Below the pieces are notes generated by a model. It saw only the letters and a program-made list of their open reading frames with translations, made no database searches and had not been told where the DNA came from. Positions 1 to 45,284 of a stretch of 45,284 nt of DNA are shown one piece after another; position 1 is the stretch's first letter; each line of letters begins with the position of its first letter. This DNA is from an uncultured OM43 clade bacterium (GTDB lineage: Bacteria > Pseudomonadota > Gammaproteobacteria > Burkholderiales > Methylophilaceae). The position numbers were made by a program, and so were the translations under genes. The stretch lies in assembly GCA_902558495.1 (NCBI GenBank), contig CACEEB010000007.1, positions 1 through 45,284 on the forward strand, written 5' to 3'.

Positions 1-1
1 T

Positions 2-1201
2 TTGCTTCGATTTGGTCGAATTAAAAAAGCACATAAAAAATTAACTGCGTTAAGATTGGATGCAAAATGGATAGATGATTCGGAATATCAAAAACATCAA
101 GACATTATCTTAAAAGAGTTAATCAATTTTAGATTTGCCTCAAAGTTTGTGGAAGTTTTGTGCGACAAGGTAAGAGTAATTATTAGACAAATTAGAGATC
201 ATGAGCGTGCGGTTAGAGACTTTTGTGTCGAAGAATCAAAGATGCCAAGAACCCATTTTATAAAATCGTTTCCCGGTAACGAAACCAATTTATTATGGTT
301 AGATGACGAGATGAAATCAGATAAAAAGTATGTGGGGGGCCTTGAAAAGCTTCAACATTCTATTTTGGATCAGCAAGCAAGATTAATAATAATTGAAGAG
401 CAAACAGGAATTCCTATTAAGAATTTTAAAGAGATTAATAGGCACATGACTACTGGTGAAGCGAGAGCTAAAAGAGCAAAGCGTGAAATGATTGAAGCTA
501 ACTTGCGACTAGTTATTTCTATTGCAAAGAAATATACCAACAGAGGTTTACAATTTTTAGATCTTATCCAAGAAGGTAATATTGGTTTGATGAAAGCGGT
601 AGATAAGTTTGAATATCGAAGGGGATATAAATTTTCTACATATGCTACGTGGTGGATAAGGCAGGCTATTACTAGATCAATTGCCGACCAAGCAAGAACT
701 ATAAGAATACCTGTTCATATGATAGAAACAATTAATAAAATGAATCGTATATCTCGGCAAATTTTACAATCAACGGGTCAAGAACCAGAACCTTCAGAAC
801 TTGCAGAAAAAATGGAAATGCCAGAAGAAAAAATTAGAAAGATTCTCAAGATATCAAAAGAACCGATCTCTATGGAAACACCAATCGGTGACGATGAAGA
901 TTCTCATCTTGGAGACTTTATTGAAGATGTTGGAACTTTAACGCCTGATGATGCAGCTGTTTATGCAAGTTTAAGTAATGTAACATCAGAAATACTTGAG
1001 GGACTAACTCCAAGAGAAGCAAAAGTACTGCGAATGCGTTTTGGTATTGAAATGAACACTGACCATACTCTAGAAGAGGTTGGAAAACAGTTTGATGTAA
1101 CGCGTGAACGTATTCGCCAAATTGAAGCTAAAGCGCTGAGAAAGTTAAGACATCCTACTCGCTCTGATAGATTAAAAAGTTTCCTCGAGGGAAAGGAATA
1201 A
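2..1201 (+). CDS. rpoD: RNA polymerase primary sigma factor RpoD (sigma-70), 5' partial
   Basis: This is the C-terminal 399 residues or so of the housekeeping sigma factor, which directs RNA polymerase core to -35/-10 promoters. The reading frame is open from the window edge, so the N-terminus (region 1.1 and part of the non-conserved region) lies outside. Region 2 is textbook: the [12 protein letters not shown] and [20 protein letters not shown] segments, then [15 protein letters not shown], which melts the -10 element. Region 3 follows, then region 4 with [14 protein letters not shown] and the helix-turn-helix [18 protein letters not shown] that reads the -35 element. The stop is 5 bases before a tRNA, so the two are probably co-transcribed. 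Identification is near certain; only the start is missing. Confidence 0.97.
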
Positions 1202-1206
1202 ATTTA

Positions 1207-1283
1207 GGGCTCATAGCTCAGTTGGTTAGAGCAGAGGACTCATAATCCTTTGGTCCCAGGTTCGAGTCCTGGTGGGCCCACCA
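1207..1283 (+). tRNA. tRNA with CAU anticodon, probably tRNA-Ile2 (otherwise elongator tRNA-Met)
   Basis: The full cloverleaf folds by hand. The acceptor stem is GGGCTCA with TGGGCCC (one G-U pair). There is a D arm GCTC/GAGC, an anticodon stem GAGGA/TCCTT around loop CTCATAA (anticodon CAT at 1241-1243), a T arm CCAGG/CCTGG, and an encoded CCA end. CAU is used by initiator Met, elongator Met and lysidine-modified Ile2. The anticodon stem plus TGGTC variable loop resembles the E. coli ileX type more than metT, so Ile2 is favoured from memory of those tRNAs. It lies 5 bases after rpoD, at the left edge of the accessory block. Confidence 0.93.
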
Positions 1284-1291
1284 ATAATTAC

Positions 1292-1330
1292 AAAGCTTTT
1301 AGAGGATTATTCCTCTGAAAGCTTTTTTTA
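1292..1330 (+). terminator. Rho-independent terminator after rpoD-tRNA
   Basis: A 15-bp hairpin (AAAGCTTTTAGAGGA / TCCTCTGAAAGCTTT, one G-U pair, TTAT loop) is followed by a run of T. It ends the rpoD-tRNA transcription unit. Confidence 0.9.
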
Positions 1331-1444
1331 TTTCTATAGCAGACTACAAATAGACCACAAAAATATTTTTGATTAATTAATCTAATCTTAATAAATTTTT
1401 CTTCTAATCATATGAAATAACTAGCTGGCTATATGCTTGTATTT

Positions 1445-1765
1445 CTAAAGCTCACAATTGATTAAATATTGAAAGTGTTCAACTTGCTCAGTCAGGTATT
1501 TTTTTCTTTTTTCATAATGGAATAATAGTTTTTTATTTAAATGATCTATTTTTCTATCCAGATTATATAGATAGTAATCTTTAAATTGAATGACATTTTC
1601 TTTTTTTTGCTTTTGAAGTTGCCTACATGCTATTTGTAAATTGATATTTTCACGTGCAATTTTACCTATTCTTCGATCTAATTTTTTAATCTCTTTTTTA
1701 TTCTTAAAGTAATACTTAACAAAATTTTGATCTATGAGATATGGAAATAGGTCAGCTTGAATCAT
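1445..1765 (-). CDS. Hypothetical coiled-coil protein
   Basis: A 106-residue, very lysine-rich protein. The middle (about residues 20-90) is a long charged helix with heptad-like spacing, for example KKEIKKLDRRIGKI and NLDRKIDHLNKKLLFHYEKRKK, so a coiled coil is likely. No signal peptide, membrane segment or catalytic motif is visible. It starts 13 bases after the end of the SprT-like gene on the same strand, so it is probably the last gene of that group. A GAGG sequence lies about 11 bases before the ATG. Function is unknown. Confidence 0.6.
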   Translation of the reverse strand: MIQADLFPYLIDQNFVKYYFKNKKEIKKLDRRIGKIARENINLQIACRQLQKQKKENVIQFKDYYLYNLDRKIDHLNKKLLFHYEKRKKYLTEQVEHFQYLINCEL

Positions 1766-1778
1766 TTTTTAAAAAACC

Positions 1779-2300
1779 TCACGAAAAATTGTTAACAAGC
1801 ATCGTCAATAAATATATCCAGCCAAAAGTTAATATAATTTCCCATTTTTCTAATGTTTCTCCTAAAGAATGCTGATGTGGATATTCTCCGATATCTTTTT
1901 CCCATTCCCTAATTTTTATTTTTAAATCTGTATCAGCATAAGTTTGTGTCATTCTACCCGTAAGCCCAACTGCTTCTGCGATTGCTTTAAACTCCTTGCC
2001 ATGTGGCTTTACATTACCCTGATATAAATGATATTGAATGGAATGGCATACCTCATGAATCAGCACTTCAATAGCATTGAAACCATTATCTACAGAATTA
2101 CTTATTACGATCTGATATTTTTCTTCGGGGTAATAGTCATCTGATATTGTTTGTTGGCAATATCCATCCCAAGACTTTCTTATATCGGTACAAGTAATTC
2201 CTATATTTTCTGCTATTTCATCTATGGGAAATCCATTTTCATAAAATAGAGGGATAACTTTTTGAAAAGCCACCTTTAAGTATGCTTCTTTATTTTTCAA
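1779..2300 (-). CDS. SprT-like zinc metalloprotease
   Basis: A 173-residue protein with the SprT-type zincin signature. HEVCH at residues 82-86 supplies two zinc-binding histidines and the catalytic glutamate, and PHGKEF at about 99-104 supplies the usual third histidine region. SprT-like proteases (SPRTN family) act on proteins at DNA or in mobile-element settings. The C-terminal zinc ribbon found in some relatives is absent; the protein ends instead in a hydrophobic stretch (about 155-170), possibly a membrane tail. Its ATG overlaps the stop of the upstream gene by 4 bases, indicating translational coupling. The fold assignment is firm; the substrate is unknown. Confidence 0.8.
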   Translation of the reverse strand: MKNKEAYLKVAFQKVIPLFYENGFPIDEIAENIGITCTDIRKSWDGYCQQTISDDYYPEEKYQIVISNSVDNGFNAIEVLIHEVCHSIQYHLYQGNVKPHGKEFKAIAEAVGLTGRMTQTYADTDLKIKIREWEKDIGEYPHQHSLGETLEKWEIILTFGWIYLLTMLVNNFS

Positions 2301-2887
2301 TGATTAAAAGCAATTACTGTATTTTTCTTTGCTGTTTCCGCATTACATAATTCTTTAGCTTTTAATTTTGCAGCAATATAGCCATCCAAACTCCAGCTTT
2401 CAAATGCGACATCAAATAAGCTTTTATAAGGCTCTTCTATATCAATGATGATGGAATTTAGTTTTGATAAATATGCATCCATAACTTCTGCTTTACCAAA
2501 GTTAGATAAAGTAACTATCTGCAGACTTCCTAGACCATTAAGCCCTATAATTTCGGGAAAGATTTGAAATGATAATCCTTCCTCTTGGGGGAAGATCACT
2601 TTCAGCGGCATATTATTTTTCTTGAGTTTTTCGAGAATATTTATATTGCCGTAGGTTGAAGAGTAGGTTACATATAAATTATCATGCTCGCATGACCCTA
2701 GAGTTTTTAACCACCCGAACCTATGCCCATGGATAACTTCACCATAAGTACTATAGCGAATCATATCGCCTATTCTATCTACCTCCCAATCCTTATATCT
2801 ATTTATCTTTCTTTCTTCTGCATGACTCTGTGGTATGGCAAATAAGAAAAAGGAGTAAATTAACCAGAATATTTTGATAAATTTCAT
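2297..2887 (-). CDS. Secreted/periplasmic hypothetical protein
   Basis: The chosen start gives a clear Sec signal peptide: lysine near the N-terminus, a hydrophobic core of about 15 residues, then a likely SHA-EE cleavage site near residue 24. A longer in-frame start exists at 2929, but the signal peptide and an AGGGTG ribosome-binding site just upstream of 2887 favour this one. The mature part (about 170 residues) has no motif that I recognise; it contains two or three cysteines and mixed alpha/beta-type sequence. It overlaps the downstream SprT-like gene by 4 bases, suggesting a shared function or at least coupled expression. Confidence 0.7.
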   Translation of the reverse strand: MKFIKIFWLIYSFFLFAIPQSHAEERKINRYKDWEVDRIGDMIRYSTYGEVIHGHRFGWLKTLGSCEHDNLYVTYSSTYGNINILEKLKKNNMPLKVIFPQEEGLSFQIFPEIIGLNGLGSLQIVTLSNFGKAEVMDAYLSKLNSIIIDIEEPYKSLFDVAFESWSLDGYIAAKLKAKELCNAETAKKNTVIAFNH

Positions 2888-2894
2888 AGTCACC

Positions 2895-3050
2895 CTAAGT
2901 ATTTTTTCTGATATTAATTTGAGTAACATGAAATACTAATTTATTTGTTTCAATCCTACTTTCGATAATTGCCTTAGCCTCAGCCTCGCTTTCAGCCTGT
3001 AAGATCTCTGGCGAACATTCTTTAAATACTTTAATTGTAAATTCTTCCAT
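2895..3050 (-). CDS. Small hypothetical protein, 51 aa
   Basis: An open frame of 51 codons with a good ribosome-binding site (AAAGGGGG about 9 bases before the ATG), ending 7 bases before the next gene on the same strand. The protein begins MEEFTIKVFKECSPEILQAE: a short beta strand followed by a helix rich in Ala and Glu (SEAEAKAIIESRIE). This layout recalls small DpnD/PcfM-like proteins, but the likeness is weak. It is probably the first gene of the group running down to 1445. Confidence 0.6.
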   Translation of the reverse strand: MEEFTIKVFKECSPEILQAESEAEAKAIIESRIETNKLVFHVTQINIRKNT

Positions 3051-3145
3051 ATGATGATGCCCCCTTTAAATAAATATATTGAATAGACGAAAGATGTTTA
3101 ATGCTTGTCAGGCATGATGCCCTATATGCACAATAATTAAAAAAT

Positions 3146-3565
3146 TTAAAAGAGAATCAAGGGCCATTTTAAAGCTTTAATAATTAGATTCATTTGATGT
3201 TCATCCATAAAAGAAATTCCGGTTTCAGAAATTGGTCCATAGTAACGAAATACTTTAAATTCAGTGGCGTAATAATAAAAATATAAAGCTAAAGCTATTA
3301 AGAAATACATACCAAGAACCCAACCAATTAATCTTTGAATTAAGAATAAAGGGATTAATATAAAATTTTCTTTATCTAATGCATTATTCCCATCAAGTAT
3401 TTTTCGTATCATTTCTCTTTCTATTTCATCTTTCTCCCACCAATAATCGCAGTCATCACAATGGAATGTATCTATAGATCCTGAGGTATTTGTATCTAAA
3501 TCAACAAAACTTATAGTCTCAGATACATTTTTGCTTGAACACTGCGGGCATATAATGTTGTTCAT
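3146..3565 (-). CDS. Zinc-ribbon membrane protein, hypothetical
   Basis: 139 residues. The N-terminus carries a zinc ribbon with CPQC at 6-9 and CDDC at 36-39, followed by a charged linker and a strongly hydrophobic segment at about 68-100 that probably crosses the membrane once or twice. The cysteine-ribbon-plus-membrane layout is common in small stress-related or defence-adjacent proteins, but no named family is recognised. It abuts the upstream gene exactly (stop at 3566), so it is the last member of the 4603-to-3146 unit that begins behind a GTAAC box. Confidence 0.7.
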   Translation of the reverse strand: MNNIICPQCSSKNVSETISFVDLDTNTSGSIDTFHCDDCDYWWEKDEIEREMIRKILDGNNALDKENFILIPLFLIQRLIGWVLGMYFLIALALYFYYYATEFKVFRYYGPISETGISFMDEHQMNLIIKALKWPLILF

Positions 3566-4363
3566 TTAATTAGAATCCTCATTATCAAAAAAACTTGACT
3601 CCTTGCTATGATAATCATCATAAATCTCATGGGTCTTTTGGTCATAATAATTAATTAAGAAATCGTATTCGTTATATTTAACTTCTTTAGGAAAGTTGTT
3701 TCTTATTCTGGTAATAAAATTAAGCCTTGAAAAAAACTGATTATCTTCTTTTATACCCATACCTTTCCTAAAACTAATATCAACTTGGGAGGCATAATTA
3801 TCCAGCATAATGCATGCTGGGAAATTTCTATGGATAAGATCTTTGTAACACTCTTTCACAATCTGGGTGACTAAAATAATTCCTCCAGAAGTTATTGCTT
3901 CGTTAAATAATTTGTATATAGTATGTTTAAGAGCTTTATCAACAGCAAATTTGTTAACTTTTTTTTGAGACATAAACTGCAGGCATGAAGTTATATTGCT
4001 TTTACTATTCATATATTTTTCATAAGGCCAGATATCCATATCCCTAGTTTTAGTAAAGGATTTTTCCTTTTCCCTAAGCATTAGGCGCTTATATATTTTT
4101 GGCATGCGCATAATTGGCCTGCTTTCATAAGCTTTTCGATCAGTAATTAGTTTTTGTTCTTGTTTAAAAAGATTCAATTCTGATCGTCCCCAATCATTCC
4201 TTACAACATCAAAACCACATCCAAATGTTTGGTTAATTTTTCTTATTTCAATTGGGTTAATTTTTCTTGTGTCATCCAAAAAAAAGATTAGCCCTATAAT
4301 AATAAAAAAAAGAAAACCTCCTTTATTTGTCCATAAAACAGTCTTTAATTTTTTTATTTTCAA
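3566..4363 (-). CDS. Membrane-anchored hypothetical protein
   Basis: 265 residues: a short basic N-terminus, one transmembrane segment at about 15-30, and a mostly helical, charged 230-residue domain. If the basic N-terminus stays inside, the large domain faces the periplasm. Four cysteines are spread over that domain (around residues 50, 128, 166 and 184), but they form no known motif. It sits between a 76-codon-class small gene and the zinc-ribbon gene with almost no spacing, so it belongs to a three-gene operon. Function is not recognised. Confidence 0.65.
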   Translation of the reverse strand: MKIKKLKTVLWTNKGGFLFFIIIGLIFFLDDTRKINPIEIRKINQTFGCGFDVVRNDWGRSELNLFKQEQKLITDRKAYESRPIMRMPKIYKRLMLREKEKSFTKTRDMDIWPYEKYMNSKSNITSCLQFMSQKKVNKFAVDKALKHTIYKLFNEAITSGGIILVTQIVKECYKDLIHRNFPACIMLDNYASQVDISFRKGMGIKEDNQFFSRLNFITRIRNNFPKEVKYNEYDFLINYYDQKTHEIYDDYHSKESSFFDNEDSN

Positions 4364-4384
4364 AATAATTCTGCCTCAATTATT

Positions 4385-4603
4385 TTATAAATTTGTTTTC
4401 TCAAAATCTTCTTTTCGTTGAATTCTTAATTGTTTGATTTGATTTGATAATGCGTTATATTTCTCTCTTCTCGAATCATTTTCCCAACCGATTAATGTTG
4501 CATGCTCTAAGGTTTGCTCAGCTGCATATAAGAGTTGCCCTATAGTTAACGTATTCTTAAAAGAATCTAATTTATTCAAGAATTTTTTTGATTGATTTTG
4601 CAT
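4385..4603 (-). CDS. Small hypothetical protein, first gene behind GTAAC box C
   Basis: The ATG at 4603 is preceded by GGAGG with 5-6 base spacing, so it is preferred to the TTG four codons upstream, which lies inside the ribosome-binding site. The 72-residue product is soluble and helical, with charged ends (LRIQRKEDFEK). No family is recognised. It is the first gene of a minus-strand unit (4603 to 3146), and its start lies about 70 bases downstream of the GTAAC box at 4675. Confidence 0.65.
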   Translation of the reverse strand: MQNQSKKFLNKLDSFKNTLTIGQLLYAAEQTLEHATLIGWENDSRREKYNALSNQIKQLRIQRKEDFEKTNL

Positions 4604-4652
4604 AATATCCTCCAAATTATTTATAAATAATTTCCTGACTTATTTAAAAAAT

Positions 4653-4675
4653 GTTTTAAAAAAAGAAAAAGTTAC
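4653..4675 (-). promoter_or_regulatory. GTAAC box C (candidate sigma-dependent promoter or operator)
   Basis: On the minus strand the site reads GTAACTTTTT, then 8 bases, then AAAAC. The same pattern occurs at 8631 and 8831 on the plus strand. It lies 72 bases upstream of the ATG at 4603, in a non-coding gap. This is the most degenerate of the three copies: it lacks the ACTTT that follows GTAACTTTTT in A and B. Confidence 0.45.
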
Positions 4676-4776
4676 TTTTTAATTAAGACGCTTACAAAAA
4701 GATAACTGTCAGGAAGATAAAAGAGGTGGAACAATTACTAGGCTTGGAAGATGGTAAATAGAATCCTTCGATTGAT

Positions 4777-4797
4777 AATATGTGAACATCACATATT
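4777..4797. repeat. Perfect inverted repeat at the end of the sigma operon
   Basis: AATATGTGA, three bases, TCACATATT: a perfect 9-bp dyad located 8 bases beyond the stop of the 4805-5299 gene. There is no T tract on either side, so it may be a weak terminator or 3' stabilising hairpin, or an operator. The TGTGA/TCACA halves recall a CRP site, but the spacer is 3 rather than 6 bases. Confidence 0.5.
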
Positions 4798-4804
4798 TAA
4801 TAAT

Positions 4805-5299
4805 TTACTCAAGTATTAAGGTAACAGGGCCTTCAAATTCCTCATCTAGACCCAATAAATCTTTTAACTCAGCATCATTATTTGGCATTATGCCTTTAAA
4901 ATACATTTGTTTGGATTGGCTAAGTTGCGTAAATTCAAAATTTACGCCATTGTCCATGGAATAATTTACGATACTGTTAAATTTCTCCTTGGACGCAATT
5001 TCAATAATAGTTGTAGGTATATCGTAAACATAAGAATTTTCGTCTATACCTTTTACCCCAACCGACATAGGTAATGTAAATCTAGCAATTAAAAATCCAG
5101 TTACAAAAAGCGGCGCTCCAATTCCAAAAAATCTTTTGATATTATCGAAATTATTTTGTTTGGAGACCTTCGCCTCGATGGCCTCGTCAAGTTTTTGCTT
5201 AAATACAAAAGCATCATTACTTGGATGCTTTTCATCAAGTGAATTAACAAATTTTCCTAATTCATCTTTTAATAATTTAGAGGTATTTTTTTTCTTCAT
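4805..5299 (-). CDS. Single-pass membrane protein, candidate anti-sigma factor
   Basis: 164 residues in three parts: a soluble, charged N-terminal segment (1-55, mainly helical), one transmembrane helix (about 56-79), and an 85-residue C-terminal domain predicted to lie in the periplasm. This is the layout of membrane anti-sigma factors, in which the cytoplasmic end holds the sigma factor and the outer domain is cut on stress. No ZAS zinc motif (HxxxCxxC) is present and I see no sequence match to a named anti-sigma family, so the role is inferred from topology and position: it starts 9 bases after the sigma gene and two genes after a caspase-like peptidase. A structural partner of the peptidase is an alternative. 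Confidence 0.55.
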   Translation of the reverse strand: MKKKNTSKLLKDELGKFVNSLDEKHPSNDAFVFKQKLDEAIEAKVSKQNNFDNIKRFFGIGAPLFVTGFLIARFTLPMSVGVKGIDENSYVYDIPTTIIEIASKEKFNSIVNYSMDNGVNFEFTQLSQSKQMYFKGIMPNNDAELKDLLGLDEEFEGPVTLILE

Positions 5300-5308
5300 T
5301 TTATCGTT

Positions 5309-5956
5309 TTAACTCTCTATACATGGGTCTATTAATTCTCTTAATTCTTTTTCTACCTTGCTACATATTTTCTTAATATTACTTAATCCTAGGTTATTCA
5401 TATCAGCAAGATCTTGTTGCCTATAAGAGGTGAATTTAAAATCTATATAAATAGAAAATTCAAACGCATTTTTTTCACCATAGGATTTAATTTTATTTTG
5501 AATACAATCTGATTGGTTTAACGAACCTTGAACATTACTGATGGGCTCTTTGATAACTGTGTCGGTTATAGTACTCCCTCGCTCTGATATATCGAAAAGA
5601 TCTGTTCTGGAATTGCTATGTAATCTTGAATCATTTCTGATATTGTTAAAAATATGTTTTTTTAACCAACCCTTTATTACAAAATGTGATTTTGGAACAG
5701 AATGAAAAACAGGATTTTCCACTTCTGTGCCGTCTTTTAATACCTTTTTATCATCCATAAGTTTAATAAATGTTGTATGTAATATATCTTTAAGTTCTAA
5801 AATATCTGTATTTTTTGGATAAAATATTTGTATGTATCTTGTCAAACATTTCTCAAAATGTTCGTATAGTTTTCCTATTGCCTCACCCCTTTGAGGAACG
5901 TCTTTACTAATAAGTTTAGTATAAATTTCACTATAGTTTATTGGGTTATTTACCAT
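5309..5956 (-). CDS. ECF-like RNA polymerase sigma factor
   Basis: 215 residues with the two-domain plan of group 4 (ECF) sigma factors. A region-2-like part at about 30-110 contains LELKDILHTTFIKLMDD, matching the conserved DIxQxTFxxxW-type helix, and a region-4-like helix-turn-helix lies near the C-terminus (YRQQDLADMNNLGLSNIKKI, then a KVEKELRELI helix). The linker between them is unusually long. The gene is separated by one base from the caspase-like gene and by 9 bases from the membrane protein gene, so all three are almost certainly one operon. It could direct polymerase to the GTAAC boxes on either side; that is inference. Sequence similarity to ECF factors is recognisable but divergent. 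Confidence 0.75.
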   Translation of the reverse strand: MVNNPINYSEIYTKLISKDVPQRGEAIGKLYEHFEKCLTRYIQIFYPKNTDILELKDILHTTFIKLMDDKKVLKDGTEVENPVFHSVPKSHFVIKGWLKKHIFNNIRNDSRLHSNSRTDLFDISERGSTITDTVIKEPISNVQGSLNQSDCIQNKIKSYGEKNAFEFSIYIDFKFTSYRQQDLADMNNLGLSNIKKICSKVEKELRELIDPCIES

Positions 5957-5957
5957 C

Positions 5958-8513
5958 TTAGTTAGCTAAAATAATGTCATCTATCAGGTTAGAATAATTT
6001 GATGTTGTTTGATTATTATTGGTTAATCTTCTTACATCCGTTCTTACATCTCTTAATAATAGTACAATATCTTTTCTTTTATTAATAATTTTTGCTAGCG
6101 CTTGTGCATAAGGACTATAATCATCGCTCCCATCATATGCATATTTTCCAGCAGCGGTAGCAAATGATACTAAGGTATTATCTCCATAGCCATGGACATT
6201 GATAGGCGCCAATTCTCTAGAGTTAAAAGGGTTATTTCTGCAGGCATCTAGAAATATTATTTTCTTATTACCAGGAATATTTTGTCGTAGAAATTTATTT
6301 AAATCTATGGAAAGACTTATGGCATCCTCCGCTGTAATATTTTCGTCTATATCGGTGGGTATTAAATAATTTTGCCCACCAATCTGATAAGCATGACCAG
6401 AATAATAAACAACACTCAGTTCTGCATTTTTTGCTTCTTTAGAAAATGTTAAAAGTGCATCTTTAAAATTATTGAGGTTTAAATTAGAAAATGTATAGGT
6501 TTTAAAACTTTGCTCTTCTAATTTTTTAGCAATAAGTTCTACATCATTTAAAGGCGTATTAAGATTATTTTTATAATCATCATTACCTATAAGAAGCGCA
6601 TATCGCCCTTCTTTTTTGGTGTCCTCATAATATGAATCAATATTTTCATAAAAATCTTTGATACTGATTAATTTATCGTAAGAAATATTTCCATCTCTTA
6701 TTAAAGTATAGCGGGTTACCATATCATTTATTGCGTTATAGTCAGCAGTGGCTAGTGAACCATCGCCGTATGGATTATCGTTATAAATCTTCGCAAGATT
6801 ATCGTAGCAATCAATCACTTCATCGATAGAAAAAATATCCATATTCTCTGCTTGAAACATACATTTGGATTCAAGTAGAGATTGCCTTTGAGTGATTTCA
6901 TATTTTTTGTTAAATTCTAATACAAATTTTTGCCTATCATAGTCTTTTACCTCACCAGCTTTATTAAATGCAGGAGATGGCCCAAGAATTTTAGTAACAT
7001 GACCTTCAGTATATGCTTGATCATAAAGCTGATGTATCTTATCCATGACTTTTTCAAAGGTTTTTGATCCATAAAAATAGTTATAATTAATTATATTAGA
7101 GTAAAGGTGCACAGGGTTGACTGTATAGTTAGCACAATCCACCCAATCTTTTATGATATATTCTTCATCTTCTGCATAGTAATTAAGATCATCAATCTCT
7201 TTATTTTGAATAAGTTCCTCGCACTCATTAATCCACCCTTGAAAAGCGTCCTCTATATGAATTATAGCCAGCTTCTTATTTTTTATTTCTTTGGTATATG
7301 CCATATCAAAAATAACACCCAGCATATTTCTTGCCTCTAATATAGTTTCTTTGTTATCAATTATTAATGCAACACTCAGTGCTTTTTCAGCAAGAATCTG
7401 CGCGTAGCCTTCATTAACCTCACCATTTGTACCATCATAATATTCGTTAGCAGCAATCAGTAAAGCCTCTGCATTTGCTGGTGATATCTGCTCTTTAAAT
7501 AGCAGTAAATAATCTTTAGTTAGTAATTGCAGTTCTTTTTTATCAGAAATTATATTTTTATTTAGAAATTGATTTGTTAAATCAGGATTAGCTTTAATAA
7601 ATTGAAGAGCCTCAATACCCCCAAGTTCCTTTTCATTCTCTTTATTAATTTTTGCATTCGTATTAAAAAAAGTTATTAACTTTTTATTTTTGGTGGACTT
7701 TAAACCCAGTTGTACCCAGCTTCCATATAAATTACTGGGTAAACCTACCATGTTGTAATGAAGAAGAATAAATAATATATTTTTTTCATCTATCGTTTCA
7801 TTAGCAAAAAGTAGATGATCAATGAAGTTAAATGGTTTTGGATTTTTTTTGTTTGCCTCCCAAAAACCTTCTGTCACATAGCTTGCCAGGTCATATGTAT
7901 CACGTTCTAGTAATATAGACTCATGATAAGTATCATGTTTTTTTATGTATTGTATAGTGAGTTCTTTAAGATTATTTAAATCAGTTAAAAATTTAGCATT
8001 GTTCATAGTCTTTATAAAATCTAAATCTGTTTTAAACCAATAATTTCTATCATTTAATCTAATTTGGAACAAAGGATTATTCAGATCCACTTTATAACCA
8101 ATAACCATATTTTTAATTTTTAAAGATTGTGCGTTTTTTTCGAAAAACTCAATCCAACTTAAAAGTATTTCTTTTGGAAAAAAATATTTTGCATCTGTAT
8201 ATTCCATAAAATATACGATAAAAGAATCATCAATTTTGGTTTTTTTAATTGCCTCTTGAATGGATTCACTTCTTTTTTCAAATTCCCACTCATCGTAACT
8301 AATAAAATTTTCAATATACTTTTCATATTCATCATCAGTTAAGAAACCAACCTCCTCATCTTCCATTTTATTTTGCTCAGGATCATTACTATAGAGAGGT
8401 TTTGTTTTAGCGTGATTCACTTCCTCTTTAGTATCTACTGTTAAATAAAGAAAAAAACTGCAGAGAATTGTGATGAATAAAAGGAAGATTATTAAGAGAT
8501 TACTTTTTGACAT
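5958..8513 (-). CDS. Membrane-anchored caspase-like (C14, orthocaspase) peptidase
   Basis: 851 residues. A transmembrane segment at about 6-25 is followed by a long helical region (roughly 40-640) with stretches resembling TPR/Sel1 repeats around 365-435, and a C-terminal caspase-hemoglobinase-fold domain from about 645. The catalytic dyad is clear: His707 in YYSGHAY and Cys758 in FLDACRNNPF, preceded by RYALLIGNDDY, the usual first strand of prokaryotic caspase domains. Cleavage after Arg or Lys would be expected for an orthocaspase. With one N-terminal anchor and a lysine just before it, the bulk is probably periplasmic; no lipobox is seen. It is the first gene of the operon with the sigma factor and the membrane protein. 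Its ATG has AAAAGG upstream. Confidence 0.88.
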   Translation of the reverse strand: MSKSNLLIIFLLFITILCSFFLYLTVDTKEEVNHAKTKPLYSNDPEQNKMEDEEVGFLTDDEYEKYIENFISYDEWEFEKRSESIQEAIKKTKIDDSFIVYFMEYTDAKYFFPKEILLSWIEFFEKNAQSLKIKNMVIGYKVDLNNPLFQIRLNDRNYWFKTDLDFIKTMNNAKFLTDLNNLKELTIQYIKKHDTYHESILLERDTYDLASYVTEGFWEANKKNPKPFNFIDHLLFANETIDEKNILFILLHYNMVGLPSNLYGSWVQLGLKSTKNKKLITFFNTNAKINKENEKELGGIEALQFIKANPDLTNQFLNKNIISDKKELQLLTKDYLLLFKEQISPANAEALLIAANEYYDGTNGEVNEGYAQILAEKALSVALIIDNKETILEARNMLGVIFDMAYTKEIKNKKLAIIHIEDAFQGWINECEELIQNKEIDDLNYYAEDEEYIIKDWVDCANYTVNPVHLYSNIINYNYFYGSKTFEKVMDKIHQLYDQAYTEGHVTKILGPSPAFNKAGEVKDYDRQKFVLEFNKKYEITQRQSLLESKCMFQAENMDIFSIDEVIDCYDNLAKIYNDNPYGDGSLATADYNAINDMVTRYTLIRDGNISYDKLISIKDFYENIDSYYEDTKKEGRYALLIGNDDYKNNLNTPLNDVELIAKKLEEQSFKTYTFSNLNLNNFKDALLTFSKEAKNAELSVVYYSGHAYQIGGQNYLIPTDIDENITAEDAISLSIDLNKFLRQNIPGNKKIIFLDACRNNPFNSRELAPINVHGYGDNTLVSFATAAGKYAYDGSDDYSPYAQALAKIINKRKDIVLLLRDVRTDVRRLTNNNQTTSNYSNLIDDIILAN

Positions 8514-8630
8514 AAATATAACCTTTTGAGATAAACGAATTCTTTATACGATTTTTCTGGTCAGTCACTAACACTATACCCTTGAAGTTATTTTCAAAAC
8601 AAGCAATTAAGCAAATGAGCAAACATACAC

Positions 8631-8653
8631 GTAACTTTTTACTTTAATAAAAC
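8631..8653 (+). promoter_or_regulatory. GTAAC box A
   Basis: GTAACTTTTTACTTTA is identical over 16 bases to box B at 8831; AAAAC follows 13 bases after GTAAC. It is 69 bases upstream of the ATG at 8700, in the divergent gap between the caspase operon and the plus-strand genes. GTAA-CTTT-TTAC also makes a small dyad, so an operator is an alternative to a promoter. Confidence 0.5.
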
Positions 8654-8699
8654 CTTTTTAATTTGTAACACATTTTTTTAAATTAAAAGGAGACATCAC

Positions 8700-8825
8700 A
8701 TGCAACTAACTTCGCAAATAAATACACATTCAAGTGAGCATTATCTTTCTATGGATGAAATATTTGAAATACTTTATGGCTTTAATTTTTCCTCATGCCA
8801 AAAATATTTTGAGGAAGAGAATTAA
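8700..8825 (+). CDS. Small hypothetical protein, 41 aa
   Basis: A 41-codon frame with a near-ideal ribosome-binding site (AAGGAG, 8 bases before the ATG). The protein is acidic, with the segment HYLSMDEIFEILYGFNF in the middle and an EEEN end. There is no signal or membrane segment. It lies between GTAAC boxes A and B: box A is upstream of it and box B starts five bases after its stop. No family is recognised. Confidence 0.6.
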   Translation: MQLTSQINTHSSEHYLSMDEIFEILYGFNFSSCQKYFEEEN

Positions 8826-8830
8826 AAAAA

Positions 8831-8854
8831 GTAACTTTTTACTTTATTCAAAAC
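8831..8854 (+). promoter_or_regulatory. GTAAC box B
   Basis: GTAACTTTTTACTTTA then TTC and AAAAC. It is 88 bases upstream of the ATG at 8919, the first gene of a run ending at 11981. Preceded by A, it contains the dyad AGTAA-CTTT-TTACT. A TATAAG sequence at 8857-8862 could be a -10 element, which would make the box an upstream activator site instead. Confidence 0.5.
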
Positions 8855-8918
8855 AATATAAGAGTGCATGACATTTATAAGCAAATTTTTGCTCAACCAA
8901 TTTAAAGGAAAATTTATT

Positions 8919-9101
8919 ATGGGAAAATTTTTAGTTACAGAAATTTTAATTAATGGTGAGGGGAAAGAAATAAAGTTGGAATGGGATTATCACGATCGCT
9001 TTCCAACAGAAAAAGAAAAACAAGCAACCAGAGATTATTTAAAGAATGAGAATATTAAATTCGATATGAAGGGGCAACATGTTCACAAAACACGCACATA
9101 A
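8919..9101 (+). CDS. Small hypothetical protein, 60 aa
   Basis: The start at 8919 is chosen over the ATG at 8868 because it has AAAGGA upstream and leaves room for a promoter at box B. The product (60 aa) begins MGKFLVTEILINGEGKEIKL and reads like a short beta sheet followed by a charged helix. No family is recognised. The 3' end overlaps the next gene by 23 bases, so the two are coupled. Confidence 0.55.
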   Translation: MGKFLVTEILINGEGKEIKLEWDYHDRFPTEKEKQATRDYLKNENIKFDMKGQHVHKTRT

Positions 9102-9393
9102 AAGAGCACAGCAAAGAGTAATCCCCCCTTTAATTGAAGATTTACTCCTTCTTTATGGAGATCATAAGTATGAACCTGGAAATAAAGAAATTTATTTCTT
9201 TTCTAAAAAATCAAAGAAGCGTATGGCGCGTGATTTAGGTGCCCCAATTGTGGGTTGTTTATCTAAATTTTTAAATGTCGCCATGGTTAAAGCTTCAAAT
9301 GATGATGTGGTAACTGTTTTTAAGAGAACTAAAAAAATTAAAAATAAAATAAGGGGAAGAAAATGCCAAAGTCATATAGCAGAGAGTATTTAG
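9079..9393 (+). CDS. DUF4258/RelE-superfamily-like small protein
   Basis: 104 basic residues. The N-terminal HAHKRAQQRVIPPLIEDLL and the late strand DDVVTVFKRTKK follow the pattern of DUF4258-type proteins (H-x2-R-x3-R-x-I at the front, a V-x-T-V strand near the end), which are distant members of the RelE/ParE RNase-like group. It is followed with a 31-base overlap by a helix-turn-helix gene, the order expected of a toxin and an antitoxin/repressor. The family match is from memory of the pattern, so toxin activity is a guess. AAGGGG precedes the ATG by 4-5 bases. Confidence 0.5.
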   Translation: MFTKHAHKRAQQRVIPPLIEDLLLLYGDHKYEPGNKEIYFFSKKSKKRMARDLGAPIVGCLSKFLNVAMVKASNDDVVTVFKRTKKIKNKIRGRKCQSHIAESI

Positions 9394-9701
9394 ACAGATT
9401 AAATAATTTAAAAAATACCGCATGGAATAAACCTGGTATTCAATTAGCAAACGTTTGTGTTAATGCGAATTTACCGGCAACAAATGTAGCAGAGATTTTT
9501 CAGGTATCCCGTATGTCCATTCACAGCTGGTTTCGAGGGAAGTATATTCGGGAAAAAAATGTACGCAAAATTGAAAAATTCATTGGATTGATCAAGCTGG
9601 ATACAGAAATAGGACTTTTACCTGCTTCTAATCCAAGACAGGCAAAGTTGTATTTGGAAAAAAATATAAAAGAACACTTTCTTAATAACTTAGGAGTTTA
9701 A
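9363..9701 (+). CDS. Helix-turn-helix DNA-binding protein
   Basis: 112 residues. The segment LPATNVAEIFQVSRMSIHSW (about 37-56) is a clear helix-turn-helix of the XRE/phage-repressor type, followed by FRGKYIREKNVRKIEKFIG. It overlaps the preceding DUF4258-like gene by 31 bases and is followed after 2 bases by the next gene, so it is part of the same operon. It could be the antitoxin or autorepressor of that unit. AAGGGGAAG sits before the ATG. Confidence 0.65.
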   Translation: MPKSYSREYLDRLNNLKNTAWNKPGIQLANVCVNANLPATNVAEIFQVSRMSIHSWFRGKYIREKNVRKIEKFIGLIKLDTEIGLLPASNPRQAKLYLEKNIKEHFLNNLGV

Positions 9702-9703
9702 AG

Positions 9704-10327
9704 ATGAAACTATTTAACAAAATTTTTAAAAGTAATGCTAAGAATGACATGAATAAAAGTGAAGAACTTATGCTTACTGATGAGCAAGAAATTAATAATT
9801 CTCAGGTGAGCCAAATGAATAATGAAAATATAGATAATTTTCCATTACCTCGCTATGCGCAGTTAACTCCATTGGAGGCACCTGCCATGCAAAAGAGTAT
9901 TTTAAGCCAACCAAAACCCGTTTTTGTTGCATTGATTAATAATGAAGAATTAAAAGAATTTTTTAATAAGAAATACTTTAATCGAGGCCGCCACAATGGC
10001 GCTAATTTTGGTAGTACTGCAATCATGCGGATAGGAAAAAATGCCATTGTTTCTGAATTTAAACAATGCTTGTATCAAATGGATGGTAAAAGAAGATCTA
10101 AAATTACTGAATTAAAAAATCACGCAGCATCCACCAAAGACGCCTTCAAAGAATTTGATGGCGCTTTGAAAGATAAAATCACTTTTCTGGAAGATGAATG
10201 CCAAATTATTCAGCATCAACTTACCAATTGTGAGGAATACCAAGGCTGGGTAGAAGGACCACTTAGAACCTATGAAAGTGGATTTTTACAAGGCCTTGCC
10301 TACGCAACACGCTATCGTTTTAATTAA
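9704..10327 (+). CDS. Hypothetical soluble protein
   Basis: 207 residues, no signal peptide or membrane helix. The first 55 residues are low-complexity, rich in Asn, Glu and Met. The middle and end (about 75-207) are a folded, mostly helical region containing RGRHNGANFGSTAIMRIGKN and a long charged helix (ALKDKITFLEDECQIIQHQL). TTAGGAG lies 8 bases before the ATG. It is probably a partner of the following membrane protein, whose start is 20 bases after its stop. No family is recognised. Confidence 0.6.
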   Translation: MKLFNKIFKSNAKNDMNKSEELMLTDEQEINNSQVSQMNNENIDNFPLPRYAQLTPLEAPAMQKSILSQPKPVFVALINNEELKEFFNKKYFNRGRHNGANFGSTAIMRIGKNAIVSEFKQCLYQMDGKRRSKITELKNHAASTKDAFKEFDGALKDKITFLEDECQIIQHQLTNCEEYQGWVEGPLRTYESGFLQGLAYATRYRFN

Positions 10328-10346
10328 AATTTTTAGGAGAAAGATT

Positions 10347-11531
10347 ATGAGTATATTTAATAAATATCTTTTCACGATGGCAGGTGAAGATAGCAATAAA
10401 ATAAATGATTACCACATTGATACTATTAGACGGACTTCAAACTTTGGTTTATTAATTCATATCCCAATGATTATTTGGTTTTTTATTGGTTACTATTTGA
10501 GTTTTTACCTTTTTGATTCATCCATATTATTTTCTCTGATAGTAGGCATGATATCTGCGGCAATCATTTATGCAATAGATCGCAGTATTATAAATTCTGC
10601 AAAGACTAAACCGTTGACTATAGCACGTTGTATTTTAGGAGTTATTTTTGCAATAGCTGGAGCTTTCCTGGTCGATGTAATGGTATTTGAAAAAGATATT
10701 AATCAATATTTATCAAATCAGGATAAAGAATCTACCCGACTTATATATTCACAAAAGATTACTGATAAAAAAATTGATGTGAATGAAAAGCGCTTAACTT
10801 GGTTAGCAGCGGTGAACAATGCTCATACCGAAGCAGATGGTTCTGGGGGATCACGTAAGGCGAATAAAAAAGAAGTCCAATCACTCATGCAACAACGTTC
10901 AAGTATCGTTAAAGAGTTTGAAAAAAAACGTAAGGGTGTGGTAAAAAACTTTAATCAAGAAATGAAGCGATGTGGTTTTTTATGCTCAGAACAACCCATT
11001 ATTCAAAAAAGAGATAGATCTTTAAATGACTTAGCCATGCAAGAAAAGAAAGCTATCGCATTAATTCATGCCAAAATTGAAGCAATCCAATCTAAATCTA
11101 CCAAAAAATCACCTCGTGGAAGAGGAGAGGTTTGGGAAATTAAGAATATGCATGCCGAAAAAGCAAGACAAGATTATTTGAAAGCTAGTAAAGCATTAGC
11201 TAGCATGGAAGATGAGCTTAATACAAAAATTAAAAGTTCATTGTCTGATACGTCAAATGAAAATGGCCTGATAGCTAAAGTAAAAGCCCTACATATAGTG
11301 GCTTTTGAACAAACAGAATCAATTATTTTTTATATAGTTTTCTTCTTGGTTTTTTTAGCGTTTGAATTAGTCCTGGTTTTGACAAAAGTATTTTCACCTT
11401 TAACTATTGATGATAAAAGGATTGAGCATTTAGCTAGGATGCAAGAAAAGGAAATGCAAGTTGATGAAGAACAATTAATTCAATATCAAAAAATGCTAGC
11501 CGAACAAGATGGCGTGTCTTTTGAGGTATAA
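10347..11531 (+). CDS. DUF4407-like membrane protein with long periplasmic or cytoplasmic coiled coil
   Basis: 394 residues from the ATG with TTAGGAGA upstream; an upstream in-frame start at 10272 would overlap the preceding gene by 56 bases and has no such site. Membrane helices lie at about 34-54, 59-76 and 94-113, and a final one at about 345-369. IYAIDRSIINS after the second helix is typical of DUF4407. Between helices three and four is a 230-residue Lys/Glu-rich coiled coil. DUF4407 proteins are of unknown function and recur in accessory and stress clusters. It is the largest product of the unit behind GTAAC box B. Confidence 0.75.
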   Translation: MSIFNKYLFTMAGEDSNKINDYHIDTIRRTSNFGLLIHIPMIIWFFIGYYLSFYLFDSSILFSLIVGMISAAIIYAIDRSIINSAKTKPLTIARCILGVIFAIAGAFLVDVMVFEKDINQYLSNQDKESTRLIYSQKITDKKIDVNEKRLTWLAAVNNAHTEADGSGGSRKANKKEVQSLMQQRSSIVKEFEKKRKGVVKNFNQEMKRCGFLCSEQPIIQKRDRSLNDLAMQEKKAIALIHAKIEAIQSKSTKKSPRGRGEVWEIKNMHAEKARQDYLKASKALASMEDELNTKIKSSLSDTSNENGLIAKVKALHIVAFEQTESIIFYIVFFLVFLAFELVLVLTKVFSPLTIDDKRIEHLARMQEKEMQVDEEQLIQYQKMLAEQDGVSFEV

Positions 11532-11564
11532 ATTATTACATAATCTTATTAAGGATTTAGAACT

Positions 11565-11981
11565 ATGACTGCACAATTTCAAGAAGAAATATTTATTGAT
11601 GGAGAGTCTCATGGCTTATCAACTGAGCCATTGCAAATGTATCTTGATTCAATGCAAAATCCTCCTGAATTTGATTGGGGCTCAACTGCCTGCTGGAGAG
11701 GTTATATAGGTAGTTGGGCTATCAAAGGTAATAGTCTATATCTTACGGATATTCAATTGCAGTGTGTAAAGGAAGATAATTTTCATTGGCGAATGATGTT
11801 TAATGGAAGGCAAGGTGATATTAAAGCAGAATGGTTTTCTGGTGTTTTAAGAGTACCTCAAGGTGAATTACTAGAATATGTTCATGGAGGATATGGGAGT
11901 CAATACGAAAGAGATTTATTTATTGATATTGAAAAAGGTAATATTATCGATAGAAGGATTGTGCATAATGGAACTGATTAG
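11565..11981 (+). CDS. Conserved hypothetical protein, beta-rich
   Basis: 138 residues, acidic and rich in Trp, Tyr and Gly, with alternating beta-strand pattern: TACWRGYIGSWAIKGNSLYL, then AEWFSGVLRVPQGELLEYVHGGYGS. I have seen this arrangement in a widespread uncharacterised family (the W-R-G-Y...Y-V-H-x-G-Y-G-S pattern), which is often next to toxin or immunity-like genes, but I cannot name it. It is 33 bases after the DUF4407-like gene and is probably the last gene of that unit. AAGGATT precedes the ATG. Confidence 0.6.
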   Translation: MTAQFQEEIFIDGESHGLSTEPLQMYLDSMQNPPEFDWGSTACWRGYIGSWAIKGNSLYLTDIQLQCVKEDNFHWRMMFNGRQGDIKAEWFSGVLRVPQGELLEYVHGGYGSQYERDLFIDIEKGNIIDRRIVHNGTD

Positions 11982-11996
11982 CCTAATAAGTAATAT

Positions 11997-12014
11997 AGAG
12001 GGAGTTATCCCTCT
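11997..12014 (+). terminator. Hairpin at the end of the 8919-11981 unit
   Basis: AGAGGGA, GTTA loop, TCCCTCT: a perfect 7-bp stem 15 bases after the stop at 11981. The T tract is poor, so termination may be partial. Confidence 0.5.
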
Positions 12015-12066
12015 TGTAATGGCAATTTTGTTTACATGGTTTGATTAAAAAAGCATATATTATTTT

Positions 12067-12222
12067 ATGAAAAGATCTATTAAATTAACTCTTATAATTC
12101 TCCCAGTAATCTTATTAACTCTATTTTTTTTATCAAGTTGGGTTATTAGTTCAGCGGGATATAGGTGCGATAGGATTGAGTATGTAGGCTTTCCTCTGAC
12201 TTTACTTGGGTTATTTTGTTAA
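12067..12222 (+). CDS. Small membrane protein, 51 aa
   Basis: A 51-codon frame beginning MKRSIKLTLIILPVILLTLF: a basic start and one long hydrophobic helix (about 5-30), then a short tail with one Cys, and a second weakly hydrophobic end. It may be a signal peptide with a short mature part or a single-pass protein. No good ribosome-binding site is visible, only TATTATTTT, so expression is less certain. Function is unknown. Confidence 0.4.
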   Translation: MKRSIKLTLIILPVILLTLFFLSSWVISSAGYRCDRIEYVGFPLTLLGLFC

Positions 12223-12275
12223 AAAAACAAAGACGGTTGAAATATTTTTCAGTCAGGTTTTCTATATTTAGGCTA

Positions 12276-12323
12276 GTGGAGTTGAGTAGGGATTGAGTAT
12301 ACAGTTTGGTTTTTCAACTCCAC
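12276..12323. repeat. Inverted repeat upstream of the nuclease pair; left copy of an imperfect direct repeat
   Basis: GTGGAGTTGA at 12276-12285 and TCAACTCCAC at 12314-12323 form a perfect 10-bp inverted repeat. The 32 bases 12276-12307 also match 14104-14133 at about 25 positions with one gap, placing a direct-repeat pair around the two nuclease genes. Confidence 0.45.
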
Positions 12324-12365
12324 CCAACATTTGCCCACTTAATTCTCTGGGGGTAGACTAATTAT

Positions 12366-13115
12366 ATGAAAATAATTACATGGAATTGTAATCAAGCACT
12401 TAGAAAAAAATTTCCTTTATTAGAAAAATTTAATGCCGACATTATTGTATGTCAGGAATCAGAAAAATTAGCTAACAACTTCTTCGAAAACTATCATTAC
12501 CAATGGATAGGTAAAAATTCAAATAAAGGTATAGGGATCTTAACTAAAAAATATCCTTGTTCAATAAGTAAAAATTTTAACGAAAAATTTATTTACTATT
12601 TGCCACTAAATTTTCAGAATTTTAATATATTGAATGTATGGACACATACTAAAGCTGACAAACTTGGAGCTGATGCTAATGGAAATATTATTGATGCTCT
12701 TGATTATTATAACGATTGGATAACAACAAAGAAGAAAGCTATCATTATTGGAGATTTTAATAACTCTATTGTATTCGATGAAAAGTATAATTGGGCGCCG
12801 AAATTTGTTGATATAAAGGCATATTTATATAAATTAGGATTTAAGAGTTCATACCATTCATTTTTTAATGAAGAATTCGGTAAAGAAAAAACACCAACTC
12901 TTTTCCATCAAAAAAATTTAACTAAACCTTTTCATATTGATTATGCGTTTATTAAAGGTTTTTGGGTGAAAAGTGTTGAAATTGGTAAGCCAGATGAATG
13001 GCTTGTTGAAAGTGACCATATGCCAATCATAATTGAAATATACTCTGTTATGCTCATAATTAAATGGCTATTTATCATTTTATTAGCCTTAGCTGTATTA
13101 TTAATGTTGATATGA
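12366..13115 (+). CDS. Endonuclease/exonuclease/phosphatase (EEP) family protein with C-terminal membrane helix
   Basis: 249 residues with the EEP (DNase I/exonuclease III-like) motifs in order: TWNCN at 5-9, the metal-binding Glu in VCQE (31), IGDFNNS in the middle, HIDYAF, and SDHMPIIIE near the end. This fold cuts DNA, RNA or phosphoesters using Mg2+. It differs from ordinary members by ending in a strongly hydrophobic helix (about residues 225-249), which would tether the nuclease to the membrane with the enzyme domain inside. The stop overlaps the start of the next gene (ATGA), so the two are coupled. The specific substrate cannot be told. Confidence 0.8.
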   Translation: MKIITWNCNQALRKKFPLLEKFNADIIVCQESEKLANNFFENYHYQWIGKNSNKGIGILTKKYPCSISKNFNEKFIYYLPLNFQNFNILNVWTHTKADKLGADANGNIIDALDYYNDWITTKKKAIIIGDFNNSIVFDEKYNWAPKFVDIKAYLYKLGFKSSYHSFFNEEFGKEKTPTLFHQKNLTKPFHIDYAFIKGFWVKSVEIGKPDEWLVESDHMPIIIEIYSVMLIIKWLFIILLALAVLLMLI

Positions 13116-14065
13116 AAAAATCATTATCTAAATTAAAAAAAATTAACCTCAGAGATATTTGGCCGCATGAAGCATTGGATTTTACAAAATGGCTCGCTGA
13201 GGAAGAAAACCTTGATTTGCTGAGCAATGAGATTGGAATAAGCTTAAAACTTATAGGTACTGAAGTTTCTATAGGTAATTTCAATCTTGATATATTGGCT
13301 GAAGAAGAAAATACAGGTCGTAAAATTATTATTGAAAACCAACTAGAACCAACTAATCATGATCATCTTGGAAAAATTATTACTTACGCTGCAGGAAAAG
13401 ATGCAAAAGTTATTCTATGGATAGTAAGAGACGCAAGAGAGGAGCATAGGCAAGCAATTGAATGGCTTAATAATCATACAGATAATGAAATAGGTTTTTT
13501 TCTTATTAAAATAGAGGCCTTTCAAATTGATAATTCTCCTCCTGCTCCGAAATTTGAATTAATTTGCAAGCCTAATGAGTGGGCTAAAATAACAAAAACA
13601 AATCTTTCTAATAGCCCCGTTAGTAGAACAAAATTACAGCAATTAGATTTTTGGGAAAGTTTCAGAGATTATGTAAGGAGCAAAGATTCCGCTATAAATT
13701 TACGAACTCCGAGTCCTAAACATTGGTACGATGTAAGTATAGGAACATCCGCGGCACATATAGCACTAACAGTAAATACGAAGAATAATCTAATGGCCTG
13801 TGAATTATATATTAATAAAGATAAAGACTTTTATAAGTACCTACAAGAAAGAATAAAAGCAATTGAAAGTGAATTAAATGAATCTCCTAGATTAGTTGAT
13901 GCCAAAATTGCCTCTGCAATAAGGTTGCAAAAAAAAACAAATGGTATTTTTGCTACAGATGAATTAAAAAATAATTTTAAGTGGCTATATGAGAAAACGA
14001 TTTTATTTAAAAAAGTTTTTCCAAAATATATTAATGAATTTAAATCATATAAGAGTAAAAATTGA
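13112..14065 (+). CDS. DUF4268-type PD-(D/E)XK nuclease-like protein
   Basis: 317 residues. The first 100 residues match the restriction-endonuclease-like fold seen in DUF4268 proteins: Asp60 in FNLDILAEE, then IIIENQLEP with Glu75-x-Gln77 taking the E-x-K position, then HDHLGKIITYAAG. The C-terminal half (WYDVSIGTSAAHIALTVNTK...) matches the DUF4268 portion. The start at 13112 gives an ATGA overlap with the EEP gene; a longer frame from 13064 would run far into that gene. Such proteins occur as solitary, restriction-like genes. Direct nuclease activity is likely but not proven, since the Lys of the motif is Gln. Confidence 0.75.
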   Translation: MKKSLSKLKKINLRDIWPHEALDFTKWLAEEENLDLLSNEIGISLKLIGTEVSIGNFNLDILAEEENTGRKIIIENQLEPTNHDHLGKIITYAAGKDAKVILWIVRDAREEHRQAIEWLNNHTDNEIGFFLIKIEAFQIDNSPPAPKFELICKPNEWAKITKTNLSNSPVSRTKLQQLDFWESFRDYVRSKDSAINLRTPSPKHWYDVSIGTSAAHIALTVNTKNNLMACELYINKDKDFYKYLQERIKAIESELNESPRLVDAKIASAIRLQKKTNGIFATDELKNNFKWLYEKTILFKKVFPKYINEFKSYKSKN

Positions 14066-14103
14066 AAAAACTACTCCGATTCTTATTCTTAATACCTAAT
14101 CTG

Positions 14104-14133
14104 GTGGATTTGGGAAGGATTAAGTATAAGATT
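14104..14133 (+). repeat. Right copy of the imperfect direct repeat around the nuclease pair
   Basis: Matches 12276-12307 at about 25 of 32 aligned positions; the best part is GGATTAAGTATA against GGATTGAGTATA. It lies 39 bases after the DUF4268 stop. Confidence 0.4.
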
Positions 14134-14229
14134 TATCAATTAGCATACGCTTTAATTCTCAAAACTCATGATTTTGGCTATTAATTAACTACCATAAAAA
14201 TACTATAATGTACCTTTACGGAGTTGCTT

Positions 14230-14334
14230 ATGGAACGAAGTAAAGCAGTTGAGTGGATAGTAATTCTTTATATTATTGCTTGGCGAGTTATGAGGGTTTA
14301 CGAAGAGAAACAAATCCAACTAGCAGTAAATTAA
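14230..14334 (+). CDS. Small single-pass membrane protein, 34 aa
   Basis: A 34-codon frame with CGGAG 7-8 bases before the ATG. The product has one hydrophobic stretch (VEWIVILYIIAW) followed by a charged tail (RVMRVYEEKQ). Frames this short arise by chance; the ribosome-binding site and clean helix make it plausible, no more. Confidence 0.35.
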   Translation: MERSKAVEWIVILYIIAWRVMRVYEEKQIQLAVN

Positions 14335-14452
14335 TTGTTTGGATAATTGTAAAAGCTCACATAAAAGAGTTTAACTAAAAAGAAAATTAGGTTGATTTAA
14401 GCCAACTTGCTACACCTAGACATTTGTCAAAGTAGCTAAATAGGAGAAAGAC

Positions 14453-14632
14453 ATGTCACCAAAAGAAGTCAGGAAAAACCTACACCATCAAATTTGGTAT
14501 TCTTTAACCAATCAAGAAGAAAAAGAAATAGAAGAAAATAAAAAATATGAGCTATCCCAAAAAGAAATAGATAGTCGTATGAAAAGTTATACAAAATGGA
14601 AGATTAAATATTTGCGTGAGTTTCTCAGTTAG
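14453..14632 (+). CDS. Small charged protein, 59 aa
   Basis: A 59-codon frame with a strong ribosome-binding site (TAGGAGAAAGAC before the ATG). The protein is highly charged and helical, with KEIEENKKYELSQKEIDSRM in the middle. It is convergent with the HEPN gene on the other strand, their 3' ends overlapping by 8 bases. It could be a small regulator or antitoxin, but nothing in the sequence shows that. Confidence 0.55.
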   Translation: MSPKEVRKNLHHQIWYSLTNQEEKEIEENKKYELSQKEIDSRMKSYTKWKIKYLREFLS

Positions 14633-15260
14633 TTGGTGGGTAGGCTAATATTCCCCAGTTATCATTAGAATTTTCCATCATAATACTTAATATAGCTGGG
14701 AGAAAATAGCTTAATAAGTTAGCCCCATCTTTAACTTGTTGTCGATTTAGCTTTCCTTGCCATGTAGAGCCGCCATGAAATATTTGATTTCTTAAAACAT
14801 ATAACCGTTTAAACAAAATTGTTAGGATATAAATTGTTTCATTTCTATCCCGTAAAGCATCTTGCACCTCTCTTTTCTCATTTTTAAGCTTTGTCTCCCA
14901 ATCGTCTTTTCCCTCCCAGAAAGAGGTAAGAATAAATTCATTACTTAAGATACTTCTTACTTCATGAGAAAATCTTTCGTAGATAATATTATGTATTTCA
15001 TTTTGACCGTTTTTCAATAAGGCTTTAAAGAAATCTGAGCGTAACTCTTCGTCTCCTTGGTTTTTTAATCCATCCATATGGATGGAATAGGCACTATTTA
15101 AAGATATCCATAGAAAAATAAATTTTGCATCTATGTCTTTAGTCTCTTTCTCTGACCTGTTTAACCAACTTAATGATCGATGAATGCGGATTGAAAAGTT
15201 ATCTTCATAACCATCCCTAAGTGCTCTATGCTTCTGTTTAAGATCCTTAAATTTATACAT
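14625..15260 (-). CDS. HEPN-domain protein
   Basis: 211 residues, helical throughout. The segment LYVLRNQIFHGGSTWQGKLN has Arg157-x4-His162, the RX4-6H motif of HEPN RNases found in toxins, abortive-infection proteins and CRISPR-linked nucleases. The surrounding motifs (FIFLWISLNSAYS near 48-60, FWEGKDDW near 114-121, NRQQVKDGANLLSYFLPAI, and the WGILAYPP end) belong to a widespread uncharacterised family that I recognise but cannot name. The gene stands alone on the minus strand among plus-strand genes. RNase activity is inferred from the motif only. Confidence 0.75.
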   Translation of the reverse strand: MYKFKDLKQKHRALRDGYEDNFSIRIHRSLSWLNRSEKETKDIDAKFIFLWISLNSAYSIHMDGLKNQGDEELRSDFFKALLKNGQNEIHNIIYERFSHEVRSILSNEFILTSFWEGKDDWETKLKNEKREVQDALRDRNETIYILTILFKRLYVLRNQIFHGGSTWQGKLNRQQVKDGANLLSYFLPAILSIMMENSNDNWGILAYPPTN

Positions 15261-15353
15261 AAAAGCTTACCCTCACTAAAGATGAAATGGCTTAGTTAAC
15301 AGGTTTAAGCTAACTTTTTCCAAATTCAGTCACAACTTAAAGCGATCGCTATC

Positions 15354-15370
15354 CTGTCAAAATGACAGGG
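15354..15370. promoter_or_regulatory. Inverted repeat, candidate operator
   Basis: CCTGTCA, AAA, TGACAGG: a perfect 7-bp dyad in the gap between the divergent HEPN gene and the Cas4-like gene, about 70-86 bases upstream of the latter's ATG. The nearby 10-base palindrome AGCGATCGCT (15342-15351) is also in this gap. A regulator binding site for either gene is plausible. Confidence 0.45.
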
Positions 15371-15439
15371 ATCTATTTTAAGTATATATATTTTTCGTTT
15401 ATTCTATAATTTTTATTTAACAATGGTTAATATTTAGAT

Positions 15440-16249
15440 ATGATCAGCCTAAAAAGAAACACTAAATTAGAACTAGTTGAAGCTTTAGGTAAACGCACTC
15501 GTGCATCATCTATCTATAACCCAGGACAAACAGAAGACTTTAAAATTAGTCGTGGTAAGTTTAGTGACTTCCTTACCTGCCAGCGTTGTTTTTATCTTGA
15601 TCGTGTTAAAGGATTAGCTGAGCCTCGGACTCCAGGATGGACATTAAACGAGACGACCGACCTTCTTTTAAAAAAAGAGTTTGATGAATGCCGTAAACAT
15701 CAAAAACCTCATCGCTTATTTGCTCAATATGGATTGGACCATATCGTACCTTTTGAACATCCTGCTATGGATGATTGGCGTAATTCAATGCATAAAGGTT
15801 TGATGGCGCGCTATAAAGATTCCAATATTATTCTATCGGGTGGTGTGGATGACATTTGGTTTGATACCAAGAAAGAATGTTTGATTGTCGTGGACTATAA
15901 GTCCCAAGCTAATAGTAAAACCGTAGAGCCCTTGTCGTATTTAGCCTCTCCTTATCATGAAGGCTATAAAATTCAAATGGACTTTTATAATTATTTACTT
16001 GATCTCATGGAATTTCCTATCGGTGATACCTCCTATTTTCTGGTAGTGAATGCTAATAGGGGGGCTAGTGGCTTTCATGGAGTGATGGAATTTACAGAAA
16101 CCATAGTTCCTTATCAGCACGATATCTCATGGCTAGATGAACAGGTTCAAAATATGATTGATTGTATGAATTTAAATAAACTTCCAGAGAGTAATATAAG
16201 TTGTGAAAACTGTGCTTATGCTCGTCAAAGAAACACAGAAGAGAATTAG
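15440..16249 (+). CDS. PD-(D/E)XK nuclease, Cas4/AddB-like with four-cysteine cluster
   Basis: 269 residues. The nuclease core shows Asp in SGGVDDIWFD and the D-Y-K of CLIVVDYKSQ (the PD-(D/E)XK motif), then YHEGYKIQMDFYNYLL, the usual Q-x-x-x-Y helix of RecB/Cas4-type enzymes. Cys47 and Cys50 (LTCQRCFYL) at the front and Cys255 and Cys258 (SCENCAYA) at the end are placed like the iron-sulphur cysteines of Cas4 and AddB. No CRISPR array or other cas gene is in the window, so it is a solitary Cas4-like protein. It lies between the HEPN gene and GP88-like gene. Confidence 0.78.
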   Translation: MISLKRNTKLELVEALGKRTRASSIYNPGQTEDFKISRGKFSDFLTCQRCFYLDRVKGLAEPRTPGWTLNETTDLLLKKEFDECRKHQKPHRLFAQYGLDHIVPFEHPAMDDWRNSMHKGLMARYKDSNIILSGGVDDIWFDTKKECLIVVDYKSQANSKTVEPLSYLASPYHEGYKIQMDFYNYLLDLMEFPIGDTSYFLVVNANRGASGFHGVMEFTETIVPYQHDISWLDEQVQNMIDCMNLNKLPESNISCENCAYARQRNTEEN

Positions 16250-16257
16250 GTAGGACT

Positions 16258-17016
16258 TTATTTGTAATTCACCGCATCACCATTAAAGCATCTTCTGCAC
16301 TTATTACACATGCCTTCAATATTTTCATTAGTATTTAATGGGCATATAGTTTCGTCTACCTCAGAAATAAAATCTTTGTTATATTTATCGGCAAAAACAA
16401 CCGATATAAAAGAAATAGGATCATAGGTTTCATTTTTGTCACATTGATATGAATAAAATAAGTTATTTTTTTTTGTTGTTAGAAGCTTTTCTACTTTTTC
16501 TTTTCTATTCATACTTTTTTCATCAAGAGAAAAATGAATGAATACATTGGGAAGTAGCAGGTCAGCTAATTTAGCTGCATGTTCAGGTATTCTTGTTACA
16601 ACCCAAATAGGCAAGCTTGGTTCTTTAGTGGCTAATTCATGGATCGCATCAACTGCCTCTTTAAATAAGTCACCAACACCATTCCATCGTAAGAAAAAAT
16701 TATTATCTTTGGCGCTGTATTTGGTTATTTCTTCGATAATTTTTTGGGCAAAATCTTTTGGAGAATCTTTACATAATAATGCATTCTTTACTTGTTTATT
16801 AAGTGATGTAGGCCAAGTTATTGGCCCTGTCAATCCATAGCAGGTTTTAATACAAACCTTCGATGGTTGACAGGTTGTTCCTATAGGAAAATTTACGCTT
16901 AAACCTGTTACCTTATTATTGGATAAAATAGTATGATTAATATTAGAGGTTAAAAATATATCGGTTTTATTTGTTTTTTTTTGTAGATTAGTGAATTTTA
17001 TATTTGAAATTCGCAT
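16258..17016 (-). CDS. GP88-like protein (phage/mobile-element family)
   Basis: 252 residues. The N-terminal half has VTGLSVNFPIGTTCQPSKVC followed by IKTCYGLTGP, matching the GP88 family described from phages, with three cysteines closely spaced. A second Cys group lies at the C-terminus (MCNKCRRCF, plus CPLN upstream). The middle contains FLRWNGVGDLF and PIWVVTRIPEHA. Two cysteine groups suggest metal or iron-sulphur binding; members have no established activity that I know of. It is convergent with the Cas4-like gene (9 bases between stops) and divergent from the methylase genes. Confidence 0.7.
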   Translation of the reverse strand: MRISNIKFTNLQKKTNKTDIFLTSNINHTILSNNKVTGLSVNFPIGTTCQPSKVCIKTCYGLTGPITWPTSLNKQVKNALLCKDSPKDFAQKIIEEITKYSAKDNNFFLRWNGVGDLFKEAVDAIHELATKEPSLPIWVVTRIPEHAAKLADLLLPNVFIHFSLDEKSMNRKEKVEKLLTTKKNNLFYSYQCDKNETYDPISFISVVFADKYNKDFISEVDETICPLNTNENIEGMCNKCRRCFNGDAVNYK

Positions 17017-17117
17017 AAATTTAATATTTAAATTGTTTATAGAAAATATAAAGAATACGCTTAATTATTATGAATGGCAGTTAAAATATCAAAACAATAA
17101 AAACTTTAATATGCCTA

Positions 17118-17137
17118 AATAGAGGAGAACCCCGGGC
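17118..17137 (+). repeat. GC-rich motif left of the R-M-like trio
   Basis: AATAGAGGAGAACCCCGGGC, strikingly GC-rich for this region. A similar sequence (AATAGGGGTGCCCCGGGG) lies at 21886-21904, just at the end of the trio. Confidence 0.35.
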
Positions 17138-17172
17138 ATATAAAAATTTATCACGGAATTATTAGTATAAAT

Positions 17173-17829
17173 ATGGATACCAAACAAATAAAAACAAAGA
17201 AAAGAGTCACTAATCACGGGGAAGTTTATACGGGTCCGAGAGAGGTAGTGGCAATGCTGGATCTAGTTGATCGGGAGACAAAAAGAATTGAATCAAAATT
17301 TCTTGAGCCAGCATGTGGGAATGGGAATTTCCTAATAGAAATTCTAAAGAGAAAAATAGAGGTTATACAGAAACGTTACTCTTCATCTCAAATAGATTAT
17401 GAACGGTATTTATTTTTAGCCACAACCTCAATATATGGAATTGATATTCAACAAGACAATGTAGATGAATGCCGAAAGCGATTATTAACGTTCATAGCGG
17501 AAAGCTATAGAAAATTATTCAAAAAAACTTATAAAGCACAATTTGTTAAATCAATATCATTAGTACTATCAAAAAATATTCTTTGTGGTGATGCTCTCTC
17601 ACTTAAAGCATATGACAATGATTTAATCGGTACACCTATAATATTTTCAGACTGGTCATTGATTTCTGGCAACATGGTTAAAAGAAAAAATTTTATATTT
17701 TCTGATCTTGTTGAACGTGCCAGTGATCGTGAAATGCCTTTATTCTCTGATCTTGATGATGAAGCATTTATACCTGAACCCGTTGAAGAATTTGCACCAA
17801 TAGATTTTATGAATCTTGAAAATGGCTGA
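17173..17829 (+). CDS. Short N6-adenine methylase-like protein (SAM-binding domain)
   Basis: 218 residues. FLEPACGNGNFLIEIL at about 43-58 is a textbook SAM-binding motif I of adenine DNA methylases, and YGIDIQQDNVDECRKRL matches motif II and its helix. The catalytic motif IV (N/D-P-P-Y/F) is not present; at that position is TPIIFSDWSLISGNMVKRK. It is therefore either half of a two-protein enzyme with the next gene or a non-catalytic partner. The next gene overlaps it by 8 bases. The acidic C-terminal tail (SDLDDEAFIPEPVEEF) may mediate contact. Assignment to the methylase fold is secure; activity is open. Confidence 0.78.
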   Translation: MDTKQIKTKKRVTNHGEVYTGPREVVAMLDLVDRETKRIESKFLEPACGNGNFLIEILKRKIEVIQKRYSSSQIDYERYLFLATTSIYGIDIQQDNVDECRKRLLTFIAESYRKLFKKTYKAQFVKSISLVLSKNILCGDALSLKAYDNDLIGTPIIFSDWSLISGNMVKRKNFIFSDLVERASDREMPLFSDLDDEAFIPEPVEEFAPIDFMNLENG

Positions 17830-19387
17830 ACTAATTAATTATAATCCAGACGTTTTATCTTGCCTTGCTAATTTGAGTAATGATGAAGTGTTTACCCCTC
17901 CTGAAATTGCAAATAAAATAATTGATCTTCTTCCACAGAATCTTTTTGAAAATAAAAACACAACATTTTTAGATCCAGGATGTAAGTCAGGTATTTTTTT
18001 GAGGGAAATTGGTAGAAGATTGATGAAGGGACTTGAAAAAAAAATTCCTAATATACAAGAGCGTATTGATCATATTTATACTAAACAAATTTATGCTCTC
18101 CCTATAACAGAACTCACATCTTTATTATCAAGAAGAAGTATTTACTGTTCAACAAAAGCTAATGGAAAGTATTCAATAACGCAAGGCTTTGATAATGAAC
18201 AAGGAAATATTATATTTGAAAAAAAGAATCACACATGGATAAACGGAAGTTGTAGTTTCTGTGGCGCTAATGAAAATATGAATTCTCGAGATGAATCACT
18301 AGAGTCACATGCATATCAATTTATCCATACAAATAAACCAGAGGAAATCTTTAATATGAAATTTGATGTAATTATTGGGAATCCACCTTTTCAATTGAAT
18401 ATCGGAAATACTAGCGGAAATAGTTCAAAAGCTAAGGCTATTTACCATAAATTTATTGATCAGGCCATCGCACTGAATCCTCGATATATTTCAATGATTA
18501 CTCCGAGTAGGTGGATGACAAAAAGTGCTGATGGTGTTCCTGACCAATGGGTAGAAAAATTAATTAAAAGTAATAAAATTAAAATTTTACATGATTATAT
18601 AAATTCAAAGGATATGTTCCCAGGGGTAATGATTGAAGGCGGAGTTAATTTTTTTCTTTGGGAAAATGATTATAATGGAAAATGTGAATATTCGTTTCAT
18701 GAATCATCGAGTAAAAAAACTATACCTTCAAGCATTTATTTAGATAAGAGAAATATAGGGATTGTAGTCAGGGATAATAACGCACAAGAAATATTGGATA
18801 AAATTGAAAAAAAAGAAGGTAATTATTACTGTGATGCACAAAAGAATTTTTCTGGCTTGGTTAGCCCCAAAGATTTTTTTACAAATAAAACTTATTTGAC
18901 TTCAAGTTGGAAAAATTATAAAGATAAAAAGACAGGTGAAAACCAAATTAAGTATTATTTAAATAAAGCAATGCATAAGAGAGATTATGGTTGGATAAAA
19001 AAATCTGATGTACCAAAAAATATTCTTACGTCGCAAAGCCATAAAGTCTTAATACCTGCCGCTCATGGCGGACATCAAAAAATTATAGGAAATCCTTTTT
19101 ATTCTGAGCCAGGCAGCGTTTGCTCACAAACATATTTGGTGATTGGATATGATTTTAAAAAACATAATTTTAATAAAAACGAATGTCAAAATATTATTTC
19201 TTATATTTCAACTAAATTTTTTAGATACTTAGTAAGCATAAAGAAAAAAACACAAAATGGACCAAGAGGAGTTTACCAATTTGTCCCATTACAAAATTTT
19301 AAGGAATCATGGACTGATGAGAAACTTTATAAAAAATATAATATTTCTGATGATGAAATTAACCTTATTAATTTAATGATTAAGTAA
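17822..19387 (+). CDS. Eco57I-type adenine-N6 DNA methyltransferase
   Basis: 521 residues from the ATG at 17822. Motif I is FLDPGCKSGIFL (about 49-60) and motif IV is DVIIGNPPFQL near residue 183-193, so both the SAM site and the catalytic site are present. An insertion with GSCSFCG and another Cys (RSIYC) between them may bind zinc. The C-terminal part contains ISMITPSRWMTK and later target-recognition-like sequence. It overlaps the preceding methylase-like gene by 8 bases and ends 13 bases before the helicase, forming one operon. It likely protects host DNA in a restriction-type system. Confidence 0.85.
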   Translation: MAELINYNPDVLSCLANLSNDEVFTPPEIANKIIDLLPQNLFENKNTTFLDPGCKSGIFLREIGRRLMKGLEKKIPNIQERIDHIYTKQIYALPITELTSLLSRRSIYCSTKANGKYSITQGFDNEQGNIIFEKKNHTWINGSCSFCGANENMNSRDESLESHAYQFIHTNKPEEIFNMKFDVIIGNPPFQLNIGNTSGNSSKAKAIYHKFIDQAIALNPRYISMITPSRWMTKSADGVPDQWVEKLIKSNKIKILHDYINSKDMFPGVMIEGGVNFFLWENDYNGKCEYSFHESSSKKTIPSSIYLDKRNIGIVVRDNNAQEILDKIEKKEGNYYCDAQKNFSGLVSPKDFFTNKTYLTSSWKNYKDKKTGENQIKYYLNKAMHKRDYGWIKKSDVPKNILTSQSHKVLIPAAHGGHQKIIGNPFYSEPGSVCSQTYLVIGYDFKKHNFNKNECQNIISYISTKFFRYLVSIKKKTQNGPRGVYQFVPLQNFKESWTDEKLYKKYNISDDEINLINLMIK

Positions 19388-19400
19388 ATGGAAGTTAATG

Positions 19401-21890
19401 ATGAGTAAGTTATTTCCCAGAAAACCAGAATATCACCCAACTATTTATGCCTACAGAACCCCTGGTGTAAAAGAAAATGAAGGGTTATTGAAGGTTGGAT
19501 ATACAATTAAAAATGTCCACGATCGAATTGATCAGCAATTAAAGACTGGCGGTATAAATTATGAAATTGTTTTAGAAGAATCATCAATGCGCGAAGATGG
19601 TTCAGCTTTTGATGATCATGCCGTACATAAGCAACTTAAGGCAGATGGATTTATCAATGAACAATTAGAATGGTTTAGATGTGAGGTAGAGGATGTTAGA
19701 TCAGCAATTATTGCTGTAAGAGACGGATTACAAACAAGTAGGGACCGCACATGGAATTTTAAGATGCGCCCTGAGCAAAAAGCTGCAGTTAATAAAGCAG
19801 CCGAACATTTTAGAAGTTTTAAGGCAAATGAATCTGCTAAAACTCCACATTTTCTTTGGAACGCCAAAATGCGTTTTGGTAAAACTTTTGCTGCCTATCA
19901 ACTGGCATTAGAAATGGGATGGAAAAAAATATTAGTTCTTACTTTTAAACCTGCAGTAAAGAGTGCGTGGGCGGAAGATTTATATTGCCATAAAGACTTT
20001 GATGGCTGGCAATTTATTTCAAGAGAGGGACTTGAGTATGCTCGTGTAGACAAGTCTAAGCCTTTTGCTTGTTTTGGTTCTTTCCAAGACTTTCTTGGAC
20101 GAAATACGAGTACAGGCGGGATAAAGTCAAGAAATGAATGGGTGCATACAACGAACTGGGATTGTGTCATTTTTGATGAATATCACTATGGTGCATGGCG
20201 GGAAAAATCGAAAGATCTGTTTGAGGGAGATGAGACAGAGCATGCACTTGACCTAGGTGATGTAAAAGAATTTGATGCAGAAACGGAAGGGATACTTCCT
20301 ATCACTACTAATCATTATTTATATTTATCAGGAACCCCTTTTAGAGCTATCGAATCAGGTGAGTTCATTGAAGAGCAGATTTATAACTGGACCTATTCTG
20401 ATGAGCAAAAAGCTAAAGAAGCCTGTAGAGATGATGATAATCCTTATGCATCACTCCCACGTATGGTTATGCTTACTTATAAAATGCCAGATGATATAAA
20501 ACAGATTGCTCTTTCCACTGAATTTAATGAGTTTGATTTGAATGTTTTCTTTGAAGCTAAAGGAAATACTGAACATGCCAAATTCACTTATGAAGAAGAA
20601 GTACAAAAATGGTTAGATTTAATCAGAGGATCACATAAATCAACTAGCCTTGATAATTTAAAGCTTGGTCATAAAAAACCTCCTATGCCTTTTTCCGATA
20701 CAAGACTATTGGGCTTACTAAGCCATACTTTGTGGTTTCTACCCAATGTTGCCTCTTGCTATGCGATGAAGAATCTTCTATCACAAAGGCAAAATAATTT
20801 TTACCATACTTATAATATTGTTGTAGCTGCAGGTAATAAAGCTGGCCTGGGGGCAGAGGCACTTCCTCCAGTTTATAAAGCTATGGGCGACCCCTTAAAA
20901 ACTAAAACTATTACTTTGTCATGTGGCAAGTTAACCACTGGCGTTTCCGTTAAGCCGTGGACAGGAATTTTTATGCTAAGAAATTCCTCTAGTCCTGAAA
21001 CTTATTTTCAAGCGGCATTTAGAGTGCAAACTCCATGGACGGTTATTAATTCAGATGGAAAATCGCCTAATGCCCTAGAAATAATGAAAAAAGAATGTTA
21101 CGTCTTTGATTTTGCTCCTAACAGAGCCCTGAGTCAGGTGGCAGACTATAGTCTTAGGTTAAATACAGGGGAAAGTAATCCTGAGAAGAAAGTGGAGGAC
21201 TTTATTCGCTTTTTACCTATCCTTGCTTATGATGGAAGCTCCATGAAAGAGATTGATGCGAGAGGAGTCTTAGATATTTCTATGAGTGGCACCACAGCTA
21301 CATTACTGGCTAGACGTTGGGAGAGTGCATTACTCGTAAATGTGGATAATGAAACACTGTCACGCTTGATGTCCAACACTGAGGCTATGAATGCGTTAAT
21401 GAATATTGAGGGATTTAGGGCATTAAATCAGGATCTTGAGACTATTATCAATAAATCCGATGCAGTAAAAAAAGTTAAAAAGGAAAAAGGAGAGTTAACC
21501 CCAAAAGAAAAAAAAGAATTAACTGCTGAGGAAAAAGAATATAAAAGTAAGCGAAAAATGATTCAAGAAAAGCTAATTAAGTTTGCTACGAGAATCCCCA
21601 TTTTTATGTACCTCACGGATTATAGAGAAAAGAGCCTTATTGATGTTATTACACAATTAGAGCCTGGCTTATTTAAAAAGGTTACCGGATTAGAGCAAAA
21701 AGATTTTGAATTACTTATAAGCCTAAATGTTTTTAATTACTCATTGATGAACGATGCCGTGTATAAATTTAAACGATATGAGGATGCAAGTTTAGAATAT
21801 ACAGGGATTAATAAACATGAAGGCGATGATGTTGGTTTATTCAATACAACTATTTCAAGTCAAGAATATACTGAAATGACCGACCAATAG
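19401..21890 (+). CDS. GIY-YIG-like domain fused to DEAD/DEAH-type helicase (restriction subunit)
   Basis: 829 residues. The N-terminal 100 residues begin IYAYRTPGVKENEGLLKVGYT with a following VHDRIDQQ helix, the T5orf172/GIY-YIG-like nuclease pattern. A superfamily 2 helicase follows: RPEQKAAV (Q-motif-like), Walker A in KMRFGKTF with Lys161, DEYH at 259-262, and LYLSGTPF (motif III). A helical tail with KKEKGELTPKEKKE repeats follows motif VI-like QAAFRVQTP. GGAAG precedes the second of two tandem ATGs by 6 bases, so 19401 is chosen. With the two methylase-like genes it resembles a type I/III-like restriction system in which a GIY-YIG domain would do the cutting. Confidence 0.82.
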   Translation: MSKLFPRKPEYHPTIYAYRTPGVKENEGLLKVGYTIKNVHDRIDQQLKTGGINYEIVLEESSMREDGSAFDDHAVHKQLKADGFINEQLEWFRCEVEDVRSAIIAVRDGLQTSRDRTWNFKMRPEQKAAVNKAAEHFRSFKANESAKTPHFLWNAKMRFGKTFAAYQLALEMGWKKILVLTFKPAVKSAWAEDLYCHKDFDGWQFISREGLEYARVDKSKPFACFGSFQDFLGRNTSTGGIKSRNEWVHTTNWDCVIFDEYHYGAWREKSKDLFEGDETEHALDLGDVKEFDAETEGILPITTNHYLYLSGTPFRAIESGEFIEEQIYNWTYSDEQKAKEACRDDDNPYASLPRMVMLTYKMPDDIKQIALSTEFNEFDLNVFFEAKGNTEHAKFTYEEEVQKWLDLIRGSHKSTSLDNLKLGHKKPPMPFSDTRLLGLLSHTLWFLPNVASCYAMKNLLSQRQNNFYHTYNIVVAAGNKAGLGAEALPPVYKAMGDPLKTKTITLSCGKLTTGVSVKPWTGIFMLRNSSSPETYFQAAFRVQTPWTVINSDGKSPNALEIMKKECYVFDFAPNRALSQVADYSLRLNTGESNPEKKVEDFIRFLPILAYDGSSMKEIDARGVLDISMSGTTATLLARRWESALLVNVDNETLSRLMSNTEAMNALMNIEGFRALNQDLETIINKSDAVKKVKKEKGELTPKEKKELTAEEKEYKSKRKMIQEKLIKFATRIPIFMYLTDYREKSLIDVITQLEPGLFKKVTGLEQKDFELLISLNVFNYSLMNDAVYKFKRYEDASLEYTGINKHEGDDVGLFNTTISSQEYTEMTDQ

Positions 21891-21904
21891 GGGTGCCCCG
21901 GGGT
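21886..21904 (+). repeat. GC-rich motif right of the R-M-like trio
   Basis: AATAGGGGTGCCCCGGGG, overlapping the helicase stop codon. It resembles the motif at 17118-17137 with two extra bases there and one or two changes. Confidence 0.35.
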
Positions 21905-22015
21905 GCGAAGCAACCCGTTATTAAATGAACTTCACCTTAAAAATATCTCACAGAAATTTTCAATCTATACTTTAAAATTATGCTGTATAAAAAATAGGCA
22001 ATCAAACTATTGCAA

Positions 22016-22061
22016 GGGTAATATAGGGGGTAAATTCAGGGGTAATATAGGGGGCAATATA
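22016..22061 (+). repeat. Tandem 24-base direct repeat
   Basis: GGGTAATATAGGGGG occurs at 22016-22030 and again at 22040-22054, with a partial third copy (GGGGCAATATA) at 22051-22061. It lies in a 215-base gap. In frame with the helicase, past its TAG at 21888, the sequence stays open to about 22072 (TAA), translating the repeat as GNIGG. Confidence 0.6.
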
Positions 22062-22105
22062 AGAAACCTATAAATATTATAATTTATTGATTTTATTGTT
22101 TAAAA

Positions 22106-22528
22106 ATGACCACTAATATCAAAAAAGAACTTTTAGATTCTTATACTGAGGCAAATTATCATGTATATGCACACCCATCTTTTATTTTAAAAATTGATAT
22201 ATCAAGTAAAGAGCTAAGAAAATTGTTAATAGAGTTAAATGTAAAATTTGCTGCATTTATCACTGCATTTAATCCATATAGCCAGGAATTACCTCTTAAA
22301 GAGAATAGATTGAGAAATAAAAAACTCGAAGGAAAAATTAAATCGTTAGACCTTTATTATATTAAAGGCGATGGAAGATGTGGAGATAGTGATGAAGTAG
22401 GTGAGGAAAGTTTCTTAGTATTTGGCCTGAGTAAAATACAAGCTATTAATCTAGGAAAGGAATCACAACAAAATGCTATCGTGGTGTGCGGTACAAATGC
22501 AACACCATCTCTACTTTTATTAAAATAA
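22106..22528 (+). CDS. DUF3293 family protein
   Basis: 140 residues matching DUF3293: FAAFITAFNPYSQELPLKEN (the AFITAxNP motif), GDGRC...GEESFLVFGLSKIQAINLGKE and QQNAIVVCG. The family is small, soluble and uncharacterised, with scattered distribution in proteobacteria. It ends the accessory block, or is the first of the resident genes after it. The ATG has no strong ribosome-binding site (TTATTGTTTAAAA). Confidence 0.75.
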   Translation: MTTNIKKELLDSYTEANYHVYAHPSFILKIDISSKELRKLLIELNVKFAAFITAFNPYSQELPLKENRLRNKKLEGKIKSLDLYYIKGDGRCGDSDEVGEESFLVFGLSKIQAINLGKESQQNAIVVCGTNATPSLLLLK

Positions 22529-22734
22529 TGATAATTTGGTTTAAGCTTGCTTTGCAAATTAGTAAAGAACTCTAACAATCAATTAAACCCTTAGAATTAA
22601 TAGTAAAACTTATGGAGAATTATGCCTCTAAAAACTTTTTTTCAAAGACTCAATGATTGGAAAGAATCGGAACTAAAATCTTTTTTTTGATTCTATTCAT
22701 TTATATTTATTATATTAAGTAGTAAAATTCATTT

Positions 22735-22980
22735 ATGAAAACAACTATTCTTTTTACCTTTATATTATTTAGTTCGATATCAGCTGCTTGGAGCTTAGAC
22801 TCAGAAGAGACCTTGTCCAACATAAATATACAAGAAATTATTTCCCCTACTCCTGAGCATGTAAAAAAAATGCTTAAACAATTAGAAAATTGGGAGTCTT
22901 ATCGACCAACTTCAGTTATAGATTTACACAGGAACCCTTTTCAGCCTAAAAGATATAAGTTTTTTAGTGAAGAAGATTAA
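22735..22980 (+). CDS. Small secreted hypothetical protein
   Basis: 81 residues with a Sec signal peptide (MKTTILFTFILFSSISAAWS, cleavage near 19-20). The mature 60 residues are acidic and helical with the segment EHVKKMLKQLENWESYRP and a basic, Pro-rich end. It is upstream of the Fur-boxed porin gene but with a 96-base gap and its own probable promoter. Function is unknown. Confidence 0.6.
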   Translation: MKTTILFTFILFSSISAAWSLDSEETLSNINIQEIISPTPEHVKKMLKQLENWESYRPTSVIDLHRNPFQPKRYKFFSEED

Positions 22981-23076
22981 TATCTTTTCTTTTGTAATCC
23001 TTTGATTTAACCGCATAAGTACTTAAATTGTTGTAAAAAAGCAACATGTATCCTTAATTTGTGTATTTTCTCTTGT

Positions 23077-23095
23077 AATGAGAATGATTCTCATT
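23077..23095 (+). promoter_or_regulatory. Fur box, with second adjacent site
   Basis: AATGAGAATGATTCTCATT: a perfect 9-1-9 palindrome matching the Fur consensus. A second, less perfect copy (GAATGATTATCATTTAC) follows at about 23105-23121, just before the ribosome-binding site of the porin. Iron-dependent repression of the porin is strongly indicated. Confidence 0.88.
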
Positions 23096-23138
23096 TAGAA
23101 TTGTGAATGATTATCATTTACAACAAAAAAGGAAATAT

Positions 23139-24332
23139 ATGAAGATCAATAAGAAATTAATCACTTCAGCAGCAATGGTTGCTTTTGCAGGTTCTGCTTT
23201 GGCAGCACCTACTAATGAAGAAATCATGCAAATGATGCAGGAGTTAAAACAAGAAATAGCAGATTTGAAGAAGGAAAACACTGAGCTTAAAGGGGACGTA
23301 GAAGATGTTTATGTTGCGACCGAGGAAGCAGTCAAAGCTCAAGTGAAATTGACCAATAAATATTCTTGGGGTGGTTATGGTGAATTACATCACAATCGCT
23401 TAGAGGATCAAATTGGTTCGTCAGATACAGATAAAATGGATTTTCATAGATTCGTATTATTCTACAACTATGAATATTCAGACAAATTACGATTTGTTTC
23501 TGAGCTTGAATTAGAGCATTCATTAGCAGGTGATGGTAAGCCTGGTGAGGTTGAGCTAGAACAAGCTTATGTAGAATATGATTTAACTGACAAAAGCTCA
23601 GCTACTGTTGGTTTGTTCTTGATTCCAATAGGTTTATTAAATGAAACACATGAACCGGATACATTCTATGGCGTTGAAAGAAATGACGTAGAAAAAAATA
23701 TCATCCCAACCACATGGTGGGCTGGGGGTGTAATGGCTAGAACAGAATTAGCAGATGGCTTGACTCTAAAAGTAGCTGCTCATGAGCCATTAGAAGCTAC
23801 TTCAAGCTTTAAGATACGTGATGGTCGTCAGAAAACTGCAAATGCAATTGCTGAGGATTATGCTTACACTGCGAACCTAAAATACACTGCAATTCCTGGT
23901 GTGACTTTAGGTGGAACCATTAACTATCAAGCAGATTTCGCTCAACAGACTGGTTTAGCTGTGGAAGAACTGACCTTAATTGAGGGGCACGCTGATATTC
24001 GCAAAGGACCGTTTGGTTTGAGAATGCTTTATGCTGATATCGATGTTACCGGGGCTGGACCTGAAGCGAATGGCCGAGATAGTCAAAAAGGTGGATATAT
24101 TGAACCATCCTATAGATTCGCCGATAGTTTTGGAGTATTTGCTCGATACGCAACATGGGATAATGAAGATGGTAATAGTAGCGATACTACATACCACCAA
24201 ACCAATGTTGGGTTTAACTATTGGATTGATCCACGTGTGGTATTAAAGTTTGATTACCAGGATCAGAATAATGGTAGTGCAATCACCAAAGAGTTAGACG
24301 GTGTGAACGTTGGGTTTGGTTATTCTTTCTAA
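23139..24332 (+). CDS. Outer-membrane porin, Fur-regulated
   Basis: 397 residues from the ATG at 23139 (AAAGGAAATAT upstream); an earlier ATG at 23103 lies in the operator. The signal peptide is MKINKKLITSAAMVAFAGSALA, cleaved near 22. A short coiled coil follows (EEIMQMMQELKQEIADLKKEN, typical of trimeric porins), then alternating beta strands to a terminal Phe (GYSF), the outer-membrane insertion signal. It resembles phosphate-selective-porin-like OprO/P or maltoporin-like families. The double Fur box suggests it admits an iron chelate or another iron-linked solute. It has no TonB box. Confidence 0.8.
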   Translation: MKINKKLITSAAMVAFAGSALAAPTNEEIMQMMQELKQEIADLKKENTELKGDVEDVYVATEEAVKAQVKLTNKYSWGGYGELHHNRLEDQIGSSDTDKMDFHRFVLFYNYEYSDKLRFVSELELEHSLAGDGKPGEVELEQAYVEYDLTDKSSATVGLFLIPIGLLNETHEPDTFYGVERNDVEKNIIPTTWWAGGVMARTELADGLTLKVAAHEPLEATSSFKIRDGRQKTANAIAEDYAYTANLKYTAIPGVTLGGTINYQADFAQQTGLAVEELTLIEGHADIRKGPFGLRMLYADIDVTGAGPEANGRDSQKGGYIEPSYRFADSFGVFARYATWDNEDGNSSDTTYHQTNVGFNYWIDPRVVLKFDYQDQNNGSAITKELDGVNVGFGYSF

Positions 24333-24356
24333 AAGATAACTATATATCCAGCTATT

Positions 24357-24403
24357 ATAATTACAGAGGAAATTTACTCTCCTATCTTTCCTCTTGTAAT
24401 TAT
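24357..24403 (+). terminator. Stem-loop after the porin gene
   Basis: ATAATTACAGAGGAAA pairs with TTTCCTCTTGTAATTAT (16 bp with one bulged base), around a 14-base loop, followed by TTATATTTAT. The strong stem and weak T tract fit a terminator or mRNA-protecting hairpin. Confidence 0.6.
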
Positions 24404-24432
24404 TTATATTTATGAAACTTTAAGGAAAGGGC

Positions 24433-24597
24433 ATGTTTTTTTGGATAAATTTTGATGTGGAGGATGAGATAGTGACGAATATGGACAAAGATTATTTAAT
24501 TTGGCTTTTAAGCGAAATGCAAAAAAAAGATAATCCTTGGAATGATGAGCTAAAATTTGCGGTTCAATTGATAGAACGCAAAAATATCAAAAATTAA
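24433..24597 (+). CDS. Small hypothetical protein
   Basis: 54 codons from the ATG at 24433 (AAGGAAAGGGC upstream) or 41 from a GTG at 24472, which also has GGAGG 8 bases upstream. The shared part contains YLIWLLSEMQKKDNPWNDEL, an amphipathic helix. It lies between the porin hairpin and the second Fur box. No family is recognised. Confidence 0.4.
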   Translation: MFFWINFDVEDEIVTNMDKDYLIWLLSEMQKKDNPWNDELKFAVQLIERKNIKN

Positions 24598-24659
24598 TTA
24601 TACAAATAATCGAAATAAATAAAACTTTTTTATAATTAATGTCTCAATAAATTGTTTGC

Positions 24660-24678
24660 GGTGAGAATGGTTCTCATT
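24660..24678 (+). promoter_or_regulatory. Fur box upstream of the FMN-binding gene
   Basis: GGTGAGAATGGTTCTCATT matches the 9-1-9 Fur palindrome at most positions. It is 40 bases upstream of the ATG at 24718, so the FMN-binding/PepSY pair should be repressed by iron. Confidence 0.82.
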
Positions 24679-24717
24679 TACAATTTCAAGTATTAAATAT
24701 AAGGCTTCCTATAGGCA

Positions 24718-25251
24718 ATGATTTCATTTACCAACAAATTTACAATGTCATGTGTATTAGCGATGGCATTTCTTATGTTTATGCATCCTGCAAATGCAAA
24801 GGGCGTATATCAGACGGAGGAAGATTTTTTGCTGGAGGTATTTAGTGGAAAGGTTCCTGATCAAAAAAGATTAATTTTAAAATCAAAATTAAGAGAACCG
24901 ATAGAGAAAATTCTAAAACATCCCTACACCGGTATGAGAATTAAGTATTGGCAAAATAACAATCAAACAGCATGGATTTTAGAGGAAATAGGCAAAGAAT
25001 ATCCAATTACCTTTGGTATGGTTGTTAGTAATGGAAAAATTGCCAAGGCAAAAGTATTAATATTTAGAGAGATAAGAGGTTGGGAGGTAAAATACCCAGC
25101 TTTTACAAGGCAGTTTGTTGGGGCGACTTTTGATGGTGAAAAACTTGATAGAGGTATTGATGGAGTATCAGGAGCCACTTTGTCGGTATGGGCAATGACA
25201 AAGATTGCTAAAATTGCATTAGTCTTGGATGCGTATGTAAATAAATCCTAA
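24718..25251 (+). CDS. FMN-binding periplasmic protein
   Basis: 177 residues with a signal peptide (about 1-27, cleaved after NANA-like sequence) and an FMN-binding domain. The SGAT sequence in GIDGVSGATLSVWA holds the Thr that ApbE flavinylates in Rnf/Nqr-type proteins. The stretch AFTRQFVGATFD is also typical. With a Fur box upstream and a PepSY-type gene starting at its stop (overlap TAATG), it probably forms a membrane flavin reductase that moves electrons to ferric iron in the periplasm. The iron-reduction role is inference from context. Confidence 0.82.
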   Translation: MISFTNKFTMSCVLAMAFLMFMHPANAKGVYQTEEDFLLEVFSGKVPDQKRLILKSKLREPIEKILKHPYTGMRIKYWQNNNQTAWILEEIGKEYPITFGMVVSNGKIAKAKVLIFREIRGWEVKYPAFTRQFVGATFDGEKLDRGIDGVSGATLSVWAMTKIAKIALVLDAYVNKS

Positions 25252-25976
25252 TGAAAATAAAACTGAAAAAGATAGTAGATCTTCATCGGTATATTGGCTT
25301 AGGTATTTGTATATTTCTTGTACATCTTGCAGTAACTGGAATATTTCTTAATCACTCTATTGGTTTGCGACTTGATAAAACTTTTATAACTTGGCCATGG
25401 TTGTTGAATCAATATAATCTCTCGGTACCCGAACCAGAAAATATTTTTACAATCGGTAAGAATAATTTTTTCACCATTGATGGTGAGGTTTTTTTTAACG
25501 ATAAGCCAATTTTTTTGGCTGAAGAAGATTTGCTTGGTGCCAGCCAAAATCAAGATACTTTTATTCTAGCGAGTAGTTCAATCATTACTGTGATCAGTAA
25601 AGAGGGTTATATAATAAATAAAGAAAATGCCCTTCCTTTTACTATTAAAAATATTGGTATTAATGAGGATGAGATGGTTATTAATGATAGTGAAGATAAG
25701 ATCTGGAGTTCAGAATCGATAAATGGTGTTTGGAAATTAATAGAAAATATGAACGTTCAATGGAGTAAGGAGGGTTCTATAACCCCCATAAATCAAGAGA
25801 AGATAAGAAAATATTTTGTGGGAGATGGTGTTAGTCTCGAGCAAGTTATTTTAGATTTCCACAGCGGTGCAATTTTTCAAAAAACAGGGAAGTTATTTTT
25901 TGATATTATCTCAATACTACTGATTATTTTATCTTTTACAGGGATATGGCTATGGACCATAAAAAGAAAATATTAA
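25251..25976 (+). CDS. PepSY-associated transmembrane protein
   Basis: 241 residues: LHRYIGLGICIFLVHLAVTGIFLNH (about 11-35) is the PepSY-associated helix pattern with paired histidines that may bind heme; a 165-residue periplasmic part and a final helix (LFFDIISILLIILSFTGIWLW, about 215-235) follow. The DFHSGAIF segment before the last helix is typical of the family. It is shorter than the 350-550 residues of usual members. It is translationally coupled to the FMN-binding gene, and with it likely forms an iron-regulated periplasmic electron-transfer unit. It ends one base from the convergent glycosylase gene. Confidence 0.75.
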   Translation: MKIKLKKIVDLHRYIGLGICIFLVHLAVTGIFLNHSIGLRLDKTFITWPWLLNQYNLSVPEPENIFTIGKNNFFTIDGEVFFNDKPIFLAEEDLLGASQNQDTFILASSSIITVISKEGYIINKENALPFTIKNIGINEDEMVINDSEDKIWSSESINGVWKLIENMNVQWSKEGSITPINQEKIRKYFVGDGVSLEQVILDFHSGAIFQKTGKLFFDIISILLIILSFTGIWLWTIKRKY

Positions 25977-25977
25977 G

Positions 25978-26607
25978 TTAAGTTGCCTTCCACAAATACC
26001 ATGCTGCAATTGATCTAAAAGGGCTCCATAATTCTGCAACTTTAGCTAAATCTTTGGGGGATATATTCTCCTCCAAAGACTTTAATGTGCGGTATCGATT
26101 TCTTAAGGCTAAATCTGAACTTGGCATTACATCTATTCGACCTAAATGAAAAATTAAAAACATTTCTGCGGTCCATTTACCAATACCCTTTATAGCAGTG
26201 AGTTTTTCAATAATATTTTCATTTTTCATATCAAGTAAATTTACATAAGATGGAATTAACTGATTTTTTTCATACCAAGCAATATCCAAAATGCTTAGGC
26301 ATTTATTTTTTGATAGCCCACATTCCTTTAATTGATACTTTTTCTCAAAAATATTGTTAGCTGTTGGAAAGGAACCATTGAAAAGTTTGAGAAATTTTCC
26401 CAGTATGGTATTCGCTGCCTTTGGATGTAATTGTTGATATATTACTGATTTAACCAGTGCTTGATAGGGAGGTAAGTTTTGATCTGCCTTAAGAGTGCAA
26501 GCACCTATCTGTGAGATTAAATTATTCCAATCATCATCTAACAATGATAAAAAGGTTGCCCCTTCTTGGCAAAGCTCTTCACTACCAATTAATATGCTTT
26601 CCTGCAT
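25978..26607 (-). CDS. DNA-3-methyladenine glycosylase II (AlkA-like)
   Basis: 209 residues from the ATG at 26607. The HhH-GPD fold is visible: YQQLHPKAANTILGKF early, CGLSKNKCLSILDIA, the helix-hairpin-helix LTAIKGIGKWTAEMFLIF, and VMPSSDLALRNRY carrying the catalytic Asp. It removes alkylated bases in base excision repair. It lacks the N-terminal beta domain of E. coli AlkA, as many short family members do. The start lies 26 bases inside the upstream SDR gene, on the same strand. Family assignment is firm. Confidence 0.87.
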   Translation of the reverse strand: MQESILIGSEELCQEGATFLSLLDDDWNNLISQIGACTLKADQNLPPYQALVKSVIYQQLHPKAANTILGKFLKLFNGSFPTANNIFEKKYQLKECGLSKNKCLSILDIAWYEKNQLIPSYVNLLDMKNENIIEKLTAIKGIGKWTAEMFLIFHLGRIDVMPSSDLALRNRYRTLKSLEENISPKDLAKVAELWSPFRSIAAWYLWKAT

Positions 26608-27274
26608 AATCAATAAAACGTCCAGAATTCTTAATATTAAGAGCATCAATTACTTCTATCATGCCAGAGACACTTTGCTCATCATTAATTAAAGCATTCA
26701 TACCTCCCATATCAGTTTGTACCCAGCCTGGATGGAGCGTTAGCGTTGCAATATCATAGGATCTGAGATCGTTCTCTAAGCTTCGCATTACCATATTAAG
26801 TGCTGATTTGCTTGAACGATATATATAAGAACCACCGCTAGTATTATCGTCAATACTTCCCATTTTGCTAGTAATAGAGACGACTTTCTTTAAGACCCCC
26901 ATTTTAATATTTGGTAATAACGCTTGGATTACTTCATATGGGGCAATACTGTTAATGGCAAAGCTCTCTAACCAAGCCTGTCTATTTGCAGAACCAAGTG
27001 AGCTCGATCTCCATATACCAGCATTATTAATTAAGATATCAATAGGGACATCTTTTATTTTGTGCGATAGATCTTCAATTTCCTCATTTATGCCAACATC
27101 TAATGGATATATTGTGATTAAGTCACTCTGCTCAGCAAGTTTTAAAAGACGGTCAGCATTTTGTGGGGCTCTACATGTTGCCAAAACATTGAATTTTTTT
27201 TGAGCATATAGCTCAGTAAATTTGAGACCTAATCCACGGTTGGCTCCAGTTACTAATACTGTTGGTTGAGTCAT
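26582..27274 (-). CDS. Short-chain dehydrogenase/reductase
   Basis: 230 residues with classical SDR motifs: cofactor-binding TGANRGLG (9-16), NNAG near 87-90, catalytic Ser-region VSITSKMGS and YRSSK (Y-x3-K), then PGWVQTDMGG. It most resembles the C-factor/YciK-like group of small NAD(P)H-dependent reductases. The substrate cannot be told. It overlaps the glycosylase gene by 26 bases. An ATG is supported by upstream TTTAAATAACAAT but no clear Shine-Dalgarno. Confidence 0.85.
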   Translation of the reverse strand: MTQPTVLVTGANRGLGLKFTELYAQKKFNVLATCRAPQNADRLLKLAEQSDLITIYPLDVGINEEIEDLSHKIKDVPIDILINNAGIWRSSSLGSANRQAWLESFAINSIAPYEVIQALLPNIKMGVLKKVVSITSKMGSIDDNTSGGSYIYRSSKSALNMVMRSLENDLRSYDIATLTLHPGWVQTDMGGMNALINDEQSVSGMIEVIDALNIKNSGRFIDYAGKHINW

Positions 27275-27349
27275 ATTGTTATTTAAGTTTTTTTTATTTG
27301 AGTTAACATTTAGTCTATACTAAAAAATATTAGGCTATCAAGAGTGTTT

Positions 27350-28288
27350 ATGAGAAATATTTATTTTATTTTATTTTTTATTTTTCCTTCAGCAGTATTT
27401 GCTCAAGAATTTGGCCAATACTGCACAACAAGTTTAGCTGAGGGAAATTTTAATAAGACCAATTGTAGTATTAAGTCAGAATTTGATGGGAAAGAATATT
27501 GTTTTGGGAATAAAGCCTCTCAAGCAATTTTTGTGGATGACCCAAAGGAAGTTTTAAAGCTAGCTAATAATTTTTTCAGTAAAAGCACATCCTCTGATAG
27601 GAAAAAAATTAACCAAGACGATGCAATGATTGCTCTAGATGATCCTGATTGTGATTTTTCAAATATGGATGCTGGATACCTTAACTTTAAAGGAAAAGAC
27701 TTAACCCACTGTATTATGGTAAATACTAGTTTTTTTGGGGCTGACCTACGTGGAGCGAATTTATCAGGGGCAAATCTTCAAAGGGCATATTTAAATCTTG
27801 CAAGGTTAGAGGACGCTAAATTTAATGGAGCTAATTTGGCTGGCGCCACTATATTTCAACCCATATTTGGTAATACCTCTTTTAGGTCCGCTAACCTCGC
27901 TAATGCGAGAGTCATTGGGACATTAGGTAAGGTAGATATGTCTTCAGCCATTATAACTGAAGGTCGATTTGGTTTGGATGTGGGTAATCAGCCGATGGGT
28001 CAAATGAAATTTGATTCTTCTGGAGGTAATTTTGCGAAGTCAAACTTTCAAGGTGCTGATTTAAATATTGCTAGCTTTATATTTGGTAATTTACGAGAAG
28101 CCAACCTAAGTAATACCAATCTTTATCGCGCAGAATTGATTCAAGCTGACCTAACAGGAGCTGATTTAACTGGAGCTGACTTAACAGACGCTGATGTGGA
28201 TGGAGCAGACTTTAAAGATGTGATAGGTTTGGATACGGTAAAGGGATTTAAAACAGTTAAAGGAAAGTGTAAAAATTGCGGAATGTAA
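27350..28288 (+). CDS. Secreted pentapeptide-repeat protein
   Basis: 312 residues. A signal peptide (FILFFIFPSAVFA-QE) is followed by a small Cys-containing domain and, from about residue 120, runs of A-(D/N)-L-x-x repeats: ADLRGANLSGANLQRAYL and ADLTGADLTGADLTDADVDG. These fold into a right-handed beta-helix. It ends in CKNCGM. Export of a pentapeptide-repeat protein points to an envelope role; the function is unknown. The start at 27350 is taken over a GTG at 27344. Confidence 0.82.
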   Translation: MRNIYFILFFIFPSAVFAQEFGQYCTTSLAEGNFNKTNCSIKSEFDGKEYCFGNKASQAIFVDDPKEVLKLANNFFSKSTSSDRKKINQDDAMIALDDPDCDFSNMDAGYLNFKGKDLTHCIMVNTSFFGADLRGANLSGANLQRAYLNLARLEDAKFNGANLAGATIFQPIFGNTSFRSANLANARVIGTLGKVDMSSAIITEGRFGLDVGNQPMGQMKFDSSGGNFAKSNFQGADLNIASFIFGNLREANLSNTNLYRAELIQADLTGADLTGADLTDADVDGADFKDVIGLDTVKGFKTVKGKCKNCGM

Positions 28289-28299
28289 TTTTTAGACAA

Positions 28300-28329
28300 A
28301 AAAATAACGCCTGATCAGACGTTATTTTT
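28300..28329. terminator. Bidirectional terminator
   Basis: AAAAATAACG and CGTTATTTTT form a 10-bp stem with A tract on one side and T tract on the other, so it serves both the pentapeptide gene and the convergent HU gene. Confidence 0.85.
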
Positions 28330-28343
28330 ATATCAAGTATTCT

Positions 28344-28616
28344 TTAGTTTACTGATGATTTAAGTGCAGCACCAGCTTTAAAGGAAGGAACATTTCTTGC
28401 AGGTATTTTTAATTCAGCACCTGTTTGTGGGTTTCTACCTGTTCGAGCCGCTCTTGAAGATACTTTAAAAGTACCAAAACCAATCAATGTAACAGTGTCA
28501 CCTTTTTTAAGAGCACCAGTTACCGCATCAACTGTTGCATCAATTGCGCGACCAGCTTCTGCTTTTGTGGAGCCAGTTGCACTTGCTACTGCTTCTATAA
28601 GTTCACCTTTATTCAT
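28344..28616 (-). CDS. hupB: DNA-binding protein HU
   Basis: 90 residues. [25 protein letters not shown] is the HU N-terminus, followed by [21 protein letters not shown] (the DNA-binding arm, with the Pro-containing tip) and the [12 protein letters not shown] end. The start at 28616 has GGAGG 5 bases upstream and gives the usual length. HU bends and compacts DNA. Symbol hupB is used by convention for a single HU gene. Confidence 0.93.
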
Positions 28617-28814
28617 GTAATCCTCCAAAGTATATATATATTGATATTTTTACTACAACCCACGCCAATAGTGCATGTGGTGCTAGGTAAGATTTACTTT
28701 GCCCATTTTATTAAAAATTGTCAACAAAAAATTGTGATTTATTAACTTAGAGTGCTAATTAAAATTATTGTATTAAATTTGGATGATAATTTTGATTAAT
28801 GTTACAATAATCAA

Positions 28815-29387
28815 ATGAGAAAAATAAAACATGGTGGTTATAGATTAGGAGCAGGACGAAAAGTTGGTACTGGCAAATATGGTGAGTCAACAAAAGTTAT
28901 AAGAGTACCGGTAAGCAAAGTCACAGATATTAAGCATTATATTCTTCGACAGCAATCACAGAATATCGATACTATGTTTAACGTAAAAATTTCAGATACA
29001 CAACAATTACCTTTTTTTGCGCACAAGGTTCCAGCTGGTTTTCCTTCTCCTGCAGATGATCATGTAGAAAAAAGATTGGATTTAAATGAATATTTAATTA
29101 ATCAAAAAGAAGCTACTTTTTTTATTGCTATTAGAGGTGATTCAATGATTGATGCTAGCATTCATGATGGTGATATTGTGATTGTTGATCGTTCAAAACA
29201 AGCACGAATTGGTGATATTGTATTAGCTTCAATTGATGGGGAATTTACCGTTAAAACATTGGCAAAATATTTGTCAAAGCCAAGATTAGTTCCAGCAAAT
29301 AAAAATTATCAATATATTGATATTACGGAGAATATGGAATTTGAAATTTGGGGAGTTATCACCGGAGCAGTTAGAAAGTTTAAATAA
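28815..29387 (+). CDS. umuD: UmuD-like translesion-synthesis protein with N-terminal extension
   Basis: 190 residues. The self-cleaving S24 domain is complete: cleavage site Ala74-Gly75 in KVPAGFPSP, nucleophile Ser110 in IRGDSMID and base Lys147 in FTVKTLA. It exceeds E. coli UmuD (139 aa) by about 50 residues at the N-terminus, where YRLGAGRKVGTGKYGE and VIRVPVSKV look like a small DNA-binding or RHH-like segment. It is coupled to umuC (2 bases between). SOS control is expected, but I see no LexA box. Confidence 0.9.
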   Translation: MRKIKHGGYRLGAGRKVGTGKYGESTKVIRVPVSKVTDIKHYILRQQSQNIDTMFNVKISDTQQLPFFAHKVPAGFPSPADDHVEKRLDLNEYLINQKEATFFIAIRGDSMIDASIHDGDIVIVDRSKQARIGDIVLASIDGEFTVKTLAKYLSKPRLVPANKNYQYIDITENMEFEIWGVITGAVRKFK

Positions 29388-29389
29388 GA

Positions 29390-30646
29390 ATGATAGCTTT
29401 GGTAGATGTTAATAATTTTTATGTAAGTTGTGAAAGGCTTTTTAATCCTTATTTACATGATAGGCCTGTGGTTGTATTGAGCAATAACGATGGTTGTATT
29501 ATTTCTCGTAGTCAAGAAGCAAAAGACTTAGGTATTAAGATGGGTCAACCGTTATTTCAGGCTATTACTATTATTAAGAAATATAATGTACAAGTGCTGT
29601 CTTCTAATTATGCTCTTTATGCTGATATTAGTAGTCGCGTGATGACTTTATTGTCAGAATTTACTGACATTCAAGAAGTATATTCAATAGATGAATGTTT
29701 TCTAAATATGAATGGATATCACGATTTACCTCATATCGCACAGAAAATCAGGAAAAAACTATGGCGATATCTTCGTATGCCCGCTTGTGTAGGCATAGGA
29801 CCAACAAAAGTTTTAGCTAAGCTTGCTAATAGATGTGCAAAAAAAGATCCTTATTGGCAAGGGAGTTTTATCACAACGAATATTGCTGAAGATAAAATGA
29901 ATTGTATTATGAATTCTTTAGTAGTTGATCAGTTGTGGGGTATTGGTAAGTCGCTATCATTAAAGTTACAGGCTGAAGATATCTATTCTGCGTTAGATTT
30001 AAAAAAAGCTAATCCGATATTTATGCGAAAAAAATTTAGTATCAATATGGAAAGAATTGTTTATGAACTGAATGGAATCTCCTGTTTTATGATAGAAAGT
30101 TTTGATACGAAAAAAAAAGAAATTAGATGTTCTAGAAGTTTTGGTAAAAAAGTAACTCAGTATAGTGACTTAGTTGAGGCTATAACAACCTTTGTTAGCC
30201 GTGCTTCGTTTAAAGCAAGAAGTCAAAATACTATAAGCGGTATGATAATTATTTTTGTAACAACAAATCCTTTTGATAAAAGAGTGAGAGGATATAGGGC
30301 TAATATTGCTATACCGCTTGAACCCCCCACCAACCATACAACAATTATTATTAAAGCAGCGCTGAGAGGATTAAATAAAATTTATAAGGAAAACATTAGC
30401 TATACAAAATGTGGTGTTATTTTGAGCGGCCTAACGGAAACTGAAAAATTACAAGAGAATCTTACGTTCTTAAGAAATAAGGAGGCTGGAATGTTGGTTG
30501 AGACAATGGATAGCATAAATAATAAATTTGATAAATATAGCTTACGTTTAGGCACACAACCACTCAAACCTACTTGGGGAATGAGGCAATTAAATAAAAG
30601 CCAGTCGTATACGACTTCTTGGGATGATTTGTTACACGTTAATTAA
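29390..30646 (+). CDS. umuC: DNA polymerase V catalytic subunit UmuC
   Basis: 418 residues, close to E. coli UmuC (422). The Y-family core starts MIALVDVNNFYVSCERLF, with the catalytic Asp; SIDECFLNM provides the Asp-Glu pair, and CVGIGPTKVLAKLANRCAKK follows. LWGIGKSLSLKL is the helix-hairpin-helix. It copies damaged DNA after UmuD activation. The stop overlaps the stop of the convergent RodZ-like gene by TTAA. Confidence 0.95.
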   Translation: MIALVDVNNFYVSCERLFNPYLHDRPVVVLSNNDGCIISRSQEAKDLGIKMGQPLFQAITIIKKYNVQVLSSNYALYADISSRVMTLLSEFTDIQEVYSIDECFLNMNGYHDLPHIAQKIRKKLWRYLRMPACVGIGPTKVLAKLANRCAKKDPYWQGSFITTNIAEDKMNCIMNSLVVDQLWGIGKSLSLKLQAEDIYSALDLKKANPIFMRKKFSINMERIVYELNGISCFMIESFDTKKKEIRCSRSFGKKVTQYSDLVEAITTFVSRASFKARSQNTISGMIIIFVTTNPFDKRVRGYRANIAIPLEPPTNHTTIIIKAALRGLNKIYKENISYTKCGVILSGLTETEKLQENLTFLRNKEAGMLVETMDSINNKFDKYSLRLGTQPLKPTWGMRQLNKSQSYTTSWDDLLHVN

Positions 30647-31488
30647 TCTAAATTATTTATTTTTCCAGGGTGAAGCTTAATAAAAAAATCATCATTTTGT
30701 AATTGTACTTTCCATCCTTCAAAATAGAGCTCACTAACCGATGGATTCAACTGAAGTTTAAAAGGCGCCGTACCTTTATGTGTCATCCTTTCTCCCTTAG
30801 CAAGGTTATAGGTCTTCAATATATTATTTGAATCTATGGTACAAAAGGTTTGGGCTTCATCAGATATTATGAAAAAATACGTAGCAGGTTTTTCAGGCTT
30901 TTTAGTAGAAAAATTTGTCAAATCAGTTGCGGTATCAATAGTGCAGATAAAATCAAGCGCTACATTGTCAGGAGCAGATGAATCATAATTAATTTGGGCC
31001 ACTTCGGGTGGTGTATCGTTTTCATTTATTTCGATAGGCAACGCATTTTCATCAGCTTCTATAGGTATGGGATCTGAGATATTGTCAATTGAATCATTTA
31101 AAGTTAGATAATCAACTTCTTCTTCTGGTAAATTAAAAACAAAAATATTTGCGAAAAGAAATAGCACTAAAGCAAGAGGTAAAATAAACGAATATTTTTT
31201 TATTTCTATATTTTTGACATCATTTAAAATATTATCCTCATTATTTGTATTATTGTTGACAGGGATAACTTTGTCGATAGAAACAACCAATACTTTTGCA
31301 TAGCGTTTAATTGATAATTGCCTAAAATGGTCATTAGTAAAACCAGTAGCTAAATTTTCTTCAATAGATTTAATTTGATGTTCATTTAGGGTAAGTTTTA
31401 GAGCAACATCAATTCTTGAAAGTTTTTGTTTCTTCCTCTCTCTTAGGAGTACTTTTCCGTTGTATTTTAAGGATTCCTTAGCTTTCAT
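30643..31488 (-). CDS. RodZ-like cell-shape/HTH membrane protein
   Basis: 281 residues. An N-terminal Xre-type helix-turn-helix (GKVLLRERKKQKLSRIDVALK, about 11-65) is followed by one membrane helix (about 101-118) and a C-terminal beta domain of RodZ/DUF4115 type (AQTFCTIDSNNILKTYNLAK...). In other bacteria RodZ links MreB to the wall machinery. A Pro/Glu/Asn-rich linker lies between. The match is by architecture. It starts 4 bases before the antiporter stop, so the two may be co-transcribed. Confidence 0.7.
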   Translation of the reverse strand: MKAKESLKYNGKVLLRERKKQKLSRIDVALKLTLNEHQIKSIEENLATGFTNDHFRQLSIKRYAKVLVVSIDKVIPVNNNTNNEDNILNDVKNIEIKKYSFILPLALVLFLFANIFVFNLPEEEVDYLTLNDSIDNISDPIPIEADENALPIEINENDTPPEVAQINYDSSAPDNVALDFICTIDTATDLTNFSTKKPEKPATYFFIISDEAQTFCTIDSNNILKTYNLAKGERMTHKGTAPFKLQLNPSVSELYFEGWKVQLQNDDFFIKLHPGKINNLD

Positions 31489-31491
31489 AAT

Positions 31492-32748
31492 CTAAATAAA
31501 CCTAAAAGCAATGATTGCAACAATAGTGGGTGGAATTGCACCCATAAGCAAACCAAGAGGAGCTATAGCTTGTTCGGGAAAATGTTTTTTTAAGATAGAA
31601 ATACCTGCAGGATTTGGAGCATTTGCAATCACAGTTAGACCACCACCAGTAACTGCTCCAGCAACCAGCGCAATTTTAAATTCATCGGATAACCCTTCAA
31701 CTAATGACCCAAGGTATGTAAGAGCTGCATTATCGGTAATAGCAGTTAATGTCGTAGCACCAAAGAAAACGACATCTGAGCTCATGGACATTAAGGTAGG
31801 TTCTAACCACCATCGTTGAACTCCGCCAAGAACAACGAGACCAGCTAAAAAGAATGCTACCAGCAAAGACTCTTTGAGTATAAGTTCATTTTGAAATTTT
31901 TTATAAGCAGTAGTAAATCCCAGGAAGAATAAAAACAACGCCATGAAAACAGCTGGGTGATGAGCAAATACAACTACCCCAATAAGAAAGATCATATGAA
32001 CGGAAGTAATCGGTATAGGCATTTTTAGCGTATTATTTTTTTCCTTAAGTTTAATGAGCTTTAACTCATCTTTGAAGAACCATACTATTGCTAATGTATT
32101 TACTAAAACAGCTATAGCTGCTCGCCAACCAAAATTAGTTAACATAAAATGTATATCCCAATTCCATGTATTACTTACCATTAGAACAGGGGGTGCTGCA
32201 AAAGGAGTTAACGTTCCACCAATAGAAATGTTTACAAACAATACTCCGAGGGTCGCATACTTAAAACGTAAACTCATTTCTTTACCAAAATAATTTACTC
32301 CAATAAGCATTGCAGCTAAAGTCATTGCTGCAGGTTCCGTAATAAAAGAACCCAGCAATGGGACCAAGCTCAGTAATAAAAAATAAATAGCTATTTCTGT
32401 TTTAATAGGAACTAAGCGTGCTGTAGCTAAGACGATATTCTCAGCAAATTGAAGTATGGGTTTAGAAGCTGCAATAACCATAATCACAAATACGAACATG
32501 GGTTCGGTATAATTTCTAGTATCCACATATTGAATTGCTTTTTCCGAACCATCAATACCAAACATAAACAATATCAGCACCATTGCCCAGAAACCAAATA
32601 CTACCTCTACCTCACCTAAAAGATGAAGAATGCCCGAATGCTTGGGATGAATATGAGCCAGATGCAGAAAGTATTTTGTAGAAAAGGTATGGATAATTGC
32701 AATAGCAAATAATGATGCGCCTATAATATTAAGAAGTGTAGGATTCAT
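31492..32748 (-). CDS. Putative Na+/H+ antiporter (DUF1504/NhaD-like)
   Basis: 418 residues from the ATG at 32748, almost all hydrophobic with 11-13 helices. LLSLVPLLGSFITEPAAMTLAAMLIG and VLFVNISIGGTLTPFAAPPVLM are typical of the ion transporter superfamily repeat motifs, and LTAITDNAALTYLG resembles the second copy. Annotated relatives are called putative Na+/H+ antiporters. A further 19 codons upstream (to 32805) remain in frame but give a less hydrophobic start. Confidence 0.75.
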   Translation of the reverse strand: MNPTLLNIIGASLFAIAIIHTFSTKYFLHLAHIHPKHSGILHLLGEVEVVFGFWAMVLILFMFGIDGSEKAIQYVDTRNYTEPMFVFVIMVIAASKPILQFAENIVLATARLVPIKTEIAIYFLLLSLVPLLGSFITEPAAMTLAAMLIGVNYFGKEMSLRFKYATLGVLFVNISIGGTLTPFAAPPVLMVSNTWNWDIHFMLTNFGWRAAIAVLVNTLAIVWFFKDELKLIKLKEKNNTLKMPIPITSVHMIFLIGVVVFAHHPAVFMALFLFFLGFTTAYKKFQNELILKESLLVAFFLAGLVVLGGVQRWWLEPTLMSMSSDVVFFGATTLTAITDNAALTYLGSLVEGLSDEFKIALVAGAVTGGGLTVIANAPNPAGISILKKHFPEQAIAPLGLLMGAIPPTIVAIIAFRFI

Positions 32749-32897
32749 ATATTTTATAAAGTTGTTATGTGTAAATGAAAGCGATATTCTAGCATTGCAT
32801 TGCATATGCGGATTATATAAATGTGATGATTTTGTTAAAATTACAATCGAAGTAAATTGAACAGCATTAATTCAAAATTAAAACAAAAAAGGAATTC

Positions 32898-34481
32898 ATG
32901 AAGCAGCTTACGCAACAACAAATCAATCAATTAATGATGATGCATCAAAAAGGCCAATACAAGCAGGCTATAGATGAGGCGAATAATCTGATTAAACATT
33001 TTCCAAATGAGTTAATGTTATTTAATATTTTGGGAGTATGTTTAGAACAAGAGGGAGAATTTGAAAAAGCTGCTAATGCATACAGGCAGGCAATTAAAAT
33101 AAATCCTTCCATTCCCGAACTTCAATTTAATTTAGGTGCGATGTTATTTGCATTAAATGAAAGTGAAAAAGCTATCCCCTTTTATAAAGAATCTATTCGG
33201 CTAAATCCAAATTTTACTGAGGCGTATTTTAACTTAGGAATATTGTTTCAAAGTCAGTCCAAATTTAGTGATGCTATCTCAAATTATGATAAAGCTCTCA
33301 ATATTCAGCCTGGTTTCTATGAGGCTATAGCTAATATTGGTTCTATCAAGCAACTACAGGGTGATTTAGACATGGCTATTGAACTTTTCAAAAAATCTTT
33401 GCATATAAAAGAAGATGCAAAAGGGCATTATAATCTTGCTGGTGCTTATCGAAATCAAGGTAATTTGATTTCAGCAATTGAACACTATAGAAAAGCGTTG
33501 CAGTTGGGCGCCAACGAGGCTGAATTTTATTCAGATCTTGGCGATGCGTTATGGCATGATGGCCAAATTAAAGAAGCCAAAGAATTTTTAAACATGGCTG
33601 TAAAAGTTGACCCCAAACACCCTCGTGCAAATTATCAATTAGCAGTTTTTTTATACGACAATAAACAGTTTAAAGATGCGATTAAGTATTTTAATGAATC
33701 CCAATTTGAGGATTGGCAAGAACGTACATTATATTGTCATTATAAATTGAAAGATTTTGAAATTTTCAAAGAAAAATTAATCCCCTTAACCAAGACTAAA
33801 AATAATTCACCTTTCCTAGCAACCTTATCTACCCATTATGCACAAAATTTTAAGCAATTAGATACATACCAATTTTGCCCCTCTCCTTTAGATTATGTTT
33901 GCCATAAGAAAATACCTGAATTAAAAGCAGATAATTTTAGTTTAGTAAGAGATTTACTTCATGATATTAATCAAGCAGATATTGGATTGAGAAAGCAAAG
34001 TAGGCTGACAGCAGGCATACAGTCCTCTGGTAACTTGTTTAAAAGAAAAGAGAAATCATTTAAAGCATTAAAAAATGCTTTGGTAAGTATTTTGGAAAAT
34101 TATTATTTGGATATGAAACATAACCAATGTGAGTTTATTCGTTCATTCCCAAAAAAAATAGAATTCAGTAGTTCATGGTTCGTAAAAATGCAGAATGGGG
34201 GTCACTTGAATTCTCATATTCATGAGGATGGATGGATCAGTGGTGCTGTTTATCTTTCAATACCCTCCCAAAAGCAATTATCTAACGAGGGGGCTATTGA
34301 GTTAAGTACAGATGGTGATGAATACCCAAGACTGCATAAAGAGTTTCCTAAAAAGACAATTTTGCCTGAAGTTGGTGATGTAATATTTTTTCCATCTTCA
34401 GTATTCCACAGAACCATCCCTTTCAAATCAAATGAGGAACGTATTTGTATCGCATTTGATTTAAAACCAGAAGAATATTAG
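32898..34481 (+). CDS. TPR protein with putative 2OG-Fe(II) oxygenase domain
   Basis: 527 residues. Residues about 1-290 are tandem TPR units (AANAYRQAIKINPSIPELQFNL, SEKAIPFYKESIRLNPNFTEAYFNLG and others). The C-terminal 180 residues have SHIHEDGWISGAVYLSIPS with a His-x-Glu type metal site and PEVGDVIFFPSSVFHRTIPF with the distal His, then EERICIAFDL. This is the putative 2OG-Fe(II) oxygenase family that follows TPRs in many marine bacteria. It may hydroxylate a protein partner; the substrate is unknown. AAAAAAGGAATTC precedes the ATG. Confidence 0.8.
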   Translation: MKQLTQQQINQLMMMHQKGQYKQAIDEANNLIKHFPNELMLFNILGVCLEQEGEFEKAANAYRQAIKINPSIPELQFNLGAMLFALNESEKAIPFYKESIRLNPNFTEAYFNLGILFQSQSKFSDAISNYDKALNIQPGFYEAIANIGSIKQLQGDLDMAIELFKKSLHIKEDAKGHYNLAGAYRNQGNLISAIEHYRKALQLGANEAEFYSDLGDALWHDGQIKEAKEFLNMAVKVDPKHPRANYQLAVFLYDNKQFKDAIKYFNESQFEDWQERTLYCHYKLKDFEIFKEKLIPLTKTKNNSPFLATLSTHYAQNFKQLDTYQFCPSPLDYVCHKKIPELKADNFSLVRDLLHDINQADIGLRKQSRLTAGIQSSGNLFKRKEKSFKALKNALVSILENYYLDMKHNQCEFIRSFPKKIEFSSSWFVKMQNGGHLNSHIHEDGWISGAVYLSIPSQKQLSNEGAIELSTDGDEYPRLHKEFPKKTILPEVGDVIFFPSSVFHRTIPFKSNEERICIAFDLKPEEY

Positions 34482-35701
34482 ACAGCATGAAGTTTTTTAG
34501 CCATTCTTTGTAAAAATTCCATGGCGATATGGTTATCCTCTTTGAGGAGTTGTCGCATTTCTTTTTTGGGTATGACAATAATCCGTGCCCAATCTGAAAT
34601 TACAAAGGTAGAGGCTGCACGCGGAACTTTATTTATCAAAGATTGCTCTCCAAAGTATTGACCAGCAGTTATTGTTTCAACTACCTTTCCATTTTTAACA
34701 ACACCAATCTCACCCTCAATAACAAAAAATAATTTTTGATCATTTTCACCATCAGTAAATATAATTGTGTCTTTCTTGAGATGTTGGCCAAAATATTCCA
34801 TAAGCTTTTTATGAATAGGATGACGATGAATATTTTTGATAGTAAATAATGTTTTGATAAGTAAGATTTCCTTTTTATGGAATGCGGCAATTACTTCAGC
34901 ACCAATTAATAATGCGGCGGTGTTTAAATAAAGCCAAATGAGAGATATAAATAAACCTCTCATTCCACCAAAAAAGATTCCATAATATTCACTAATATAG
35001 TTAAAAGAACCAAATGTATTGCTTAATATAAACCAAGAAAAACTTGTTACAAGACCTCCATAGAATATATGAATAAAACGAATTTTAAGGGGAATAAATA
35101 TTTTAAAGAAAAGGGATACTACGATTACTAATAACGAAAAAGACAATATGGATGTAAGCAAAGTTTTTTCAATAATTGGTACATAATTTATGAAAAAATT
35201 ACTTGCCTGGATAAGATATATATTAAGAGAGGTATAGATAAACAAAAGAACCATTATGAAAGTTACTGAAATAATATCCATAATCTTTTCTTTAAGAAAA
35301 GCATTTCTTTTTTTGAAGCTAAATATGTTATTAAAACTTGATCGCAAGCCAGACGTGAGTGGTGTTGAACCCAAAAATAAAATAGTAATCCAAACAAAAC
35401 CCCAAGATGCTTTTCTTGAGGATACCTTTCCAACCTCATCCATTACTCGGTCACTCATTTCAGGCAATAATAAAGCAGTAATATTTTGAAGTTTTTCTAA
35501 CGATAGCAGAGAACTACTTAGCCACTGACTAAAGAAAAATAAAATAAGAAGAATAAGGGGTATAAATGCAAATAAGGCAAAAAAGGAAATGGAAGCATTT
35601 ACTGCTAGGAAGTTTCGACGCTTAAAGCTTGATAATATTTCTTGGAGTATGAAATAGTTTTCGTTTTGTTGATGTATAAAACTTTTTGTAACAAGCCTCA
35701 T
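34478..35701 (-). CDS. YihY/BrkB-type membrane protein fused to cyclic-nucleotide-binding domain
   Basis: 407 residues. About 1-275 are six membrane helices of the YihY (UPF0761) family, with LIWLYLNTAALLIGAEVIAAFHKK at the end. A cNMP-type domain follows (about 300-407): GENDQKLFFVIEGEIGVVKNGKV and TAGQYFGEQSLINKVPRAASTFV, including the PBC-like GEQSLINKVPRAAS loop. Fusion of these two is uncommon to my knowledge. The product may sense cAMP or c-di-GMP at the membrane. It overlaps the convergent TPR gene by 4 bases (TTAG). Confidence 0.85.
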   Translation of the reverse strand: MRLVTKSFIHQQNENYFILQEILSSFKRRNFLAVNASISFFALFAFIPLILLILFFFSQWLSSSLLSLEKLQNITALLLPEMSDRVMDEVGKVSSRKASWGFVWITILFLGSTPLTSGLRSSFNNIFSFKKRNAFLKEKIMDIISVTFIMVLLFIYTSLNIYLIQASNFFINYVPIIEKTLLTSILSFSLLVIVVSLFFKIFIPLKIRFIHIFYGGLVTSFSWFILSNTFGSFNYISEYYGIFFGGMRGLFISLIWLYLNTAALLIGAEVIAAFHKKEILLIKTLFTIKNIHRHPIHKKLMEYFGQHLKKDTIIFTDGENDQKLFFVIEGEIGVVKNGKVVETITAGQYFGEQSLINKVPRAASTFVISDWARIIVIPKKEMRQLLKEDNHIAMEFLQRMAKKLHAV

Positions 35702-35707
35702 ATAGCT

Positions 35708-36667
35708 TTATAAAGACTTAAATTTTTCTGTTGCCTTAATCAAACTATCTAATGTACCTTCTTCCGATGCTGAATGCCCTGCATTGGGAACCATAATAAC
35801 TTCTGCCTGAGGCATTTTTTGCGCAACTTCAAAAGCAGTTTTTGGTGGGCAAACCATATCGTATCTTCCTTGAACAATAACCACAGGTTTATTTTTTAAG
35901 ATTGTAATTTTCTTGAGGATATCTTCACCATCAATAAAACAATTATTTTTAATATAATGAAGCTGCACTTTTGCTCTTGCTAATTCAAAATCAAAGTCTA
36001 TATCATTATTATTTTCGTTTGCCTCACTTGGCATCATTTTTAGAATACTTCCCTCAAAGGTATTCCATGCAACTGCTGCCTTTTTCGCTTGTTCTAAATT
36101 TTTGGAAAAAACAAGGTCAACATAGCTTGATACTAAATTTAATTTATTGATGTGAGGTTTATGATTTAAAAGAACCGCATGTAGCTCTGGAAAAAATTGA
36201 TCTACTTCGTTCAAGAACCAATCAAGCTCTTGCTTTCTACTTAAAAAAACTCCGCGTAAAATGAGCCCTTTGGTGTATTCTTGAAATTTTATAGCATAAG
36301 CAAGCGCCAAAGAACTGCCCCAAGAACCTCCGAATAAAATCCATTCCTTAATATCGAGTTCTTTTCGAATAGTTTCCATGTCCTGGATAAGATCATTAGT
36401 GGTGTTGTTTAAGGTTTCACCTAAGGGCGTACTTTTTCCACATCCTCTTTGATCAAATAAAATGATACGGTAATGTTCGGGGTCAAAAAAGCGTCTTTGT
36501 TTAGGACCAGTTCCTCCTCCTGGACCACCATGAAGAAAAATGATTGCCTGACCGTTGGGGTTCCCAGATTGTTCGACATATATATTATGTCCATTGCCAG
36601 TCTTAATAAATGAGTGGTGAAAGGGTTCTATTTCAGGAAATAATGTTTTGGTTAAGGCTGATTCCAT
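35708..36667 (-). CDS. pip: Proline iminopeptidase
   Basis: 319 residues of the alpha/beta-hydrolase fold. HGGPGGG (46-52) is the oxyanion loop, FDQRGCGKS follows, the nucleophile elbow is GGSWGSS with Ser115, and the catalytic His is in NAGHSASE near the end, with the Asp in GRYDMVCP. It releases N-terminal proline from peptides in the cytoplasm. It is near the usual length of 310-320. It starts 6 bases after the YihY-type gene (upstream on the minus strand). Confidence 0.9.
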   Translation of the reverse strand: MESALTKTLFPEIEPFHHSFIKTGNGHNIYVEQSGNPNGQAIIFLHGGPGGGTGPKQRRFFDPEHYRIILFDQRGCGKSTPLGETLNNTTNDLIQDMETIRKELDIKEWILFGGSWGSSLALAYAIKFQEYTKGLILRGVFLSRKQELDWFLNEVDQFFPELHAVLLNHKPHINKLNLVSSYVDLVFSKNLEQAKKAAVAWNTFEGSILKMMPSEANENNNDIDFDFELARAKVQLHYIKNNCFIDGEDILKKITILKNKPVVIVQGRYDMVCPPKTAFEVAQKMPQAEVIMVPNAGHSASEEGTLDSLIKATEKFKSL

Positions 36668-36786
36668 AAGCTTCAGATCTCTCTTTTAATTAATATTTAA
36701 CATAAGGTTTATTGTAAAGCAAAAAATTACCTAATTCTTGATAAGTAAAATAAATCAATAAATGTAACTAAATTGTTACGAAAGTG

Positions 36787-36813
36787 TTGCAATTAAATTT
36801 CTAGAGGTATAAA
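36787..36813 (+). promoter_or_regulatory. Candidate sigma-70 promoter upstream of xoxF
   Basis: TTGCAA and TATAAA separated by 15 bases, 144 bases before the xoxF ATG. A second AATATATAAAG at 36897 is nearer. The gap 36668-36956 (289 bases) holds no gene. Which element is used cannot be told. Confidence 0.3.
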
Positions 36814-36956
36814 GTGCATATCAAGTACAGAAACTTTGTACTACGAGCATACATTCCATTTTGCTTTATTAATTCCTAAAGATGTAAGTCTTAAAGAATA
36901 TATAAAGGGGACTGTTTGCTTTTTATAAACCCTTAGTTAAAACTATGGAGATTTTT

Positions 36957-38834
36957 ATGCAATTAAATAAAATCAAATTAGCTCTTGGTTTTGCTGCTGC
37001 TGCTACTATGGCTATGCCAATGGTTGCTTCAGCTGCTGCTGATCAAGAAAAAGCTATGAAAAATGCTAACAACTGGGCTCACCCACGTGGTCAGCATGAT
37101 AACCAAGCTTATTCTAAGCTTACACAAATCAACAAAGGTAACGTTAAAAACCTTAAAGCTGCATGGACTTTTGCTACTGGTGTAAACCGTGGTCATGAAG
37201 GTTCACCTTTAGTTATTGGTAACATGATGTATGTACATACAGCATTTCCAAATAACGTTTACGCTTTAGACCTTAACAACGATCAAAAAATCGTTTGGTC
37301 TTACTTCCCAAAACAAGATCCTAGCGTTCAAGCAGTTCTATGTTGCGATAACGTTAACCGTGGTCTTGGTTTCGGTAACGGTAAAATCTTTTTACAACAA
37401 AACGACGGTATGTTAGTTGCGCTTGACGCAAAAACTGGCGCTAAAGTTTGGGATGCTTCAAACACAGATCCTAAAGTTGGTGCTACTAACACTAACGCAC
37501 CTCACGTTATTAATGACAAAGTGCTTACAGGTTGTTCTGGTGCTGAGTTCGGTGTTCGTTGCTTCATGGCAGCTTATAACATTGAAGACGGTTCACTAGC
37601 ATGGAAAGCTATGTCAACAGGACCTGATTCAGAAGTTTTAATCGGTGCTGACTTTAACAAAGAAAACCCACTTTACTCAGCTCTATCAGTTTACGAAGAT
37701 GTAAACGGTGGTAACAAACAAGGTGGTTCTTTCAAAAAAATCCCTACTGACCAACTTCAAGGCGGTGTAGCTGATCTAGGTGTTAAAACTTGGCTCAAAC
37801 CACAAGCTGTTAAAGATGGTTGGCAGCATGGCGGTGGCTCTGTATGGGGCTGGTGGCCATATGATGCAAAAACAAACTTAGTGTACTACGGTACAGGTAA
37901 CCCATCAGTTTGGAACCCAGACGTACGTCCAGGTGACAACAAATGGTCTATGACTGTTTTTGCTCGTGATTTAGATACAGGTATGGCTCGTTGGGGTATG
38001 CAAATGACACCACACGACGAATGGGACTATGACGGTATTAACGAAGTTATCCTTTTCGACAAAGGTGGTAAAACATACGCTTGGCACCATGACAGAAATG
38101 GTTTTGCATACACATGGACAGCTGCAGAAGGTACTCTAATTGCTGCTGAAAAAGTGCATCCATTCGTTAACTGGGCTTCAGACGTTGATCTGAAATCTGG
38201 TGTACCAAACAAACTTGCTGAGCACTCTACTCACCAAGATTACAACACTAAAGGTACATGTCCAGCAGCTCTTGGTACTAAAGACCAACAGCCTGCTTCA
38301 TACTCACCTAAAACTGGCTTAATATACTCACCACTTAACCACGTATGTATGACATACGAACCAGTTGAGTCTAAGTATGTTGCAGGTCAGCCTTGGGTTG
38401 GTGCGACACTTACTATGTTTGCTGGTCCTGATGGCGTAATGGGTGGCTTTGCTGCTTATGATCCAATGACTAACAAAAAAGTATGGTACAACAAAGAGAA
38501 GTTCTCAGCTTGGGGCGGTTCTTTGAACACAGCTTCAGACTTAGTTTTCTACGGTACTTTAGATCGTTGGTTCAAAGCTCTTGACGCGAAAAGCGGTAAA
38601 GAACTTTGGAAATTCCAAGTTGGTTCAGGTGTGATTGGTAATGCATTCACATATGCACACAAAGGTAAACAACACGTTGGTGTCCTATCAGGCATCGGTG
38701 GTTGGGCTGGTGTTGCTATGAACCTTGGTCTTACAAATGACACAGACGCACTTGGTGCTGCTGGTGGTTATAAAGAACTAACAAAATACAACGCTGCTCC
38801 TGGTGGCGGTGGCTTAACAGTATTTAGCCTATAA
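36957..38834 (+). CDS. xoxF: Lanthanide-dependent PQQ methanol dehydrogenase XoxF
   Basis: 625 residues from the ATG at 36957 (GGAGATTTTT upstream). A signal peptide ends near ASAAA-DQE, so the enzyme is periplasmic. The PQQ-propeller is clear: vicinal Cys129-Cys130 in AVLCCDNVNRG, and PHDEWDYDGINE with catalytic Asp357 and Asp359 two residues later. That extra Asp distinguishes lanthanide-using XoxF from calcium MxaF (which has Ala). It oxidises methanol to formaldehyde or formate and passes electrons to XoxG. Codon use is markedly richer in C-ending codons than its neighbours, as expected of a very highly expressed gene. Strong match; XoxF4 (methylotroph) clade is my guess. Confidence 0.96.
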   Translation: MQLNKIKLALGFAAAATMAMPMVASAAADQEKAMKNANNWAHPRGQHDNQAYSKLTQINKGNVKNLKAAWTFATGVNRGHEGSPLVIGNMMYVHTAFPNNVYALDLNNDQKIVWSYFPKQDPSVQAVLCCDNVNRGLGFGNGKIFLQQNDGMLVALDAKTGAKVWDASNTDPKVGATNTNAPHVINDKVLTGCSGAEFGVRCFMAAYNIEDGSLAWKAMSTGPDSEVLIGADFNKENPLYSALSVYEDVNGGNKQGGSFKKIPTDQLQGGVADLGVKTWLKPQAVKDGWQHGGGSVWGWWPYDAKTNLVYYGTGNPSVWNPDVRPGDNKWSMTVFARDLDTGMARWGMQMTPHDEWDYDGINEVILFDKGGKTYAWHHDRNGFAYTWTAAEGTLIAAEKVHPFVNWASDVDLKSGVPNKLAEHSTHQDYNTKGTCPAALGTKDQQPASYSPKTGLIYSPLNHVCMTYEPVESKYVAGQPWVGATLTMFAGPDGVMGGFAAYDPMTNKKVWYNKEKFSAWGGSLNTASDLVFYGTLDRWFKALDAKSGKELWKFQVGSGVIGNAFTYAHKGKQHVGVLSGIGGWAGVAMNLGLTNDTDALGAAGGYKELTKYNAAPGGGGLTVFSL

Positions 38835-38850
38835 TCCTTCGGGAATATAG

Positions 38851-38869
38851 AACTAAACACAGTTTAGTT
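38851..38869 (+). other. Hairpin 3' of xoxF
   Basis: AACTAAAC, ACA, GTTTAGTT: a perfect 8-bp stem 17 bases after the xoxF stop and ahead of the terminator; possible mRNA stabiliser. Confidence 0.5.
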
Positions 38870-38879
38870 AGTCTTAGAA

Positions 38880-38909
38880 ACACCCTACTTCGGTAGGGTG
38901 TTTTTTTTT
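38880..38909 (+). terminator. Rho-independent terminator after xoxF
   Basis: ACACCCTAC, TTCG tetraloop, GTAGGGTGT followed by eight or more T. It separates xoxF from xoxJ. Confidence 0.95.
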
Positions 38910-39033
38910 GAACAAAATTTAATAGTAAATTGCAACATAAAGTGAATGTTTAATAGGTATGAGATTAGGGATAATCATGAGTTGAAAGTCCCTTAATCGA
39001 TAGTATAATGACGCAAACTAAATAGAGGAATAA

Positions 39034-39921
39034 ATGATGTTAAATAAAATTATAAGTGTTGCATTAGTTGTCATGATGAGCAGCTTTGCAAATGCCGCAG
39101 ATTCTATTGATGTAAATCCAGATATGGGTAAACCAGGTCAACCTGCTCGTGTCCCAAAGGACAATGAGTTCAAAGTCTGTGCAGATCAGGATAATTTACC
39201 ATATTCAAATTCAGCAGGAGAAGGTTTTGAGAACAAGATAGCGGAGGTATTAGCAGCAGACTTAGGTAAAGAATTAAGTTATCAGTACTGGCACGACCGT
39301 TTTGGTTTCTTGAGAAATACTCTTAATGCATACCGATGTGATGTCGTTATAGGCACTAATACTACATATGATGCACTAAATACTACTAAACCTTACTATC
39401 GTGCAGGGCATGTATGGGTTTATAGAAAAGATAGTGGGTATGATATTAAAAACTGGGATTCCCCTGATTTAAGAAAAGGAACAATTGGAGTTAATGATAA
39501 AAGTCCGGTTGCAGTTGCATTAAATGCAAATGGATTGATGTTTAATGCTAAGCCTTATCGCATCCAACGAGATCTTAATACTTCTCCAGGCGCAAAGATT
39601 GATGATTTAGTCAATGGAGACATAGATGTGGCTATCGAGTGGGGTCCAATTGGTGGATACTATGCTAAGAAAGCTGATGTGGATCTAGTTGTGGTTCAAA
39701 TACCTGAGTATGCAAAAGATGAAATGAGATTGACTGGTAAAACATACTGGAATATTTCAGCGGGTGTACGAAAGAAAGACAAAGAACGTCGAGACGTCAT
39801 TGAAGCTGCGATTGAACGAAATATCGATAAGATCTATGCAATTTTAGATGATTATGGCATTCCATTCCAAAAACCATCTTTTGAAGATAGGTTGGACGGA
39901 TATAAACGTCATCAGAAATAA
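39034..39921 (+). CDS. xoxJ: XoxJ periplasmic binding protein
   Basis: 295 residues: a signal peptide (about 1-21, ANAAD end), then a type 2 periplasmic-binding-protein fold (KVCADQDNLPYSNSAGEGFENKI, and CDVVIGTNTTYDAL). It is the homolog of MxaJ that accompanies XoxF and is thought to help activate the enzyme. The gene is 200 bases after xoxF, beyond a terminator, so it has its own promoter. AGAGGAATAA precedes the first of two tandem ATGs. Confidence 0.87.
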   Translation: MMLNKIISVALVVMMSSFANAADSIDVNPDMGKPGQPARVPKDNEFKVCADQDNLPYSNSAGEGFENKIAEVLAADLGKELSYQYWHDRFGFLRNTLNAYRCDVVIGTNTTYDALNTTKPYYRAGHVWVYRKDSGYDIKNWDSPDLRKGTIGVNDKSPVAVALNANGLMFNAKPYRIQRDLNTSPGAKIDDLVNGDIDVAIEWGPIGGYYAKKADVDLVVVQIPEYAKDEMRLTGKTYWNISAGVRKKDKERRDVIEAAIERNIDKIYAILDDYGIPFQKPSFEDRLDGYKRHQK

Positions 39922-40107
39922 AAGTTTTTACATTTTTCTTTTAAAAATTTGTTGTAAATGATGCCATAATTATTAAAAATAAAGTAAAATATGTTTTATT
40001 AAGAAATAGTGAAAGTTCTTTTTATTAACCCTTTTAACAGGAACCATTAATATTTTAGACTGTCTCCTAAGGGAGGGAGAGAGAATTAAAATATGCTAGG
40101 AGAGAAT

Positions 40108-40659
40108 ATGTTATCAAAGAAAGTACTTGTTTCATCCCTGCTCGCAAGTTGCTTAGCTTTTTCAGCAAATGCTGGCGTTAAATTAACTAAAACAACCGAT
40201 GGTAATGATTTTACTGAAGAGCTTAAAGGACTAGCAAAAGCTTTTGGTGATACCAAGAAAAAAGACAACGTAATGACAGAAGCAGAAAAAGTTTTCCTTG
40301 AGACTGGAAAAAATATTTACGTTGGCGACGCTGCTGCTGAAAAGCGGGGCAAAAAAAGGTTTGGTTACTGGTCATGTACCCAGTGTCATGGGCCAACAGC
40401 AAAAGGCCAAGTAGGACCTGGATTGGTAGGACCTACATTCCGTTATCCAAAAGATATTACCAACCAAGGTATGTTTGAGACTATTTGGTATGGTACTAAC
40501 GGTGGTATGGGTGGAAAAGGATACGGTGTTATGGCTCCAGATGATGGAATGACTGTTGATGAACTCCTAAAAACAATTGCCTGGGTTAGAACAAATGGTA
40601 GCCAAGGTGTTACAGGAAATGAAGATGAAAATATGAAAAAACTCCTTAAGAACGACTAG
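40108..40659 (+). CDS. xoxG: Cytochrome c XoxG, electron acceptor of XoxF
   Basis: 183 residues from the ATG at 40108, which has AGGAGAG upstream; a longer frame starts at 40093. Signal peptide: LVSSLLASCLAFSANA. The heme site is CTQCH with Cys90, Cys93 and His94, and a later Met in GYGVMAPDDGM is the probable axial ligand. One heme, small cytochrome cL-like. It accepts electrons from XoxF and passes them to the terminal oxidase. The 186-base gap from xoxJ and the terminator after it show a separate transcript. Confidence 0.9.
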   Translation: MLSKKVLVSSLLASCLAFSANAGVKLTKTTDGNDFTEELKGLAKAFGDTKKKDNVMTEAEKVFLETGKNIYVGDAAAEKRGKKRFGYWSCTQCHGPTAKGQVGPGLVGPTFRYPKDITNQGMFETIWYGTNGGMGGKGYGVMAPDDGMTVDELLKTIAWVRTNGSQGVTGNEDENMKKLLKND

Positions 40660-40677
40660 TTTTTTTATGAATTAAAT

Positions 40678-40716
40678 AAAACGATTGAGGTATAATGCCT
40701 CAGTCGTTTTTTTTTG
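40678..40716 (+). terminator. Rho-independent terminator after xoxG
   Basis: AAAACGATTGAGG, loop, CCTCAGTCGTTTT (one G-T pair) followed by a T tract. Confidence 0.92.
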
Positions 40717-40743
40717 TACTCTCATTTCTTTAAAATTCACACA

Positions 40744-42066
40744 ATGGTAGAAAATTTACATAAGGTTGTTATTGTCGGTGGTGGCGCTGGAGGCCTTGAG
40801 CTTGCTACAAAATTGGGAGATTCTCTTGGTAAGAAGAACAAAGCTCATATCACCCTCATTGATAGTAAAAAAACTCATGTGTGGAAGCCTTTATTACATG
40901 AGATTGCCGCAGGAAGCCTTAATGCCGATAAAGATGAGTTAGATTATTTAGCTCAAGCTCATTGGCATCACTTTAATTTTCGATTAGGTAGGATGGATAC
41001 TATTGATCGTGAAAAAAAAGAGATTTCACTGGAGCCTTATCACGATTCAGAAGGTGCACAAATTATCCCTAGAAGAAATTTTGCATACGATACATTAGTT
41101 ATTGCCGTGGGAAGTACAATCAATGACTTTGGTATAAAGGGAGCAAAAGAACATGCTATTGCGCTGGATACACCTCAACAGGCTGAACGATTTCATCAAA
41201 AATTACACAATGCTATTCTTCGAGCACAAACTCAAGCTGATGCCATACTTCCTGGTCAACTAGAGGTTGTGATTGTGGGTGCTGGAGCAACAGGAGTTGA
41301 GCTAGCTGCAGAACTTCATAAAGCAACAAGAGAAATGACAGCATATGGACTGGATAAAATTAATCCAGACAGAGACATATCTATATCCCTTATTGAGGCC
41401 AGTGATAGATTATTACCTGCTTTACCTTCAAGGATGAGTCAATCAGTAGAAAAAGAGCTACGAAAATTGAAAGTGAATTTATATATAGGTGAGCGGGTTA
41501 CCGAAGTATCTAATAAGGGAATAAGAACCCATAAAGGAAGGTATATTAATTCTGCTCTAGTGGTATGGGCCGCAGGAATTAAAGCCCCTAGTTTTTTACG
41601 AAACCTTAACTTATCAATAAATACCATTAATCAAATTAAGGTCCTATCAACCCTGCAATCTAAGGACGATCAATCAATTTTCGCTCTAGGGGATTGTGCG
41701 GCATGCCCCCAAAAGCCAGGATCAAAAAGCATGGTTCCTCCAAGAGCCCAATCAGCACATCAACAAGCATCTTTATTAATTAAATCTATTAAAAAAATAA
41801 TATTGCAAAAAGACGCTACTTTACCTACATATACATATAAAGATTATGGCTCTCTTGTAAATCTAGGAACATATTCTACTGTAGGGAACTTAATGGGATC
41901 ATTAACGGGAGGGAGCATGTTTGTTGAAGGCTTAATAGCACGCTTTATGTATCTTATGTTATATCAAATGCATTTGTGGGCTTTGCACGGACCCACCATG
42001 GTTACTTTACGGTTAGTTGCTAAATTTATTACAAGAAGAACCGAGGCACATGTAAAGTTACATTAG
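40744..42066 (+). CDS. ndh: Type II NADH dehydrogenase (Ndh)
   Basis: 440 residues from the ATG at 40744. FAD-binding KVVIVGGGAGGLELA, NADH-binding VVIVGAGATGVELAAEL and ALGDCAACP near the C-terminus are the family's hallmarks, and a C-terminal amphipathic helix binds the membrane. It passes electrons from NADH to quinone without pumping protons. The ATG lies 30 bases from the upstream terminator's T tract, so the 5' leader must be very short or absent, and no Shine-Dalgarno is seen. The stop overlaps that of the convergent lplT by TTAG. Confidence 0.93.
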   Translation: MVENLHKVVIVGGGAGGLELATKLGDSLGKKNKAHITLIDSKKTHVWKPLLHEIAAGSLNADKDELDYLAQAHWHHFNFRLGRMDTIDREKKEISLEPYHDSEGAQIIPRRNFAYDTLVIAVGSTINDFGIKGAKEHAIALDTPQQAERFHQKLHNAILRAQTQADAILPGQLEVVIVGAGATGVELAAELHKATREMTAYGLDKINPDRDISISLIEASDRLLPALPSRMSQSVEKELRKLKVNLYIGERVTEVSNKGIRTHKGRYINSALVVWAAGIKAPSFLRNLNLSINTINQIKVLSTLQSKDDQSIFALGDCAACPQKPGSKSMVPPRAQSAHQQASLLIKSIKKIILQKDATLPTYTYKDYGSLVNLGTYSTVGNLMGSLTGGSMFVEGLIARFMYLMLYQMHLWALHGPTMVTLRLVAKFITRRTEAHVKLH

Positions 42067-43259
42067 CTTTTAGTATTTGCATAATATTGACTTATTATGA
42101 CCATTGCCAGAAGGACAAATAAACCGAATATAAAAACTATGCCATTGATTGGTAATTGGAGACCTACCATCAAGGTGTAGGTGCCACTTAGGATAAGAAT
42201 CCCTAGATTTTCACTAAAATTTTGTGCAGCTATTGAGTGCCCGGCTCCCACTAATATATGCCCTCTATATTGCAGCAGTGCATTCATAGGAACAATGAGA
42301 ATGCCACTCATAACTCCAATGGCGAACAGCACTAAAGCAGCCATTTGCCAAGAGGAAACAAACACCATAGAACATACTAAACATCCCATTATAATTCCTG
42401 AAGGAAGAATCTTGATGGAATCTTCCATGCGTACATAACGAGATGAAATAACCGCACCAAAGGCGACGCCAAAGGCAACAACAGCCGTTAATTTTGTTGC
42501 TTGGTCTAAGCCATAATTAAATGCAAATGCAGCCCAAGCAATAACTACTAATCTTAATGTAGCTCCAGCACCCCAAAATAATGTAGTAACAGCAAGTGAT
42601 AATTGTCCTAAAGGATCTTTCCCTAGCTTTACAAATGATTTAAAAAAATCTTTCACAAGGAACCAGGGAGTATTTTTTTTAAGGCTATGATTTATGGGTA
42701 GGATTGGTATGTACCTATTAAAGATTGCTGCTAATAGATATAATCCACTAATAATTAATATGGAATAGCTAAGATCCATTTTCTTGCTTGCCAATTCTCC
42801 ACCAATAACTGCGCCAAGTATGATGGCTGCTACTGTTAATCCTTCCACCCAACCATTAGCTGGAACTAAAGATTCCTTGGGAAGTAATTCTGTGAGAATA
42901 CCGTATTTTGCAGGGGAATATGCTGCAGCACCAATGCCCACAATTCCATAGGCATACAATGGTTGAAGTCCAAAAAACATTGCAATACATCCAACAAACT
43001 TGATTGAGTTGGCTATGAACATGACTTGACCTTTGGGTTTAGCATCTGCAAAAGCTCCAACAAATGGGGCAAGCACGACATATGCAATAACAAAAAACTG
43101 CAGCAGAAGCGGTTCATGCCAATTGGGGGCGTTCGTGCTGGCAATGAGGGCAATAGCAGCAAATAATAACGCGTTATCGGCAAGAGCAGATAAGAATTGA
43201 GCTGTCAGAAATGGGTAAAAACCCTTACTTTGAATTGGTTTAGAGCGTCTCTGCAGCAT
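42063..43259 (-). CDS. lplT: Lysophospholipid transporter LplT
   Basis: 398 residues, 11-12 membrane helices of the major facilitator superfamily. LTAQFLSALADNALLFAAIALI, then FADAKPKGQVMF between helices 2 and 3, and GAAAYSPAKYGILTELLPKESLVPANGW are typical of LplT. It moves lysophospholipids across the inner membrane for re-acylation. The chosen ATG is 20 bases inside the end of the PhoH-like gene; a GTG at 43286 adds nine residues and is an alternative. Confidence 0.87.
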   Translation of the reverse strand: MLQRRSKPIQSKGFYPFLTAQFLSALADNALLFAAIALIASTNAPNWHEPLLLQFFVIAYVVLAPFVGAFADAKPKGQVMFIANSIKFVGCIAMFFGLQPLYAYGIVGIGAAAYSPAKYGILTELLPKESLVPANGWVEGLTVAAIILGAVIGGELASKKMDLSYSILIISGLYLLAAIFNRYIPILPINHSLKKNTPWFLVKDFFKSFVKLGKDPLGQLSLAVTTLFWGAGATLRLVVIAWAAFAFNYGLDQATKLTAVVAFGVAFGAVISSRYVRMEDSIKILPSGIIMGCLVCSMVFVSSWQMAALVLFAIGVMSGILIVPMNALLQYRGHILVGAGHSIAAQNFSENLGILILSGTYTLMVGLQLPINGIVFIFGLFVLLAMVIISQYYANTKS

Positions 43260-44631
43260 AATCGGCAAGCCTCGAACGTTCCCCACGCATAAGTGTTACA
43301 TGACCATTGTGGTCCCATCCCTTAAAACGATCGACAACGTAAGTTAAACCAGAGCTTCCTTCAGTGAGGTAGGGCGTATCTATCTGCGCAATGTTACCTA
43401 AACAAACTACTTTTGTTCCTGGGCCTGCTCGGGTAATCAGTGTTTTCATTTGTTTTGAAGTTAAATTCTGGGCTTCATCAATAATAAGAAATTTATTCAG
43501 AAATGTTCTACCACGCATGAAGTTAAGCGATTTTATTTTTATACGTGATCGGATAAGATCTTGCGTAGCTGCTCTCCCCCAATCTCCAGCATCACCATCT
43601 GATTTATTTAATACGTCTAGATTATCTTCTAATGCACCCATCCATGGTGTCATTTTTTCCTCCTCAGTGCCTGGAAGGAAACCTATATCCTCTCCAACGG
43701 AAACGGTTACTCTAGTCATAATTATTTCACTGTAAATTTTTTTATCAAGCACTTGCTCAAGAGCAGATGCAAGGGTTAATAGTGTTTTACCTGTTCCAGC
43801 TTGCCCTAGAAGTGTAACAAAATCTATATCAGGGTCGAGTAAAAGGTTAAGAGCAAAATTTTGTTCTTTATTTCTAGCATTAATTCCCCATACATTAAAT
43901 TTAGTGAGTGCATAATCTTGGACAATTTGCAGGGTAGCTGTTTGCCCTTCAATTTTTTTGACTATGGCATGAAATGGTTTATCAAACTCATAGAATACAA
44001 ATTCATTAATGATAAAGTCTTTACAAAGTGGACCAGTAAGCTTGTAGAACATTCGTCCTTCCTCTTGCCATGATTCCATAGATTTGCTGTGGTTTTCCCA
44101 AAAATCCTCAGGAAGCTCAGTGATACCAGAATATAATAGTTCTGTGTCATCCATCACTTTATCATTGAAATAATCCTGTACCTCAATTCCCAGAGCACGT
44201 CCTTTAATCCTAATATTAATATCTTTAGAAACGAGTATGACTTCTCGCTTGGAATTCTTCTTTTTTAAATCCAATACAATACTAAGGATTTGATTGTCAG
44301 CGATACTTCCTTCAAGCATTGGAAGATCATATTCAATAGGGTTTGTTTGTAAGAATAAACTTCCTGAAACATGTGGGTTAGCTGGTGAATTTAAGGAACA
44401 TCCTTTATTAAGATCTACGATATCAATACCCATAATTTCTTCTAGATACCGACTTGTTTGCCTGGCATTTCTTGCAACCTCAGAAACCCCTTTTTTATTA
44501 TTATCGAGTTCTTCTAAAGTTATCATAGGGAGATAAACATCATGCTCCTCAAATCTAAATAGACTAGAGGGATCATGAAGGAGTACGTTGGTATCGAGCA
44601 CAAAAAGCTTGGAGGAAATTTTTTTAGGCAT
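43240..44631 (-). CDS. PIN-PhoH family protein (PhoH2-like)
   Basis: 463 residues. An N-terminal PIN nuclease domain (FVLDTNVLLHDP, then MITLEELDNNKKG, and acidic residues to about 160) is joined to a PhoH ATPase: Walker A LGQAGTGKTLLTLA, Walker B FLIIDEAQNLTSKQMKTL, and RGRTFLNKF. PhoH2 proteins are RNA helicase/RNases of toxin-antitoxin origin, also common as stand-alone genes. The length (about 460) fits the YlaK type. It is followed by lplT with a 20-base overlap. Confidence 0.92.
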   Translation of the reverse strand: MPKKISSKLFVLDTNVLLHDPSSLFRFEEHDVYLPMITLEELDNNKKGVSEVARNARQTSRYLEEIMGIDIVDLNKGCSLNSPANPHVSGSLFLQTNPIEYDLPMLEGSIADNQILSIVLDLKKKNSKREVILVSKDINIRIKGRALGIEVQDYFNDKVMDDTELLYSGITELPEDFWENHSKSMESWQEEGRMFYKLTGPLCKDFIINEFVFYEFDKPFHAIVKKIEGQTATLQIVQDYALTKFNVWGINARNKEQNFALNLLLDPDIDFVTLLGQAGTGKTLLTLASALEQVLDKKIYSEIIMTRVTVSVGEDIGFLPGTEEEKMTPWMGALEDNLDVLNKSDGDAGDWGRAATQDLIRSRIKIKSLNFMRGRTFLNKFLIIDEAQNLTSKQMKTLITRAGPGTKVVCLGNIAQIDTPYLTEGSSGLTYVVDRFKGWDHNGHVTLMRGERSRLADYAAETL

Positions 44632-44649
44632 AAATTTTAAATCGTGTAT

Positions 44650-45117
44650 TTATTGATTTTGAAGAAATTCAATTAATTCTTGAACATGGCCATTAACCTT
44701 CACACCTCGCCATTCGTTAATTAATTTACCCTCAGTGTTTATTAGAAAGGTACTTCTCTCAATACCCCTTACCTTTTTACCGTACATATTTTTCATTTTT
44801 ATGACATCAAATAAGTTACATGCAATTTCGTCAGCATCACTCAACAGCTCAAATGGAAAACTATATTTGGCTTTGAATTTTTCATGAGACTTTAACGAGT
44901 CCCTGGAAATACCAAAAATTTCAGTATTAAGTTTTTGGAAAATATCATAATTATCTTTAAAATCAATACTCTCATTTGTGCAACCTGGGGTAGAATCTTT
45001 TGGATAAAAATAAATAACAAGATTTTTGCCTACATAGCTACTGATAGAAAAAGTAGTGTTGTTTGTTCCTTCTAATGTTAGCTCTGGCACGGGTGAATTT
45101 ATTTCAATTTTACTCAT
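44650..45117 (-). CDS. bcp: Peroxiredoxin, Bcp type
   Basis: 155 residues with FYPKDSTPGCTNES: Cys46 is the peroxidatic cysteine in the PxxxTPGC motif. The resolving Cys of E. coli Bcp (five residues on) is Ser here, so it may use another thiol, such as the Cys in EIACNLF, or act as a one-Cys enzyme. It reduces hydrogen peroxide and organic peroxides. It ends 19 bases before the PhoH-like start. Confidence 0.92.
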   Translation of the reverse strand: MSKIEINSPVPELTLEGTNNTTFSISSYVGKNLVIYFYPKDSTPGCTNESIDFKDNYDIFQKLNTEIFGISRDSLKSHEKFKAKYSFPFELLSDADEIACNLFDVIKMKNMYGKKVRGIERSTFLINTEGKLINEWRGVKVNGHVQELIEFLQNQ

Positions 45118-45174
45118 AAGATTACCAATATAATTAATGAAATTGGATTAATTATACCTAAATTTGTTCATAAT

Positions 45175-45284
45175 TTATGATACAACTCCTTCCATATATT
45201 GCACAAATACCATCTCTCCTTTTTCTACTAAACCCTGTTCTGACGAGAGCACTATAAAACAGTTAGCCTCTGACATAGAGCTTA
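45175..45284 (-). CDS. moeA: Molybdopterin molybdotransferase MoeA, C-terminal end (partial)
   Basis: The last 36 codons of a minus-strand gene that continues past the window edge: SMSEANCFIVLSSEQGLVEK, GEMVFVQYMEGVVS and stop. The S-x-A-N-x-x-x-V-L...GL-x-x-G-x-x-V-x-V pattern is that of the MoeA C-terminal domain. A molybdenum cofactor enzyme is thus likely in this organism. The identification rests on a short stretch. Confidence 0.6.
   Translation of the reverse strand, partial: SSMSEANCFIVLSSEQGLVEKGEMVFVQYMEGVVS

Follow-up and report, generated by a model that had tools for sequence, protein, structure and literature searches.

A caspase, an ECF-like sigma factor and a one-helix membrane protein encoded together in an OM43 clade bacterium: a possible protease-controlled sigma switch

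The window analysed here is a stretch of 45,284 nucleotides (contig CACEEB010000007.1) from an uncultured OM43 clade bacterium. Directly after rpoD and a tRNA-Met gene it enters a variable region carrying several defence-type genes, where three minus-strand open reading frames (8513-4805) encode a caspase, a sigma factor and a membrane protein, in that order (Table 1). The intergenic gaps are 1 base (5957) between the caspase and sigma genes and 9 bases (5300-5308) between the sigma gene and the third gene, and the coordinates thereby confirm the spacing given by the first-pass annotation. Moreover, the last two genes share one reading frame, with one TAA and three codons between them. A duplicated 3′ end of the tRNA-Met gene of at least 16 bases, as an island boundary, was not found in the window, and the only RNA family matched in it was tRNA. 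As to CRISPR, no Cas7-11 was recognized by eye among the open reading frames of the window and no array appeared in a repeat scan of positions 1200-23000.

Table 1. Features of the locus and its surroundings (positions in the window)
Feature	Position	Strand	Remarks
tRNA-Met	1207..1283	+	Directly after rpoD; variable region starts
Small ORF, possible target	4385..4603	-	Behind GTAACTTTTT copy 3
GTAACTTTTT copy 3	4654..4675	-	72 bases upstream of ATG 4603 (nearer in-frame TTG 4615)
One-helix membrane protein, 164 aa, proposed anti-sigma factor	4805..5299	-	Hydropathy; Polynucleobacter homologues
Lys83-Gly84, candidate caspase cleavage point	5048..5053	-	On the outer side, next to the predicted helix; Arg-Gly at this position in both Polynucleobacter proteins (3-row alignment)
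ECF-like sigma factor, 215 aa	5309..5956	-	SigZ match below cut-off; related-sigma profile; family alignment
C14 caspase, 851 aa	5958..8513	-	N-terminal membrane segment (~6-25), long middle region, C-terminal caspase domain
Catalytic Cys758 codon	6240..6242	-	Invariant in alignment A1 (8 rows)
Catalytic His707 codon	6393..6395	-	Invariant in alignment A1 (8 rows)
GTAACTTTTT copy 1	8631..8652	+	69 bases upstream of ATG 8700
41-aa ORF	8700..8825	+	Ribosome-site-like AGGAGA; behind GTAACTTTTT copy 1
GTAACTTTTT copy 2	8831..8852	+	88 bases upstream of ATG 8919 (nearer in-frame ATG 8868); ahead of RQ gene
"RQ" protein (KHAxxRAQQR), predicted target	9079..9393	+	Homologue of gene beside Polynucleobacter sigma pair
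Protein common to both Polynucleobacter islands	11565..11981	+	~35% identity

The caspase is the most clearly assigned of the three proteins. PF00656 covers residues 637-845 (E = 3e-30; 106 bits against a Pfam cut-off of 21.4), and this domain, together with the His/Cys dyad, places the protein among the C14 peptidases. A hydropathy scan (19-residue window, threshold 1.2) gave a single segment above the threshold, near residue 6 (2.92). The description of a membrane-anchored peptidase with a complete dyad holds. The protein is 30% identical to the caspase of locus L196 over residues 226-851 (E = 4e-59), and its homology to Polynucleobacter reaches well beyond the caspase domain, a point that counts in favour of the switch proposed below. 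In fact, the middle region is itself homologous to that of the Polynucleobacter counterpart, and in the homologues it is Sel1-repeat-like (A7 profile). The EACC1-caspase model scored 36 bits, far below its cut-off of 140. No match was obtained in phages and, among the 40 matches listed of 267 in plasmids, coverage did not exceed 28%; of three plasmid records whose neighbouring genes were inspected, among the 267, one is unannotated and the other two have no annotated sigma gene in the stretches inspected.

The sigma factor is more elusive when taken as a single sequence. It has no sigma-family match in Pfam, and its NCBIfam matches, SigZ (E = 3.9e-5) and TIGR02937 (E = 0.008), are both far below cut-off. 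A profile of seven related sigmas nevertheless gives it 17.6 bits, against 10.5 for the best of 2000 shuffles, and an 11-row alignment that includes it matches solved ECF factors with E-values down to 1e-16. The profile match to regions 2 and 4 that defines ECF membership is thus obtained through the family alignment and is weak for the sequence alone. By this alignment the protein belongs to the ECF family as a very divergent member; the first-pass assignment stands for the family but was too confident for the single sequence, and the divergence and weak individual scores count against the switch. Kinship of the window sigma to CASP-sigma is not supported, the type III-E model NF041236 being absent among its matches at E ≤ 1; the same model is a weak, non-top match for the sigmas of L050 and L109. 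The window sigma had no match in plasmids.

The third protein shows one hydropathy segment above 1.2, near residue 64 (1.66), in agreement with the one-helix topology described earlier. With a transmembrane helix placed by eye at ~57-78, about 56 residues would lie inside and about 85 outside. A homologue at L113:8932-9492 scores 22 bits, or 14.5 bits by profile compared with 8.5 for the best of 3000 shuffles. In the 399 genomes of the order, the third-protein profile matched its own genome and gave two marginal matches (E = 0.013 and 0.016); a second match in the own genome looks like chance. In viral contigs, no confirmed relative of the window sigma, the third protein, the caspase or the L113 sigma was found. 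A known anti-sigma family was sought for the third protein and discarded, no Pfam or NCBIfam family being reached at E ≤ 1, and hhalign gave no significant profile similarity to the transmembrane partners of the Sel1-type ECFs or to those of L050, L063 and L069. These missing family and profile matches weigh against the switch. What the third gene does offer is its position directly after an ECF gene and, by hydropathy, a single transmembrane segment and a short, putatively inner N-terminus, and it is on position and topology only that we propose it as a candidate anti-sigma factor.

The same data could be read in another way, in which the third protein uses its outer domain to inhibit the caspase, the sigma factor controls expression of the pair and the third protein is no anti-sigma factor. 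Such an arrangement, to which we give little credence, would agree with the absent anti-sigma family match and with an inner part no better conserved than the outer one (invariant residues number 9 of 56 inside and 16 of 86 outside, counted by eye in a three-row alignment of the window and two Polynucleobacter proteins). It sits poorly with the finding that a one-transmembrane gene directly follows the sigma gene in all six loci compared (window, L113, L195, L050, L063 and L069), even in loci whose caspase gene belongs to another unit, and that the L063 counterpart weakly matches an anti-sigma model (E = 1.5e-5; 25 bits, cut-off 100). For the candidate anti-sigma factor, Lys83 marks a candidate cut point, and non-metazoan C14 peptidases are described, in the available part of the source, as preferring a basic P1 residue (PMC5756287).

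Conservation of the triplet elsewhere had been set beforehand as a check, and homologues of all three proteins do occur together on an integrase-bearing island in the freshwater bacterium Polynucleobacter sp. MWH-HuK1 and on one in a further Polynucleobacter genome (2 of the 151 genomes searched). Looser sets, combining a caspase or caspase-like gene with a neighbouring ECF gene and a gene for a one-transmembrane protein, were found in at least three other genomes (L050, L063 and L069). Used as query against 250 genomes, the L069 one-transmembrane protein retrieved, besides itself, a single partial match. It has no match in plasmids, nor has the Sel1-type membrane protein of L104; the L113 sigma matched 35 plasmid records, of which the two inspected have no annotated caspase neighbour. 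Ten of the caspases, that of the window included, come from loci where an ECF gene is near. Nine of these carry a hydrophobic segment in their first 60 residues, compatible with a protease located in the periplasm, on the same side as the third protein's outer part. The tenth is a 330-aa protein of L069, classed as caspase-like by eye, whose N-terminus looks signal-like, again by eye only.

Two observations from this survey speak against the switch: the Polynucleobacter caspase genes sit outside the sigma operon, and an ECF gene lies near the caspase in only 6 of the 110 caspase loci checked, a count made with sigma models that include the sigmas of L050, L063, L069 and L113 themselves (L050, L053, L059, L063 and L069 were also found with an earlier model built without them). 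It might then be asked whether island shuffling has merely made neighbours of genes with no common function, as the variable, defence-rich setting and the occurrence of the caspase in its own genome only, among 31 genomes of the genus (some incomplete), would suggest. Homologous partners are kept together in another genus, and we find this explanation quite improbable. On the sequence evidence, the triplet is real and conserved, and the switch mechanism is what we infer from it.

Further hints come from the neighbouring genes. The RQ protein scores 33 bits to its Polynucleobacter homologue and is 39% identical to the L196 protein; it has no Pfam match above cut-off and none in padloc or phrogs. 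In both Polynucleobacter islands a two-part box, TGACTTTT-N11-TCGTCTT, stands ahead of the sigma gene and of the RQ gene; of the four copies, one has a single mismatch, and the only exact matches in the 1.9 Mb of genome G780 are its two island copies. With up to two mismatches there is no excess over the control (10 versus 10 in G699; 8 versus 13 in G780). The box before the sigma gene stops one base short of the ATG, which counts against the switch since a leaderless transcript or a later start would be needed. The window has its own box, GTAACTTTTT, in three copies within 4.2 kb, ahead of flanking units that include the RQ homologue. Of 300 Markov windows, 3 likewise had at least three boxes. 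Across the genome, a search for the 15-base pattern that allowed one mismatch gave no more matches than its reversed control (4 versus 6); as a promoter-like signal these boxes are suggestive at most. No 9-mer was repeated upstream of three or more of the Polynucleobacter island genes, and a scan for sigma-70 consensus and terminators returned fewer sites than shuffles.

The observed base for a switch consists of the genes, their conserved co-occurrence, the caspase N-termini, the ECF family and the repeated boxes. In the mechanism we propose, the inner end of the one-helix protein would tether the ECF-like sigma to the membrane. The caspase would be exported and would stay attached to the inner membrane. 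The long region in its middle may sense an envelope event, possibly phage attack, and activate the caspase domain. This domain would then cut the outer part of the one-helix protein near the membrane, with Lys83 as a possible cut point. The release would be completed by intramembrane and Clp proteases with housekeeping functions, as in the DegS-RseA pathway, and the freed sigma would turn on the adjoining genes. The hydropathy pattern fits such regulated intramembrane proteolysis, with the caspase as putative periplasmic site-1 protease. The sigma-switch reading of the first-pass annotation gains from the co-occurrence, the ECF family and the caspase N-terminal segments, but not from the third protein, which matches no sigma-binder family or profile. 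Our judgement on a membrane-proximal sigma switch triggered by an exported caspase, with the third protein as anti-sigma factor, is evenly balanced.

The caspase could instead be the output: the membrane protein would sense, other proteases would free the sigma factor, and the sigma factor would raise the caspase, leading to envelope damage or cell death. The caspase gene heads the operon, its product matches the generic padloc caspase model (1.7e-7), and Polynucleobacter has a second, anchored caspase whose gene diverges from the sigma gene, with an upstream region common to both. On the other hand, the window caspase gene has no exact GTAACTTTTT copy immediately upstream on its own strand, and a long pre-domain region that is Sel1-repeat-like in homologues is more what one would expect of a sensing or docking protein than of a bare effector. 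We consider this order of events unlikely. The fuller form of the caspase-triggered switch, in which the exported caspase makes the site-1 cut in a membrane anti-sigma factor, the sigma activates genes of its own island (the RQ gene and small neighbours), and the whole is a CRISPR-free, mobile, envelope-sensing switch with a putative role in defence and an independently evolved periplasmic counterpart of Csx29-Csx30-sigma, is possible, though we would sooner doubt than accept it. To our knowledge, few bacterial caspases have a concrete substrate and output. If the proposal is true, a bacterial caspase gains both, and caspase-type protease-released sigma switches exist outside CRISPR. The locus also offers specific handles, namely a candidate cut site, a candidate promoter box and, in Polynucleobacter sp. 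MWH-HuK1, a homologous system.

Among known systems, DegS-RseA-RpoE has a periplasmic protease that begins the cleavage of a membrane anti-sigma factor; DegS is a serine protease, whereas the window protease is a caspase whose anti-sigma partner is proposed as such. The window's own genus has Sel1-type ECF operons (L103-L105, L108 and L109), whose sigma family is homologous (A9 against A10, hhalign probability 99.2%) and which likewise encode a one-transmembrane second protein and then a repeat-containing third protein that is exported. Three of these operons occupy the same region after rpoD and tRNA-Met. No caspase gene was noticed in the Sel1-type loci, and their second protein, with a Sel1 repeat at its end, has no detectable relation to the window's third protein. 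For type III-E CRISPR, the accessible text of one paper, which also mentions DegS-RseA-RpoE, reports that Csx29 cleaves Csx30, the inhibitor of CASP-sigma, and proposes release of sigma by cleavage (PMC10028731). The likeness lies in this protease, sigma-inhibitor and sigma logic, which there has experimental precedent (PMC10028731). The type III-E protease has a CHAT domain, while that of the window has a C14 caspase domain, with no CRISPR genes noticed, and it is in the window that the protease and the third protein, itself lacking a family match, carry membrane segments. Metacaspase and sigma-70 genes in predicted operons were reported in 2012 for Myxococcus, Anaeromyxobacter, Haliangium, Sorangium, Ralstonia and Fibrobacter (PMC3501461); they too join a caspase homologue and a sigma-70 gene in one predicted operon, and are set apart by description, a membrane anti-sigma partner, a Sel1 region and a mobile island not being named in the portion of that report at hand. 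ECF genes beside caspase or CHAT genes, as in the EACC2-caspase systems and ECF54 with CHAT, are described in the excerpts available with partner domains other than those of the window (PMC8195603, PMC8999054). The earlier phrase "distinct system" was consequently too strong, in view of the metacaspase operons (PMC3501461) and of the ECF54 and EACC2 contexts (PMC8195603, PMC8999054). The metacaspase/sigma operons (2012) and the Csx29-Csx30-sigma switch (2022) make the kind an already known one. What is new is that, on a mobile island, an exported caspase is joined by an anti-sigma-like membrane protein.

Open reading frame calls placed the three genes of the operon (minus strand, 8513-4805) at exactly the coordinates of the first-pass annotation, which had also proposed a profile search of their products. 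This search identified the caspase domain of the first protein unambiguously (Pfam), gave weak NCBIfam matches and no Pfam sigma match for the ECF-like sigma factor, and assigned the third protein, a membrane protein proposed as an anti-sigma factor, to no family in Pfam, NCBIfam and further profile searches. A profile made from seven related sigmas gave the sigma protein 17.6 bits, compared with 10.5 for the best of 2000 of its own shuffles, and an 11-row alignment of the sigma family matched solved ECF factors with E-values down to 1e-16. Furthermore, the caspase-linked sigmas of the window and of two Polynucleobacter islands (L113 and L195) matched the group of Sel1-linked sigmas at 99.2% in a profile comparison. 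The sigma and third genes share a frame, and only one TAA and three further codons lie between them (5299-5311); in L109, a Sel1-type pair from the window's own genus, an in-frame ATG directly follows the TAA. The two bins of the operon are the most AT-rich of the window (GC 0.289 and 0.291; remaining bins 0.299 to 0.391).

Comparison of a caspase-domain alignment with genome contigs matched at least 592 stretches, of which 591 were confirmed and the best 80 kept; the top match among the at least 592 was Polynucleobacter sp. MWH-HuK1 (44% identity). There, genes for two caspases, one exported and the other anchored and divergently oriented, are accompanied by an integrase-like gene, an ECF gene, the gene of a one-TM protein and the RQ gene, a neighbour of the sigma pair with a homologue in the window at 9079..9393 (+). 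The same gene set adjoins type I restriction-like genes (named by eye) in a second genome, G780, assigned to Polynucleobacter by the tool's grouping. The search for the triplet elsewhere, suggested in the first-pass annotation, thus recovered the caspase, ECF and one-TM set in two Polynucleobacter genomes. The set is sporadic, since the third protein was matched in 2 of the 151 Polynucleobacter genomes searched, the query's own counted. Residues 226-851 of the window caspase align with the Polynucleobacter caspase (30% identity, E=4e-59), well outside the caspase domain. The sigmas score low pairwise (12 bits), and the third proteins reach 22 bits pairwise and 14.5 bits by profile (best of 3000 shuffles, 8.5). 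Island homologues of the RQ protein and of the 11565-11981 protein are 39% and 35% identical. When the window caspase is combined with two from Polynucleobacter into one profile, this hits structures of Sel1 repeats (E=4e-24) and also MALT1 (E=1e-12); we think that the Sel1 match is owed mainly to the Polynucleobacter rows, and therefore assign no Sel1 repeats to the window caspase itself.

More widely, an ECF gene lies within 3 kb of the caspase match in 6 of 110 caspase loci (L050, L053, L059, L063, L069 and L113), which is not a frequency for the class because the sigma models include some of these loci's own sigmas and the 80 loci from the caspase-domain scan are mostly alphaproteobacterial by title. 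Besides L113, three of these loci were examined for a TM protein (L050, L063 and L069), and in each of them a one-TM protein adjoins the sigma. The gene order of the window recurs in L050, and in L069 the next gene encodes a 330-aa protein, caspase-like by eye. The window caspase is matched in 6 of 61 genomes and in 26 of 369 of the class, its own genome counted; beyond that genome the matches cover only query residues 630 onward, the caspase domain. Outside its own genome the sigma had no match among 300 genomes, and the third-protein profile no credible one among 399.

From a genomic perspective, rpoD and tRNA-Met are followed by a region variable among genomes of the genus, after which the window and L104-L106 have conserved DNA-glycosylase-, SDR-, HU-, UmuD- and UmuC-like genes (names by eye). 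In L103-L105 the variable region, where the window has its caspase operon, holds a different ECF operon, in which the second protein has one TM and a further, exported protein consists of Sel1 repeats. The window also carries a XoxF-like gene, from which, together with rpoD (both read by eye), we take the host to be a member of the Methylophilaceae. Among the defence-type genes of the window is an Eco57I-type methylase.

Features of the window and of Sel1-type ECF operons in the same genus (ECF / one-TM-with-Sel1 / exported Sel1-repeat)
Feature	Coordinates	E-value	Remark
Sel1-type ECF operon	L103:1450-2756		after rpoD and tRNA-Met
Sel1-type ECF operon	L104:1608-4250		after rpoD and tRNA-Met
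Sel1-type ECF operon	L105:5054-7645		after rpoD and tRNA-Met
Sel1-type ECF operon	L108:6224-8898		on another stretch
Sel1-type ECF operon	L109:6766-9469		on another stretch
Possible accessory gene common to Sel1-type stretches	window 2297-2929		homologues on Sel1-operon stretches of L108 (36% identity) and L103 (33%)
DUF4407 membrane protein	window 10272-11531	9e-30	between RQ gene and defence-type genes
PDC-S11 candidate defence family (padloc)	window 13064-14065	9e-117	also DUF4268
PD-(D/E)XK protein	window 15440-16249		78% and 68% identical to L103 and L108 proteins
GP88-family protein	window 16258-17016	6e-19
Restriction-like three-gene cluster	window 17173-21890		two methylase-like proteins and a T5orf172/ResIII helicase-like protein

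Three exact copies of the box GTAACTTTTT occur in the window. They surround the operon in a span of 4.2 kb, each 69-88 bases upstream of the ATG of a flanking unit, and two of these units have closer in-frame starts. A Markov control gave 0.35 per window and reached three in 3 of 300 windows. As regulatory sites these boxes are suggestive only, because the 15-base pattern, allowed at most one mismatch, matches 4 times in the genome, each time on this contig, and its reversed control 6 times. A fourth, weaker match lies at 36709-36730, about 40-60 bases upstream of a minus-strand gene starting at 36667. In both Polynucleobacter islands a two-part box, TGACTTTT-N11-TCGTCTT, precedes the sigma and RQ genes (the G699 RQ copy with one mismatch), and upstream of sigma its last base lies one base before the ATG. 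Counted after the pattern had been derived from these sites, the sigma and RQ copies are the sole exact matches in G780; G699 has a single exact match, the sigma copy, and two with one mismatch, among them the RQ copy. With up to two mismatches there is no genome-wide excess over the control. The second, membrane-anchored caspase gene of the two islands (L113:7113-8240 and L195:8657-9784) is divergent from sigma, and the common upstream region holds the box.

As to mechanism, a hydrophobic segment lies near the N-terminus in 9 of 10 caspases compared, and by hydropathy the third protein has one TM and a short inner end, in a predicted orientation. Asp657 of the caspase, invariant in an 8-sequence alignment, occupies what we take to be the site of MALT1's Arg-binding Asp. 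Non-metazoan C14 peptidases cleave after Arg or Lys (PMC5756287). In the third proteins of the window (Lys83-Gly84) and of both islands, an invariant Gly comes directly after a basic residue close to the outer face of the membrane. Together these features suggest, at the level of sequence, a DegS-RseA-like route, in which the caspase would act as the first protease of the cascade.

The operon is real, conserved and functionally coherent; the mechanism that we infer for it is plausible, with about an even chance of being correct. Among the matches listed, from literature largely outside subscription journals, no title or abstract opening described a caspase cleaving a membrane anti-sigma factor. 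The linkage of caspase and sigma as such is already known, and the novelty is that of a variant. Related arrangements are the Csx29-Csx30-sigma switch (PMC10028731), metacaspase/sigma-70 operons of Myxococcus, Anaeromyxobacter, Haliangium, Sorangium, Ralstonia and Fibrobacter (PMC3501461), ECF54 with CHAT (PMC8999054) and EACC2-caspase with ECF (PMC8195603).
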